Source of the DNA: a virus
Virus record (IMG/VR): IMGVR_UViG_3300020442_002654
Location: 1-44,181 of that record
Reading direction: 5' to 3' (one strand)
DNA length: 44,181 bases
Below the pieces are notes generated by a model. The model worked only from the letters and a program-made list of their open reading frames with translations, was not told the origin of the DNA and made no database searches. Positions 1 through 44,181 of this stretch are shown piece after piece (positions within the stretch are counted from its first letter, which is position 1; each line of letters opens with the position of its first letter). Made by a program: the position numbers and the translations under genes.

Positions 1-12
1 AACCTTAAAACT

Positions 13-615
13 ATGAGTAAAAAAGTAAAAATTTCAATTAAAGGAAATGATTTCCTTATCCCTTCGGAATCAATCGGTTATGATTCCTATAACAACAACG
101 AACCTTATGTTTATATGAGAGCTAAAGTTGTTGCTTCAATAATCAAACAATTTGTAAAAAATAACTTTCCTGATATAGTTGTGAGTTCTACCTCTGAGGT
201 ATATAGTGGTGGTTCTTCTGTTAGAGTGAATGTGTGTAACAAAGATGGTTCATCGATTCACCAAAATATCTTTGAGCAGATATCTGAGTGGGAGTATATG
301 TTAAAAGGTGGTTCTTTCAATGGTATGATTGATATGTACGAAGATAGAGAAGATAAACCTACTACTGATAATGGTACTCCAATGAAGTACTTCCCTTCTT
401 ACATCTTTATTGAGAACAAACCTAATTGGGGTTCTAAATACTACTGGATGAATGAGTGGAATGAGTGGTGTGAAAAAACTATGAATCCAACTGATGAAGA
501 AAAAGAGTGGATTGATAAAATCGTTAACAACTATGGTGGTTGGTTAGGATATAACAAACAATTTATGAGTAAATCAGTTCTTAAAAACATCGACTCAATT
601 ATGGGTTGTGAATAA
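13..615 (+). CDS. Accessory phage protein, LPD29-like
   Basis: A 200-residue protein of unknown function. Residues about 36-75 (Y-M-R-A-K-V-V-A-S-I-I-K-Q, then F-P-D-I-V-V-S-S and G-G-S-S-V-R-V) resemble LPD29, a 'large polyvalent protein associated' domain. That domain is found in proteins of phages and conjugative elements: a helix followed by a strand pair carrying a GGSSIRV-type motif. The C-terminal half is rich in Trp and Tyr. No signal peptide or membrane segment is visible. ATG at 13 is the only reasonable start and the gene is complete. It is the first of three small genes read in the same direction, with 10 bases to the next. The LPD29 match is from memory of the motif and is tentative; the role is unknown. 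Confidence 0.6.
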   Translation: MSKKVKISIKGNDFLIPSESIGYDSYNNNEPYVYMRAKVVASIIKQFVKNNFPDIVVSSTSEVYSGGSSVRVNVCNKDGSSIHQNIFEQISEWEYMLKGGSFNGMIDMYEDREDKPTTDNGTPMKYFPSYIFIENKPNWGSKYYWMNEWNEWCEKTMNPTDEEKEWIDKIVNNYGGWLGYNKQFMSKSVLKNIDSIMGCE

Positions 616-625
616 AATATAAAAT

Positions 626-946
626 ATGAATGTACTAATAAAACCTAAAGTAACAAAACCCTGGTCAAAAGAAATGTATGATTACAATGATGAGGTGGCT
701 AATATTATGAAACATAACATTGTTGAATCGATTGTTAAGTATCAGAACGATTTCGATAAACTCAATGAACTGATGGTTCTTTGTGGTGGTATCAAATATG
801 GTGATGGATATAGTATCGATGACCTTTACGCAGATGTTCACGATGAAGTTCACAATGTTCAGAACTATTGGTTAAATGAAGAATATCCATACGCAGTTAA
901 GCAAGGATTGGTAGAACCCGTTATGTATGAATTTGTAGGTTATTAA
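626..946 (+). CDS. Hypothetical protein, 106 residues
   Basis: I do not recognise this protein. It is acidic and rich in Tyr, Asn and Asp, with a predicted helical stretch at about residues 20-50 and no signal peptide, membrane segment or cysteine cluster. It lies 10 bases after the preceding gene and 1 base before the next. It is therefore probably co-transcribed with them as part of a small early or accessory gene block. Codon use matches its neighbours. It is accepted as real because it fills its interval without conflict. Confidence 0.6.
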   Translation: MNVLIKPKVTKPWSKEMYDYNDEVANIMKHNIVESIVKYQNDFDKLNELMVLCGGIKYGDGYSIDDLYADVHDEVHNVQNYWLNEEYPYAVKQGLVEPVMYEFVGY

Positions 947-947
947 T

Positions 948-1187
948 ATGAGAATAGGATATAAAAAATTTAAAGAAATTAAAAAATGGTATGGTTCATC
1001 TGATTTTGAAATCGGATATGATACAAATGCCTTAACGATTAGATTTGGTTATTGGAGGTCGATTGATTTAGATGGATTGAAAAAACTTTTACCAGATTAT
1101 TTAACAGTTACAGAAAATCTTGTAGATGATGACGATGATTGTGGTAGATTATACAATTATACGATTTCTGATAAAAGATTTGGATAA
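948..1187 (+). CDS. Hypothetical protein, 79 residues
   Basis: Small protein of unknown function. Its N-terminus is basic (K-K-F-K-E-I-K-K) and residues about 60-66 form an acidic run, D-D-D-D-D. It starts 1 base after the preceding stop. Its last codons overlap the upstream element (TTTG at 1179-1182) of the promoter that drives the next gene, which shows how compact this region is. The layout of alternating strands with a leucine-rich middle could be a small adaptor fold, but nothing decides the function. Confidence 0.55.
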   Translation: MRIGYKKFKEIKKWYGSSDFEIGYDTNALTIRFGYWRSIDLDGLKKLLPDYLTVTENLVDDDDDCGRLYNYTISDKRFG

Positions 1188-1210
1188 TTAAAATATTTTT
1201 CGTATATTAG
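1179..1210 (+). promoter_or_regulatory. Bacteroidota-type promoter P1
   Basis: TTTG at 1179-1182, 20 bases, then TATATTAG at 1203-1210. This fits the Bacteroidota sigma-A consensus (TTTG, about 19-21 bases, TAnnTTTG). The spacer has the same A/T pattern as the other copies (GGAT, then an A/T run ending TTTTTCG). The first ATG of the next gene is only 2 bases downstream and a second ATG 5 bases downstream, so the transcript would have essentially no leader. Confidence 0.75.
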
Positions 1211-1211
1211 T

Positions 1212-1703
1212 ATGATGCAACCATCTTATATAGATTTCGATGAAAAACAATATCATTGGAAATCTGATATTGATTATAGGAAAAATCCTCACTTATATAA
1301 GATAGGTAGAGGACAGCAAGGTGTATTAGTATGTGAACCTTATAAATCAGAGATTGGTAAACATTGGAGATTTAAAACACCCAATGTTGCACAAAAATCT
1401 GCTGAAACTATTTATAAGATGTTTATCAAATACTTATTAGAAGATGATTTTGTAGGAGCAGATATGGCTAAGAAATATCTTCATATGGGATTCACTCGTA
1501 GTAGGAGATACGCAAATCACAAATCAGGTACTAAATGGATAAAACAATTTGGTAAGTGGAAAGTTCTACCACAAGAAGAAGATTGGGATACATCAGAGAA
1601 AGCACAATCAGCAGATATATTCAAAAGATATTGGAAGAAAGCAAGAATGCATGGTGGGTATTTAAAAATGAAAGAACAATTTAAGATTGATAGTAGAAAG
1701 TAA
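1212..1703 (+). CDS. DUF4385 family protein
   Basis: A 163-residue protein that matches DUF4385 along nearly its whole length. Landmarks are D-Y-R-K-N-P-H-L-Y (residues about 21-29), I-G-R-G-Q-Q-G-V-L-V-C-E-P-Y-K-S (about 31-46) and H-W-R-F-K-T. A second block has D-F-V-G-A-D-M-A-K-K-Y-L, then M-G-F-T-R-S-R-R-Y-A-N-H-K-S-G. The family occurs in phages and bacteria and its biochemical role is unknown to me; the block rich in Arg, His and Lys would suit nucleic-acid binding. Two in-frame ATGs (1212, 1215) lie directly behind promoter P1; the second may be the real start of a leaderless message. The end overlaps the following polymerase gene by 17 bases, so the two are translationally linked. 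Confidence 0.85.
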   Translation: MMQPSYIDFDEKQYHWKSDIDYRKNPHLYKIGRGQQGVLVCEPYKSEIGKHWRFKTPNVAQKSAETIYKMFIKYLLEDDFVGADMAKKYLHMGFTRSRRYANHKSGTKWIKQFGKWKVLPQEEDWDTSEKAQSADIFKRYWKKARMHGGYLKMKEQFKIDSRK

Positions 1704-2943
1704 AATAGAAAAAGAACAATTCTTAGAATATTGGAATAACGAAGAATCTATAGTTATTCCGATTTGGGAAGATTTAGAAAGGCATCCAATGACTTGTGAT
1801 GTTTCTTTTTTATATGTAAGATTCCAAAACTTAGATTTTGTACTTCCATTTAATCACAACGATTGTGAACCTATAGAAATAGATTTATCCAAATCAAAAC
1901 AAACAAAATGGATTTGGAACAAAAAAGCATTACTACAAACTGATTTAAAAATACAAAATCAAAAAGATATACAAACCTCCCTTTTCTTTAATGAAAATAA
2001 ATTATATCCTTTTGGTGAGAAATTAGAAGCTCTAACGAACTTTTACCACCGATTGGGTATGAGGGATGGTTTAGGTAAATCAATTCCTATAATGAAGTTT
2101 ATGGAAGTATTAGGAGATATCTCTAATGACTTCGGTAATCTTAGACCTACTATTGATTGGATTGATGATACTATGATTCCTATCCTTTCAGATGTAGAAC
2201 GATTGGGGATTCGGGTCGATAGGGAAAAATTTTTTGATAAGTGGAAAGATAATAAGAAATCACTTTGGTTCTCTCGAGCCTTTACGGAGTACAACCCATA
2301 CACAATAACGAGCAGACCTTCGAACAGACACTTAGGGATTAATTATTCCGCTCTTAATAAGAAGGATGGTAGTAGAGAGATATTCATTCCAAAAGAAGGT
2401 AAATCATTTGTACAATTCGATTACGATGCCTATCACGTTAGATTGATTGGTAAGATGATTGGTTATAAGTTGCCCGATACTTCCGTTCACCAATGGTTAG
2501 CAGACCAATATGGTTGTTCGTATGATGAAAGTAAAGGTAGAACATTCCGTATCTTATATGGTGGTGTGAGTGATGAAGATAGAAAGATACCATTCTTTGA
2601 TAAGGTTGATACGTTCATTAGAAAGATGCACGAAGAATCTATCAATAGAGGTTACCTAACGACACCTAAAGGTAGAAAGATAGCTTTGGGGTGGATTGAA
2701 CAACCAACGGCTCAGAAGTACTTTAATTATCTTTTACAAGCGACAGAAACGGAGTTTAACATTGAAGCAATGAAAAAACTAAAGGATAAGGGATTACCTC
2801 TTCCGATTCTGTACACTTATGATTCATTCTTATTTGAGTTTTCACCTGAGGAAAAGGATATAGTGAAGGAAGTGAAATCCGTTCTCGAAAGTTTTGGATT
2901 TCCTACTAAGGTTGAGTTTGGTAATGATTACTCAGAACTTTAA
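1687..2943 (+). CDS. Compact divergent family-A DNA polymerase
   Basis: A 418-residue protein carrying the ordered motifs of the PolA palm and fingers. The pre-motif helix W-I-D-D-T-M-I-P-I-L-S-D-V-E-R-L-G-I-R-V-D is at about 158-178. Motif A has D-Y-D-A-Y-H-V-R around D245. Motif B has K283, F287, Y291, G292 with canonical spacing. Then T-P-K-G-R, and motif C with Y378-D379-S380. The two metal-binding aspartates (D245, D379) are kept. Three residues usual in the family differ: the motif-A Glu is His250, and the motif-C H-D-E is Y-D-S. The first 150 residues could be a degenerate exonuclease domain. TTG at 1687 is the start, overlapping DUF4385. A normal gp43 is also encoded at 16086, so this is a second polymerase, perhaps for repair or priming. 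Activity is uncertain. Confidence 0.8.
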   Translation: MIVESKIEKEQFLEYWNNEESIVIPIWEDLERHPMTCDVSFLYVRFQNLDFVLPFNHNDCEPIEIDLSKSKQTKWIWNKKALLQTDLKIQNQKDIQTSLFFNENKLYPFGEKLEALTNFYHRLGMRDGLGKSIPIMKFMEVLGDISNDFGNLRPTIDWIDDTMIPILSDVERLGIRVDREKFFDKWKDNKKSLWFSRAFTEYNPYTITSRPSNRHLGINYSALNKKDGSREIFIPKEGKSFVQFDYDAYHVRLIGKMIGYKLPDTSVHQWLADQYGCSYDESKGRTFRILYGGVSDEDRKIPFFDKVDTFIRKMHEESINRGYLTTPKGRKIALGWIEQPTAQKYFNYLLQATETEFNIEAMKKLKDKGLPLPILYTYDSFLFEFSPEEKDIVKEVKSVLESFGFPTKVEFGNDYSEL

Positions 2944-2954
2944 TATTTATATAG
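2942..2954 (+). promoter_or_regulatory. Recurrent AT-rich element (late-promoter candidate)
   Basis: AATATTTATATAG lies directly after the polymerase stop, 16 bases before the ATG of the fibre-like gene. A good Shine-Dalgarno, AAAGGAG at 2956-2962, sits between. The same ATATTTATA core precedes the genes at 5427, 6185, 8737, 9644 and 34420. Its use as a phage-specific late promoter is my inference. Confidence 0.4.
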
Positions 2955-2969
2955 TAAAGGAGAAAAATT

Positions 2970-3257
2970 ATGGCATTTAATTTTCCAGACGGAGCATCAA
3001 GTGGAGATACCCATACTGCGAGTAATGGTACGGTTTATCGTTATAATGGGACAACATGGTTAGTTGATTCTACAAATACTACATCAGCTTTTGATACAAG
3101 ATATCTAAATGTAAATGGTGATTCGGTAGTTAGTGGTTCATCACAATTAGATGGATATGTAAGTTCATCTTCTTCTAATATTATAGAAGTAATGACATCT
3201 GCATCTTATGCAGCAATCACACCTGTTAGTGGTACTTTATATATCATACAAGGATAA
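2970..3257 (+). CDS. Short tail-fibre-like protein
   Basis: A 95-residue Ser/Thr/Gly-rich protein. Its first 35 residues have the pattern F-P-D-G-A-S-S-G-D-T-H-T, then G-T-V-Y-R-Y-N-G-T-T-W. This is the small 'GDTYT..YNGTSW' repeat often found in virion fibre and appendage proteins. It continues into F-D-T-R-Y-L-N-V-N-G-D-S, also typical of fibre tips, and ends in a beta-strand-rich tail. It is read 2 bases before the beta-helix protein and probably forms part of the same adsorption structure, for example a connector or chaperone-like tip. There is no signal peptide. A strong AAAGGAG ribosome site precedes the ATG, as expected for a virion protein. Confidence 0.6.
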   Translation: MAFNFPDGASSGDTHTASNGTVYRYNGTTWLVDSTNTTSAFDTRYLNVNGDSVVSGSSQLDGYVSSSSSNIIEVMTSASYAAITPVSGTLYIIQG

Positions 3258-3259
3258 CA

Positions 3260-5413
3260 ATGCGTAGTAAAAGAATTAATATTGCACAAAACATTTATTT
3301 TAATAATGTTGAGGTGGATAATGTTTATTACAATAATAAACGTCTCTTTCCCCCTAACGCATATTATGTATCAACTGATGGTACTGATGATTCGGGTGTA
3401 AGTGGTGATATTAATAATCCTTTCCAAACCTTAAATTACGCTATTTCAAGAATTACAAATCAAAATACAATTTATTTTAGAACAGGTTCTTATAACTTTA
3501 ATGAACAAGAAATATCAACTAATGGTTTATCAATAATAGCATTTAACGATGAAAATGTTACATTTGATGGTACTAAACCAATTAGTGATTTAGCAGACAG
3601 TTCTGTAAATGGTGGTAATTGGCAAACACACACATCCGATATTGTTACAGATACTAACCAAACACTTAGTGATAAAACAATTTATAAAATCAAATTAAAC
3701 TCAGATGTTGAAATCTGGCAACTTTTTTATAATAGAAATGAAGTAATAAATGCAAGATACCCAAGTGCTCAATGGAGTGATGAAAGTGTATATGATTGGA
3801 ACAATTGGGGTCATGGGTATTACGAATATAAAAATAATGGAGATATTACAAATAATTCAGGTAGTGTTTTAGGAAATGGAACTGGTAGTCATTACTATTA
3901 TGATAATGGAGAAATAGTTGATGTAGCACATAGTTTTAGTGGAAGTTATAGTGCTAGTTTATATGATTTTGTTACGACTCAACAGGGAATCGATGCTTCA
4001 TTTACTACATCAGGTTCTTTAATTAATTTAAATGTTGGTTCATTTAGAAGTTATACAAAAACAGTAAATTCACAATCATTGGATAGTACTAATGAAGTTA
4101 TTAGATTATCTTATGATGATGTTGCAACATGGAAAACAAAACACCATTATTACTATTTAGAGAATAAATTAGAATACTTGAATAGTGAAAATGAATGGTT
4201 CTTTGATAATAATACAAAATATCTTTATGTTTGGTTACCAAGTGATGCAGTTCCAACCACAACAAACATAAGAGCAAAACAACAAAGTTATTCGTTAAAT
4301 ATAACTGCAGATGATGTATCGGTTGAAAATATAAATTTTTTCTCTACAACACTAAGAGGAAATAGTGCTAATAGATTAGTAGTTCGTGATTGTGATTTCT
4401 TATATGCGAGTTGTTATGCTCATATGTTGAACCAAATCAATTCAGGTTCAGCTATTGCTCCCGCAACGAATGAAGTTTTTGAAACTCAAACAAGATTTAC
4501 AAGTAGTCCAAATGTAACTTTCAATGGTTGTGCATTTAAATATACAGATGGGGATGTTATTCACACACAAGGTGGAGACACTACAATCATAGATTGTTAT
4601 TTTAATTATATAGATAAGACTGTTTGTAATTTATCGTCTGTTATGACAACTTTAAGATTAATGGGTGATGGTAATATTGTTAAAAATAATACTTTCAGAA
4701 AAACAGCAGCATCTTCTACATTGAATTCAGGTAATGCACCGATTGTAGAATATAATGATATGGCTGAAAGTGGATACTTACAAAGTGATGGTGCTATGAT
4801 ACATCTTATGGTATCTCAACAATCAGGTTCTAAAGTAAGATTCAATTGGGTACATGATACAATCAAGTATGGTATAAGATTCGATGGTGATGGTGATGGA
4901 TTTAATGGAAGTATTCACCATAACATTGGATGGAATTGTGAAGGTGGTATTATGGCTAAAGGTGGTTGGTTAGAAAGTGGAAGTAGTGTTGGTGGTCATT
5001 TTATATACAATAACACTTTCTTTAATAGTCAAGAAAAGAATGATATTATGGTATTGAATACCCAAAAAGGGGTGAATATCAATTATGGTTCGGTAGTAAT
5101 GAATAACTTAACTGAAAAACTAAGTGGACACAGAACCGATATAGAAGGATTTGAATCTTGGATAACAGCTTCAAATAATTATACAGCATCTAATATAGAA
5201 CCTTTATTAACAGATACGGCTAGTTATGATTTTAGACCAATAAATGATAGTTCAATAGTAGATGCAGGAAATACTACATATACTAATTTTGAATTCAATC
5301 CAAGTGGTGTTGATTCATTAACATCTGATATTGGTGCTATGGAGTATAATGGAACTCAATGGGAAGCTGGAATCAGTTGGGTTACTGGTAGTAGATTTAA
5401 TTTTTCTTACTAA
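3260..5413 (+). CDS. Tailspike-like beta-helix protein
   Basis: A 717-residue protein with the composition of a right-handed parallel beta-helix, rich in Asn, Ser, Thr and Gly. Residues about 35-75 read Y-Y-V-S-T-D-G-T-D-D, then N-N-P-F-Q-T-L-N-Y-A-I. This is the usual entry to pectate-lyase-like repeats. Later there are repeated turns such as V-R-D-C-D-F, F-N-G-C-A-F, I-I-D-C-Y-F, V-K-N-N-T-F and I-H-H-N-I-G-W-N. This C-terminal half (about 330-640) resembles a parallel beta-helix repeat domain of polysaccharide lyases. The final 70 residues (D-F-R-P-I-N-D-S-S-I-V-D-A-G) fit the usual cap. No signal peptide is present. The likely role is virion binding to, or cleavage of, a cell-surface polysaccharide. 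Catalytic residues cannot be assigned by eye. Confidence 0.75.
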   Translation: MRSKRINIAQNIYFNNVEVDNVYYNNKRLFPPNAYYVSTDGTDDSGVSGDINNPFQTLNYAISRITNQNTIYFRTGSYNFNEQEISTNGLSIIAFNDENVTFDGTKPISDLADSSVNGGNWQTHTSDIVTDTNQTLSDKTIYKIKLNSDVEIWQLFYNRNEVINARYPSAQWSDESVYDWNNWGHGYYEYKNNGDITNNSGSVLGNGTGSHYYYDNGEIVDVAHSFSGSYSASLYDFVTTQQGIDASFTTSGSLINLNVGSFRSYTKTVNSQSLDSTNEVIRLSYDDVATWKTKHHYYYLENKLEYLNSENEWFFDNNTKYLYVWLPSDAVPTTTNIRAKQQSYSLNITADDVSVENINFFSTTLRGNSANRLVVRDCDFLYASCYAHMLNQINSGSAIAPATNEVFETQTRFTSSPNVTFNGCAFKYTDGDVIHTQGGDTTIIDCYFNYIDKTVCNLSSVMTTLRLMGDGNIVKNNTFRKTAASSTLNSGNAPIVEYNDMAESGYLQSDGAMIHLMVSQQSGSKVRFNWVHDTIKYGIRFDGDGDGFNGSIHHNIGWNCEGGIMAKGGWLESGSSVGGHFIYNNTFFNSQEKNDIMVLNTQKGVNINYGSVVMNNLTEKLSGHRTDIEGFESWITASNNYTASNIEPLLTDTASYDFRPINDSSIVDAGNTTYTNFEFNPSGVDSLTSDIGAMEYNGTQWEAGISWVTGSRFNFSY

Positions 5414-5425
5414 AATATTTATATA
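5414..5425 (+). promoter_or_regulatory. Recurrent AT-rich element
   Basis: AATATTTATATA lies immediately after the tailspike stop and ends 1 base before the ATG at 5427. This is another copy of the element found at 2942 and 6160. Because it abuts the start codon it may act as a promoter for a leaderless message, or be only an AT-rich spacer; the sequence alone does not decide. Confidence 0.3.
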
Positions 5426-5426
5426 T

Positions 5427-6161
5427 ATGAATAAATTATTTGTATTTGGAGATTCTTACTCAGATTGGTGTAATAAAGATATTGAATCACATCAAAATGG
5501 TGAAACATTAAGAGAAGAAGATTTTTGGTTTCACAAATTAGCTGATTATAAAAACTTAGAACTATGGAACTATGGTAGAAGTGGTTATGGAGTTGGAGGA
5601 TGTTTCAGAGAGTTTATGACTTTTTGTGATTTGATTTCAGAAGATGATTTGGTAATTTTTGGATTAAGTTGGTGGGAAAGAATAGAAATACATGCAATTG
5701 GTTATGGTTATAATCATAACGCAATGAGAGAGCATGGAAGTGTTAGTACTCCTTCAAAAGTTGTTGGACATATTTCAGGTAGGGATAAGAATCAAAGTAT
5801 GAAAATGTTTTGGCAAGATTTATTTAATTTATCATTATATAACTTTATAGAAAGTTATGATGAACCTGGATTGGATAAACAGGAGATGGAAAATACAAAA
5901 AATTTTGTAAAAAATGTATGTAATTTTATCAAAAGTAGAAACTTAAATATAAAGTTTTGGACTTTACCCGAAATACCAAATGATGTTACTCCATTCATAA
6001 AAGATAATCTAATTGATATTCCTATGAAAGATTCCGTTTTCAATTGGATATTAGATAATCCTAAATATATGGTAGGTGGTGGTGATACCAATGATATCGA
6101 TTGGCATTTTAATAGAAAAGGACACGATACGTTCTTTAATATGGTAAAAGATAAAGTTTAA
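5427..6161 (+). CDS. SGNH/GDSL-like hydrolase
   Basis: A 244-residue protein that begins M-N-K-L-F-V-F-G-D-S-Y-S-D, the block I of SGNH hydrolases with nucleophile Ser at residue 10. Block II is N-Y-G-R-S-G-Y-G. The position of block III reads G-L-S-W-W-E-R rather than the usual GxND, so the oxyanion Asn is replaced. Near the C-terminus D-I-D-W-H-F-N-R-K-G-H supplies the Asp and His. These enzymes usually remove acetyl or other acyl groups from polysaccharides. Its position right after the tailspike suggests it deacetylates the same surface glycan or is part of the virion. I chose ATG 5427 over an in-frame ATG at 5331 because the earlier start lies deep in the tailspike gene and would add a non-conserved leader before the GDS block. 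Confidence 0.75.
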   Translation: MNKLFVFGDSYSDWCNKDIESHQNGETLREEDFWFHKLADYKNLELWNYGRSGYGVGGCFREFMTFCDLISEDDLVIFGLSWWERIEIHAIGYGYNHNAMREHGSVSTPSKVVGHISGRDKNQSMKMFWQDLFNLSLYNFIESYDEPGLDKQEMENTKNFVKNVCNFIKSRNLNIKFWTLPEIPNDVTPFIKDNLIDIPMKDSVFNWILDNPKYMVGGGDTNDIDWHFNRKGHDTFFNMVKDKV

Positions 6162-6171
6162 TATTTATATA
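6160..6171 (+). promoter_or_regulatory. Recurrent AT-rich element
   Basis: AATATTTATATA overlaps the stop of the SGNH gene and is followed by AAAGGAG at 6173-6179, just before the ATG at 6185. The arrangement is the same as at 2942-2970, which strengthens the case that this is a functional unit, probably a promoter plus ribosome site for structural or late genes. Confidence 0.4.
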
Positions 6172-6184
6172 CAAAGGAGATTTT

Positions 6185-6565
6185 ATGGCAAAGCCAGAAG
6201 CTTTTGTATATAATGCAAAATTAAAAAGAGTTGTAGATGGTGATACCATCGATGCTTACATCGATTTAGGATTCGATGTTTGGGTAACTAAACGAATACG
6301 TTTCAAAGGAGTTGATACTTGGGAGAAACGAACAAGAAACAAACAGGAAAAAATATTAGGTTTAGCTGCAACTGCTTATACGACAGAACAATTAGAAAAA
6401 AACGAAGGTAAGTTTTTAATTAAATCATATGGTCTTGGTAAATACGGAAGAGTGCTCGGTGAAATATTTTTACATAATCAATCAAAGAGTCTTAACCAAC
6501 TTCTCATCGAAGAAGGACATGCATACGTCTATGATGGAGGAAAGAAAAAACTATTTAAAGGATAA
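6185..6565 (+). CDS. Staphylococcal nuclease-like (SNase) protein
   Basis: A 126-residue single-domain protein with the full SNase signature. V-V-D-G-D-T-I-D is at 16-23 and R-I-R-F-K-G-V-D-T-W-E at 37-47, giving the Arg, Asp44 and Glu47 positions. G-K-Y-G-R-V-L-G at 85-92 supplies the second catalytic Arg (R89). L-N-Q-L-L-I-E-E-G-H-A-Y-V-Y closes the fold. All active-site residues of micrococcal nuclease therefore seem to be present. It would cut DNA or RNA, using calcium. No secretion signal is visible, so it acts in the infected cell or is carried in the virion. A strong AAAGGAG ribosome site precedes it. Its stop overlaps the next ATG, so the two genes are translated together. Host DNA breakdown is a plausible role. 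Confidence 0.85.
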   Translation: MAKPEAFVYNAKLKRVVDGDTIDAYIDLGFDVWVTKRIRFKGVDTWEKRTRNKQEKILGLAATAYTTEQLEKNEGKFLIKSYGLGKYGRVLGEIFLHNQSKSLNQLLIEEGHAYVYDGGKKKLFKG

Positions 6566-8676
6566 TGGATAACAACAAATTTTTTGAAGAAATACTTTTA
6601 GAATTATCCTATCGTTCAGATGAAGGATATCCTGATTTCAGTAAACCACAACATATAACAATATTGAGTGAGATACTTACGGAGTGGGGAATGACTGATG
6701 TCAAATTTGAACTAATCAAAAACTTACTAAAAGAAGAGGAAGAAAAACCATTAGATGCTAAAGAAAAAGAAAAAGCAAAACAATTAGGTTTGGTTTGGAA
6801 AGGTAAAGGATATGGTAAAGAAGGTGATGATTTTATTTCTTACAAAAATGTTGATGGTAAATTAACTAAGGTTGATAAAGATGGTGAAGAAAAACCAGAG
6901 AATCCTAAAACAAAAGTAAGTGGAGCTGATGATTTTCAACATGCACCTGATATTAAGAAAAAAGAAGAACCTAAAAAAAGTGATTACGAATCAGTAGTAG
7001 TATCTTCTAAACAAAAAGTAAAAGAATTATATGGAGAAGATGGTAAAGGAGAATTACTTCAGAAATCAAAAACTTCTAATGATGCTTTAAAAAATGGATA
7101 TGTAAAAGGAGCTGATTGGGTAGCACCTGGAAATGCTGGTTCTAACTTTAATGAAAATATATCTAATGAGGGTGCACTTATATTAGAAAAATATCCTGAT
7201 TTATCGGAAGATGAGTTGGTAAATATTTTATTTGAAAAAACAAAAGATTCAAAATTAGGTAAACAACAGAAAAAAACAACTATTGAGGGTAGTGATAAAG
7301 GTAATGTTCCAAGCGAAATACCAACTACTGATAGAGATTTGTATAGGAATTGTATAATAACGGCTCGTTCAGCTAGGTCAAAATATAATAGAGCTAAAAA
7401 AGCTAAAGAAGCAGCTTCATCTCAAGTTGGATTTGGTACACAAACTAATACTATGGCATTTGGTGGAACTTCTTCGGATTTAGATAACTTATCAAACGAA
7501 ATAGATTCAGCTAATAAAGTATTCATACATGATGCTGGTACAAATAAAGTATATGAAATACCAAAAGATGTAATGAAAAAGTGGGTAGCTGGTTCTGGTG
7601 GAGGAGAAAATGCATCGGATACTGCGGTACTTACTAAGGATGAAAATGGTAATATCATTTATGATGGATGGAGTGATAAAAAAGGATTATCAGATATTCA
7701 AGGAAACTCTACATTAAATGATGACTTTTCTAAAGCAAATGAAAGAGTTGATATATTAACAAAAAGTGGTAAAGTAGATTTTGAAACAGCAAGTCAAGCT
7801 AAAACAATTATAGAAAATGCACAATCCGAATCAAATGATATAGAGCAAGGATATAAAAATGCAGTTTATAAAGAAGGACAATACCTAAGTGGATATGAAG
7901 AATCTAAAAAAGATGAGTTAGCATCTTTACTTAAATTGCAAGATGAAGGATATAAAAAAGCTGGAACAAAGAACCATGTTGAGAATCTAATGAAAAAAAC
8001 AGATAGTAAAACTCATAGAGAAGCACTTGATAAATTATTAGAAGGTTCTGTTAATGAAAAATTAACGGCAGATGAAAGAAAAGTATTATTTAGATTAGCT
8101 GAATCTGAAAGAGAAAATATAAAATCGAGTGGTAGTGAAATACCAGCTGGTTTAGATACTGGAAAAATACTAAGTGATGCTAGAGATAAAGCATTAGATA
8201 GACAAAGAAAAACAGTTGATGAACTGAATCAACTAAAAGGAAGAACATCGAGTGGTAAAGAAAAACCATTAGGTGATTTATTAGGTTTCCAAGAGACAGT
8301 TGATTTCTTACACTTAGATAAAATAGAAACTCCTTCAGATGAAAACGATTACAAACAAATCTTAAAAAGAAATACACATTTGGTTATGGGAGGTATTGAT
8401 GTTCCAGCTGATAATATAAAAGGTTGTTTGGGTGTGGATGACTTAAATGATTATGAAGATAACTTCGAAATTGTAAATGAAGAAAAGATAATAAAAGATA
8501 GAAGTGGTTCAATTACAACTGGTAAAGTAGTTTACATATACGCTGTCAACAAAGATGGAGTTCGTAAATTTGTTGGTGAAAAAAGGTATCGTTCTAAAGA
8601 AGGAGCTACTGGTAAAACATCAAACACTATTCAATGGTCACCTGAGATGCAAAATTGTTTTGATAAAAAGAAATAG
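6565..8676 (+). CDS. Large charged protein of unknown function
   Basis: A 703-residue, Lys/Glu/Asp/Ser-rich protein without cysteine clusters or membrane segments. Residues 1-55 form a compact helical domain (F-F-E-E-I-L-L-E-L-S-Y-R-S-D-E-G-Y-P-D-F, then I-L-S-E-I-L-T-E-W-G-M). I recall seeing this at the N-terminus of proteins from marine T4-like phages. Next comes K-Q-L-G-L-V-W-K-G-K-G-Y-G-K-E-G (about 72-87), then a long low-complexity linker (90-140), a helical middle (240-560) and a folded C-terminus ending K-R-Y-R-S-K-E-G-A-T-G-K-T-S-N-T-I-Q-W-S. It may be an internal virion or scaffold-associated protein. It is translationally coupled to the SNase gene. I cannot assign a function. Confidence 0.6.
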   Translation: MDNNKFFEEILLELSYRSDEGYPDFSKPQHITILSEILTEWGMTDVKFELIKNLLKEEEEKPLDAKEKEKAKQLGLVWKGKGYGKEGDDFISYKNVDGKLTKVDKDGEEKPENPKTKVSGADDFQHAPDIKKKEEPKKSDYESVVVSSKQKVKELYGEDGKGELLQKSKTSNDALKNGYVKGADWVAPGNAGSNFNENISNEGALILEKYPDLSEDELVNILFEKTKDSKLGKQQKKTTIEGSDKGNVPSEIPTTDRDLYRNCIITARSARSKYNRAKKAKEAASSQVGFGTQTNTMAFGGTSSDLDNLSNEIDSANKVFIHDAGTNKVYEIPKDVMKKWVAGSGGGENASDTAVLTKDENGNIIYDGWSDKKGLSDIQGNSTLNDDFSKANERVDILTKSGKVDFETASQAKTIIENAQSESNDIEQGYKNAVYKEGQYLSGYEESKKDELASLLKLQDEGYKKAGTKNHVENLMKKTDSKTHREALDKLLEGSVNEKLTADERKVLFRLAESERENIKSSGSEIPAGLDTGKILSDARDKALDRQRKTVDELNQLKGRTSSGKEKPLGDLLGFQETVDFLHLDKIETPSDENDYKQILKRNTHLVMGGIDVPADNIKGCLGVDDLNDYEDNFEIVNEEKIIKDRSGSITTGKVVYIYAVNKDGVRKFVGEKRYRSKEGATGKTSNTIQWSPEMQNCFDKKK

Positions 8677-8692
8677 GTAATCTTTTTATATA

Positions 8693-8704
8693 TTATATTT
8701 ATAG
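8693..8704 (+). promoter_or_regulatory. Recurrent AT-rich element
   Basis: TTATATTTATAG lies in the 60-base gap before the gene at 8737, followed by a purine-rich AGAGAGAGA ribosome-binding region. It shares the ATATTTATA core with the other elements of this class. Support is weaker because the spacing to the start (32 bases) is longer. Confidence 0.3.
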
Positions 8705-8736
8705 GTGAATAGAAATACTATAGAGAGAGATTATTT

Positions 8737-9132
8737 ATGAAGACCCAGTTATTGTGTACGTTTACCACAAAAGAAAAACTTCAAACAACACTACAGGAAA
8801 TCAGAGAAAAGTATCACATAGTTTACAACTACATTTATGTGTTACAAAACAAATCTGATTTAGATGAGTTGTTTGTAACTTACAACATTGATACGGCATA
8901 TAAGCCAGAGAAACCACTGGAAGATACTATTTTGGTTCATAGAAAAAAACAATCTAATACATTGTACACAATAAACGCACTTAATGAATTAGTAAAAGAA
9001 GAAAACAATGGTGTATTAGATAAATCATTTACTATCGATTGGGAGAAGTTTAAGAACGCAATCATAGTAACAAATGTTGATGGAACTAAAAAAATCAACA
9101 CAAGAGTATTCGATGTAATAAAATTTTCTTAA
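8737..9132 (+). CDS. Hypothetical protein, 131 residues
   Basis: Small soluble protein I do not recognise. The N-terminus (M-K-T-Q-L-L-C-T-F, then a helix E-K-L-Q-T-T-L-Q-E-I-R-E, then Y-N-Y-I-Y-V-L-Q-N) looks like a beta-alpha-beta fold of the ferredoxin-like type. The C-terminal part has L-N-E-L-V-K-E-E-N followed by D-W-E-K-F-K-N-A-I-I-V. It sits between the 703-residue protein and the Nmad1 gene, has its own upstream AT-rich element and a purine-rich ribosome site. It is followed by promoter P2, so it may be the last gene of the preceding unit. The ATG at 8737 is the only plausible start. Confidence 0.6.
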   Translation: MKTQLLCTFTTKEKLQTTLQEIREKYHIVYNYIYVLQNKSDLDELFVTYNIDTAYKPEKPLEDTILVHRKKQSNTLYTINALNELVKEENNGVLDKSFTIDWEKFKNAIIVTNVDGTKKINTRVFDVIKFS

Positions 9133-9137
9133 TTTTA

Positions 9138-9169
9138 TTTGGATATATCAAATTTTTTTTGTATATTAG
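9138..9169 (+). promoter_or_regulatory. Bacteroidota-type promoter P2
   Basis: TTTG at 9138-9141, a 20-base spacer, and TATATTAG at 9162-9169, 6 bases after the stop of the previous gene. The leader to the ATG at 9191 would be about 15 bases. It drives the Nmad1 gene and possibly gp32 beyond it. Confidence 0.75.
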
Positions 9170-9190
9170 TACTAAATTATAAAAAGTTAT

Positions 9191-9535
9191 ATGAATAAAC
9201 AATCTGCGGTGGAGTATTGCGAAGAGAAATACCCACAAACTACAAAAGAATTCCGAGCAATATTAGATGAAATGTATGAAACCTTCTGTAAAAAACAGAG
9301 GAACTATGGGCCTGGTAATATATCAGTTGGTACATCTTTGGAAACTGAAGATGATATCAAAGTGGCACTTACAGGTCTTTGGTTTAGGAAGAATGACAAG
9401 ATTCAAAGATTGTTACAATTAGTGGTAAAAGGACAGCCCGATGAAGTAGGTGAAAACATACAAGACACCTATGAAGATTTGTCTGTATATGGTGTAATAT
9501 CACAAATTGTACAAAGGAAAAAATGGGCAAAATAA
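9191..9535 (+). CDS. Nucleotide modification associated domain 1 (Nmad1/DUF1599) protein
   Basis: A 114-residue protein fitting the DUF1599/Nmad1 pattern. F-C-K-K-Q-R-N-Y-G-P-G-N-I is at 32-44, followed by G-L-W-F-R-K-N-D-K-I-Q-R-L-L-Q-L at about 62-77. The family's ending, E-N-I-Q-D-T-Y-E-D-L-S-V-Y-G-V-I-S, is at about 88-104. The all-helical domain resembles MazG/dUTPase-type nucleotide hydrolases. In phages it is associated with genes for altered bases, hence its name. It may hydrolyse or bind a nucleotide or modified nucleotide. It has its own promoter (P2) and precedes the replication block. The substrate cannot be read from the sequence. Two Mom-like genes lie about 19 kb downstream, which gives it a possible partner. 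Confidence 0.75.
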   Translation: MNKQSAVEYCEEKYPQTTKEFRAILDEMYETFCKKQRNYGPGNISVGTSLETEDDIKVALTGLWFRKNDKIQRLLQLVVKGQPDEVGENIQDTYEDLSVYGVISQIVQRKKWAK

Positions 9536-9540
9536 ATGTT

Positions 9541-9573
9541 ACGTTTTTAGAAAAACGTTATATTTATATATAC
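9541..9573 (+). promoter_or_regulatory. Promoter-like element with inverted repeat, gene 32
   Basis: CGTTTTT at 9542-9548, 8 bases, then GTTATATTTATATATAC at 9557-9573. The same two blocks with the same 8-base gap occur at 34367-34398, so this is a repeated regulatory unit. Here the left part also forms an inverted repeat, ACGTTTTT (9541-9548) with AAAAACGT (9551-9558), which could serve as an operator or a weak terminator of the upstream gene. Confidence 0.5.
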
Positions 9574-9577
9574 ACCG

Positions 9578-9594
9578 AGTGGAGGAAAGCCACT
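9578..9594 (+). promoter_or_regulatory. Hairpin in the gene 32 leader
   Basis: AGTGG (9578-9582), a 7-base purine-rich loop, and CCACT (9590-9594). An A/T-rich unpaired stretch follows up to the AAAGGAG ribosome site at 9631-9637. T4 gene 32 is autoregulated by gp32 binding to an unstructured leader behind a pseudoknot; this layout is similar. The regulatory role here is inferred. Confidence 0.4.
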
Positions 9595-9643
9595 TAACAT
9601 TCAACCATAAAATTTAAACATTAATAACTTAAAGGAGTAAATT

Positions 9644-10468
9644 ATGGCAATTAACATTGACGCAATCAGAGGTAGACTGAACAAACTACAAAACACACAA
9701 AAGAAATCTGACAATCTATGGAAACCAACACCTGGTAAACATCAAGTCAGAATCGTTCCCTACAAATTCGAAAAAGATAATCCTTTCATCGAATTGTATT
9801 TTCACTACAACATTAACAACAAAACTTATCTCTCACCACAATCATTTGGTAGACCTGACCCAATCGTTGAGTTCGCTGATAGATTGAAGAGAATGGGTGA
9901 TAAGGAAGATTGGAAAGCTGCAAAACAAATGGAGCCGAAGTTAAGAACTTTCGTACCAATCTTAGTAAGAGGACAAGAAGGTGAAGGAATCAAATTTTGG
10001 GGATTCGGTAAAACTGTATATCAAGAAATCTTAGGTTACATCGCTGACCCAGATTATGGAGATATCACAGACCCAAAGAGTGGTAGAGATATTACTATCG
10101 AATACCAATCAGCTGAAGAAGCAGGAACTTCATATCCTGTAACTACTATTAGAGTTAAACCAAATCAAACACCATTAGCAGAATCTGCCGATGATGTTAC
10201 TAAGTTTTTAGATGGGCAAACTGAAATCACAGACTTATATTCAGAGTTATCTTACGATGAATTAAAAGGTGTGTTGGAAGGATGGTTAAATCCAACTGCA
10301 GAATCTAAAAATGATGATGGTGAATCTTCTGTAGCAGAAGAAACACTTTCTAAAAAACCTACTGAAGAGGTAAATGATTTACCATTTGATGTAGATGAAG
10401 ATAAGCCAAAAGCAACTAAGAAAACAGATGATGTTGCAGCGGCATTTGATGATTTGTTTAACAACTAA
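9644..10468 (+). CDS. 32: Single-stranded DNA-binding protein gp32
   Basis: A 274-residue homologue of T4 gp32 (301 residues). Residues 1-25 match the N-terminal cooperativity domain. The OB-fold core follows: L-W-K-P-T-P-G-K-H-Q-V-R-I-V-P at 25-39, F-W-G-F-G-K-T-V-Y at about 122-130, and later Y-P-V-T-T-I-R-V-K-P. The C-terminus (about 200-274) is acidic and ends D-D-V-A-A-A-F-D-D-L-F-N-N, the tail that binds other replication proteins. A notable difference is that the protein contains no cysteine at all. The His of the T4 zinc site may persist as H54, but the three Cys ligands are absent. It coats the unwound template during replication and recombination. It has a strong ribosome site and a structured leader, and precedes uvsX by 12 bases. 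Confidence 0.9.
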   Translation: MAINIDAIRGRLNKLQNTQKKSDNLWKPTPGKHQVRIVPYKFEKDNPFIELYFHYNINNKTYLSPQSFGRPDPIVEFADRLKRMGDKEDWKAAKQMEPKLRTFVPILVRGQEGEGIKFWGFGKTVYQEILGYIADPDYGDITDPKSGRDITIEYQSAEEAGTSYPVTTIRVKPNQTPLAESADDVTKFLDGQTEITDLYSELSYDELKGVLEGWLNPTAESKNDDGESSVAEETLSKKPTEEVNDLPFDVDEDKPKATKKTDDVAAAFDDLFNN

Positions 10469-10480
10469 TAAACCCCATAT

Positions 10481-11599
10481 ATGGCAAAGAAAGATTTAGA
10501 CTTAGCAGATATCCTAGCTGGCGAGCTGAACAAATCAGCAAAAGACCAGAAGGTAGCATTCTTCTTAGATTCGGATGAAGCCCCAACAAATGTTGAAGGT
10601 TGGATTTCGACTGGATGTGCTATGTTGGATGTAGCCATTTCTAATCGCCCATATGGTGGATTACCAGTTGGTAGAATCACAGAAGTTACTGGTTTGGAAC
10701 AGAGTGGTAAATCATTACTATCCGCTCACTTACTTGCTGAAACACAAAAGCAAGGTGGTGTAGCAGTATTGATTGATACCGAAACTGCGGTGAGTAGAGA
10801 ATTTTTAGAAGCAATCGGTGTAGACGTTTCTAAATTACTTTATGTATCGGCAGACTCTGTAGAACAAATCTTTGACTTTACAGAAACTATCATCGAAAAG
10901 GTTAGACAAACCTCAAGAGATAAATTAGTTACAATCGTAGTAGATTCAGTAGCAGCAGCTTCAACTAAGAATGAGTTGGCAGCTGATTACAATAAAGATG
11001 GATATGCTACAGATAAAGCTATTATTATCTCAAAGGCGATGAGAAAGATTACCAATATGATTGGTAGGCAGAAAATCTCCTTAGTATTTACAAATCAACT
11101 TAGACAAAAAATGAACGCTATGTTTGGTGACCCTTGGACTACTTCGGGTGGTAAAGCACTTGCTTTCCATTCCTCTGTAAGATTGAGATTGAAGGGTATG
11201 GGTCAAATCAAAATGAAAGTGAATGGATTGGATAAGGTTGTAGGTATGAAAGTGAGATGTCAAGTAATTAAGAACAGAATGGGACCTCCATTGAGAGCAG
11301 CAGATTTTGAAATCTACTTCGATAGAGGTATTGATAACTATGGTTCTTGGTTACGAGTTATGAAAGATAACAAACTGGTTAAACAAGCTGGCGCTTGGTA
11401 CACATACATTGATACTGATACTGGTGAAGAAATCAAATTCCAATCAAAAGATTTTATCGAATTGATGGATGAGAGGGATGATGTGAGAGAACAGATTTAC
11501 AAAAAGATTTGTGAATCAACTATCTTACAATATAAATCAGACACCTTAGATATCGAAGCTATGGAAATTGATACTGAGTTGGCTGGAGAAAATGATTAA
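10481..11599 (+). CDS. uvsX: UvsX RecA-like recombinase
   Basis: A 372-residue protein of the T4 UvsX family (391 residues in T4). I-S-T-G-C-A-M-L-D at 42-50 and Y-G-G-L-P-V-G-R-I-T-E-V-T at 58-70 lead into Walker A G-L-E-Q-S-G-K-S at 71-78. Walker B is T-I-V-V-D-S-V-A-A-A at about 143-152. F-T-N-Q-L-R-Q-K and the DNA-binding loop region F-G-D-P-W-T-T-S-G-G follow, then the C-terminal F-D-R-G-I-D-N-Y-G-S-W. It pairs single-stranded ends with duplex DNA and drives recombination-dependent replication, working with gp32 encoded just upstream. UvsY and UvsW are not in this window. Its end overlaps a possible upstream start of the next small gene. Confidence 0.93.
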   Translation: MAKKDLDLADILAGELNKSAKDQKVAFFLDSDEAPTNVEGWISTGCAMLDVAISNRPYGGLPVGRITEVTGLEQSGKSLLSAHLLAETQKQGGVAVLIDTETAVSREFLEAIGVDVSKLLYVSADSVEQIFDFTETIIEKVRQTSRDKLVTIVVDSVAAASTKNELAADYNKDGYATDKAIIISKAMRKITNMIGRQKISLVFTNQLRQKMNAMFGDPWTTSGGKALAFHSSVRLRLKGMGQIKMKVNGLDKVVGMKVRCQVIKNRMGPPLRAADFEIYFDRGIDNYGSWLRVMKDNKLVKQAGAWYTYIDTDTGEEIKFQSKDFIELMDERDDVREQIYKKICESTILQYKSDTLDIEAMEIDTELAGEND

Positions 11600-11609
11600 A
11601 TTTAAAATT

Positions 11610-11870
11610 ATGAAAATAGATAAGAAAATTTATGAAATGTTGAAATCAGAAGCATTAGCTGATAAAAACAAAGCTCTATTATCGTTAGAACTACTTGGTA
11701 GTTTCCCTGCTGGGATTGGAGACCACTCCACAAAAGATTTTTGGGATAACTCAACAGAAGCTTTAAAATTATTAGCATCCGCTGATGAGAGGTTAGAAAC
11801 TTTAGAAAAGTACTTTAATGATAAAGATACTTTAAATGAAGGTCCAACCTATACAACAACGACAACTTAG
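11610..11870 (+). CDS. Hypothetical protein between uvsX and rnh
   Basis: An 86-residue protein from ATG 11610 (M-K-I-D-K-K-I-Y-E-M-L-K-S-E). In-frame ATGs at 11568 and 11592 would overlap uvsX. I prefer 11610 because it follows the uvsX stop and because a conserved-looking helical segment starts there. Residues about 17-45 (L-S-L-E-L-L-G-S-F-P-A-G-I-G-D-H-S-T-K-D-F) are followed by a second helix A-D-E-R-L-E-T-L-E-K-Y-F. The end is a Thr run (T-T-T-T-T). The location between two recombination or replication genes suggests an early replication role, but I do not recognise the family. Confidence 0.6.
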   Translation: MKIDKKIYEMLKSEALADKNKALLSLELLGSFPAGIGDHSTKDFWDNSTEALKLLASADERLETLEKYFNDKDTLNEGPTYTTTTT

Positions 11871-11873
11871 TAT

Positions 11874-12917
11874 ATGAAAAAACTCTACAAAGATATTCTC
11901 AATTCGGTTGAGAGAGCGCACGACCAAAATATCGATAGGAAACGAAATGACCGAGTTCTAATTATCGATGGTCTTAATACATTTATCAGATGTTGGTCAT
12001 CCATTCCTACAATGAATGATGATGGTGAGCATATTGGTGGTGTAACTGGCGTTCTGAAATCAATAGGTTACGCAATTAGAAATACTCAACCTACGAGAGT
12101 AATTGTAGTGTTTGATGGTAAGGGAGGTTCTCAGAAGAGAAAGAAACGTTTTAGTGGGTACAAATCTGAACGTTCAAAGAATAAGTTAAGAGTCAATAGA
12201 CAATATGCTGATTTGATGAACGAAGAAGATGAAAGAGAATCAATGAAAAGACAATTTGTTTGGTTGGCTGACATTATGAACTATCTACCTATGACAACGA
12301 TGATTTACGATGGTTGTGAAGCTGATGATGTTATGGCATACATTAGTACACAATTATTGAAAGAGAACGAACAAGCGGTGGTCATGTCTACTGATAAGGA
12401 TTTCCTACAATTAGTAGATGATACGACCATCGTTTGGTCTCCTACCAAAAAAAAACTTTACAATAAAGAGTTGGTAAAAGAAGAATTTGGCATAGAATCA
12501 AAAAATTTATTACTATATAGAGTTTTAGATGGAGATAAATCAGATAACATACCTGGTGTTTATGGGTGTGGCATTAAAACTTTGGTAAAGCGATTCCCCG
12601 AAATAACTGAGGATAAAAAGTTATCAATCGAAGATTTATTCAGTTTAGCTGAAGAAAAGAAAGGAAAGATTAAAATCTATGATGATATACTAAATTCAAA
12701 AGAACAAATCTTAATGAATAGAGAACTAATGCAGTTAGATAATCCTGATATATCAGGAAATATAAAACTAAATGTTTTAGATAGATTTGATGAAGAAATA
12801 AATCCAATTAATAAATTGGAAATTATGAAGGTACTTGTGAAGTACAAATGTGTAGACCAATTTGGAAACCTAAATGATTATCTACGTGATACCTTCGGAA
12901 ATATAGTTACGAAATAA
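11874..12917 (+). CDS. rnh: 5'-3' exonuclease, T4 RNase H / FEN-type
   Basis: A 347-residue protein with the metal-binding motifs of 5' nucleases. L-I-I-D-G-L-N-T-F-I-R is at about 29-39 and V-I-V-V-F-D-G-K-G-G at about 74-83, followed by a basic clamp region K-R-K-K-R-F-S-G-Y-K. C-E-A-D-D-V-M-A-Y is at about 150-158 and M-S-T-D-K-D-F-L-Q-L at about 172-181. The H3TH region is L-D-G-D-K-S-D-N-I-P-G-V-Y-G-C-G-I-K. All expected acidic residues are present. The T4 counterpart removes RNA primers and adjacent DNA from lagging strands, helped by gp32. It starts 3 bases after the preceding stop and ends where promoter P3 begins, so it seems to close the gp32-uvsX-rnh unit. Confidence 0.9.
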   Translation: MKKLYKDILNSVERAHDQNIDRKRNDRVLIIDGLNTFIRCWSSIPTMNDDGEHIGGVTGVLKSIGYAIRNTQPTRVIVVFDGKGGSQKRKKRFSGYKSERSKNKLRVNRQYADLMNEEDERESMKRQFVWLADIMNYLPMTTMIYDGCEADDVMAYISTQLLKENEQAVVMSTDKDFLQLVDDTTIVWSPTKKKLYNKELVKEEFGIESKNLLLYRVLDGDKSDNIPGVYGCGIKTLVKRFPEITEDKKLSIEDLFSLAEEKKGKIKIYDDILNSKEQILMNRELMQLDNPDISGNIKLNVLDRFDEEINPINKLEIMKVLVKYKCVDQFGNLNDYLRDTFGNIVTK

Positions 12918-12949
12918 TTTGGATAATTCAAATATTTTTCGTATATTTG
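12918..12949 (+). promoter_or_regulatory. Bacteroidota-type promoter P3
   Basis: TTTG at 12918-12921, directly after the rnh stop, then 20 bases and TATATTTG at 12942-12949, a perfect match to TAnnTTTG. The leader to the ATG at 12981 is about 25-30 bases and very A-rich. This promoter starts a new unit with the 658-residue unknown gene. Confidence 0.8.
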
Positions 12950-12980
12950 TAAAATAATAAAATCATAAATTATAAATAAT

Positions 12981-14957
12981 ATGGATATACCAGCAAGTAT
13001 AGTTCAAAAAAGAACTAAAAATAATATCAAAAGAAAAAGAAAAAGAAAGGATTCAAATAAATTGAAACAAGAAAGAATTCACAATTTCAAATTAAAAAGA
13101 CAAGAACTTGTAAATCAATATGGTTATGATACGGATTTAACTAAGTTGATTAATCTAATCGATGATTTTTCTGATTTACCAAGAAGATATCGAAGATGTT
13201 TTGGAGTAATTAATTTTAAAAATCTATGGGATTATATAAATAGTGATGATGAGTTTATATCTAATAAAATGAATCGTGAAGAAGAATTAGATGAAACTAA
13301 AAATTATAAAAATAAACTACATCATTTAATTAGATTTATAAATGGTATTAGTAGAAAATCACATTTACAGCTATCTTATATAAAAAGTAAAGGTAATAAA
13401 CTCTATATATCAGATGATGGAACGATGGCATCTTTAGCCTTCGGTCAATACTTTGATGATGTTAGATTAAAAGCTACGGAAATATCAGAAATAATAGAAG
13501 ATATTAAAGAAAATTATACAGATGGTGAATCTGATGAATTTATTGAAGCTATAGAAGAATGGTATGAAGAATTGAATGAACAACAAAGGCAGCAAGAATA
13601 TTCTCTTAAAGAACTTTTGAAAAATACTAAATGGAGTGATGAGTATGAGGATACTTTAATTAATTTTGAAATTAATCCATTTACAATCAATCTACACACT
13701 AAAGACCAACAGAACGCAAATCTTCAACCAAATCCTTGGGCATCTCATAATTTCTATAAATCACCAATGAAATCTAATGATTTGTATGAATCAACATTTA
13801 TTGGTAATACGCTTTTAAATGATGAGTTTAGTAATGTAATTGGAATCGGTAAGAACCCAAGTACACAAGGAAGTATCATTTTCAGAAACTTTGCAGCAAA
13901 TAAAAAGAAAGCTGAAAGAGATTTACCATTTTATATATCTAAATCACTATGTTTATCCTTAGAAGGAAGAGATAATGATTCAGATTTACAATCAATATTG
14001 GGTTGGAATAAATACATAGCAAAGTTTAATTCACATGAAGATAAAACATATGGAACATATTGGTACAACAAATATGATGAGCTTGTAAAGAATTGTACTT
14101 TTTCTGATATGAAAGAATGGGTTGAATATGTAGATATAGCTCAGCAAGATTGGAGTAGTTACCATACAGAATTGAAAAAGATTCTTGAAGCATATGGCCA
14201 TAAAAAATCATTAAATTCTTGGAATGAACTAAAACCTTTCAAAGATGATTTTGCATTGTATATTGTATCCGTTATATTAGGATTTAATCAAATGTTTCCA
14301 CAAGCATATGGAAGAAATACAAAGAAAAACATAGAAGAAATACGAAAATTACTTATTGAAAATTTAATAATTACTATAAATGGTAAAGTGAAGAATGATA
14401 ATAATGAAGAAGTATCACTAATAGAATTGTTTGATAACGATAAAACTACAAACTGGAATTTTAGATATGAAAATGTTTGGAAATATGCTATTGAAGATAC
14501 ATTTAATACATTAACTAAAAGAAAGAAAGGTGAAGATGTTTTTGACAAAGAGGTAAAGCATCAAAAGAATTCAGTACTTGAAGTTCTTAATCAAAACTTT
14601 AATACAAAATCTTTCAAAGGATATACATTTAGTTCTAAAGAAATAGAATCAATTGATTTTTCAAATACTTCAAAATACTTTGCAGGATTACATTGTGTTC
14701 CAAGAGATGATAAAGGAATTGCAGAGGATGGGGTTATTTGGGGATTGGTTACAGATAATGAAGGTGTTATGAAATATCAAAACCTAAATAAGTTATTTGA
14801 TTCTCCTGCTGATTATTGGGAGAAAATAGCTCAAAGAAATCAAACAGAATTAAAAAATGGAAATGTTAGCGAAAGAGATGAAATATTTGTTAATGATTTT
14901 ATAAAACTTTGTTATAGAATCGCAGATACAAATTTAAATTATAAATATAAAAAATAA
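12981..14957 (+). CDS. Large unknown protein with basic N-terminus
   Basis: A 658-residue protein I do not recognise. Residues 8-40 are extremely basic (K-R-T-K-N-N-I-K-R-K-R-K-R-K), as in a nucleic-acid-binding or virion-targeting tail. A mostly helical body follows, with acidic stretches near 170-215. Residues about 275-330 (S-T-F-I-G-N-T-L-L-N-D-E-F, then G-S-I-I-F-R-N-F-A-A-N-K-K) look like a separate domain. The C-terminal part has Y-F-A-G-L-H-C-V-P-R-D-D-K-G-I-A-E-D-G-V and W-G-L-V-T-D-N-E-G-V. No membrane segment is seen. It has its own strong promoter and the base composition is more A-rich than the replication genes around it, which suggests later acquisition. It is followed 1 base later by a glycosyltransferase. 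Confidence 0.65.
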   Translation: MDIPASIVQKRTKNNIKRKRKRKDSNKLKQERIHNFKLKRQELVNQYGYDTDLTKLINLIDDFSDLPRRYRRCFGVINFKNLWDYINSDDEFISNKMNREEELDETKNYKNKLHHLIRFINGISRKSHLQLSYIKSKGNKLYISDDGTMASLAFGQYFDDVRLKATEISEIIEDIKENYTDGESDEFIEAIEEWYEELNEQQRQQEYSLKELLKNTKWSDEYEDTLINFEINPFTINLHTKDQQNANLQPNPWASHNFYKSPMKSNDLYESTFIGNTLLNDEFSNVIGIGKNPSTQGSIIFRNFAANKKKAERDLPFYISKSLCLSLEGRDNDSDLQSILGWNKYIAKFNSHEDKTYGTYWYNKYDELVKNCTFSDMKEWVEYVDIAQQDWSSYHTELKKILEAYGHKKSLNSWNELKPFKDDFALYIVSVILGFNQMFPQAYGRNTKKNIEEIRKLLIENLIITINGKVKNDNNEEVSLIELFDNDKTTNWNFRYENVWKYAIEDTFNTLTKRKKGEDVFDKEVKHQKNSVLEVLNQNFNTKSFKGYTFSSKEIESIDFSNTSKYFAGLHCVPRDDKGIAEDGVIWGLVTDNEGVMKYQNLNKLFDSPADYWEKIAQRNQTELKNGNVSERDEIFVNDFIKLCYRIADTNLNYKYKK

Positions 14958-14958
14958 T

Positions 14959-16086
14959 ATGCGTGTATTAATTATACCCAATTACACAAATTTCGGCAAT
15001 AATAAAGATATCAATCGGGATTCGTTTCTACTGGTATTCAAATCATTCTTAGATAATACAGAGATTGGTAAAGCTTGGGAATTTGTACTTCCCGTACCTG
15101 ACCTAAATAATTATCCGGGTATTATAAATCAGTTTGATTATCCCAATGTAAAAATCCGAGTTATGGATGAGCATTATGGACTTGACCCATTTCCGCCAAA
15201 AATGCGTGTGGATTACAAACATAAATTTTTCGATAACATTTTACAGAATGAAAGATTTAATCTTATTTGGTCTCATCTTCCTGAATGGACTAGAGAGGTA
15301 AAAATAAGTAGAATTTATTCTGTTAATCAACCTATCGTTGGTTATTGCCATTGGTGGGAAATTCCACAAAATGGTGCAAGAACTGATAATTCTTTTTGGA
15401 GAAATGTTAGAGGAATGTTAGATATGAAAGTTTGTGGTGTTAATTCTAATTGGGTAAAACAACAAGTATTAAAAGAAGCATCAAAAGATTTTGATAAAAA
15501 ATATATAGAACAATTAGATAAAATTATTCAACCTTGGTATTTAGGTTGTGATTCAGCAACACCATCTGATGGTTATGATGAAAAAACAATTGTATTCAAT
15601 CATAGAGAAGGAGTTTACACAGGTTCAAAATGGTTCTTTGAAACGATGGATGCGTTGTGGAAAGAAAGACAAGATTTCAAAGTTTACACAACACTAAGAG
15701 ATATGGGTAAACCTTATACAAAATATATTGGAGCACCTGATAGAAAAGTTTACTTAAAACAATTATCTAAAGCACATTTTGGTGTAGGATGTTTTCAGGG
15801 TTATTCAGCATGGAGTATGAGTGCCACCGATGGTTTTTCAGTAGGAGTACCTTATTTACTACCAAATGAGTTTTGCTATCCAGAAATGGTTGGAAAAGAC
15901 TATTCACTTTTTTATAATGGTAAAAAAGAATTCAAAGATATGGTAGTCAAGTTATTGGATGGTGATATAAAAAGACCAGATGTAACACACATAGCTGAAT
16001 CTTTGTTATGGGAAAATCAACTGAAAAGTTGGGATATACAAAATAATTTCGTAAAAATAGCAAGAACACAATTTAGAGATAGCTAA
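14959..16086 (+). CDS. Glycosyltransferase-like protein (GT-B fold)
   Basis: A 375-residue protein with the look of a GT-B glycosyltransferase. The N-terminal Rossmann-like half begins M-R-V-L-I-I-P-N-Y-T and continues to W-S-H-L-P-E-W-T, V-G-Y-C-H-W-W-E-I-P and V-N-S-N-W-V. The second half begins I-V-F-N-H-R-E-G-V-Y-T-G-S-K-W-F (about 211-226), has F-K-V-Y-T-T-L and ends with the donor-site region G-V-G-C-F-Q-G-Y-S-A-W-S-M-S-A-T-D-G. It might glycosylate phage DNA bases, as T4 does, or a surface glycan; the substrate cannot be read. It overlaps the DNA polymerase ATG by one base (end 16086), so it is coupled to gene 43. That link to replication favours a DNA-related substrate, but this is inference. 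Confidence 0.65.
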   Translation: MRVLIIPNYTNFGNNKDINRDSFLLVFKSFLDNTEIGKAWEFVLPVPDLNNYPGIINQFDYPNVKIRVMDEHYGLDPFPPKMRVDYKHKFFDNILQNERFNLIWSHLPEWTREVKISRIYSVNQPIVGYCHWWEIPQNGARTDNSFWRNVRGMLDMKVCGVNSNWVKQQVLKEASKDFDKKYIEQLDKIIQPWYLGCDSATPSDGYDEKTIVFNHREGVYTGSKWFFETMDALWKERQDFKVYTTLRDMGKPYTKYIGAPDRKVYLKQLSKAHFGVGCFQGYSAWSMSATDGFSVGVPYLLPNEFCYPEMVGKDYSLFYNGKKEFKDMVVKLLDGDIKRPDVTHIAESLLWENQLKSWDIQNNFVKIARTQFRDS

Positions 16087-18605
16087 TGTACCAAAACGTA
16101 TATTATCAAAGAGAAAAAAACTTAGTTCACCTTTGGGATGATAAATTAGGATATCGTTCTTTTCCATACACTCGTTATGCGTATGAAAAAGCAGATAAAG
16201 GAGAAGCAGTATCTTTGTACGGAGATAGATTAACAAAGATTTACAAATTCTCAAAAGATGACCCTAACTTATTTGAATCAGATGTACCTGAAACGACTAG
16301 AGTATTAGTAGATACTTACACCGATTCAGATTTACCATCAGAAGGACACGTAATTCTTACATATGATATTGAGTGTGAGATGGAAACTGGTTTACCAAAT
16401 CCTGAAGAAGCTAAGAACGAACTAACTTCTATCGCATTACATGATTCAGCAACCAATCAGTATTGGGTGTTGGTAATGGATAAAGATGGTTTGATGGTAG
16501 AGAAGAAAACCGATAAAGCAATCGTAATCCCATTCAGAGATGAGAGGGATATGTTAATGAAGTTTTTAGAACTTTATGAATACATAAATCCTACAATTGT
16601 TACTGGTTGGAATATTGATTACTTCGATACACCTATGTTATACAATAGAATCAAAAGATTGTTAGGTGAAAGACACGCAAACAGATTATCACCGATTGGT
16701 AAATGTTTCTGGTCACCTTACAGAAAAAGATTCTTTATGGCTGGTGTATCTTATTTAGATTATTTAGCACTTTACAAAAACTTTACTTATACAGAGTTGG
16801 ATAATTACCGATTAGATTCTATTGCTAACAAAGAGTTAGGGAGAGGAAAAGTAGAATACTCAGGTAACTTAGACCAACTATTCAGAGATGATATAGAGAA
16901 GTTCATTGAGTACAACTTAGTTGATGTTGAATTGGTTGTTGATATGGATAGAAAACTACAGTTCATCGATACTGCTAGAGGTATCTGTCATGCAGGTCAC
17001 GTTCCATATGAGGATTTTGTTTATTCATCAAAATACTTAGAAGGAGCATTGTTATGTTACCTAAAAAGAAAAGGTATCGTAGCACCCAACAAACCTGCTG
17101 ATAGACAGGAGAGGATGCAAGCTCTAAGGGATAACAATGAAGAAAAATTCATTGGAGCATATGTAAAAGCACCTATCGTTGGTAAGTACGAATGGATTTA
17201 TGATTTGGATTTGACTTCTCTATATCCCTCTATTATTATGACTATTAATATCTCACCTGAAACTAAGGTTGGTAAGATTCAAGATTGGAGTGCAGAGGAT
17301 TTCGTAAAAGATAAAAGAGATACATGGATTATTAATGGAGATACAATTACGCAAGAGAATCTCAAAAAGTTCTTTGATAAATCAAAGTTTTCAGTAGCAT
17401 CGAATGGTGTATTATATAGAACAGATACAGTTGGTTGTATACCTGATATCTTAGATATTTGGTTCAATCAAAGAGTTGAGTTCAAAAACGAAATGAAAAA
17501 ATATGGAAAAGCAGGGAACAAAGAAAAATACGAATGGTATAAAAAACGTCAATTGGTTCAGAAGATTCTACTTAACTCTTTATATGGTGTGCTTGGGCTT
17601 CCTGCCTTTAGGTTCTATGATGTTGATAATGCTACCGCTGTTACCACGACGGGACAAACAGTTATTAAATCAACTGCTGATATGGCTAACATCAAGTACA
17701 ATAAGGAGTTGGGTGATAATACTTTGGATAGTAATATATACATTGATACTGATTCCGTTTTCTTTTCTGCTGTACCCTTACTTGATAGACGTATTCCCAA
17801 TTGGAAAGATAATGAACAAGATACAATTGCTGGTTTCGTAAATGATATAGCAGAAGAGATGCAAGATTATCTAAATGATTTTTATAATATTCTTGCTGAG
17901 AAGGTATTCAATGTAGATAAAGATAAACACCGATTTGAAATTAAAAAAGAATATGTTTCTAAATCAGGTATTTGGATTGCAAAGAAAAGATATGCACAAT
18001 GGATTATTTCAGATAATGGAGTACCTGTTGATAAATTAGATGTAAAAGGATTGGATGTTGTTAGGTCATCTTATCCTGCAGCTTTTAGAAAGTTTATGAG
18101 TGAAGTACTCATTGATATTCTAAAAGGTAATACAGAAAGTGAATTAACTGATAAGATTTATGATTTTAAAAACGGATTATCTAAGATGAACGTTGTACAA
18201 ATCGCAAAGAATACATCAGTTAAAAACCTAACAAAGTATTTACCGAAAGGTAAACAACAAAGAATGTTTCAATTTAAATCAGCAACACCTGCTCACGTAA
18301 AAGCAGCTATTGCTTTCAATCAACTTTTATCTCATTACAATTGTGAGATGAAATATGAACCGATGAAAAATGGTGATAAGGTAAAGTGGGTTTATTTAAA
18401 ACAAAATCCATTAGGTTTAGATGGAGTAGCATTCAAAGGTTATGATGACCCAAAAGAAATTATGGAATTAGTCAATACATACATTGATTATGATAAAATC
18501 TTTGAAAGAGAACTTCTAAAAAAATTAGAAGATTTCTATAACGCAATGGATTGGGGTGAAGTTTTATCCTCAACCAAAACAGCTGAAAAGTTTTTTGCTT
18601 TTTAA
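16086..18605 (+). CDS. 43: Family-B replicative DNA polymerase gp43
   Basis: An 839-residue polymerase like T4/RB69 gp43 (about 900). The 3'-5' exonuclease motifs are Y-D-I-E-C-E (about 96-101), G-W-N-I-D-Y-F-D at about 175-182, and Y-N-L-V-D-V-E-L at about 278-285. Polymerase motif A is D-L-D-L-T-S-L-Y-P-S-I-I at about 376-387. Motif B is K-K-R-Q-L-V-Q-K-I-L-L-N-S-L-Y-G at about 484-499, and motif C is Y-I-D-T-D-S-V-F-F at about 554-562. All catalytic Asp and Glu residues are present. The C-terminus ends E-K-F-F-A-F, compatible with a clamp-binding peptide. It is preceded by a glycosyltransferase with a one-base overlap and followed directly by promoter P4. It is the main replicase; a second, family-A polymerase is encoded at 1687. 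Confidence 0.96.
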   Translation: MYQNVYYQREKNLVHLWDDKLGYRSFPYTRYAYEKADKGEAVSLYGDRLTKIYKFSKDDPNLFESDVPETTRVLVDTYTDSDLPSEGHVILTYDIECEMETGLPNPEEAKNELTSIALHDSATNQYWVLVMDKDGLMVEKKTDKAIVIPFRDERDMLMKFLELYEYINPTIVTGWNIDYFDTPMLYNRIKRLLGERHANRLSPIGKCFWSPYRKRFFMAGVSYLDYLALYKNFTYTELDNYRLDSIANKELGRGKVEYSGNLDQLFRDDIEKFIEYNLVDVELVVDMDRKLQFIDTARGICHAGHVPYEDFVYSSKYLEGALLCYLKRKGIVAPNKPADRQERMQALRDNNEEKFIGAYVKAPIVGKYEWIYDLDLTSLYPSIIMTINISPETKVGKIQDWSAEDFVKDKRDTWIINGDTITQENLKKFFDKSKFSVASNGVLYRTDTVGCIPDILDIWFNQRVEFKNEMKKYGKAGNKEKYEWYKKRQLVQKILLNSLYGVLGLPAFRFYDVDNATAVTTTGQTVIKSTADMANIKYNKELGDNTLDSNIYIDTDSVFFSAVPLLDRRIPNWKDNEQDTIAGFVNDIAEEMQDYLNDFYNILAEKVFNVDKDKHRFEIKKEYVSKSGIWIAKKRYAQWIISDNGVPVDKLDVKGLDVVRSSYPAAFRKFMSEVLIDILKGNTESELTDKIYDFKNGLSKMNVVQIAKNTSVKNLTKYLPKGKQQRMFQFKSATPAHVKAAIAFNQLLSHYNCEMKYEPMKNGDKVKWVYLKQNPLGLDGVAFKGYDDPKEIMELVNTYIDYDKIFERELLKKLEDFYNAMDWGEVLSSTKTAEKFFAF

Positions 18606-18637
18606 TTTGGAAATGTGAAGAATTTTTCGTATATTAG
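18606..18637 (+). promoter_or_regulatory. Bacteroidota-type promoter P4
   Basis: TTTG at 18606-18609, starting on the first base after the gp43 stop, then 20 bases and TATATTAG at 18630-18637. It drives the sliding clamp gene at 18668 and the clamp-loader genes that follow without further promoter-like sites until 23000. Confidence 0.75.
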
Positions 18638-18667
18638 TATAAATTTAAAATTAGTAAAAGGTAAATT

Positions 18668-19363
18668 ATGGAAAAACAAAAACTAAATGGTTTCATTAGT
18701 AGATACAATCTCGGTGGTGAGGTTGAATCTGTAATGGTAAATTCAGCCGATGGTTCAGTATCGGTTAAAATGATTTCAGATGACAAAACTCTATTGGGTG
18801 ATGTTACTGTATCTGAAAAAGATTTCCCAACAGGTGAATATGGTATTTATACCACTTCTCAGTTGAAGGGATTATTAAGTGTATTAGATTCATCTATTAA
18901 GGTGGAAGAAGCAACAGGCGCTCTTAAATTTAGTGATAAGGGTACAAAGGTTCAGTATATGTTAGCTGCACCATCTGTTATCCCAGCGGTACCTGATTTG
19001 AAAGAACTTCCTCCATTTGATGCAGATATTACATTAGATGATGAGTTTATTAACAAATACATCAAGTCTAAGGGAGCATTAGCAGATGCGGATACATTTA
19101 CATTCACTTGTAAGAATAACAAAGGAGAAATCATCTTAGGTTATTCATCAATTAATTCAAACAGAATTTCTATTTCTGTAAATTGTAGTTGTGATAATGA
19201 TATCGAACCAATCGCATTCTCAGCTAAGTATCTAAAAGAAATCTTAACTGCAAACAAAGGTTCAAACAAATCATCACTTAAAATTTCATCTAAAGGATTA
19301 GCGCATGTAGCTTTCGAAGATGGTGATTATAATTCTAACTATTATTTAGTAGAAATTAAGTAA
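18668..19363 (+). CDS. 45: Sliding clamp gp45
   Basis: A 231-residue protein, the length expected for T4 gp45 (228). It has the two-domain clamp composition: alternating strands, an N-terminal M-E-K-Q-K-L-N-G-F-I-S-R-Y-N-L and a middle L-K-F-S-D-K-G-T-K-V-Q-Y-M-L-A-A-P. The second domain ends Y-L-K-E-I-L-T-A-N-K-G, then L-A-H-V-A-F-E-D-G-D-Y-N-S-N-Y-Y-L-V. As a trimeric ring it tethers the polymerase to DNA and, in T4, also activates late transcription. Position between gp43 and the clamp loader supports the call, because sequence conservation of clamps is low. It ends with TAATG, sharing a base with the next start. Confidence 0.88.
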   Translation: MEKQKLNGFISRYNLGGEVESVMVNSADGSVSVKMISDDKTLLGDVTVSEKDFPTGEYGIYTTSQLKGLLSVLDSSIKVEEATGALKFSDKGTKVQYMLAAPSVIPAVPDLKELPPFDADITLDDEFINKYIKSKGALADADTFTFTCKNNKGEIILGYSSINSNRISISVNCSCDNDIEPIAFSAKYLKEILTANKGSNKSSLKISSKGLAHVAFEDGDYNSNYYLVEIK

Positions 19364-20574
19364 TGAGTTTTTGGGATACAGAACCAGCTAAACCTCAATT
19401 CGTATTTGAAGATGAGAAGAAAAAACTCATTGATAATATGGATTACCTCATGCAGATGTCTGTAGAGGAACAAACTCTGTACAAAAAGTGGGTAGAGTTG
19501 CAGGAAGATTCTATGCTTAGAGATAAATCTACAATAGCATCTTACTACGATTGGCAGTGGAGACCTACAGATATCAACAACAAAGAACTTACAATCAAAG
19601 AGATTGAGGAATTAGAACCTTATGTTGAAATCGTTGAAGATAAGAATGAAGCTACAAAGTGGACTCATCTTAGAAGAATGATTCATACAATGAGTTGGAC
19701 AGCTAATCCTGGTCGAAATGTTAAGTTGTTTGTTAAGGATAAAAAGAGTGGTAAACTTTTGGGGATGGTATCACTTGCATCTGATGTAACATCAATGGGT
19801 GTAAGAGATAAATATATTGGCTGGACTAAGGATGATAAATTCAAAAAAGGTAAACTAAACTTTACAACTATCGCATCTACGATTGTTTGTACACAACCTT
19901 TAGGATTCAATTTCTTAGGAGGTAAACTTACCGCTATGATGACTACTGTACCTGAGGTTAGAGAATATTGGAAAAAGAAATATGGACAAACTCTTATAGC
20001 AGTTGGTACAACTTCTTTGTATGGTATTCATTCTCAGTATAATGGTATCCCACATTTTAAAACTTTAGGTGAATCAGCTGGAAAGATATCAATCAAACCA
20101 GATGATGAGTTCTATGACCCGTGGCACCAATGGTTGAAAGAAAACAGAGAAGATTGGTATAAGAAACACATTACCGAAGAAAGAGAAAGAAATGGTAAGA
20201 GTATGGGTTATGAAAGAAACGGACCTGTTAGTGGTATCAAACAAAAGATTTTAGGACAAATCTTTAAAGAGTGTGGTATCAAACAATCCAGTTATCATCA
20301 TGGATTTAAAAGAGGAGTATATCTTGCTATGATGTATGAAAACGGACCTGAGTTTCTACGTTCTGAAATCGAAGAAAAAGATTTGAAGATGAAAAAGAAA
20401 TTTGAGGATGGTGTTGATTACATTAATAAATGGTGGAAAAGACAAGCCATTAAAAGATATACTAAGTTACACGATTCCAATCGATTGAAGCCAGAACATT
20501 TATATTACATAGATGCTATTGGTATGAATTGGGATACTATGAAGCAAAATTATTTAAAAGAAGTAGGAAGATAA
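19363..20574 (+). CDS. DruA/DUF4338-like protein
   Basis: A 403-residue protein. Residues about 125-240 show the DUF4338 (DruA) pattern: K-L-L-G-M-V-S-L-A-S-D-V, then R-D-K-Y-I-G-W-T. They continue with L-N-F-T-T-I-A-S-T-I-V-C-T-Q-P-L-G, L-T-A-M-M-T-T-V-P-E-V-R and W-K-K-K-Y-G-Q-T-L-I-A-V-G-T-T-S-L-Y-G, and end with P-H-F-K-T-L-G-E-S-A-G. DruA is a component of Druantia anti-phage systems; the phage role of such proteins is not known to me. The C-terminal third is basic and helical. It is translationally coupled to the clamp (TAATG) and 1 base from gp44, so it is co-expressed with the replisome. The family match is by pattern only. No other Druantia gene (DruB-E) is present. Confidence 0.6.
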   Translation: MSFWDTEPAKPQFVFEDEKKKLIDNMDYLMQMSVEEQTLYKKWVELQEDSMLRDKSTIASYYDWQWRPTDINNKELTIKEIEELEPYVEIVEDKNEATKWTHLRRMIHTMSWTANPGRNVKLFVKDKKSGKLLGMVSLASDVTSMGVRDKYIGWTKDDKFKKGKLNFTTIASTIVCTQPLGFNFLGGKLTAMMTTVPEVREYWKKKYGQTLIAVGTTSLYGIHSQYNGIPHFKTLGESAGKISIKPDDEFYDPWHQWLKENREDWYKKHITEERERNGKSMGYERNGPVSGIKQKILGQIFKECGIKQSSYHHGFKRGVYLAMMYENGPEFLRSEIEEKDLKMKKKFEDGVDYINKWWKRQAIKRYTKLHDSNRLKPEHLYYIDAIGMNWDTMKQNYLKEVGR

Positions 20575-20575
20575 T

Positions 20576-21526
20576 ATGAGTTTTTTCGAACAAAAAGAAG
20601 AAATGGTTGACAACTCACTTTGGGTTGAAAAGTACAGACCAATAAAGTTAGATGATTACGTTGGTAACGAACATCTAAAAGAAAAGGTAAGTGGTTATAT
20701 AGAATCAGAGGATGTACCTCACCTTTTACTATTTGGTAGAGCTGGTACTGGTAAAACAACTTTGGCTAAACTTATCGTTAAATCTATCGAATGTGATTAT
20801 ATGATTATAAATGCATCCGATGAAAACAATGTAGATACAGTTAGAAACAAAGTTAAGAACTTTGCATCATCGCAAGGTTTTAAAAAGTATAAGATAATCA
20901 TCTTAGATGAGTTTGATTATATGACACCAAACGCACAAGCGATACTTAGAAATCTAATGGAAACATTCTCTAAACATTGTAGGTTTATTTTGACCTGTAA
21001 TTATGTTGAGAAGATTATTGACCCAATCCAAAGTAGATGTCAAACTTTTCAAATCGTACCACCATCCAAAAAAGAGGTGGCAGTACAATTAGATAAGATT
21101 CTAAAATCAGAGAATGTAAATTATGATGTAAAGGATTTAGTTCCAATCATAGATTCATCTTATCCTGATATTAGAAAAGTTATAAATACTTGCCAATTGA
21201 ATTCTGTTAAAGGAGTGTTAAAACTTTCAAAGAATGATTTGTTGGATTCTGATTTTAAAACTAAGATAGTGGATATCTTAAAAGCATCAGATGATAGTAG
21301 AAACAAATATATGAAAATCAGACAAACTGTAGCTGATTCGAAGGTGCAAGATTTTACTGAGATGTATTCACTTCTCTATGATAAAGTAGATGAATATGCT
21401 TCAGGTAAAGTGAGTGGAGTTATTTTGGTATTAGCAGAAGGTCAACATAGAGATGCTTTAGCAGTCGATAAGGAAATACCATTTATGGCTACGATATTAA
21501 ATATTTTATCAACAATCAACAAATAA
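20576..21526 (+). CDS. 44: Clamp loader ATPase gp44
   Basis: A 316-residue AAA+ protein, nearly the same length as T4 gp44 (319). The N-terminal W-V-E-K-Y-R-P-I-K-L-D-D-Y-V-G is at about 16-30. Walker A is G-R-A-G-T-G-K-T at 54-61 and Walker B is I-I-I-L-D-E-F-D at about 104-111. The sensor region I-L-T-C-N-Y is followed by the arginine-finger motif I-D-P-I-Q-S-R-C. It opens the gp45 ring and loads it at primer ends. It needs the small subunit gp62, encoded at 22547 after three small genes. In T4 these two genes are adjacent, so the insertion of small genes here is a difference. Confidence 0.95.
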   Translation: MSFFEQKEEMVDNSLWVEKYRPIKLDDYVGNEHLKEKVSGYIESEDVPHLLLFGRAGTGKTTLAKLIVKSIECDYMIINASDENNVDTVRNKVKNFASSQGFKKYKIIILDEFDYMTPNAQAILRNLMETFSKHCRFILTCNYVEKIIDPIQSRCQTFQIVPPSKKEVAVQLDKILKSENVNYDVKDLVPIIDSSYPDIRKVINTCQLNSVKGVLKLSKNDLLDSDFKTKIVDILKASDDSRNKYMKIRQTVADSKVQDFTEMYSLLYDKVDEYASGKVSGVILVLAEGQHRDALAVDKEIPFMATILNILSTINK

Positions 21527-21529
21527 ATT

Positions 21530-21874
21530 ATGAGTAAAAAAGCAAAATTATTAGAAATTGTAAAAGAAGGATATCCTGATTTTAATCCTGAAACGGACAA
21601 CTTTGAAATAGAATTCGAAGGTGGTGGTGATAACTTCGGTTCGTTTTATGGAATGGGAATATACAGAGGTAATGATTACCAATTCAAATTCGAAGGTGAA
21701 TTAGATATGGATAAACATAATGACTTTCTATTTGAAATCTTAGATGAATCTGGGTGTGGTTATAATTGGAACAACGCAGGTACAACAGGTAGAATCAAAT
21801 ACAATGAAGATGATGAACATACATTAGAAGTAGAGACTATAGTATCTGATGAATATTATGGTGAAGTAGAATAG
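21530..21874 (+). CDS. Hypothetical acidic protein
   Basis: A 114-residue protein, strongly acidic, with Gly- and aromatic-rich segments (E-F-E-G-G-G-D-N-F-G-S-F-Y-G-M-G-I-Y). The C-terminal half has G-Y-N-W-N-N-A-G-T-T-G-R-I-K-Y, then E-T-I-V-S-D-E-Y-Y-G. I do not recognise the family. It sits 3 bases after gp44 and 1 base before the DUF6915 gene, inside the clamp-loader operon, and shares its base composition. Its acidic character could suit DNA mimicry or protein binding, but there is no direct evidence. Confidence 0.6.
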   Translation: MSKKAKLLEIVKEGYPDFNPETDNFEIEFEGGGDNFGSFYGMGIYRGNDYQFKFEGELDMDKHNDFLFEILDESGCGYNWNNAGTTGRIKYNEDDEHTLEVETIVSDEYYGEVE

Positions 21875-21875
21875 T

Positions 21876-22280
21876 ATGGCTAATCCATTATCACATTCAA
21901 AATCATCCGTTAGATTGTGGGGAGGTAAAGAAGAAGATTATCTTCCTCTCCACAACAAAATGGATTGTAGTAAAAAATACTTTTCAGATAATAGACATAG
22001 AACTTTGACTCACAATATGTTTTTTATCTTTGAAGTTATGATTCCTATTTTTGGTGAATATATCACAAACTCAGCTGGAAAAGTTGTATCTGTAAAAGAT
22101 ATTTGTGAATATCACATTTTAGAGGATTATGGAAAGAAATTCATTCCAAACGTTTCTGATTTCTTAGATGAGATGGAAATCAAAAGTTGGATGGCAAATG
22201 GTATGGGTGAAGGACCATCTTCTCAAAAGAAGAAAAAAAGAATCACCAATATAGTAAAAAAAGTAGTACAGATAGATTAG
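21876..22280 (+). CDS. DUF6915-like protein
   Basis: A 134-residue protein. The first 75 residues follow the DUF6915 pattern as I remember it. P-L-S-H-S-K-S-S-V-R-L-W-G-G-K-E-E-D-Y-L-P-L-H-N is at about 4-27, then S-K-K-Y-F-S-D-N-R-H-R-T-L-T-H, a helix (F-F-I-F-E-V-M-I-P-I-F-G), and E-Y-H-I-L-E-D-Y-G-K-K-F-I-P at about 93-106. The conserved His residues could form a metal site, but the function is unknown. The C-terminal tail is basic (Q-K-K-K-K-R-I). It is in the clamp-loader operon, 1 base from each neighbour. Such genes are found in phages and bacteria. Confidence 0.7.
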   Translation: MANPLSHSKSSVRLWGGKEEDYLPLHNKMDCSKKYFSDNRHRTLTHNMFFIFEVMIPIFGEYITNSAGKVVSVKDICEYHILEDYGKKFIPNVSDFLDEMEIKSWMANGMGEGPSSQKKKKRITNIVKKVVQID

Positions 22281-22281
22281 T

Positions 22282-22554
22282 ATGGCAAAAATTATAGGAG
22301 CAGGTGGTGTAGGAACACAACCACCCCAACAACCCAAGTTAGATATGAATACTTCTAAACCAATGGTGTGTAAAAATTGTGGTTATGATGTATTTATAAA
22401 TGGAGCAAAGTTTAGAACAATATCAAGATTAGCAGCAGGTACACCACAAGATGTAATGATACCAATAGAGGTTTATTTATGTGGTGAATGTGGAGCAGTT
22501 AATGAAGATTTATTACCCGATGAAGTTAAAAAGTTAGATAAGAAAAATGGCTAA
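22282..22554 (+). CDS. Small zinc-ribbon protein
   Basis: A 90-residue protein with two Cys-x-x-Cys pairs: C-K-N-C-G at about 31-35 and C-G-E-C-G-A at about 70-75, spaced as in a zinc ribbon. Between them lies a strand-rich linker including F-I-N-G-A-K-F-R-T-I-S-R-L. The N-terminus is Gly/Pro/Gln-rich and probably disordered. It overlaps the start of the gp62-like gene by 8 bases. A small zinc-ribbon protein at this place next to gp62 suggests a role in the replisome or in transcription control, but that is inference. No regA-like gene is visible here, and this is not a RegA sequence. Confidence 0.65.
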   Translation: MAKIIGAGGVGTQPPQQPKLDMNTSKPMVCKNCGYDVFINGAKFRTISRLAAGTPQDVMIPIEVYLCGECGAVNEDLLPDEVKKLDKKNG

Positions 22555-22996
22555 ATCATTATTTGACCACATAAAGGCAATTACAAATGAACAGAATCCA
22601 AAGTATTTTGATACGTTGGAAGAAGCAGATATGAAGAGTTGGTCTAATTATATGATTCACAGATTTCTTTCTATGAATCCTGATTGGGTTGATTTGATAG
22701 CTGAGTTACAACCTTATACACAATCACTTCCACCTAAAGCATTGTATTTAGCATACATTGGTATCTTACCAAAGGGTAGGCATTTTCTTAGATATGTTAA
22801 GGGAAAGAAAACAGATAAGTATGAGGATTGGTTAGTAGAGCTGATGGTTAAAGATTATCAATGTTCAAAGAAGGAAGCAAATGAGTATTTAGAAATACTT
22901 TACAATAGTAGAGAAGGTAGAGAACATATTAAGTATGTTTGTGAGAAATACGGAACGGAGAAAAAACAAATCACAAAATTAAAATTAAAGGTATAA
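22547..22996 (+). CDS. 62: Clamp loader small subunit gp62-like
   Basis: A 149-residue protein, shorter than T4 gp62 (187), with the features of that subunit. The start M-A-K-S-L-F-D-H-I-K-A-I-T is followed by S-W-S-N-Y-M-I-H-R-F-L-S-M-N at about 31-44. P-K-A-L-Y-L-A-Y-I-G-I-L-P-K-G-R-H-F-L-R-Y is at about 64-84, followed by a helical end with K-E-A-N-E-Y-L-E-I-L. It would form the single non-ATPase subunit joined to four gp44 subunits. The call relies on the S-L-F and Y-M-I-x-R-x-L-S patterns and on the location in the clamp/clamp-loader operon. The overlap with the zinc-ribbon gene indicates coupled translation. Confidence 0.75.
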   Translation: MAKSLFDHIKAITNEQNPKYFDTLEEADMKSWSNYMIHRFLSMNPDWVDLIAELQPYTQSLPPKALYLAYIGILPKGRHFLRYVKGKKTDKYEDWLVELMVKDYQCSKKEANEYLEILYNSREGREHIKYVCEKYGTEKKQITKLKLKV

Positions 22997-22999
22997 ATA

Positions 23000-23031
23000 T
23001 TTGGATTTATCAAATATTTTTTGTATATTTG
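23000..23031 (+). promoter_or_regulatory. Bacteroidota-type promoter P5
   Basis: TTTG at 23000-23003, 20 bases, TATATTTG at 23024-23031 (perfect TAnnTTTG). It lies 3 bases after the gp62 stop and gives a leader of about 15 bases to the helicase ATG at 23052. A TATAAATA sequence overlaps it just upstream (22992-22999). Confidence 0.8.
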
Positions 23032-23051
23032 TTAGAATATAAAAGTTATAA

Positions 23052-24413
23052 ATGCAAGAGATAGATAATTTATCAAAATTTGGTAATTCATTTCAATCAA
23101 AAGTAGTATCAGCATTACTTACTGATGGTAAGTTTTTAGAAAAACTTTCTGAAATATTATCCCCAAAGTTTTTTGAATCAGAAGCAAACAAATGGATTGT
23201 TGGTGAAATCATTGATTATAATGAAGAGTTTAGAAAACCACCAACTATGGATGTTTTCAAAGTTAAACTTTCTAAGTTAGATAATGATATTTTAAAAACT
23301 ACAGTTGTTGAACAACTTAGGCATGTTTATACTCAGATTGGTAATGTAGATTTAGATTACATTAAAAAAGAATTCACCGCATTTTGTAGAAACCAAAATC
23401 TTAAAAACGTAATCCTTCAATCAGTTGATTTATTAAAAGCTGGTAACTTTGATAGGATTAAGGATTTGGTTGATAAAGCTATGAAAGTTGGTACTGAAAC
23501 TGATTTAGGGCATGATTATAAGGATGATTTTGAATCACGTATAGAAGATGTTAAGAGAGATACAGTTCCTTCCGATTGGCAACCACTAAACGATTTGATG
23601 GATGGTGGTTTAGGACCTGGTGAATTGGGAGTTGTAGTAGCTCCATCAGGTGTTGGTAAAACTTGGATTCTAACGGCTTTAGGAGCATCTGCGGTAAGAC
23701 AAGGTTTAAGTGTTGTTCACTATTCCTTAGAGTTATCTGAACACTATGTAGGACAAAGATACGATACAGTATTCTCAAAGATACCTTCGGCAAATATAAA
23801 AGAAAGAAAAGATGAGGTTAGGGAAAAGATTAAATCATTAAAAGGTAATCTTCTCATTAAATACTTCCCACCTAAAGGTGTATCCTCTAAGAAGGTTGCA
23901 CAACATATAGATAAAATGATAGCAAACGATAACAAACCAGATTTGATTATTATTGATTACGCTGATTTGTTACTATCACATTCAAACAAAACTGATTCTA
24001 CTTATGCAGAGCAAGGTGGTGTTTACATCGATTTGAGAGGTTTAAGTGGTGAGTATGGTATTCCTATTTGGACAGCATCTCAAACCAATCGTTCAGCAAT
24101 AGATTCAGAAGTTATAGAAGCTGATAAAATTTCAGATTCTTACGCAAAAGTAATGAATGCTGATTTCATTATGAGTTGGAGTAGAAAGAGTAAAGATAAA
24201 CTCAATAATACTGCAAGATGTCACGTTATGAAAAACAGATTTGGACCTGATGGTATTACCTTCCCTTGTAAGATGGATACTAATACTGGATTCATAGAAG
24301 TTTATGATGGAACTTCCGCTGAAGGTATGTTATCAACCAAAGAATCTGCTAGTGGTAATATTGAAAGAAAGCAATTATTACATAAAAAATATGTGGAGAG
24401 TATGAACTTTTAA
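23052..24413 (+). CDS. 41: Replicative DNA helicase gp41 (DnaB-type)
   Basis: A 453-residue RecA-fold helicase, close to the T4 gp41 length (475). The N-terminal half (1-150) is a helical domain for hexamer contacts. The ATPase domain has G-G-L-G-P-G-E-L-G-V-V-V-A-P-S-G-V-G-K-T, Walker A at about 197-204. Y-S-L-E-L-S at about 224-229 is the DnaB-family motif with the catalytic Glu. Walker B is L-I-I-I-D-Y-A-D-L-L at about 298-307. I-W-T-A-S-Q-T-N-R-S and the basic K-N-R-F-G-P-D-G region complete the core. It unwinds DNA ahead of gp43. Primase (gp61) and the loader (gp59) are not in this window. The gene has its own promoter, P5. Confidence 0.94.
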   Translation: MQEIDNLSKFGNSFQSKVVSALLTDGKFLEKLSEILSPKFFESEANKWIVGEIIDYNEEFRKPPTMDVFKVKLSKLDNDILKTTVVEQLRHVYTQIGNVDLDYIKKEFTAFCRNQNLKNVILQSVDLLKAGNFDRIKDLVDKAMKVGTETDLGHDYKDDFESRIEDVKRDTVPSDWQPLNDLMDGGLGPGELGVVVAPSGVGKTWILTALGASAVRQGLSVVHYSLELSEHYVGQRYDTVFSKIPSANIKERKDEVREKIKSLKGNLLIKYFPPKGVSSKKVAQHIDKMIANDNKPDLIIIDYADLLLSHSNKTDSTYAEQGGVYIDLRGLSGEYGIPIWTASQTNRSAIDSEVIEADKISDSYAKVMNADFIMSWSRKSKDKLNNTARCHVMKNRFGPDGITFPCKMDTNTGFIEVYDGTSAEGMLSTKESASGNIERKQLLHKKYVESMNF

Positions 24414-24446
24414 AAGAAAAACTAAAATTTAACAATGTATCTATTT

Positions 24447-24479
24447 CGTTTTTGAATATATACAATAGTTATATCTACG
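24447..24479 (+). promoter_or_regulatory. Possible promoter before the H1-like gene
   Basis: CGTTTTT at 24447-24453 (which includes TTTG at 24451-24454 read with the next base), 17 bases, then TATCTACG. GTTATATCTAC at 24468-24478 resembles the second block of the elements at 9541 and 34367, but the spacing is different. It is in the 92-base gap before the gene at 24506. Evidence is weak. Confidence 0.3.
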
Positions 24480-24505
24480 AACACAAAAATAAAGGAAATT
24501 AAATT

Positions 24506-24676
24506 ATGGCAAAATCACAGGAACTTTTCGAACAAATCAAAGAATTATTTATAGAATTTGAAACAGAACACAATGGTAGCTCTAAAGCTGCAAAATCAAG
24601 AGCTAGAAAAGCTATTGGGGAAATCAAAAAATTAGTTACTGATTACAGAAAAGCATCTGTGGAAGAAAACAAATAA
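24506..24676 (+). CDS. Histone H1 (Hc1)-like protein
   Basis: A 56-residue protein starting at ATG 24506 behind AAAGGAA: M-A-K-S-Q-E-L-F-E-Q-I-K-E-L-F-I-E-F, then G-S-S-K-A-A-K-S-R-A-R-K-A-I-G-E-I-K-K-L-V, then Y-R-K-A-S-V-E-E. This matches the short histone H1-like proteins (Hc1 family) common in Bacteroidota: two helices, with the signature K-A-A-x-x-R-x-R-K at 27-35. Those proteins bind DNA and are thought to organise the nucleoid. In the phage it could compact phage DNA, displace host proteins or dampen host transcription. Its gene stands alone between the helicase and nrdB with a possible promoter. It points to a Bacteroidota host as source. A SET-domain gene lies 1.6 kb downstream. Confidence 0.8.
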   Translation: MAKSQELFEQIKELFIEFETEHNGSSKAAKSRARKAIGEIKKLVTDYRKASVEENK

Positions 24677-24690
24677 AGGTTATAAAAATT

Positions 24691-25686
24691 ATGAGTAAAT
24701 TATTCGAAGAACGAATTCCGTTCAAACCATTTGAGTATCCGATATACTACAATGAAGGTTGGTTAAAGCAAGCACAAGCATTTTGGCTCCATACTGAAAT
24801 CCCAATGCAAGGGGATGTAAAGGATTGGAATGAAAGATTAACTGATTCTGAAAAGAATCTGGTAGGTAATATCCTATTAGGATTTGCACAAACAGAATGT
24901 GCAGTATCAGATTATTGGACTAATATGGTTACGGATTGGTTTCCTAAGCATGAGATAAGACAGATGGCTATGATGTTTGGTTCACAAGAAACCATTCATG
25001 CTACGGCATATTCTTATTTAAATGAAACTTTAGGATTGGATGATTTCTCAGCATTTTTACATGAACCTGCAGTAGCTGAAAAGTTTGAGTTACTGACAGC
25101 AACTTCCGCAGAGTGGAAACACACAGACTTACAAAAGAACGAAAAAGCAAGACAGGAAGTAGGTAGGAGTTTAGCAATCTTCTCAGCATTCGCTGAAGGT
25201 GTATCTCTCTACTCTTCCTTTGCAGTTCTTTACTCATTTCAAATGAGAAACAAATTAAAAGGAATCGGACAACAAATGAAATGGAGTGTGAGAGATGAAT
25301 CACTTCATAGTAGAATGGGATGTCAATTATTCAGACATATGTGTGAAGAATATCCTGAACTAAAAGAACAATGTAAAGATTCCATTGAAGAAGCAGCTAG
25401 ATTAATCGTTGAACTTGAACTTAAATTTATTGATAAAATGTTTGAGATGGGCGATTTAGAAAATCTAAAAGCAGATGACCTAAAAGAATTTATAAAAGCA
25501 AGAACCAACTCTAAGTTAAAAGAATTAGGATATGAAGGTATCTTTGAGTTTGATAAAGATAAAGCAGAAAATTTAGATTGGTTTTACCACTTAACTGGTG
25601 GACATACTCACACCGATTTCTTCGCTATCAGACCTACTGATTATTCTAAAGCAAATGAGGGTGAGGATTGGGACGATTTATTTTAA
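24691..25686 (+). CDS. nrdB: Ribonucleotide reductase small subunit NrdB
   Basis: A 331-residue class I RNR beta subunit. The di-iron ligands can be read: E69 (A-Q-T-E-C), E100 and H103 (S-Q-E-T-I-H), E169 (F-A-E-G), E203 and H206 (R-D-E-S-L-H). Y107 sits four residues after H103, where the radical tyrosine is found in standard enzymes. The length is somewhat short compared with T4 NrdB (388). It forms the radical used by NrdA (26693) to make deoxyribonucleotides for phage replication. Two unrelated genes, a methyltransferase and a SET protein, separate it from nrdA. It starts 14 bases after the H1-like gene. The C-terminus, rich in Asp and Glu and ending D-W-D-D-L-F, suits the tail that binds NrdA. 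Confidence 0.95.
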   Translation: MSKLFEERIPFKPFEYPIYYNEGWLKQAQAFWLHTEIPMQGDVKDWNERLTDSEKNLVGNILLGFAQTECAVSDYWTNMVTDWFPKHEIRQMAMMFGSQETIHATAYSYLNETLGLDDFSAFLHEPAVAEKFELLTATSAEWKHTDLQKNEKARQEVGRSLAIFSAFAEGVSLYSSFAVLYSFQMRNKLKGIGQQMKWSVRDESLHSRMGCQLFRHMCEEYPELKEQCKDSIEEAARLIVELELKFIDKMFEMGDLENLKADDLKEFIKARTNSKLKELGYEGIFEFDKDKAENLDWFYHLTGGHTHTDFFAIRPTDYSKANEGEDWDDLF

Positions 25687-25692
25687 AAAAAA

Positions 25693-26283
25693 TTGAAAGA
25701 TAAAAAGGTTACAATAACAGATACGAGAATATCGTATTCAGATGATGACTCTAAAATTGTTATGGATATAGTATCCAAAGAATTGATGGAGTTCTATTCT
25801 AATATTGTTACACAAAATGGTGGAAAAGTATTAGATGTTGGATTTGGACTGGGATATAGTGCAGATGCGATTTACAATAAATTAGGTTCTTACTATTGTA
25901 TTGAATCTAATCCACAAATTTTTGATAAAGCTCGTAAGTGGGCTTCTGATAAAACAAATGTTCATTTATATTTTGGAGATTGGATAGATGTAATTCCATC
26001 TTTAGATGTTAAGTTTGATGGTATCTTTATGGATACTTATGATGACCCTAATTATTCTAAGTTTGAAGATTACGCAAAACTAATTTCAAATAAAGAATGT
26101 GTATTATCAATCTTTAGTTACTTTATTTGTAGAGATACTGAAGATTTACATTCATCATATTTTGAAATAACATCTTCTCATAGAGAAAACTATCCAAAAT
26201 TAATTGAAAAAGGACATACGTGTCATTGGAGTTATTTTATCAATGGTGAATTTGAAAAAAAGAAAGTGAATGAAGCCATTTGA
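25693..26283 (+). CDS. GAMT-like SAM methyltransferase
   Basis: A 196-residue class I methyltransferase. Motif I is K-V-L-D-V-G-F-G-L-G-Y-S at about 45-56. Motif II is Y-C-I-E-S-N-P-Q-I at about 68-76, followed by G-D-W-I-D-V-I-P. Then F-D-G-I-F-M-D-T-Y-D-D at about 108-118. The combination G-F-G-L-G, E-x-N-P and F-D-G-I-F-x-D-T-Y resembles guanidinoacetate and arginine N-methyltransferases, so a guanidino group or arginine side chain is a possible target. No in-frame ATG gives the full motif set, so TTG at 25693 is the start, 6 bases after nrdB. Its end overlaps the SET gene by 14 bases. Its substrate in the phage is unknown. Confidence 0.75.
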   Translation: MKDKKVTITDTRISYSDDDSKIVMDIVSKELMEFYSNIVTQNGGKVLDVGFGLGYSADAIYNKLGSYYCIESNPQIFDKARKWASDKTNVHLYFGDWIDVIPSLDVKFDGIFMDTYDDPNYSKFEDYAKLISNKECVLSIFSYFICRDTEDLHSSYFEITSSHRENYPKLIEKGHTCHWSYFINGEFEKKKVNEAI

Positions 26284-26689
26284 TTATTTAAATACTTCAG
26301 TAAAAAGTTATGGTAGAGCAAGTAAAGTTCATGGTATTGGATTATTTGCTTTGGTTGACATAAAAGAGGGTGAACAGGTTTTTCCTGAATGGAAAGGAGA
26401 AACAAGTTGGTATAAAATAACTTTGGATGAAGCTAAAAAATTACCAACTGAAGTTTTGGCTTATGTGTTACGTTCATTTGGTAATGAAATAATTGATGAA
26501 AATTCTTACGTTAGTTTTAAATTAGTGAAGAATACTAACTTTTTATTTTCAACACCAACAGCTATGTTAAATACATTGTACCATAATGGAAATGTTGATA
26601 GTACAACAGGTATAGCATTAAGGGATATAAATAAAGATGATGAGATTTTTGGTAATTATGGAAACTCATCACAAATAAAATTAATTTAA
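26270..26689 (+). CDS. Small SET-domain protein (lysine methyltransferase-like)
   Basis: A 139-residue protein that is only a SET domain. The start motif S-K-V-H-G-I-G-L-F-A-L-V-D-I-K-E-G-E is at 18-35. The core motif reads M-L-N-T-L-Y-H-N-G-N-V at 99-109, where the usual form is F-x-N-H-S-x-x-P-N. The end motif is I-N-K-D-D-E-I-F-G-N-Y-G at 120-131, with the catalytic Tyr as Y130. Length and layout match viral single-domain SET enzymes that methylate histone lysines. The NHS-type motif is altered, so activity is not certain. It overlaps the methyltransferase upstream by 14 bases and is 3 bases from nrdA. The nearby lysine-rich H1-like protein is an obvious candidate substrate, as is a phage or host protein. 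Confidence 0.8.
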   Translation: MKPFDYLNTSVKSYGRASKVHGIGLFALVDIKEGEQVFPEWKGETSWYKITLDEAKKLPTEVLAYVLRSFGNEIIDENSYVSFKLVKNTNFLFSTPTAMLNTLYHNGNVDSTTGIALRDINKDDEIFGNYGNSSQIKLI

Positions 26690-26692
26690 GAA

Positions 26693-28477
26693 ATGGCAAA
26701 AACAAATTATGGTGCAGAATTTGACTGGGAATTGGATGTAGATTTTCCTTCTTGGGCAAATACAGAAATATATGTAAAAACAATATCCAAAGGATATCTA
26801 TTAGCTGGTGAAAAACCAAAGGATGCTTATTGGAGAGTAGCAACCACTGTTGCAAGAAGATTAAATAAACCTCAATTAGCAACTAAGTTCTTCGATTATA
26901 TTTGGAAGGGTTGGTTAAACTTAGCAACACCTGTACTTTCAAACACTGGTACTGATAGAGGATTACCAATCAGTTGTTTTGGTATCGATGTAGCAGATTC
27001 AATTTATGATATCGGTAAGAAAAATTTGGAACTAATGTTACTTGCTAAACATGGTGGTGGAGTTGGTATTGGTATCAATCAGATTAGACCAGCAGGTTCT
27101 ATTATTACTGGTAACGGAACATCTGATGGTGTTGTACCATTTGCTAAAATATATGATTCTACTATTCTTGCTACAAATCAAGGTTCAGTAAGAAGAGGAG
27201 CAGCATCAGTTAACTTAAACATTGAACACGATGATTTTGAAGAGTGGTTAGAAATCAGAGAACCAAAAGGTGATGTAAATAGACAATCACTTAACTTACA
27301 TCAATGTGCAATCGTTGGTGATAAGTTTATGAGAAAGTTAGAGGATGGTGAATCTGATGCTAGAAGAAAATGGGGTAAACTACTTCAAAAGAGAAAAGCA
27401 ACTGGTGAACCTTACATTATGTTTAAGGGTAATACCAATAAAAATAATCCTGAAATGTACAAAAAGAATGGATTAAAAGTTTTTATGACTAACATCTGTT
27501 CTGAAATCGTACTACATACAGATGAATCACATTCATTTGTTTGTTGTTTATCATCTCTTAACTTAGCAAAGTATGATGAGTGGAGAAATACAGATTTAGT
27601 TTACACTGCTACAATGTTCTTAGATGGAGTTCTTTCAGAGTTCATTCAGAAAGCAAAGAATATGAGGGGATTCGAAAACGCAGTTCGTTCAGCAGAAAAG
27701 GGTAGAGCATTAGGATTAGGAGTATTAGGATGGCACACTTACCTACAACAAAGAGGTATTCCATTCGAAGGTATGGAAGCTCAATTTGAAACTCGTAAAG
27801 TATTCTCACAATTGAAAATTGAATCAGAAAGAGCTAGTAGAGATTTAGCATCAGAATATGGTGAACCACTTTGGTGTAAAGAAACTGGATTCAGAAACAC
27901 ACACCTTAGAGCAGTTGCACCAACAGTATCCAACTCAAAGTTAGCTGGTAATTCATCACCAGGTATTGAGCCTTGGGCAGCAAACGTATTTACAGAACAA
28001 ACTTCTAAAGGAACTTTTATCAGAAAAAATCCTGAATTAGAAAAAGTATTAAGAAAGTTAAAAATAAATAACAAAGATACTTGGGATAAAATCTTAGAAG
28101 ATGGAGGTTCGGTACAAGGAATCAAAGAATTAGATAAGTGGTGTTACTTAGATGGTAAAATGGTTCTTTGTAAGGATATAACAAACGGAGATAGAGATAA
28201 GGTATATCCAGTAAAAGATGTATTCAAAACATTTAAAGAAATTAATCAAATGGATTTAGTTAAGCAAGCTGGTGTTAGACAGCAGTATATTGACCAATCT
28301 GTTTCGTTAAACTTAGCATTCCCTTCGATAGCAACACCGAAGTGGATTAATCAGGTAACAATGGAAGCTTGGAAGCAAGGGATTAAAACATTGTACTATA
28401 TGAGAACTGAATCAGTTCTAAGAGGTGATATTGCAGAAAGAGCAGTAGACCCAGATTGTGTTGCATGTGATGGTTAA
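26693..28477 (+). CDS. nrdA: Ribonucleotide reductase large subunit NrdA, short form
   Basis: A 594-residue class I RNR alpha subunit. Catalytic residues are in place: C95 (P-I-S-C-F-G), N267-x-C269-x-E271 (T-N-I-C-S-E), C284 or C285 for the disulfide partner, Y568-Y569 of the radical path (L-Y-Y-M), and the C-terminal pair C589-x-x-C592. It is much shorter than the usual 750-800 residues (T4 NrdA has 754). The N-terminal ATP-cone is missing because the barrel begins almost at once (D-A-Y-W-R-V-A at 44-50). Without the cone the enzyme should escape shut-down by dATP, useful during phage replication. Specificity-site residues cannot be judged. A thioredoxin gene 20 bases downstream can reduce the C-terminal cysteines. 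Confidence 0.93.
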   Translation: MAKTNYGAEFDWELDVDFPSWANTEIYVKTISKGYLLAGEKPKDAYWRVATTVARRLNKPQLATKFFDYIWKGWLNLATPVLSNTGTDRGLPISCFGIDVADSIYDIGKKNLELMLLAKHGGGVGIGINQIRPAGSIITGNGTSDGVVPFAKIYDSTILATNQGSVRRGAASVNLNIEHDDFEEWLEIREPKGDVNRQSLNLHQCAIVGDKFMRKLEDGESDARRKWGKLLQKRKATGEPYIMFKGNTNKNNPEMYKKNGLKVFMTNICSEIVLHTDESHSFVCCLSSLNLAKYDEWRNTDLVYTATMFLDGVLSEFIQKAKNMRGFENAVRSAEKGRALGLGVLGWHTYLQQRGIPFEGMEAQFETRKVFSQLKIESERASRDLASEYGEPLWCKETGFRNTHLRAVAPTVSNSKLAGNSSPGIEPWAANVFTEQTSKGTFIRKNPELEKVLRKLKINNKDTWDKILEDGGSVQGIKELDKWCYLDGKMVLCKDITNGDRDKVYPVKDVFKTFKEINQMDLVKQAGVRQQYIDQSVSLNLAFPSIATPKWINQVTMEAWKQGIKTLYYMRTESVLRGDIAERAVDPDCVACDG

Positions 28478-28497
28478 AATTAATTAGGAGAAAAATT

Positions 28498-28761
28498 ATG
28501 TTAGAAGTAAAAAAATTTGAAGCTCAATGGTGTGGTCCTTGTAAAGCACTAAAACCAATATTTGAAAATGTTTCCAATAAATTTGGAAATAACGTAAATT
28601 TTTCGTATATTGATATAGATGAACAGTTTGAATTAGCTCAACAATATCATGTACGTTCAGTACCTACTGTAATCATTGAGAAAAATGGTGAGGTAGTTCA
28701 AAGATTTGTTGGTGTTCAATCAGAGCTGGCTTATACGAATAGTATTAATGAAAATTTATAA
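28498..28761 (+). CDS. Thioredoxin
   Basis: An 87-residue thioredoxin with the active site W11-C12-G13-P14-C15 and K16. The second half has V-N-F-S-Y-I-D-I-D, then V-R-S-V-P-T-V-I with the cis-Pro. It is slightly shorter than the typical 105 residues because the first strand is trimmed. It is most likely the electron donor for NrdA-NrdB, whose genes lie just upstream. An AGGAG ribosome site at about 28487-28491 lies before the ATG. Its stop and the next ATG are adjacent (TAAATG), so it is co-translated with the HTH gene. Confidence 0.92.
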   Translation: MLEVKKFEAQWCGPCKALKPIFENVSNKFGNNVNFSYIDIDEQFELAQQYHVRSVPTVIIEKNGEVVQRFVGVQSELAYTNSINENL

Positions 28762-28965
28762 ATGCCAATAAGAAGAGGTCAGACTCATCCATCTGCAAAG
28801 TTAACGGATGAGCAAGTTTTATCAATAAGAAGGTTATGGAAAATGGGTCATCGTAATGTAAAGGTGATGGCTCGTAACAATAAAGTATCGCCTGCTAATA
28901 TTAGTAAAATTGTATCTAATAAAACATGGCAGCATCTTAATGAGTTTTGGTCTGGTAGTTTATGA
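28762..28965 (+). CDS. Small HTH protein
   Basis: A 67-residue protein: R-R-G-Q-T-H-P-S-A-K-L-T-D-E-Q-V-L-S-I-R-R-L-W (4-26), then V-K-V-M-A-R-N-N-K-V-S-P-A-N-I-S-K-I-V-S-N-K-T-W-Q-H-L (about 33-59). This is the helix-turn-helix unit often attached to HNH or homing endonucleases, where it helps DNA recognition. Here no nuclease domain follows; it may be a free-standing DNA-binding regulator or a remnant of a homing endonuclease. Its last 4 bases overlap the start of the first Mom-like gene, tying its expression to that pair. Confidence 0.75.
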   Translation: MPIRRGQTHPSAKLTDEQVLSIRRLWKMGHRNVKVMARNNKVSPANISKIVSNKTWQHLNEFWSGSL

Positions 28966-29702
28966 AAAAGTATTGTGATATTTCAAAGTTATCGGTTAGA
29001 AAGATTTCAAAATCTGTAGCTAAAGATATTGTAATTAAAAATCACTACTCTCATTTGTGGACCAAAGTATCTTATTCATTGGGATTGTATATTGAAGATG
29101 ATTCTCATCAATTCTTCAATACATCAGAAAAACTTATCGGTGTAATATGTTATGGAGACCCGATAGGAAGATTAAGTGGACAATCAATTTCACCTATATT
29201 AGATAGAACAGAAGTATTAGAATTAGTTAGAGTTTTTATATTTGATGATTATGGTTCAAATATAGAAAGTTGGTTTATAGGACAAAGTTTTAAATGGTTG
29301 AGAGAGAATGCACCACAAATAAAAGGATTGATATCGTATTCAGACCCAAAAGAAGGACATGCTGGTACAATTTATCAAGCAACGAATTGGATTTATCAAG
29401 GTAACTCATTAAGATACAATGATAGTTGGAGTTTTAAATTTAGTGAAGATGGTGAGTGGCAGCATGGTAGAACTATTTTTCCTTATTATGGAACAAATGA
29501 CCCAAAGAAAATACAACAACAAGTTGATAAACCATTTTGGATTCGTAAAGAACCAAGAAAACATAGATACGTTTACATACTCGCTAAGGGTGGTGAACGA
29601 AAGAAAATATTAAAAACATTAAAACATCCATCAGAAACTTATCCAAAAAATAAGAATACTGATGAATTAGAAATACAAAAATTAGAACCAATTGAAAATT
29701 AA
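28962..29702 (+). CDS. Mom-like GNAT protein 1 (possible DNA modification)
   Basis: A 246-residue protein of the Mom/GNAT type. I-V-I-K-N-H-Y-S-H-L-W is at about 23-33, followed by L-I-G-V-I-C-Y-G-D-P-I-G-R. V-L-E-L-V-R-V-F-I-F-D-D-Y-G-S-N-I-E-S is at about 85-103, then F-K-W-L-R-E-N-A-P. The block I-S-Y-S-D-P-K-E-G-H-A-G-T-I-Y-Q-A-T-N-W-I is at about 125-145, with the C-terminal K-H-R-Y-V-Y-I-L. Mom of phage Mu converts DNA adenine to a methylcarbamoyl form that blocks restriction enzymes; the S-Y-x-D-x-x-x-G-H-x-G-x-I-Y-Q-A segment is what I associate with that family. It overlaps both neighbours. It may alter phage DNA for defence, but another substrate cannot be excluded. Confidence 0.65.
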   Translation: MKKYCDISKLSVRKISKSVAKDIVIKNHYSHLWTKVSYSLGLYIEDDSHQFFNTSEKLIGVICYGDPIGRLSGQSISPILDRTEVLELVRVFIFDDYGSNIESWFIGQSFKWLRENAPQIKGLISYSDPKEGHAGTIYQATNWIYQGNSLRYNDSWSFKFSEDGEWQHGRTIFPYYGTNDPKKIQQQVDKPFWIRKEPRKHRYVYILAKGGERKKILKTLKHPSETYPKNKNTDELEIQKLEPIEN

Positions 29703-30495
29703 AGGTAAAGATTATTGTGATGTTAGTAGGGTATCTGTTTCTCAGATATCTAAATCAATAGCAAAAGATATTATCGTAAAAAAACATTATACGCATGCTT
29801 GGACTATGTGTAGATATGCTTTGGGTATCTATTATCAAATGGATGAGAAAGATATCTTCGGTAATGATTTAAAATTAATAGGTTGTGCTATTTACGGATT
29901 CCCAGTTGGAGCAAAAGCATCCACTTCAGTTTGTGAAGGATTATCCAAAGATAACATTTTAGAGTTGACTAGATTATATGTTGATGATGGTTATGGTTCT
30001 AATATAGAATCAAATGCATTAGCTAAAACTTTCCAATGGATAAAAAATAACGATAAAAATATTAAAGTTCTTTTAAGTTATGCTGATAACGGACAAGAAC
30101 ATTTAGGTGGTATCTACCAAGCAACCAATTGGATTTATCAAGGTTTATCAACTGATATCGCTTTGATGCCTAATTGGGGTATATCATTAAGTAAAGAACC
30201 ACACAATTGGATTCATAGTAGAAGTGTCTTTAATTTATGGGGTAGTGGTAACTTAGAACATTTAAAAAAAGAAATAGGAAAAGAAGGATATAAAGAGTTT
30301 TGGAGAAGAGAAGAACCTCCGAAACACAGATATATACAAATCTTAGCTCAAAATAGAAAAGAGAGAAAGGATTTGTTAAAAAGATTGAAACATGAAACAA
30401 AACCTTATCCAAAGGAAGCATCCGATTATAATACAGAGGTGGTGCACCACTTCACTTATGAACCTGATGCAGAACTTGAGACAAAGTTTTGGTGA
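29692..30495 (+). CDS. Mom-like GNAT protein 2 (tandem paralogue)
   Basis: A 267-residue paralogue of the preceding protein. Both begin K-x-Y-C-D-(I/V)-S-(K/R)-(L/V)-S-V and share V-K-K-H-Y-T-H-A-W, L-E-L-T-R-L-Y-V-D-D-G-Y-G-S-N-I-E-S, L-S-Y-A-D-N-G-Q-E-H-L-G-G-I-Y-Q-A-T-N-W-I-Y-Q-G and K-H-R-Y-I-Q-I-L-A. The start is TTG at 29692, overlapping the first copy by 11 bases, so the two are translationally coupled. Divergence in the middle and in the loops suggests two different substrates or a heterodimer rather than a recent duplication. The likely activity is a GNAT-type acyl or related transfer to DNA adenine. The gene ends 60 bases before the TonB receptor. Confidence 0.65.
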   Translation: MKIKGKDYCDVSRVSVSQISKSIAKDIIVKKHYTHAWTMCRYALGIYYQMDEKDIFGNDLKLIGCAIYGFPVGAKASTSVCEGLSKDNILELTRLYVDDGYGSNIESNALAKTFQWIKNNDKNIKVLLSYADNGQEHLGGIYQATNWIYQGLSTDIALMPNWGISLSKEPHNWIHSRSVFNLWGSGNLEHLKKEIGKEGYKEFWRREEPPKHRYIQILAQNRKERKDLLKRLKHETKPYPKEASDYNTEVVHHFTYEPDAELETKFW

Positions 30496-30519
30496 TTGTT
30501 TCAATGGTTACTATAAATG
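30488..30519 (+). promoter_or_regulatory. Possible promoter of the TonB receptor gene
   Basis: TTTG at 30488-30491, exactly 20 bases, then TATAAATG at 30512-30519. This has the same spacing as the confident promoters but two mismatches in TAnnTTTG. It overlaps the end of the second Mom-like gene and leaves a leader of about 30 bases before the ATG at 30555. Confidence 0.4.
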
Positions 30520-30529
30520 TTATAGTATG

Positions 30530-30545
30530 TTTAATTTAAATTAAA
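30530..30545 (+). promoter_or_regulatory. Perfect 16-base palindrome before the TonB receptor
   Basis: TTTAATTT at 30530-30537 followed directly by its reverse complement AAATTAAA at 30538-30545. It is in the leader just upstream of the ATG at 30555. It could be an operator for a dimeric regulator, though all-A/T palindromes arise easily in this composition. Confidence 0.3.
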
Positions 30546-30554
30546 ACAATTATT

Positions 30555-33266
30555 ATGAGAAAACTATTATTAGTTGGATTGATGCTTTTAACAAGCATCA
30601 CAACCTTCGCACAAGTAAACATTGTTGGGAAGGTTTTTGATGTAGAGACAAATGACCCTTTACCAGGCGCAACTATCGTTGTTGAAGGAACAAACGATGG
30701 TACTGTAACTGGATTTGATGGTACTTTTTCTCTAAGTGCAAATGAAGGAACATCTCTTTTGATTTCCTACTTAGGGTACGAAACAGCAAGAGTTCTCGCT
30801 GATGATTCTATTAGTGTAGGATTAACACCTGATTTAAATGTATTAGGTGAAGTTGTTGTTAGTTCTGGTGTAATTGATATTGCAAAGGTAAGAGAAACAC
30901 CTGTAGCAGTTTCAACTATTTCACCATCAGAAATAGCACTCAAAGTTGGTAACCAAGAGTTTCCTGAAATTATGAACAAAACACCAGGTGTTTACGCTAC
31001 CAAACAAGGTGGTGGGTATGGTGACTCAAGAATCTCTTTAAGAGGATTCGACCAAAGAAACACATCATTCCTTATCAACGGACAACCAGTCAATGATATG
31101 GAAAACGGATGGGTTTATTGGTCTAACTGGCAAGGTCTTACAGATGTTGCAAGTGGTATCCAATTACAAAGAGGTTTAGGAGCTTCTAAATTAGCAGTAC
31201 CATCAGTAGGTGGAACTGTTTCAATTTTTACAAAAGCCGCTGAGGCAAGAGCAGGTAGTTCAGTACAACAAGTTGTTGGTAACGATGGTTATACTAAAAC
31301 TACTGTATCTCACTCAACTGGTTTAAATGATAATGGATGGGCAACATCTGTACTACTTTCAAAGTGGGCAGGTGATGGTTATATCTATAATACAAGTGGT
31401 GAGGGTTACACTTACTTCTTTGCATTAGGATATGCACCTGAAGATTCAGACCACTCAGTTAACTTTTCATTCTTAGGTGCTGGACAATGGCACCACCAAA
31501 GAGATGTTTGGGTTTCTATTAGAGATTACCAAAACTTTGGTGAAGAAGGAATTGATAGAAGATGGAATACTAATGGTGGTATTTTAAATGGAGAAGAATA
31601 TTCTTTAAGAAGAAACTTCTACAACAAACCATTAGCAACTCTTAACTGGGATTGGGATATTAACTCAAACCTAAAACTTGCTACATCATTATATGGTTCA
31701 GCAGGTAGAGGTGGGGGAACAGGTCCAAGAGGTAGAAACTACTACAACTCGGAAACTGATATCTTACCATTCAGAAAAGACCTTACTGAACACTACTTAG
31801 AAAATGGTAGAGGTTCAAGAACACCAGAAGGATTTATTGACTTCGATGCTATCGTTGCATTCAACCAATCAAATACAGACCCATATAGTGGTGATTTACC
31901 ATTTGCAGGTCAGTTAATTGGTTCTAATGGATTCAATGATGATGGTGTAAACAGAAGTGCTTTGATTAGAAGAGCATCTATGAACTCACATGACTGGGTT
32001 GGAGCAATCTCTAACTTAGAATATGAGAGTGGAAATTGGAAAACTTCAATTGGTGTTGATTTGAGAAACTATACAGGTTATCACTATAGAGTATTAAATG
32101 ACCTTCTTGGATTAGATGGTTACTACTCTACAGGTAATGATAACTCTGCAGGACAAATCATCAACACTTTAGTTGATGCTAATCCTTTCCAAAATACAGG
32201 AATTAGAGGACCGAAAATCGCTTACTATAATATTGGTAAAGTTGGTTGGCAAGGTCTTAATGGTTTAGTTGAGTATAACAACTCTACTTTATCAGCTGTA
32301 TTACAAGGTGGTTTATCTAATCAATCTTTCCAAAGAATTGATTACTTCGCACAACCTGATAATCCAGAATCAGATACAGAAAATGTTGGTGGTGGATATG
32401 TAAAAGGTGGTGCTAATTACAATATAGATGAGAAATCAAATGTGTTCTTTAACGCTGGTTTCATATCTAGACAACCAAACTTTGATGCAGTATTCCCTAA
32501 CTATGCAAACAATGTTAATCCTGATTTACAAAATGAGGAAATTACATCAGTTGAATTAGGATATGGATTCGTTAGTAATAACTTCAAAGCAAATGTGAAC
32601 TTATACTCTACAACTTGGGGTAACAGATTTGTAAGTAGAAGTTTATCTAACCAACAAGGTGTAGATGGATTTGCACAATTTAAAAATATCGATGTTGTAC
32701 ATAATGGTATTGAAGTAGAAGCTAGTTATGACCCAACATCAAACTTGAGATTAAAAGGTATGTTATCAATCGGTGATTGGAGATATACTAAAGATTTCGA
32801 AGCAGCATTATTTGATGATAATAACCAACAAATAGGTACAGGTACATTGTATCTAAAAGATGCTAAAGTTGGTGATGCAGCTCAATTTGTTTCTTACTTA
32901 GAAGCAGATTATAGAATCGGAAATAAACTAAATGTAGATTTAGGATATAGATTTGTAGATAATCTGTACGCAGATTACTCAATTACTGATTCAGAGTTTA
33001 CACAACCTGATAATGCTGGAGCATTAAAATTACCTTCTTATGGATTAGTAGATTTAGGTGGAACACTTAGATTTAGTTTATTCGGTAATGATGCTTCATT
33101 CAGAGTAAATGTCAACAACTTACTTGACACTTACTATATTGCAGAATCTAACTCAAACATCCACGCTTCTGCTGGTTCAGAAACTTGGAATGGAATTGAT
33201 ACGAGAAACTCAGTATGGTTCGGATTCGGACGTACTTGGAACGCTTCTCTAAAATACAGATTCTAA
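30555..33266 (+). CDS. TonB-dependent outer-membrane receptor (SusC-type N-domain)
   Basis: A complete 903-residue receptor. The signal peptide is residues 1-20 (M-R-K-L-L-L-V-G-L-M-L-L-T-S-I-T-T-F-A-Q). A carboxypeptidase-regulatory-like domain follows at about 21-100 (I-V-G-K-V-F-D-V-E-T-N-D-P-L-P-G-A-T-I-V-V-E-G-T), typical of Bacteroidota receptors. A TonB-box-like G-E-V-V-V is at about 98-102. The plug (about 110-225) has I-M-N-K-T-P-G-V-Y, then R-I-S-L-R-G-F-D-Q-R and V-P-S-V-G-G-T-V-S-I-F. The barrel ends with W-N-A-S-L-K-Y-R-F, the terminal Phe needed for insertion. No frameshift or internal stop is seen. It would import an iron complex, vitamin or glycan, driven by host TonB. No SusD partner is present. 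An intact host-type transporter gene in a phage replication region is unusual. Base composition is slightly less AT-rich than its neighbours. Confidence 0.95.
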   Translation: MRKLLLVGLMLLTSITTFAQVNIVGKVFDVETNDPLPGATIVVEGTNDGTVTGFDGTFSLSANEGTSLLISYLGYETARVLADDSISVGLTPDLNVLGEVVVSSGVIDIAKVRETPVAVSTISPSEIALKVGNQEFPEIMNKTPGVYATKQGGGYGDSRISLRGFDQRNTSFLINGQPVNDMENGWVYWSNWQGLTDVASGIQLQRGLGASKLAVPSVGGTVSIFTKAAEARAGSSVQQVVGNDGYTKTTVSHSTGLNDNGWATSVLLSKWAGDGYIYNTSGEGYTYFFALGYAPEDSDHSVNFSFLGAGQWHHQRDVWVSIRDYQNFGEEGIDRRWNTNGGILNGEEYSLRRNFYNKPLATLNWDWDINSNLKLATSLYGSAGRGGGTGPRGRNYYNSETDILPFRKDLTEHYLENGRGSRTPEGFIDFDAIVAFNQSNTDPYSGDLPFAGQLIGSNGFNDDGVNRSALIRRASMNSHDWVGAISNLEYESGNWKTSIGVDLRNYTGYHYRVLNDLLGLDGYYSTGNDNSAGQIINTLVDANPFQNTGIRGPKIAYYNIGKVGWQGLNGLVEYNNSTLSAVLQGGLSNQSFQRIDYFAQPDNPESDTENVGGGYVKGGANYNIDEKSNVFFNAGFISRQPNFDAVFPNYANNVNPDLQNEEITSVELGYGFVSNNFKANVNLYSTTWGNRFVSRSLSNQQGVDGFAQFKNIDVVHNGIEVEASYDPTSNLRLKGMLSIGDWRYTKDFEAALFDDNNQQIGTGTLYLKDAKVGDAAQFVSYLEADYRIGNKLNVDLGYRFVDNLYADYSITDSEFTQPDNAGALKLPSYGLVDLGGTLRFSLFGNDASFRVNVNNLLDTYYIAESNSNIHASAGSETWNGIDTRNSVWFGFGRTWNASLKYRF

Positions 33267-33280
33267 AAAACCTAATAATT

Positions 33281-33304
33281 AGGGAGGGGAAACCCTCCCT
33301 TTTT
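33281..33304 (+). terminator. Intrinsic terminator after the TonB receptor
   Basis: AGGGAGGG (33281-33288), loop GAAA, CCCTCCCT (33293-33300), then TTTT ATTTTA. The 8-base perfect G/C-rich stem, tetraloop and T-tract lie 14 bases after the receptor stop. This is by far the clearest terminator in the window and closes the receptor transcript. Confidence 0.93.
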
Positions 33305-33327
33305 ATTTTAAAATAATTCATAAAATA

Positions 33328-33359
33328 TTTGGATTTCTCAATTATTTTTTGTATATTAG
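33328..33359 (+). promoter_or_regulatory. Bacteroidota-type promoter P6
   Basis: TTTG at 33328-33331, 20 bases, TATATTAG at 33352-33359, located 24 bases beyond the terminator. The ATG of the next small gene at 33364 is only 5 bases after the downstream element, so its message should start at or next to the start codon. Confidence 0.78.
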
Positions 33360-33363
33360 TACT

Positions 33364-33516
33364 ATGAGAAAACTTACAATCTTAACACACCTTTCAGAAG
33401 TAGAAAGAGATTTAAAAGCAAAGTGTGAACATAGTACGAATGAAATAGAGGGTGATAAGTGGAGTAAACACCACGATAACATCCAAAGTTTAATTAAAGA
33501 TTTATTAGATGGCTAG
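33364..33516 (+). CDS. Small hypothetical protein before the nuclease
   Basis: A 50-residue helical protein (M-R-K-L-T-I-L-T-H-L-S-E-V-E-R-D-L-K-A-K, ending Q-S-L-I-K-D-L-L-D-G). It starts immediately behind promoter P6 and its stop overlaps the nuclease ATG by 8 bases, an arrangement that supports a real, coupled gene. It has one Cys and no known motif. It may be a leader gene that sets translation of the nuclease, or a small partner of it. Confidence 0.6.
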   Translation: MRKLTILTHLSEVERDLKAKCEHSTNEIEGDKWSKHHDNIQSLIKDLLDG

Positions 33517-34366
33517 AGTTTCTTACTCTCAATATTCAATGTGGAGTTCATGTCCACAACAATACAAACTAAATTATATCGATAAGTTAGGTGAAAGTTC
33601 AGGTAACATTCACACAATCTTTGGTACGGCAATGCACGAAACCATCCAACACTTTTTGGATGTGATGTATAATGTTACAAAGAAACAAGCTATGGAAATC
33701 GATTTAGATATCCTACTAAAAGATAAATTGGTTGAAGAGTTTAAGAAAGAAAAAGAAAAGCAAGGTGATAGGTTACCTTGTACACAAATTGAATTAGAAG
33801 AGTTTTTTGGTGATGGTAGACAGATTCTAAAGTTTTTCAAATCTAAATTAGCTAAATGGTATTCTAAGAAAGGATATAAATTAGAAGCAATTGAATTACC
33901 TTTGAACGCTCAAATCAAACCAAATGTAAACTTTATTGGATTTATTGATGTAGTTTTAAGAAATTTACACGATAACTCAATTACGATTATTGATTTAAAA
34001 ACATCGACAAGAGGTTGGAACAAATACCAAAAGAGAGACCAGATAAAAAACTCTCAGATTCTAATTTATAAAAAGATATACGCTGAGAAGTATGGATTAC
34101 CATTAGATAAAGTACACGTAGAATTTCAGATACTAAAAAGAAAGATAAATGAGGATTGGGATTTTCCTATACCTCGAATATCAACTCACATACCAGCTAA
34201 TGGAAAACCATCCATCAATAAAGCTTGGAATGGGTTTATGAATTTCATTGAAACTGTATTTGATGAAGATGGAAAGTATAGAGATATAGATTACTTTACT
34301 AACAAAGGTAAACCATGTGATTGGTGTGAGTTTAAACAAAGAGGACTTTGTTCCGCTTGGAGTTAA
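33509..34366 (+). CDS. PD-(D/E)XK nuclease with Fe-S cysteines (Cas4/RecB-like)
   Basis: A 285-residue nuclease. It starts S-Y-S-Q-Y-S-M-W-S-S-C-P-Q-Q-Y-K (5-20), as in RecB/AddB/Cas4 proteins. G-T-A-M-H-E is at 39-44, with the RecB-type His at H43. The core is G-F-I-D-V-V (D147) followed by I-I-D-L-K-T-S (D162, K164), and then Q-I-L-I-Y. Cys at C15, with C270-x2-C273-x7-C281 at the end, has the spacing of a 4Fe-4S cluster site. All expected catalytic residues are present. It probably acts as an exonuclease on DNA ends in recombination or host DNA breakdown. T4 does this with gp46/47, which are not in this window. No cas1 or cas2 is near, so a CRISPR role is unlikely. Confidence 0.88.
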   Translation: MARVSYSQYSMWSSCPQQYKLNYIDKLGESSGNIHTIFGTAMHETIQHFLDVMYNVTKKQAMEIDLDILLKDKLVEEFKKEKEKQGDRLPCTQIELEEFFGDGRQILKFFKSKLAKWYSKKGYKLEAIELPLNAQIKPNVNFIGFIDVVLRNLHDNSITIIDLKTSTRGWNKYQKRDQIKNSQILIYKKIYAEKYGLPLDKVHVEFQILKRKINEDWDFPIPRISTHIPANGKPSINKAWNGFMNFIETVFDEDGKYRDIDYFTNKGKPCDWCEFKQRGLCSAWS

Positions 34367-34398
34367 CGTTTTTATTTTTTTGTTATATTTATATATAC
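34367..34398 (+). promoter_or_regulatory. Promoter-like element, same type as before gene 32
   Basis: CGTTTTT at 34367-34373, 8 bases, then GTTATATTTATATATAC at 34382-34398. The second block is identical over 17 bases to the copy at 9557-9573 and the gap is the same. It begins right after the nuclease stop and precedes the small RHH-like gene at 34420. Confidence 0.5.
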
Positions 34399-34419
34399 TT
34401 ATATACAAATAGAGAGATT

Positions 34420-34614
34420 ATGGTAGAAACAAAATTAACAACGGTAAAAATCCTTAAAAATGTTTATTCAAAATTCAAAAGATTATCTTTTGAATCAGAT
34501 ATAACTTTACAGAAATTAGTTAACAGAGCAGTTGACAAATATGTAGAGGATGAAGATTTTAGAAACGAAATAAACGATTATACACTTCTCGAAGCAAGTG
34601 GTTCTCAATTTTAA
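34420..34614 (+). CDS. Ribbon-helix-helix-like small protein
   Basis: A 64-residue protein from ATG 34420, which follows a purine-rich AGAGAGA ribosome site. K-L-T-T-V-K-I-L-K-N-V-Y-S-K-F-K-R-L is a strand and helix A. I-T-L-Q-K-L-V-N-R-A-V-D-K-Y-V-E-D is helix B. The order is that of MetJ/Arc/CopG-type DNA-binding regulators. An earlier in-frame ATG at 34348 would place the start inside the nuclease gene and add a hydrophobic leader across the promoter-like element, so I reject it. The small size and the element shared with gene 32 suggest an early-expressed regulator; its target is unknown. Confidence 0.7.
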   Translation: MVETKLTTVKILKNVYSKFKRLSFESDITLQKLVNRAVDKYVEDEDFRNEINDYTLLEASGSQF

Positions 34615-34615
34615 A

Positions 34616-34753
34616 ATGAACAAACAAGATAACGGAAATACACAACTCAATCAAGCTCGTGAAGAGTTTAACGATAGAATAGTTCGTAAAAAGTTCTTAG
34701 GAGCAACTCCAAGAGTTTATTGGAACTCATCACGTAGATTTAGAACAATTTAA
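34616..34753 (+). CDS. Tiny basic protein
   Basis: A 45-residue protein (M-N-K-Q-D-N-G-N-T-Q-L-N-Q-A-R-E-E-F, then R-I-V-R-K-K-F-L-G-A, ending S-S-R-R-F-R-T-I). It starts 1 base after the RHH-like gene's stop and ends 10 bases before the glycosyltransferase. The basic end suggests RNA or DNA binding. Nothing else can be said; its support is only position, frame and composition. Confidence 0.45.
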   Translation: MNKQDNGNTQLNQAREEFNDRIVRKKFLGATPRVYWNSSRRFRTI

Positions 34754-34763
34754 ATAATAGTTA

Positions 34764-36152
34764 ATGGCAGAGAAAAAGAAGATTCTATTGTTATCCGATG
34801 ATTTAAGGATGACATCAGGTATCGCAACAGTATCCAAAGAATTCGTTATGGGTTCAATGGATAGATTTCATTGGGTTCAATTAGGAGCAGCAGTAAAACA
34901 TCCCGACCAAGGTAGAGAAATAGATTTAGGTGAAGATGCACGAAAGCAAAGTGGTGTATCAGATGCATCACTTAAAATAGTTCCTTGGACTGGTTATGGT
35001 GATGCTAACATTTTGAGACAGATGATAATGAGACATCAACCAGATGCGATACTTCACTTTACAGACCCAAGATATTGGAGATGGTTATATGAAATAGAAG
35101 CAGAAATCAGAGAAAACATTCCGATTCTGTTTTATCATATTTGGGATGATTTACCAGACCCAAAATATAATAGAGATTACTACGAAAGTTGTGATTGGTT
35201 AGGATGTATCTCAAAACAAACTTATGGTATTGTAAGTAGAGTTGGTAAACTAAAAACTGATACAAACATACCATTAGAAGATTGGCAAGTAGATTATGTA
35301 CCACATGGTATCAATCCAAAGAAGTGTTTCAAAACAGAAGTACCAGCTGATTTCAAAAAGGCAGCATTGGGTGGTAAAGATTATAAGTTCGTTCTATTTT
35401 GGATGAACAGAAACATTAGAAGAAAACAACCATCAGATGTGATATGGGCATACAAAGAGTTTGTAGATGGATTACCAGAAGAAGAAAGAAAAGATTGTTG
35501 TTTGGTAATGCACACCGCACCAGTTGACCAGAATGGTACTGATTTGTACAAAGTAAAAGAAGCGATTTGTCCTGATTATGATGTAAGATTTTCAACTGCA
35601 AGAATTGGTGATGAACAATTAAATTATCTTTACAACTTAGCAGATTGTACAATCAACATCGCAGGTAACGAAGGATTTGGATTAACAACTGCAGAATCGG
35701 TAATGGCTGAAACTCCTATCATTGTAAATGTTACGGGTGGAATGCAAGACCAATGTGGATTTAGAAAGAAATCAGATGGTAAATTATTTACAGCTGATGA
35801 TTACAAAAAGATTGGTTCTCTTCATAATTGGAGAGAGTGGGAAGGTAGAGTAACTCATGGTGAGTGGGTTAAACCTGTATGGCCAAAAGTACAAACAATG
35901 ACTGGTTCAGTTCCTACACCTTATATAATCGATGATAAAGTAGATATTATAGAAGTATCTGAAGCAATTAGATATTGGTACGATAAAGGTAAAAAAGGAA
36001 GAGAAAAAGCAGGTAAAGCTGGTAGAGAAGCATTCTTAGGAGAAATAGGTTTGGGTGTTGATAATCAAAACAAATGTATGGCAGATGGTATTGAGAAAGC
36101 AATCAAAAACTTCAAACCTAAAAAACGTTATAACTTATATAAATTAGCATAA
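34764..36152 (+). CDS. Glycosyltransferase, GT4-like
   Basis: A 462-residue GT-B glycosyltransferase. The N-terminal Rossmann start is K-K-I-L-L-L-S-D-D-L-R-M-T-S-G-I-A-T-V (about 4-22), followed by I-L-F-Y-H-I-W-D-D-L-P-D-P-K-Y and Y-V-P-H-G-I-N-P (about 174-181). The donor-site motif N-E-G-F-G-L-T-T-A-E-S-V-M-A-E-T-P-I-I is at about 299-317, the E-x7-E signature of GT4. Insertions after 330 (W-R-E-W-E-G-R-V-T) are longer than in standard members. It transfers a sugar from a nucleotide donor to an acceptor I cannot identify. It opens the glycosylation cluster and overlaps the next gene by one base. Confidence 0.88.
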   Translation: MAEKKKILLLSDDLRMTSGIATVSKEFVMGSMDRFHWVQLGAAVKHPDQGREIDLGEDARKQSGVSDASLKIVPWTGYGDANILRQMIMRHQPDAILHFTDPRYWRWLYEIEAEIRENIPILFYHIWDDLPDPKYNRDYYESCDWLGCISKQTYGIVSRVGKLKTDTNIPLEDWQVDYVPHGINPKKCFKTEVPADFKKAALGGKDYKFVLFWMNRNIRRKQPSDVIWAYKEFVDGLPEEERKDCCLVMHTAPVDQNGTDLYKVKEAICPDYDVRFSTARIGDEQLNYLYNLADCTINIAGNEGFGLTTAESVMAETPIIVNVTGGMQDQCGFRKKSDGKLFTADDYKKIGSLHNWREWEGRVTHGEWVKPVWPKVQTMTGSVPTPYIIDDKVDIIEVSEAIRYWYDKGKKGREKAGKAGREAFLGEIGLGVDNQNKCMADGIEKAIKNFKPKKRYNLYKLA

Positions 36153-37414
36153 TGAGTAAACCATTATTAATATATCAGGCGCCGGTAGCAACTAGAAGTG
36201 GTTATGGTGACCATTCAAGAGATATTCTAAAATCAATATTTGAATACGATAAATTTGATGTGATTACTATTCCAACTCGTTGGGGTAATACACCACAAAA
36301 TCAAATCAATCCTCAAACAGAATTTGGACAAAAACTATTAGGAACTGTTGGTAAACAAATTACAAAACAACCTGAAGTTCATATTCAAATGACAGTACCA
36401 AATGAATTCCAAAAGAAAGGAAAGTTTAGTATTGGTATTACGGCTGGTATTGAATCAACATTAGCACCAAAAGATTGGATTGATGGTTGTAATAGAATGG
36501 ATTTGATAATTGTACCAACAGAGTTTTCCAAAAAAGTTTTAGAGCAAACAATCTACGATGAAAAGGATAAACAAACTGGACAGGTAATTAGACAATTCAA
36601 AATTACTAAACCGATTGTAGTTTTACACGAAGGTGTAGATTTATCTACATACCTCAAACCAAAAGTAGATGTTGATGTTTTAGAAGGAATTGATTCTGAT
36701 TGGAACTATCTTTTTACAGGTCATTGGTTAAAAGGTGATTTGGGTAAAGATAGAAAAGATGTGGGAATGATGATTAAAACATTCTGTACTGTATTTAAAA
36801 ATACACCAAAGAAAAAACAACCAGGTCTTATTCTAAAAACATCTTCAGCTGGATTCTCTGTTATGGATAGAGAACACATATCACAGAAGATTAAAGAAAT
36901 AGCAAAAGAATTTGGTGATAATTGTCCACCTATCCATTTATTGTTTGGTGATTTAACAGATGAACAAATGGCATCATTATATCATCACCCAAAAGTAAAA
37001 GCTATGATATCATTCACAAAAGGTGAAGGATATGGGAGACCCTTATGTGAGTTTACACTTACAGGAAAACCAATCTTAGTAAGTAAATGGAGTGGACATA
37101 TAGATTTTCTACCTGAAAAACATACTGAATTTTTAGAAGGTGGATTGGAAGAAATACATCAATCAGTAGCAGACCAATTCTTACTAAAAGAAGCTAAATG
37201 GTTTCAAGTAAACTATTCACACGCAGCTAGTATTTTAGAAAAGGTATTTAAAAACTACAAAACACATCTAACCAAATCAAAAGGATTGGTTGATAATACT
37301 AAAAAGAATTTTTCACTACAAGCTATGCACGATAAGTTTAAAGTTATTATGGATGAGTATGTTAAACTACCTGAGTTTGTAAGTTTGAAATTACCAGAAA
37401 TTAAAAAGCTATAA
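36152..37414 (+). CDS. Glycosyltransferase, GT4-like
   Basis: A 420-residue GT-B protein. L-L-I-Y-Q-A-P-V-A-T-R-S-G-Y-G-D-H-S-R-D is at about 5-24, the acceptor-side loop. I-I-V-P-T-E-F-S-K is at about 115-123 and V-L-H-E-G-V-D at about 154-160. The C-terminal donor motif is F-T-K-G-E-G-Y-G-R-P-L-C-E-F-T-L-T-G-K-P at about 288-307. It resembles the preceding enzyme in layout but not closely in sequence. It sits in a chain of genes with one-base overlaps (TAATG at 36150-36154 and again at 37412-37416), so these are translated as one unit. Confidence 0.88.
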   Translation: MSKPLLIYQAPVATRSGYGDHSRDILKSIFEYDKFDVITIPTRWGNTPQNQINPQTEFGQKLLGTVGKQITKQPEVHIQMTVPNEFQKKGKFSIGITAGIESTLAPKDWIDGCNRMDLIIVPTEFSKKVLEQTIYDEKDKQTGQVIRQFKITKPIVVLHEGVDLSTYLKPKVDVDVLEGIDSDWNYLFTGHWLKGDLGKDRKDVGMMIKTFCTVFKNTPKKKQPGLILKTSSAGFSVMDREHISQKIKEIAKEFGDNCPPIHLLFGDLTDEQMASLYHHPKVKAMISFTKGEGYGRPLCEFTLTGKPILVSKWSGHIDFLPEKHTEFLEGGLEEIHQSVADQFLLKEAKWFQVNYSHAASILEKVFKNYKTHLTKSKGLVDNTKKNFSLQAMHDKFKVIMDEYVKLPEFVSLKLPEIKKL

Positions 37415-37929
37415 TGGCAAATTACATAAATCAATACAAAGAGTTTTTGGTACCTGAAAAAAGAGTACCAAAGAATCAGATAAAACAATGTAATATTTAC
37501 CGAGTATCAACTTATTCAGGTGATACTAAAAGAGGTGGTGAATCAAGATACATTTTTGTTATTGGTAGGGTAGGAGATAAAATACATTGTATAAAATTAA
37601 ACGAAGTTGTTCCAGCTAATCTTATAAAATTAATAAAAGATGTAAGAGATAAAAGTAAACAACTTACAAAAGATTATAAAGATTTAGCATCACTACTTAA
37701 ATCATTTGATAGAGAAGGTAAAAGATTATTTGAAGGTTACATAAAAAGAAATAAAGGATTATATTCTTACAAATTAGGAAACTATAGAACATATTTTATC
37801 AATAAATTACAATATGTTAGTTTGATTGACTTTGAGTATGAGGAGTTAGCTAAACTACTAAATGAAAAAGTAGATACTAAAGTAGAAATAAATCAGGTAC
37901 TAAAAGAAGATAGAACTGAGAATGATTAG
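37414..37929 (+). CDS. Hypothetical protein, 171 residues
   Basis: I do not recognise this protein. The N-terminal 75 residues contain I-K-Q-C-N-I-Y-R-V-S-T-Y, then R-Y-I-F-V-I-G-R-V-G-D-K-I-H-C-I-K-L, which looks like a small beta-barrel. A Lys-rich helical part follows, and a segment Y-S-Y-K-L-G-N-Y-R-T-Y-F-I-N-K with a short acidic end. It is coupled to the glycosyltransferase upstream and overlaps the methyltransferase downstream by 8 bases. It has no membrane segment. Its place inside the glycosylation cluster is the only functional hint. Confidence 0.55.
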   Translation: MANYINQYKEFLVPEKRVPKNQIKQCNIYRVSTYSGDTKRGGESRYIFVIGRVGDKIHCIKLNEVVPANLIKLIKDVRDKSKQLTKDYKDLASLLKSFDREGKRLFEGYIKRNKGLYSYKLGNYRTYFINKLQYVSLIDFEYEELAKLLNEKVDTKVEINQVLKEDRTEND

Positions 37930-38674
37930 AAAGTATTGTGTACAAAAAGATACTATGGGTTGTAACTTTTATGTTTACTATAAAGGTGAGCATAATGGTG
38001 GAGGACCATTAATGATTAAATATCTATTTGATACAGATGATTTTTTAGAAGAACATAAGGATTGTAAATCTGTTTTAGAAGTGTGTAGTGGTCCTGGCTT
38101 TATTGGGTGGTTTTTATATAAAAAACTAAAAATGGATTCAGTTCACTTTTTGGATATACACAAACCAGTTGAAGAAGATTTACGAATAACTTGTGAAAAA
38201 AATAATGAAGAATTAAATTTTTATCATAGTGATGGATTTAAGAACTATGATGGACCAAAGGTTGATTTGATTGTAATGAATCCACCATTTTTTTATAGTG
38301 AAGAGCAATTTGAACATCATAAAAAATTTATGGGATTTACTACAGAAAAAAGAATTGAAACATCAAGAAGAATTATTTTAGATTTAGATTTTGAAATGCA
38401 TGATAATTTTATTGATAACTTTGAAAAACATTTAACAGATAATGGTAGAATTGTATTTTTAGAAGATATAAGATTTGTTCCAAAAGAAATGTTCTTAGAA
38501 AAATATGGTGATAGAACAAATATAAAACCAAAATATAAAGAGTATTATATTGCTCCTGAGTATTTTAATGAAAAAGGTGAAATGGTTAGAATGAAAAATG
38601 CAGAACATATTCCTGAAGATGTACCTAATTATTATACTTTAACATATTATAAAAACCAAAATGAAAACAATTAG
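37922..38674 (+). CDS. SAM-dependent methyltransferase with NPPF motif
   Basis: A 250-residue class I methyltransferase. Motif I is V-L-E-V-C-S-G-P-G-F-I-G at 51-62. The catalytic motif IV N-P-P-F is at 120-123 within L-I-V-M-N-P-P-F-F-Y. N-P-P-[FY] is used by enzymes that methylate exocyclic amines of adenine or cytosine, or glutamine and other planar nitrogens. Targets could thus be DNA, RNA or a release-factor-like protein. There is no separate DNA-recognition domain, which makes a sequence-specific DNA methylase less likely. It overlaps both neighbours and is part of the glycosylation gene chain, so a small-molecule or sugar substrate is also possible. Confidence 0.75.
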   Translation: MIRKYCVQKDTMGCNFYVYYKGEHNGGGPLMIKYLFDTDDFLEEHKDCKSVLEVCSGPGFIGWFLYKKLKMDSVHFLDIHKPVEEDLRITCEKNNEELNFYHSDGFKNYDGPKVDLIVMNPPFFYSEEQFEHHKKFMGFTTEKRIETSRRIILDLDFEMHDNFIDNFEKHLTDNGRIVFLEDIRFVPKEMFLEKYGDRTNIKPKYKEYYIAPEYFNEKGEMVRMKNAEHIPEDVPNYYTLTYYKNQNENN

Positions 38675-39290
38675 TTACGGAGTTACAGTTTGTAATGAGA
38701 TTACAGAAATAGCAGTTTTAGTAGATACTCTTAAAGAAAAGTTAAGAGAAGGTGATGAGATTGTAATTCAATATGATGAGGGTTCAGTAACAGATGTAGT
38801 TATGGAATACCTTAACATTATGAAAAATATGCACAAAGATACAATCAAAGTTATTGGATTCCCACTTAATAAAGATTTCGCATCTTACAAAAACAATCTT
38901 AAATCACATTGTAAGGGAGATTATATATTTCAGATTGATGCAGATGAAGTACCAAATGAATATCTATTAGATAACTTGCATGAAATATTAGGAAGTAATG
39001 AGGTAGATGTAATCTTTATACCAAGAGTAAATACAGTTGAAGGATTGACTGATTCTCACATACAAAAATGGGGATGGCAAGTAAACGAAAAAGGTTGGGT
39101 AAACTTTCCTGATTATCAAACTCGTATCTATAAAAATACAAATGATATTATGTGGATGAATAAAGTACATGAGAGAATTACTGGATACAATACAGTATCT
39201 AACTTTCCACCTCAAGAAGAATATTCTTTATATCATCACAAACAAATACAAAGACAAGAACAACAAAACGAATTTTATGAAACAATCTAA
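38661..39290 (+). CDS. Family-2-like glycosyltransferase
   Basis: A 209-residue GT-A-type protein. The N-terminus M-K-T-I-S-Y-G-V-T-V-C-N-E-I is the usual nucleotide-binding start (x-V-x-V-x-N-E). D-E-I-V-I-Q-Y-D-E-G is at about 31-40. K-G-D-Y-I-F-Q-I-D-A-D-E-V-P is at about 84-97, where D-A-D is the metal-binding motif. The rest, with N-T-V-E-G-L and G-W-V-N-F-P-D-Y-Q-T-R-I-Y, fits family 2. It resembles enzymes that start or extend surface glycans. It overlaps the methyltransferase by 14 bases upstream and the next glycosyltransferase by 14 bases. Confidence 0.85.
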   Translation: MKTISYGVTVCNEITEIAVLVDTLKEKLREGDEIVIQYDEGSVTDVVMEYLNIMKNMHKDTIKVIGFPLNKDFASYKNNLKSHCKGDYIFQIDADEVPNEYLLDNLHEILGSNEVDVIFIPRVNTVEGLTDSHIQKWGWQVNEKGWVNFPDYQTRIYKNTNDIMWMNKVHERITGYNTVSNFPPQEEYSLYHHKQIQRQEQQNEFYETI

Positions 39291-40185
39291 GATTACTTTT
39301 ATATACGCTTATGAAGAAGAAGATTGGTCAACACCATTATCTTTAGCAACTGAATTTCAAAATAGAGGTTGGGATGTTGGTATTGTTTCCATTGGTTCAA
39401 ATAAAACACAACAATACTTTGATGATAACATAAGAGCTTGGTTAGATGAGAAAGATGATTCTGATATAGTTTTATTTATGGATTGGGGTAGATTTGATTC
39501 ACCTTTATTGGATAAAGAAAAACTACCATCAGCATTTTGGGTACAAGAGAGTGGAGATGACCCACAAAACTTTGATAGGAACTTTCCTAAATCAGAAAGA
39601 TTTCATATAACTCTTACACCAGATGCAGATTCAGCTGAACAATATACCGAAAGAGGTAGAGATGCATATTGGTGGACACATTTCGCTGATACTGAAGTTC
39701 AATTTCCATTAGAAGATGCAGAAGAAGAGTTTGTAGCAGTAACGAGTAGAGGTTTGGGTGGTTCTCAATTTTTAGATACTTTAACCGCTCATAGTAATGG
39801 AGCAGTTGCTAACCAAAATGGAATGGATGCTGAAGAGCATACTGAATTTTTAAATAGTGGATTAATGGTAATCCAACATAGTAGATGGGGTGAGGTAACT
39901 CGTAGAATCTTTGAAGGCATGGCTTGTGGTAAAATGGTTTTATGTGATAGATTAAATGATTCTAAAAAACTACATGAATTATTTGAAGATGGTGAGGATA
40001 TAGTTTATTATGATGATATGATAGATTGTATAGAAAAGATGAATAAGTATTCTCAGAACAAAAAAGAAAGAGAAAGAATAGCAGAAAATGGATATAGAAA
40101 AGTTTTAGAAAACCATACTCAGGTACAAAGAGTTGATTTTATAATTGAAAAATTTAATGAATGGAAAGACTCCCAATCAGCATAG
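39277..40185 (+). CDS. Glycosyltransferase, CgeB/GT1-like
   Basis: A 302-residue protein starting at ATG 39277 (M-K-Q-S-K-I-T-F-I-Y-A-Y-E-E-E-D-W-S-T-P-L). An in-frame ATG at 39169 lies well inside the preceding gene and would add an unrelated leader, so I reject it. The first half has L-A-T-E-F-Q-N-R-G-W-D-V-G-I-V and P-S-A-F-W-V-Q-E-S-G-D-D-P. The second half has M-V-I-Q-H-S-R-W-G-E-V-T-R-R-I-F-E-G-M-A-C-G-K-M-V (about 199-222), the donor-binding motif of CgeB-like glycosyltransferases. The tail is helical. Substrate unknown. It overlaps the next gene by 25 bases. Confidence 0.8.
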   Translation: MKQSKITFIYAYEEEDWSTPLSLATEFQNRGWDVGIVSIGSNKTQQYFDDNIRAWLDEKDDSDIVLFMDWGRFDSPLLDKEKLPSAFWVQESGDDPQNFDRNFPKSERFHITLTPDADSAEQYTERGRDAYWWTHFADTEVQFPLEDAEEEFVAVTSRGLGGSQFLDTLTAHSNGAVANQNGMDAEEHTEFLNSGLMVIQHSRWGEVTRRIFEGMACGKMVLCDRLNDSKKLHELFEDGEDIVYYDDMIDCIEKMNKYSQNKKERERIAENGYRKVLENHTQVQRVDFIIEKFNEWKDSQSA

Positions 40186-40901
40186 GTATATTAGCTTGGA
40201 AGAGTGGACAAACTTTAGTTAACACTTTAAATACTTACTTTCAGCAAGAATTTTTACATCAAGTAAATGATGTATGTATTTTATTTCAGGAATTTTCTGA
40301 AGAAGATAAACAAATAGCTGAACATTTTGGTATTCCTTATATAGCGAAAGAAGGTAACATAGGAATCGGACAAGCATTTATAGAATTAACAGAACAAGCT
40401 AAAACAGATAATGTTTTGGTATTAGAGCATGATTGGAAACTTATTGAAGATAAAGAAACTTTAAGAACCAGATTATTGAGTGGTGTGAAATTATTAGATA
40501 ATGGATTTAGTTGTGTAAGATATAGACACAGAGCAAATCCTGGTTTCCCACATTTTTCATTTCAATATCAAGGAAGAGAGTTAGATTACTATGATAAAGA
40601 GATTGAGGTAACTTCACCTCACCTTTTGGATTCAGTACATTGGTGTAATCCAGCTGAGAAGTTTCCACAACATATAGAAAGAGAAGGAGAATATTTTATC
40701 ACAACATCTCGTTATGGTAATTGGACTAACAATCCTTGTCTTTACAAAAAAGATTTTTATTTAGAAACAGTAAAACAATTCGCCGGTGAAGGTATCGCTT
40801 TGGAGGGTAACATCTCAAAGTGGTGGGCACAACAAACATTCAAAGTAGCTCACGGCGAAGGGCTATTTTGTCATTTAGATGAAGGTAAACATGGAAGGTA
40901 A
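40161..40901 (+). CDS. Glycosyltransferase-like protein (GT-A)
   Basis: A 246-residue protein. P-I-S-I-G-I-L-A-W-K-S-G-Q-T-L-V-N-T-L is at about 5-23, as in family 2. G-N-I-G-I-G-Q-A-F is at about 66-74 and V-L-V-L-E-H-D-W-K-L at about 86-95. In the last of these, E-H-D stands where the D-x-D metal motif is expected. The C-terminal half is rich in Trp, His and Tyr. It is probably a galactosyl- or other family-2-like transferase with an altered metal motif. It overlaps the co-chaperonin gene start by 11 bases. Confidence 0.7.
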   Translation: MERLPISIGILAWKSGQTLVNTLNTYFQQEFLHQVNDVCILFQEFSEEDKQIAEHFGIPYIAKEGNIGIGQAFIELTEQAKTDNVLVLEHDWKLIEDKETLRTRLLSGVKLLDNGFSCVRYRHRANPGFPHFSFQYQGRELDYYDKEIEVTSPHLLDSVHWCNPAEKFPQHIEREGEYFITTSRYGNWTNNPCLYKKDFYLETVKQFAGEGIALEGNISKWWAQQTFKVAHGEGLFCHLDEGKHGR

Positions 40902-41196
40902 ATTTAAACCATTAGGAGACAGAGTACTCATCACTTACAATGATGGAGAAACAAAAACAGAAAGTGGACTAATCTTAACCGATAGTGCACAAAGAGGAGA
41001 AAAAATGTGGGGAGAAGTAGTATCAGTTGGACCTGGTATTTTCACACAAAATGGTTCTCGATTACCAATGAGTGTATCAGTTGGTGATAACGTAATGTAT
41101 TCAAAAGATATGGCAGGTGATGTTATTAAATTAGGAGAAAAAAAATATCTACTATTACAAGAACACCACCTATTAGGAGTATTAAAGAATGAGTAA
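40891..41196 (+). CDS. groES: GroES-like co-chaperonin
   Basis: A 101-residue protein that fits GroES: F-K-P-L-G-D-R-V-L-I-T-Y (5-16), then K-T-E-S-G-L-I-L-T-D-S-A (21-32), G-E-V-V-S-V-G-P-G-I (about 41-50), V-G-D-N-V-M-Y-S-K (about 66-74) and L-L-G-V-L at the end. T-E-S-G-L-I-L corresponds to the mobile-loop hydrophobic triplet that binds GroEL. T4 uses gp31 in this role to fold its capsid protein with host GroEL; this gene may do the same. I chose ATG 40891 over 40879 because the usual start of the fold is near F-K-P-L-G-D-R. It lies in the middle of the glycosylation cluster, with the next gene overlapping by 8 bases. Confidence 0.92.
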   Translation: MEGKFKPLGDRVLITYNDGETKTESGLILTDSAQRGEKMWGEVVSVGPGIFTQNGSRLPMSVSVGDNVMYSKDMAGDVIKLGEKKYLLLQEHHLLGVLKNE

Positions 41197-42565
41197 AGTA
41201 AAGTTAATTATATTTGATTTAGATGGTGTATTAGTTGAGGCTAAAAACATACACTACGAAGCACTCAATGATGCATTGTGTTTTGTGGGTAATGAATATC
41301 CTATCAGTTGGAATGAACATTTATCTACTTATGATGGATTAAAAACAACTCAGAAATTGGAAATGTTATCTGAAAAGAAAGGATTACCAATTGATGCTCA
41401 TAAAGATATTTGGGAACATAAACAAGAACTTACATTAGAAAAGTTAAGAGCATTAGAACCAAATGCAGGTTTGATACAATGTATGAGAAACTTAGTGAGT
41501 GAAGGATATAAGATAGCAGTATGTTCAAACTCAATCAGAAAGACAGTTTTGACTGTACTTTCAAAGTTAGGTATTATGGAGTTTATGGATTTGGTGATAT
41601 CCAATGAAGATGTAAAGAACTCCAAACCACATCCAGAAATGTATTGGAAAGCAATATCAATGATGAGTTGTTTACCTGAAGAAACTTTGATAGTTGAGGA
41701 TTCACCATATGGATTACTTGCAGCTGCTCGTTCTAAATCACATATCCTAAGAGTAAAGAATACAAAAGAAACAAATTATAATAACATTTATAACAAATTA
41801 AATCAAATAGAAATGGGAGAACAACAATCAACACCAGCGTGGAGAGATGAGAATCTTACAGTATTGATTCCAATGGCTGGGGCAGGAAGTAGATTCCAAC
41901 AAGCTGGATACACTTTTCCAAAACCACTAATCGATGTGAAAGGAAAACCTATGATTCAGTTGGTAGTGGAAAATCTAAACATCAAAGCAAACTATGTTTA
42001 CGTTGTACAAAAAGAACATAGAGAAAAGTATAACTTAGATACTTTACTAAATTTAATCACACCAGGTTGTAAGATTGTTGAGGTAGATGGTATTACAGAA
42101 GGAGCAGCTTGTACTGCATTACTTGCTAAAGAGTACATTGATAAAGATACTCCACTATTCTTTGCTAACTCAGACCAATTTGTTGAGTGGGATTCAAATG
42201 AGTTCTTATACAAAATGAATGAAACAAACGCAGATGGTGGGATTGTATCATTTAGAGCAACACATCCAAAATGGAGTTTCGCTAAAGTAAATGAGCAAGG
42301 ATTAGTAACTGAAGTTGCAGAAAAGAATCCTATATCAGATATCGCTACTGTTGGATATTACTATTGGAAGAAAGGTTCTGATTTTGTAAAGTATGCAGAA
42401 GATATGATTGAGAAAGATATCAGAGTAAATAATGAGTTTTATGTTTGTCCTGTTTTCAATCAAGCAATCGAAGATAAAAAAGAGATTCGTACCTTTGATA
42501 TTCCTAAGATGTGGGGATTGGGTACACCAGAAGATTTAAAATATTATTTAGAAAACTATAAATGA
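41189..42565 (+). CDS. HAD phosphatase fused to sugar nucleotidyltransferase
   Basis: A 458-residue two-domain enzyme. Residues 1-200 are a HAD hydrolase of the beta-phosphoglucomutase type: D10-L-D12 in I-I-F-D-L-D-G-V-L, V-C-S-N-S at 111-115, K-P-H-P-E at 146-150, and V-E-D-S-P-Y-G at 169-175. Residues 222-458 are a nucleotidyltransferase with I-P-M-A-G-A-G-S-R-F at 227-236 and F-P-K-P-L at 243-247, then F-A-N-S-D-Q-F with the metal-binding Asp. The first domain could isomerise or dephosphorylate a sugar phosphate and the second couple it to NTP to make a nucleotide-sugar. That would feed the surrounding glycosyltransferases. The fusion is not a common one to me. No frameshift joins are visible. 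Confidence 0.88.
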   Translation: MSKVKLIIFDLDGVLVEAKNIHYEALNDALCFVGNEYPISWNEHLSTYDGLKTTQKLEMLSEKKGLPIDAHKDIWEHKQELTLEKLRALEPNAGLIQCMRNLVSEGYKIAVCSNSIRKTVLTVLSKLGIMEFMDLVISNEDVKNSKPHPEMYWKAISMMSCLPEETLIVEDSPYGLLAAARSKSHILRVKNTKETNYNNIYNKLNQIEMGEQQSTPAWRDENLTVLIPMAGAGSRFQQAGYTFPKPLIDVKGKPMIQLVVENLNIKANYVYVVQKEHREKYNLDTLLNLITPGCKIVEVDGITEGAACTALLAKEYIDKDTPLFFANSDQFVEWDSNEFLYKMNETNADGGIVSFRATHPKWSFAKVNEQGLVTEVAEKNPISDIATVGYYYWKKGSDFVKYAEDMIEKDIRVNNEFYVCPVFNQAIEDKKEIRTFDIPKMWGLGTPEDLKYYLENYK

Positions 42566-43014
42566 GATTAATTTCACATAGAGGAAATGTGGATGGTAAG
42601 TATCCACAATACGAAAATCTACCTGAGTATGTTGATAAGGCATTAGATTTGGGTTATGATGTTGAAGTTGATTTATGGATTGATAACGATGGGTTTTATT
42701 TAGGACATGATGAACCTACTTATCCAATTGATTTAAAATGGTTAACTGATAGGTATCTGCATTTGTGGATTCATTGTAAAGATTTAAGAACTCTAAGTGA
42801 GATGAGAGAACTACAATTAGAAATGCATGTTGATTTGAATTATTTCTTTCATAAAACAGATGATTCTACAATTACATCAAAAGGTGATTTATGGGTTTAT
42901 CCTGGTAAACAACCAGTAAAACATAGTATAGCAGTGATGCCAGAATATCACAAAGATGATATCTCTCAGGCGTTTGGAGTTTGTTCGGATTATATAAAAA
43001 ATTATAAAAAATGA
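42562..43014 (+). CDS. GDPD-like phosphodiesterase domain protein
   Basis: A 150-residue protein with the start of a glycerophosphodiester phosphodiesterase/PI-PLC-like barrel. L-I-S-H-R-G-N is at 3-9, with His5-Arg6-Gly7 as in the H-R-G catalytic motif. Y-E-N-L is at 17-20, then D-V-E-V-D-L-W-I-D-N-D-G-F-Y-L-G-H-D-E at about 33-51, matching the E-x-D-V metal site and the second His. It is shorter than standard enzymes (about 240 residues); the C-terminal strands are reduced. In T4-like phages and bacterial glycan clusters such small proteins are found with sugar genes. It might process a phosphodiester-linked glycan. Overlaps its neighbours by 4 bases on each side. Confidence 0.7.
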   Translation: MRLISHRGNVDGKYPQYENLPEYVDKALDLGYDVEVDLWIDNDGFYLGHDEPTYPIDLKWLTDRYLHLWIHCKDLRTLSEMRELQLEMHVDLNYFFHKTDDSTITSKGDLWVYPGKQPVKHSIAVMPEYHKDDISQAFGVCSDYIKNYKK

Positions 43015-43685
43015 AAGTAGCATTAATGTTGACGGGGTTAGCCCGAAAAGTTGAAGAGGGATATGAACACTATTGGAAACACATTATCGATAATCACGAT
43101 GTAGATTTTTATTTACATTGTTGGGAAGATGAAGAATGGGAAAAGGTAGAAAAAGTGTATCCTAATCCAAAATACCTTTATATTCAAAAACCATTTAAGT
43201 TTACTAAATATAAAGAAGGTATAGAATCGCCTAATGATGATAAGAGTAGGCCTTTAGAAGAATATGATGTTTGGGGTAACTTTAGAACGTTTCCTATGTT
43301 TTATAGTTGGGAAGAAACTTACAGAGCATTAAGAGTGAGTAGACACAAATATGATTGTGTAATTAGAAGTAGATATGATTTAGGAGCTAACGTTCCGATA
43401 GATATAAATAAATTAGATATGAATAAGATAAATATATCTAATCAACATTGGCCTAATTCTGAAATTACTGATGATAATCTTTGTATCTTAAATCAAGAAA
43501 ACGCACAAATACTCTTTGATGATATCTTTACAGAGTATATTGAACATTCCAAAAATATTGGATATATAGAATTCGCAGAAAAGAATTTTATGAACATTTT
43601 AAAACGAAAAAATCTCTATCATTTGGTTAATAAATCAAACGATTTACCATTTGATTTACTCAGAGATAATAAACTATGGTACTAA
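43011..43685 (+). CDS. Glycosyltransferase-like protein (possibly DUF7796)
   Basis: A 224-residue protein. M-K-V-A-L-M-L-T-G-L-A-R-K-V-E-E-G-Y-E-H-Y (1-21), then V-D-F-Y-L-H-C-W-E-D-E-E-W, and Y-D-C-V-I-R-S-R-Y-D-L at about 114-124. This is the pattern of small proteins found in phage and bacterial glycan clusters, where R-x-R-Y-D corresponds to the metal and nucleotide site. It may be a GT-A glycosyltransferase. The family assignment is from memory and is less certain than for the others. TAATG at 43683-43687 couples it to the aminotransferase that follows. Confidence 0.6.
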   Translation: MKVALMLTGLARKVEEGYEHYWKHIIDNHDVDFYLHCWEDEEWEKVEKVYPNPKYLYIQKPFKFTKYKEGIESPNDDKSRPLEEYDVWGNFRTFPMFYSWEETYRALRVSRHKYDCVIRSRYDLGANVPIDINKLDMNKINISNQHWPNSEITDDNLCILNQENAQILFDDIFTEYIEHSKNIGYIEFAEKNFMNILKRKNLYHLVNKSNDLPFDLLRDNKLWY

Positions 43686-44181
43686 TGAAAGAAACAATAC
43701 CTTTATTTAAAGTATTCATGTCCCCCACCGCCAAAGAAAAAGCTGGTGAGGTTTTAGACAGTGGATACATCGGACAAGGACCTAAAGTTGATGAGTTTGA
43801 AAAACAGATTGGTGATTACTTTGGTAATAACAAAGTGATTACAACCAATGCTGGAACATCAGCTTTACATTTAGCATTACACTTATTGAAGAAACCAAAA
43901 CCAAATTGGAATGAGGATGTATTTCAAGGTGTAGCATTTGTATCTCACAATTGGCCTGGTATAGAAGATGGTGATGAAGTTCTTGCTACACCACTAACTT
44001 GTACCGCATCTAATTGGCCAATCGTAGCAAATGGATTGAAAATAAAATGGGTGGATATAGACCCAACAACGTTGAATATGGATTTGGAGGATTTGGAAAG
44101 AAAGATGACTCCAAAAACCAAAGCTATTATGGGAGTTCATTGGGGAGGATATCCATTGGATTTAGAAAAGATTAGAGATAT
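43685..44181 (+). CDS. DegT/DnrJ/EryC1/StrS aminotransferase, partial
   Basis: The first 165 codons of a sugar aminotransferase, cut by the window end. M-K-E-T-I-P-L-F-K-V-F-M is followed by V-L-D-S-G-Y-I-G-Q-G-P-K-V-D-E-F-E (about 22-38), the usual N-terminal signature. T-T-N-A-G-T-S-A-L-H-L-A-L (about 53-65) is the PLP phosphate-binding loop. Then G-D-E-V-L-A-T-P-L-T-C-T-A and V-D-I-D-P-T-T-L-N-M-D. The catalytic Lys is beyond the end. It makes amino-sugars from keto-sugar nucleotides for O-antigen-like glycans. It contains an extra loop (about 70-92, W-N-E-D-V-F-Q-G-V-A) before G-D-E-V. ATG at 43685 shares a base with the preceding stop. Confidence 0.93.
   Translation, partial: MKETIPLFKVFMSPTAKEKAGEVLDSGYIGQGPKVDEFEKQIGDYFGNNKVITTNAGTSALHLALHLLKKPKPNWNEDVFQGVAFVSHNWPGIEDGDEVLATPLTCTASNWPIVANGLKIKWVDIDPTTLNMDLEDLERKMTPKTKAIMGVHWGGYPLDLEKIRD

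Follow-up and report, generated by a model that had tools for sequence, protein, structure and literature searches.

A conserved tandem pair of Mom-family genes with an HTH partner in an uncultured T4-like phage

In phage Mu, the Mom protein modifies viral DNA chemically and thereby hides it from bacterial restriction enzymes; work on Mom has so far been confined almost entirely to the single gene of that phage. The locus described here raises the question of why a phage would carry two diverged Mom genes in tandem, coupled to each other and to a small HTH gene. The locus lies in the linear IMG/VR record IMGVR_UViG_3300020442_002654, whose entire sequence (positions 1-44181) was analysed and is called the window below. 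The window is a piece of a large uncultured T4-like phage and encodes replication and recombination proteins of the T4 type (UvsX, DNA polymerase, sliding clamp, clamp loader, SSB, helicase and both subunits of ribonucleotide reductase, RNR). The host probably belongs to the Bacteroidota, as the phage has a TonB-type receptor, an AT-rich genome and marine relatives. The gene order helicase - RNR beta - RNR alpha - thioredoxin - HTH - MomA - MomB - ... - DNA polymerase is strongly kept in relatives. Mom itself is known; we found tandem, co-conserved Mom paralogues with an HTH partner neither in the open-access papers searched nor in cultured phage records.

Two Mom-family proteins behind a small HTH gene

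The features of the module in the window are as follows:

28498..28761, + strand: thioredoxin (Pfam Thioredoxin, E 1.3e-20; synteny RNR-Trx-HTH-MomA-MomB)
28762..28965, + strand: small HTH protein of 67 aa (ORF with a match to PHROG 20467), the conserved partner of the first Mom gene
28962..29702, + strand: MomA, Mom-family protein of 246 aa with an ATG start (PF25680, PHROG 1384, AF2 model)
29692..30495, + strand: MomB, diverged second Mom-family protein of 267 aa with a TTG start (PF25680, PHROG 1384, AF2 model)
28962..28965, + strand: HTH/MomA overlap ATGA, 4 nt, with stop/start coupling
29692..29702, + strand: MomA/MomB coding overlap TTGAAAATTAA, 11 nt, with MomB in the +1 frame
29268..29270, + strand: codon of MomA Ser103, corresponding to Mu Mom Ser124 (from alignment and PDB title)
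30010..30012, + strand: codon of MomB Ser107, corresponding to Mu Mom Ser124 (from alignment and PDB title)

The reading frames and overlaps of the two Mom genes lie exactly where a preliminary description of this DNA had placed them. The inclusion of two further components that it had proposed is not supported. The thioredoxin gene abuts the HTH gene, its TAA being directly followed by the ATG of the latter; however, thioredoxin lies beside RNR genes in most loci, and for this reason we treat it as a syntenic neighbor only, one whose product probably works with the ribonucleotide reductase encoded next to it and not with Mom. The Nmad1 protein that had been reported elsewhere in the window is a partial match at 9398-9508 (36/61 positions), with 16.7 bits against a cut-off of 25 bits; the ORF at this place had no match in Pfam at E<=0.01, and we do not count it as a member of the system.

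Judged from their sequences and predicted structures, MomA and MomB are Mom-family proteins, as had been proposed, with a predicted Mom-like fold. Both match Pfam PF25680 over their whole length (MomA: E 3.9e-46, 157.7 bits, profile positions 2-202 of 202; MomB: E 5.5e-45, 154.0 bits, profile positions 3-202 of 202), each about 6-fold above the curated cut-off of 27.1 bits, and both match PHROG 1384, 'Mom-like DNA modification protein' (E 3.9e-53 for MomA and 2.5e-45 for MomB). They are 43% identical to each other across 245 residues (E 1e-70), and Mu Mom (PDB 8bv8) is their only significant solved relative by sequence. A comparison of predicted structures with Mu Mom had been suggested as a check. 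The GNAT-like fold of Mu Mom is found in both AF2 models (pLDDT 93.4 for MomA and 91.3 for MomB), and the best PDB match returned by Foldseek is 8bv8 in either case (E 8e-14 for MomA and 9e-14 for MomB; TM 0.57-0.74), with GNAT acetyltransferases far behind as runners-up (E 1e-4 to 1e-5). Placement of both proteins in an unrelated acetyltransferase family had been named as evidence that would speak against the proposal; the fold is GNAT-like, yet the two proteins are members of the Mom family and Mu Mom is far ahead of all other solved structures.

The motifs that first drew attention to the pair (H-Y-S/T-H, G-S-N-I-E-S, S-Y-S/A-D and G-x-I-Y-Q-A-T-N-W) are present, and most of them fall on family-invariant columns. 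Both copies retain every residue that is invariant across 57 Mom family members (H58, Y59, E108, L109, R111, N121, G156, Y159 and Y217 in Mu Mom numbering), plus S124. The structure 8bv8 is titled an inactive mutant, S124A, of Mu Mom, and the wild-type serine occupies this position in MomA (S103) and in MomB (S107); the assignment of catalytic residues is based on this PDB title and on conservation. Omega values of 0.07-0.13 for MomA and 0.07-0.12 for MomB reveal strong purifying selection on both genes. Given the intact invariant residues and the low omega, neither copy resembles a decaying duplicate.

Conservation and ancestry of the module

The Mom pair is no local accident. Scans of viral contigs (IMG/VR) with MomA, MomB, the Polaribacter Mom, MomC (a third Mom clade) and the HTH protein as queries yielded 245 unique contigs, a number that includes the window itself and cultured-phage loci. 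Clade membership in the counts was set by trees via representatives and not by best HMM; in this way single-copy relatives with the best-HMM label A (L127, L131-L153, L157, L159, L192 and L207) or B (L154-L156 and L160-L180) were relabelled. A search for two-copy arrangements in related phages, another of the suggested checks, found MomB no more than 2 kb from MomA for 99 of the 102 IMG/VR MomA genes with at least 2 kb of downstream sequence, and MomA in 109 of the 120 MomB loci with at least 2.8 kb upstream. The proposed arrangement, a tandem Mom pair coupled to an HTH gene, is thus kept across about 100 contigs. Of these 99 pairs, 49 have overlapping reading frames, and the other 50 are interrupted by one or more small or homing-endonuclease-like ORFs. 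Exactly two Moms, MomA and MomB, are present in records of up to 252 kb. MomA is missing from 11 contigs that have HTH-MomB, and in L068, L077 and L078 MomA is accompanied by neither MomB nor the HTH gene; these single-copy contigs are fragments of 5-94 kb whose partner gene may lie elsewhere in the genome. In INPHARED, MomA matched 313 records and MomB 248, at one place in each and with no second Mom. Mom genes in bacterial genome contigs are nearly all single within the fetched flank.

Some loci have more than two Moms. The third clade, MomC, is located between MomA and MomB (L038:6725-7441, L040:4009-4719 and L195-L200), giving A-C-B triples in these phages; an additional distant Mom is found in L069, L074 and L083, and L068 has four Moms. 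An unrelated tandem pair plus a third Mom is present in L126, where the genes of the pair are very diverged from the others and overlap (L126:1181-2735), the third being of the Polaribacter type. In one phage of the HTH-MomB-only kind (L217:5139-6731), MomB is followed by what appears, judged by eye, to be a DUF262/HNH (GmrSD-like) nuclease-like protein.

The HTH gene accompanies the Mom module in nearly all two-Mom phages. It is located 5' of MomA when both Moms are present and 5' of MomB when MomB is alone. Of the 131 usable HTH loci, 118 have the start of a Mom ORF no more than 60 nt from the end of the HTH gene, and the ATGA is found at 128 HTH ends. The protein matches positions 60-108 of PHROG 20467 (HNH endonuclease; E 1.2e-5), and in tblastn it matches the HTH regions of HNH endonucleases. 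This kinship with part of the HNH homing endonucleases gives it the look of a DNA-binding module domesticated from such an enzyme. It probably regulates or targets the Mom module. An HTH gene also overlaps mom in Microbacterium phage Lifes, the same arrangement as in the window; homology between the two HTH genes is not supported.

In the phylogeny of the family, MomA and MomB form two separate clades (support 100/99 each), and the sister group of MomB consists of single-copy Moms of other large phages (support 98/94), relatives that were absent from a simpler first tree. Given this placement, acquisition may have united two separate lineages in the pair. Tandem duplication in place is therefore not our preferred origin, although it may still apply, as a clade of A plus B is not rejected by the topology test (p-AU 0.11). 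Among 54 phages the pairwise distances of the two genes co-vary (r = 0.42, with a maximum of 0.24 in 1000 permutations), a pattern that fits genes inherited together for the most part but with occasional recombination. Agreeing with this, the dS between the window and its closest relative, L004, is 0.78 for MomB and 0.35 for MomA. At eight columns each clade is fixed for a residue of its own (D66, R82, F105, D154, F158, T178, P181 and Y205 in MomA; F70, K86, A109, L158, I164, S185, L188 and Q216 in MomB). These columns are candidates for determinants of specificity, and they could instead reflect differences in oligomerization or cofactor.

One task or two for the Mom pair

The conservation of the pair in about a hundred related phages suggests that the copies do different jobs, and the existence of two clades with fixed clade-specific residues is consistent with distinct roles. 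The best explanation, toward which we lean slightly, is that both proteins are active N6-adenine momylases whose sequence targets differ, so that the pair widens the protection against restriction. Under this explanation MomA and MomB would each be a catalytically competent momylase and, as Mu Mom does, would transfer a methylcarbamoyl-type group to N6 of adenine in phage DNA; they would recognize different sequence contexts and together hide more restriction sites than either alone. HTH, MomA and MomB would be translated from one polycistronic message, and the HTH protein would regulate or target the module from the position that Com holds in phage Mu. We put forward more tentatively, as a reading that falls somewhat short of an even chance, that HTH-MomA-MomB is a multi-specificity momification module in which two ancient momylases complement each other in target context and a DNA-binding HTH factor, taken over from a homing endonuclease, replaces Com, that it is widespread in T4-like aquatic Bacteroidota phages, and that it is sometimes extended to three or four Moms. 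The target context of Mu-type Mom is (C/G)A(C/G). A check for relaxed avoidance of palindromes in this context had only five usable palindromes, and jumbo phages with Mom avoid them strongly. Two copies need not differ sharply in Mom specificity in order to be kept.

If MomA and MomB were subunits of one enzyme, their coupled translation could provide a fixed ratio. The overlapping and co-inherited genes and the pairing in almost all MomA loci are compatible with such an obligate heteromer. However, it is unlikely, as a non-catalytic partner is expected to lose some of the invariant residues and every one of them is intact in both proteins; moreover, in 11 contigs the HTH gene is followed at once by MomB, with no MomA, and three contigs have MomA without MomB (all of these contigs being incomplete), about half of the pairs have intervening genes, homing-endonuclease-like ORFs among them, and single-copy Mom relatives are common. 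The shared family, gene cluster and invariant residues would also suit two enzymes with the same target contexts, maintained for faster modification of a large and rapidly replicating genome or as two expression variants. We consider this improbable: the 43% identity, the clade-specific fixed residues and the similarly low omega all argue against it, and dosage or redundancy alone is not normally expected to preserve so ancient a divergence in both copies.

The two copies might also differ in chemistry, one using a methylcarbamoyl group and the other another acyl donor or another base, so that two adducts result. GNAT folds are chemically versatile (PMC8072286), and clade-specific residues occur after beta-3 and in the C-terminal half; however, no family-invariant residue differs between MomA and MomB, which leaves this explanation decidedly improbable. 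Finally, each of the 48 distinct overlapping junctions places MomB in the +1 frame relative to MomA, as a programmed +1 frameshift that fuses both into one protein would require. Most of these junctions are homologous and hence do not count separately, MomB starts at a TTG or ATG of its own (TTG is kept in 38 of the 48), some junctions (e.g., L030) need no shift, and the genes are apart in half of the loci. As the junctions offer no positive evidence for it, we reject the fusion as scarcely credible.

The comparison with Mu Mom (PDB 8bv8, PF25680, PHROG 1384) reveals a common family, a common predicted fold and the same invariant residues, including Ser124, and in both phages a small regulatory-type gene overlaps the start of mom. 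However, Mu has one Mom and the window two co-conserved paralogues, and the two phages differ in host and in phage type. The mom gene of Mu is under a switch that depends on Dam (GATC) methylation. The window has no GATC, therefore this switch cannot operate here, and of a Mu-type com-mom operon we find neither the Dam-dependent promoter nor a zinc-finger Com overlapping mom. Com of Mu is a zinc-finger translational activator whose gene overlaps mom (PMC6483171), whereas the HTH protein of the window contains no cysteine and is not a Com homologue.

The closest cultured relative is the Mom of Polaribacter phage P12002L, with 46% identity to MomA and 43% to MomB. P12002L is likewise a marine phage, infecting a flavobacterium, but its single Mom adjoins a DNA methylase gene and lacks the HTH and thioredoxin-RNR context. 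The multi-specific DNA methyltransferases of Bacillus temperate phages (PMC12707154) follow the same proposed logic, several contexts being protected by one phage module, yet they combine several recognition domains in one chain, whereas the window encodes two separate Mom enzymes. Jumbo phages with Mom-REase fusions (PMC7824862) are likewise large phages that use Mom for DNA protection, whereas MomA and MomB have no endonuclease fusion. The conserved two-enzyme version, maintained by selection in many uncultured phages, provides naturally paired paralogues whose comparison could reveal what determines the sequence specificity of Mom. It further indicates that abundant aquatic phages commonly use non-methyl hypermodification.

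GATC depletion and neighboring genes

GATC is absent from the 44,181-bp window, where about 213 occurrences per strand are expected. Among 158 two-Mom loci, some of them overlapping, we count 59 GATC against 6009 expected (about 1%), with none at all in 125 loci; two cultured Cellulophaga phages have about half of the expected number. The purge is a trait of the phage group and independent of the Mom pair, because GATC is also absent from L258 and L267, loci of the same kind that have no Mom in the fetched stretch. That GATC was purged despite two Moms means that protection by Mom is at best partial, implying a strong pressure against GATC, present or past, from which Mom gives no relief; the near-total loss in two-Mom phages thus points to a site that Mom leaves unprotected. 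The purge may be due to restriction by the host, or to a nuclease that the phage encodes and that leaves the phage's own genome intact. Depletion also affects CTAG and CATG, and TACGTA is nearly absent in the phage group.

Several neighboring genes deserve mention in their own right. A complete, phage-encoded TonB-dependent receptor of 903 aa (30555-33266), with a signal-like start and a plug domain, is inserted between MomB and a PD-(D/E)XK gene; the latter two are adjacent in the close relative L004. Relatives of the receptor occur in more than 400 viral contig stretches, some of them with the Mom pair. Another protein, encoded within the replication gene cluster, matches DruA, a component of the Druantia anti-phage system, over nearly its full length (19363-20574; PF14236, E 1.4e-20). 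A small SET-domain protein (26270-26689; E 1.3e-5) is located between the RNR subunits, and related ORFs are found near RNR in L085-L087 and L102; to our knowledge, SET proteins are unusual in phages. At the end of the window (34764-44181), glycosyltransferases, a HAD/nucleotidyltransferase fusion, a GroES-like chaperonin and an aminotransferase-like ORF are clustered, which suggests genes for sugar synthesis or for glycosylation of a surface or of DNA.
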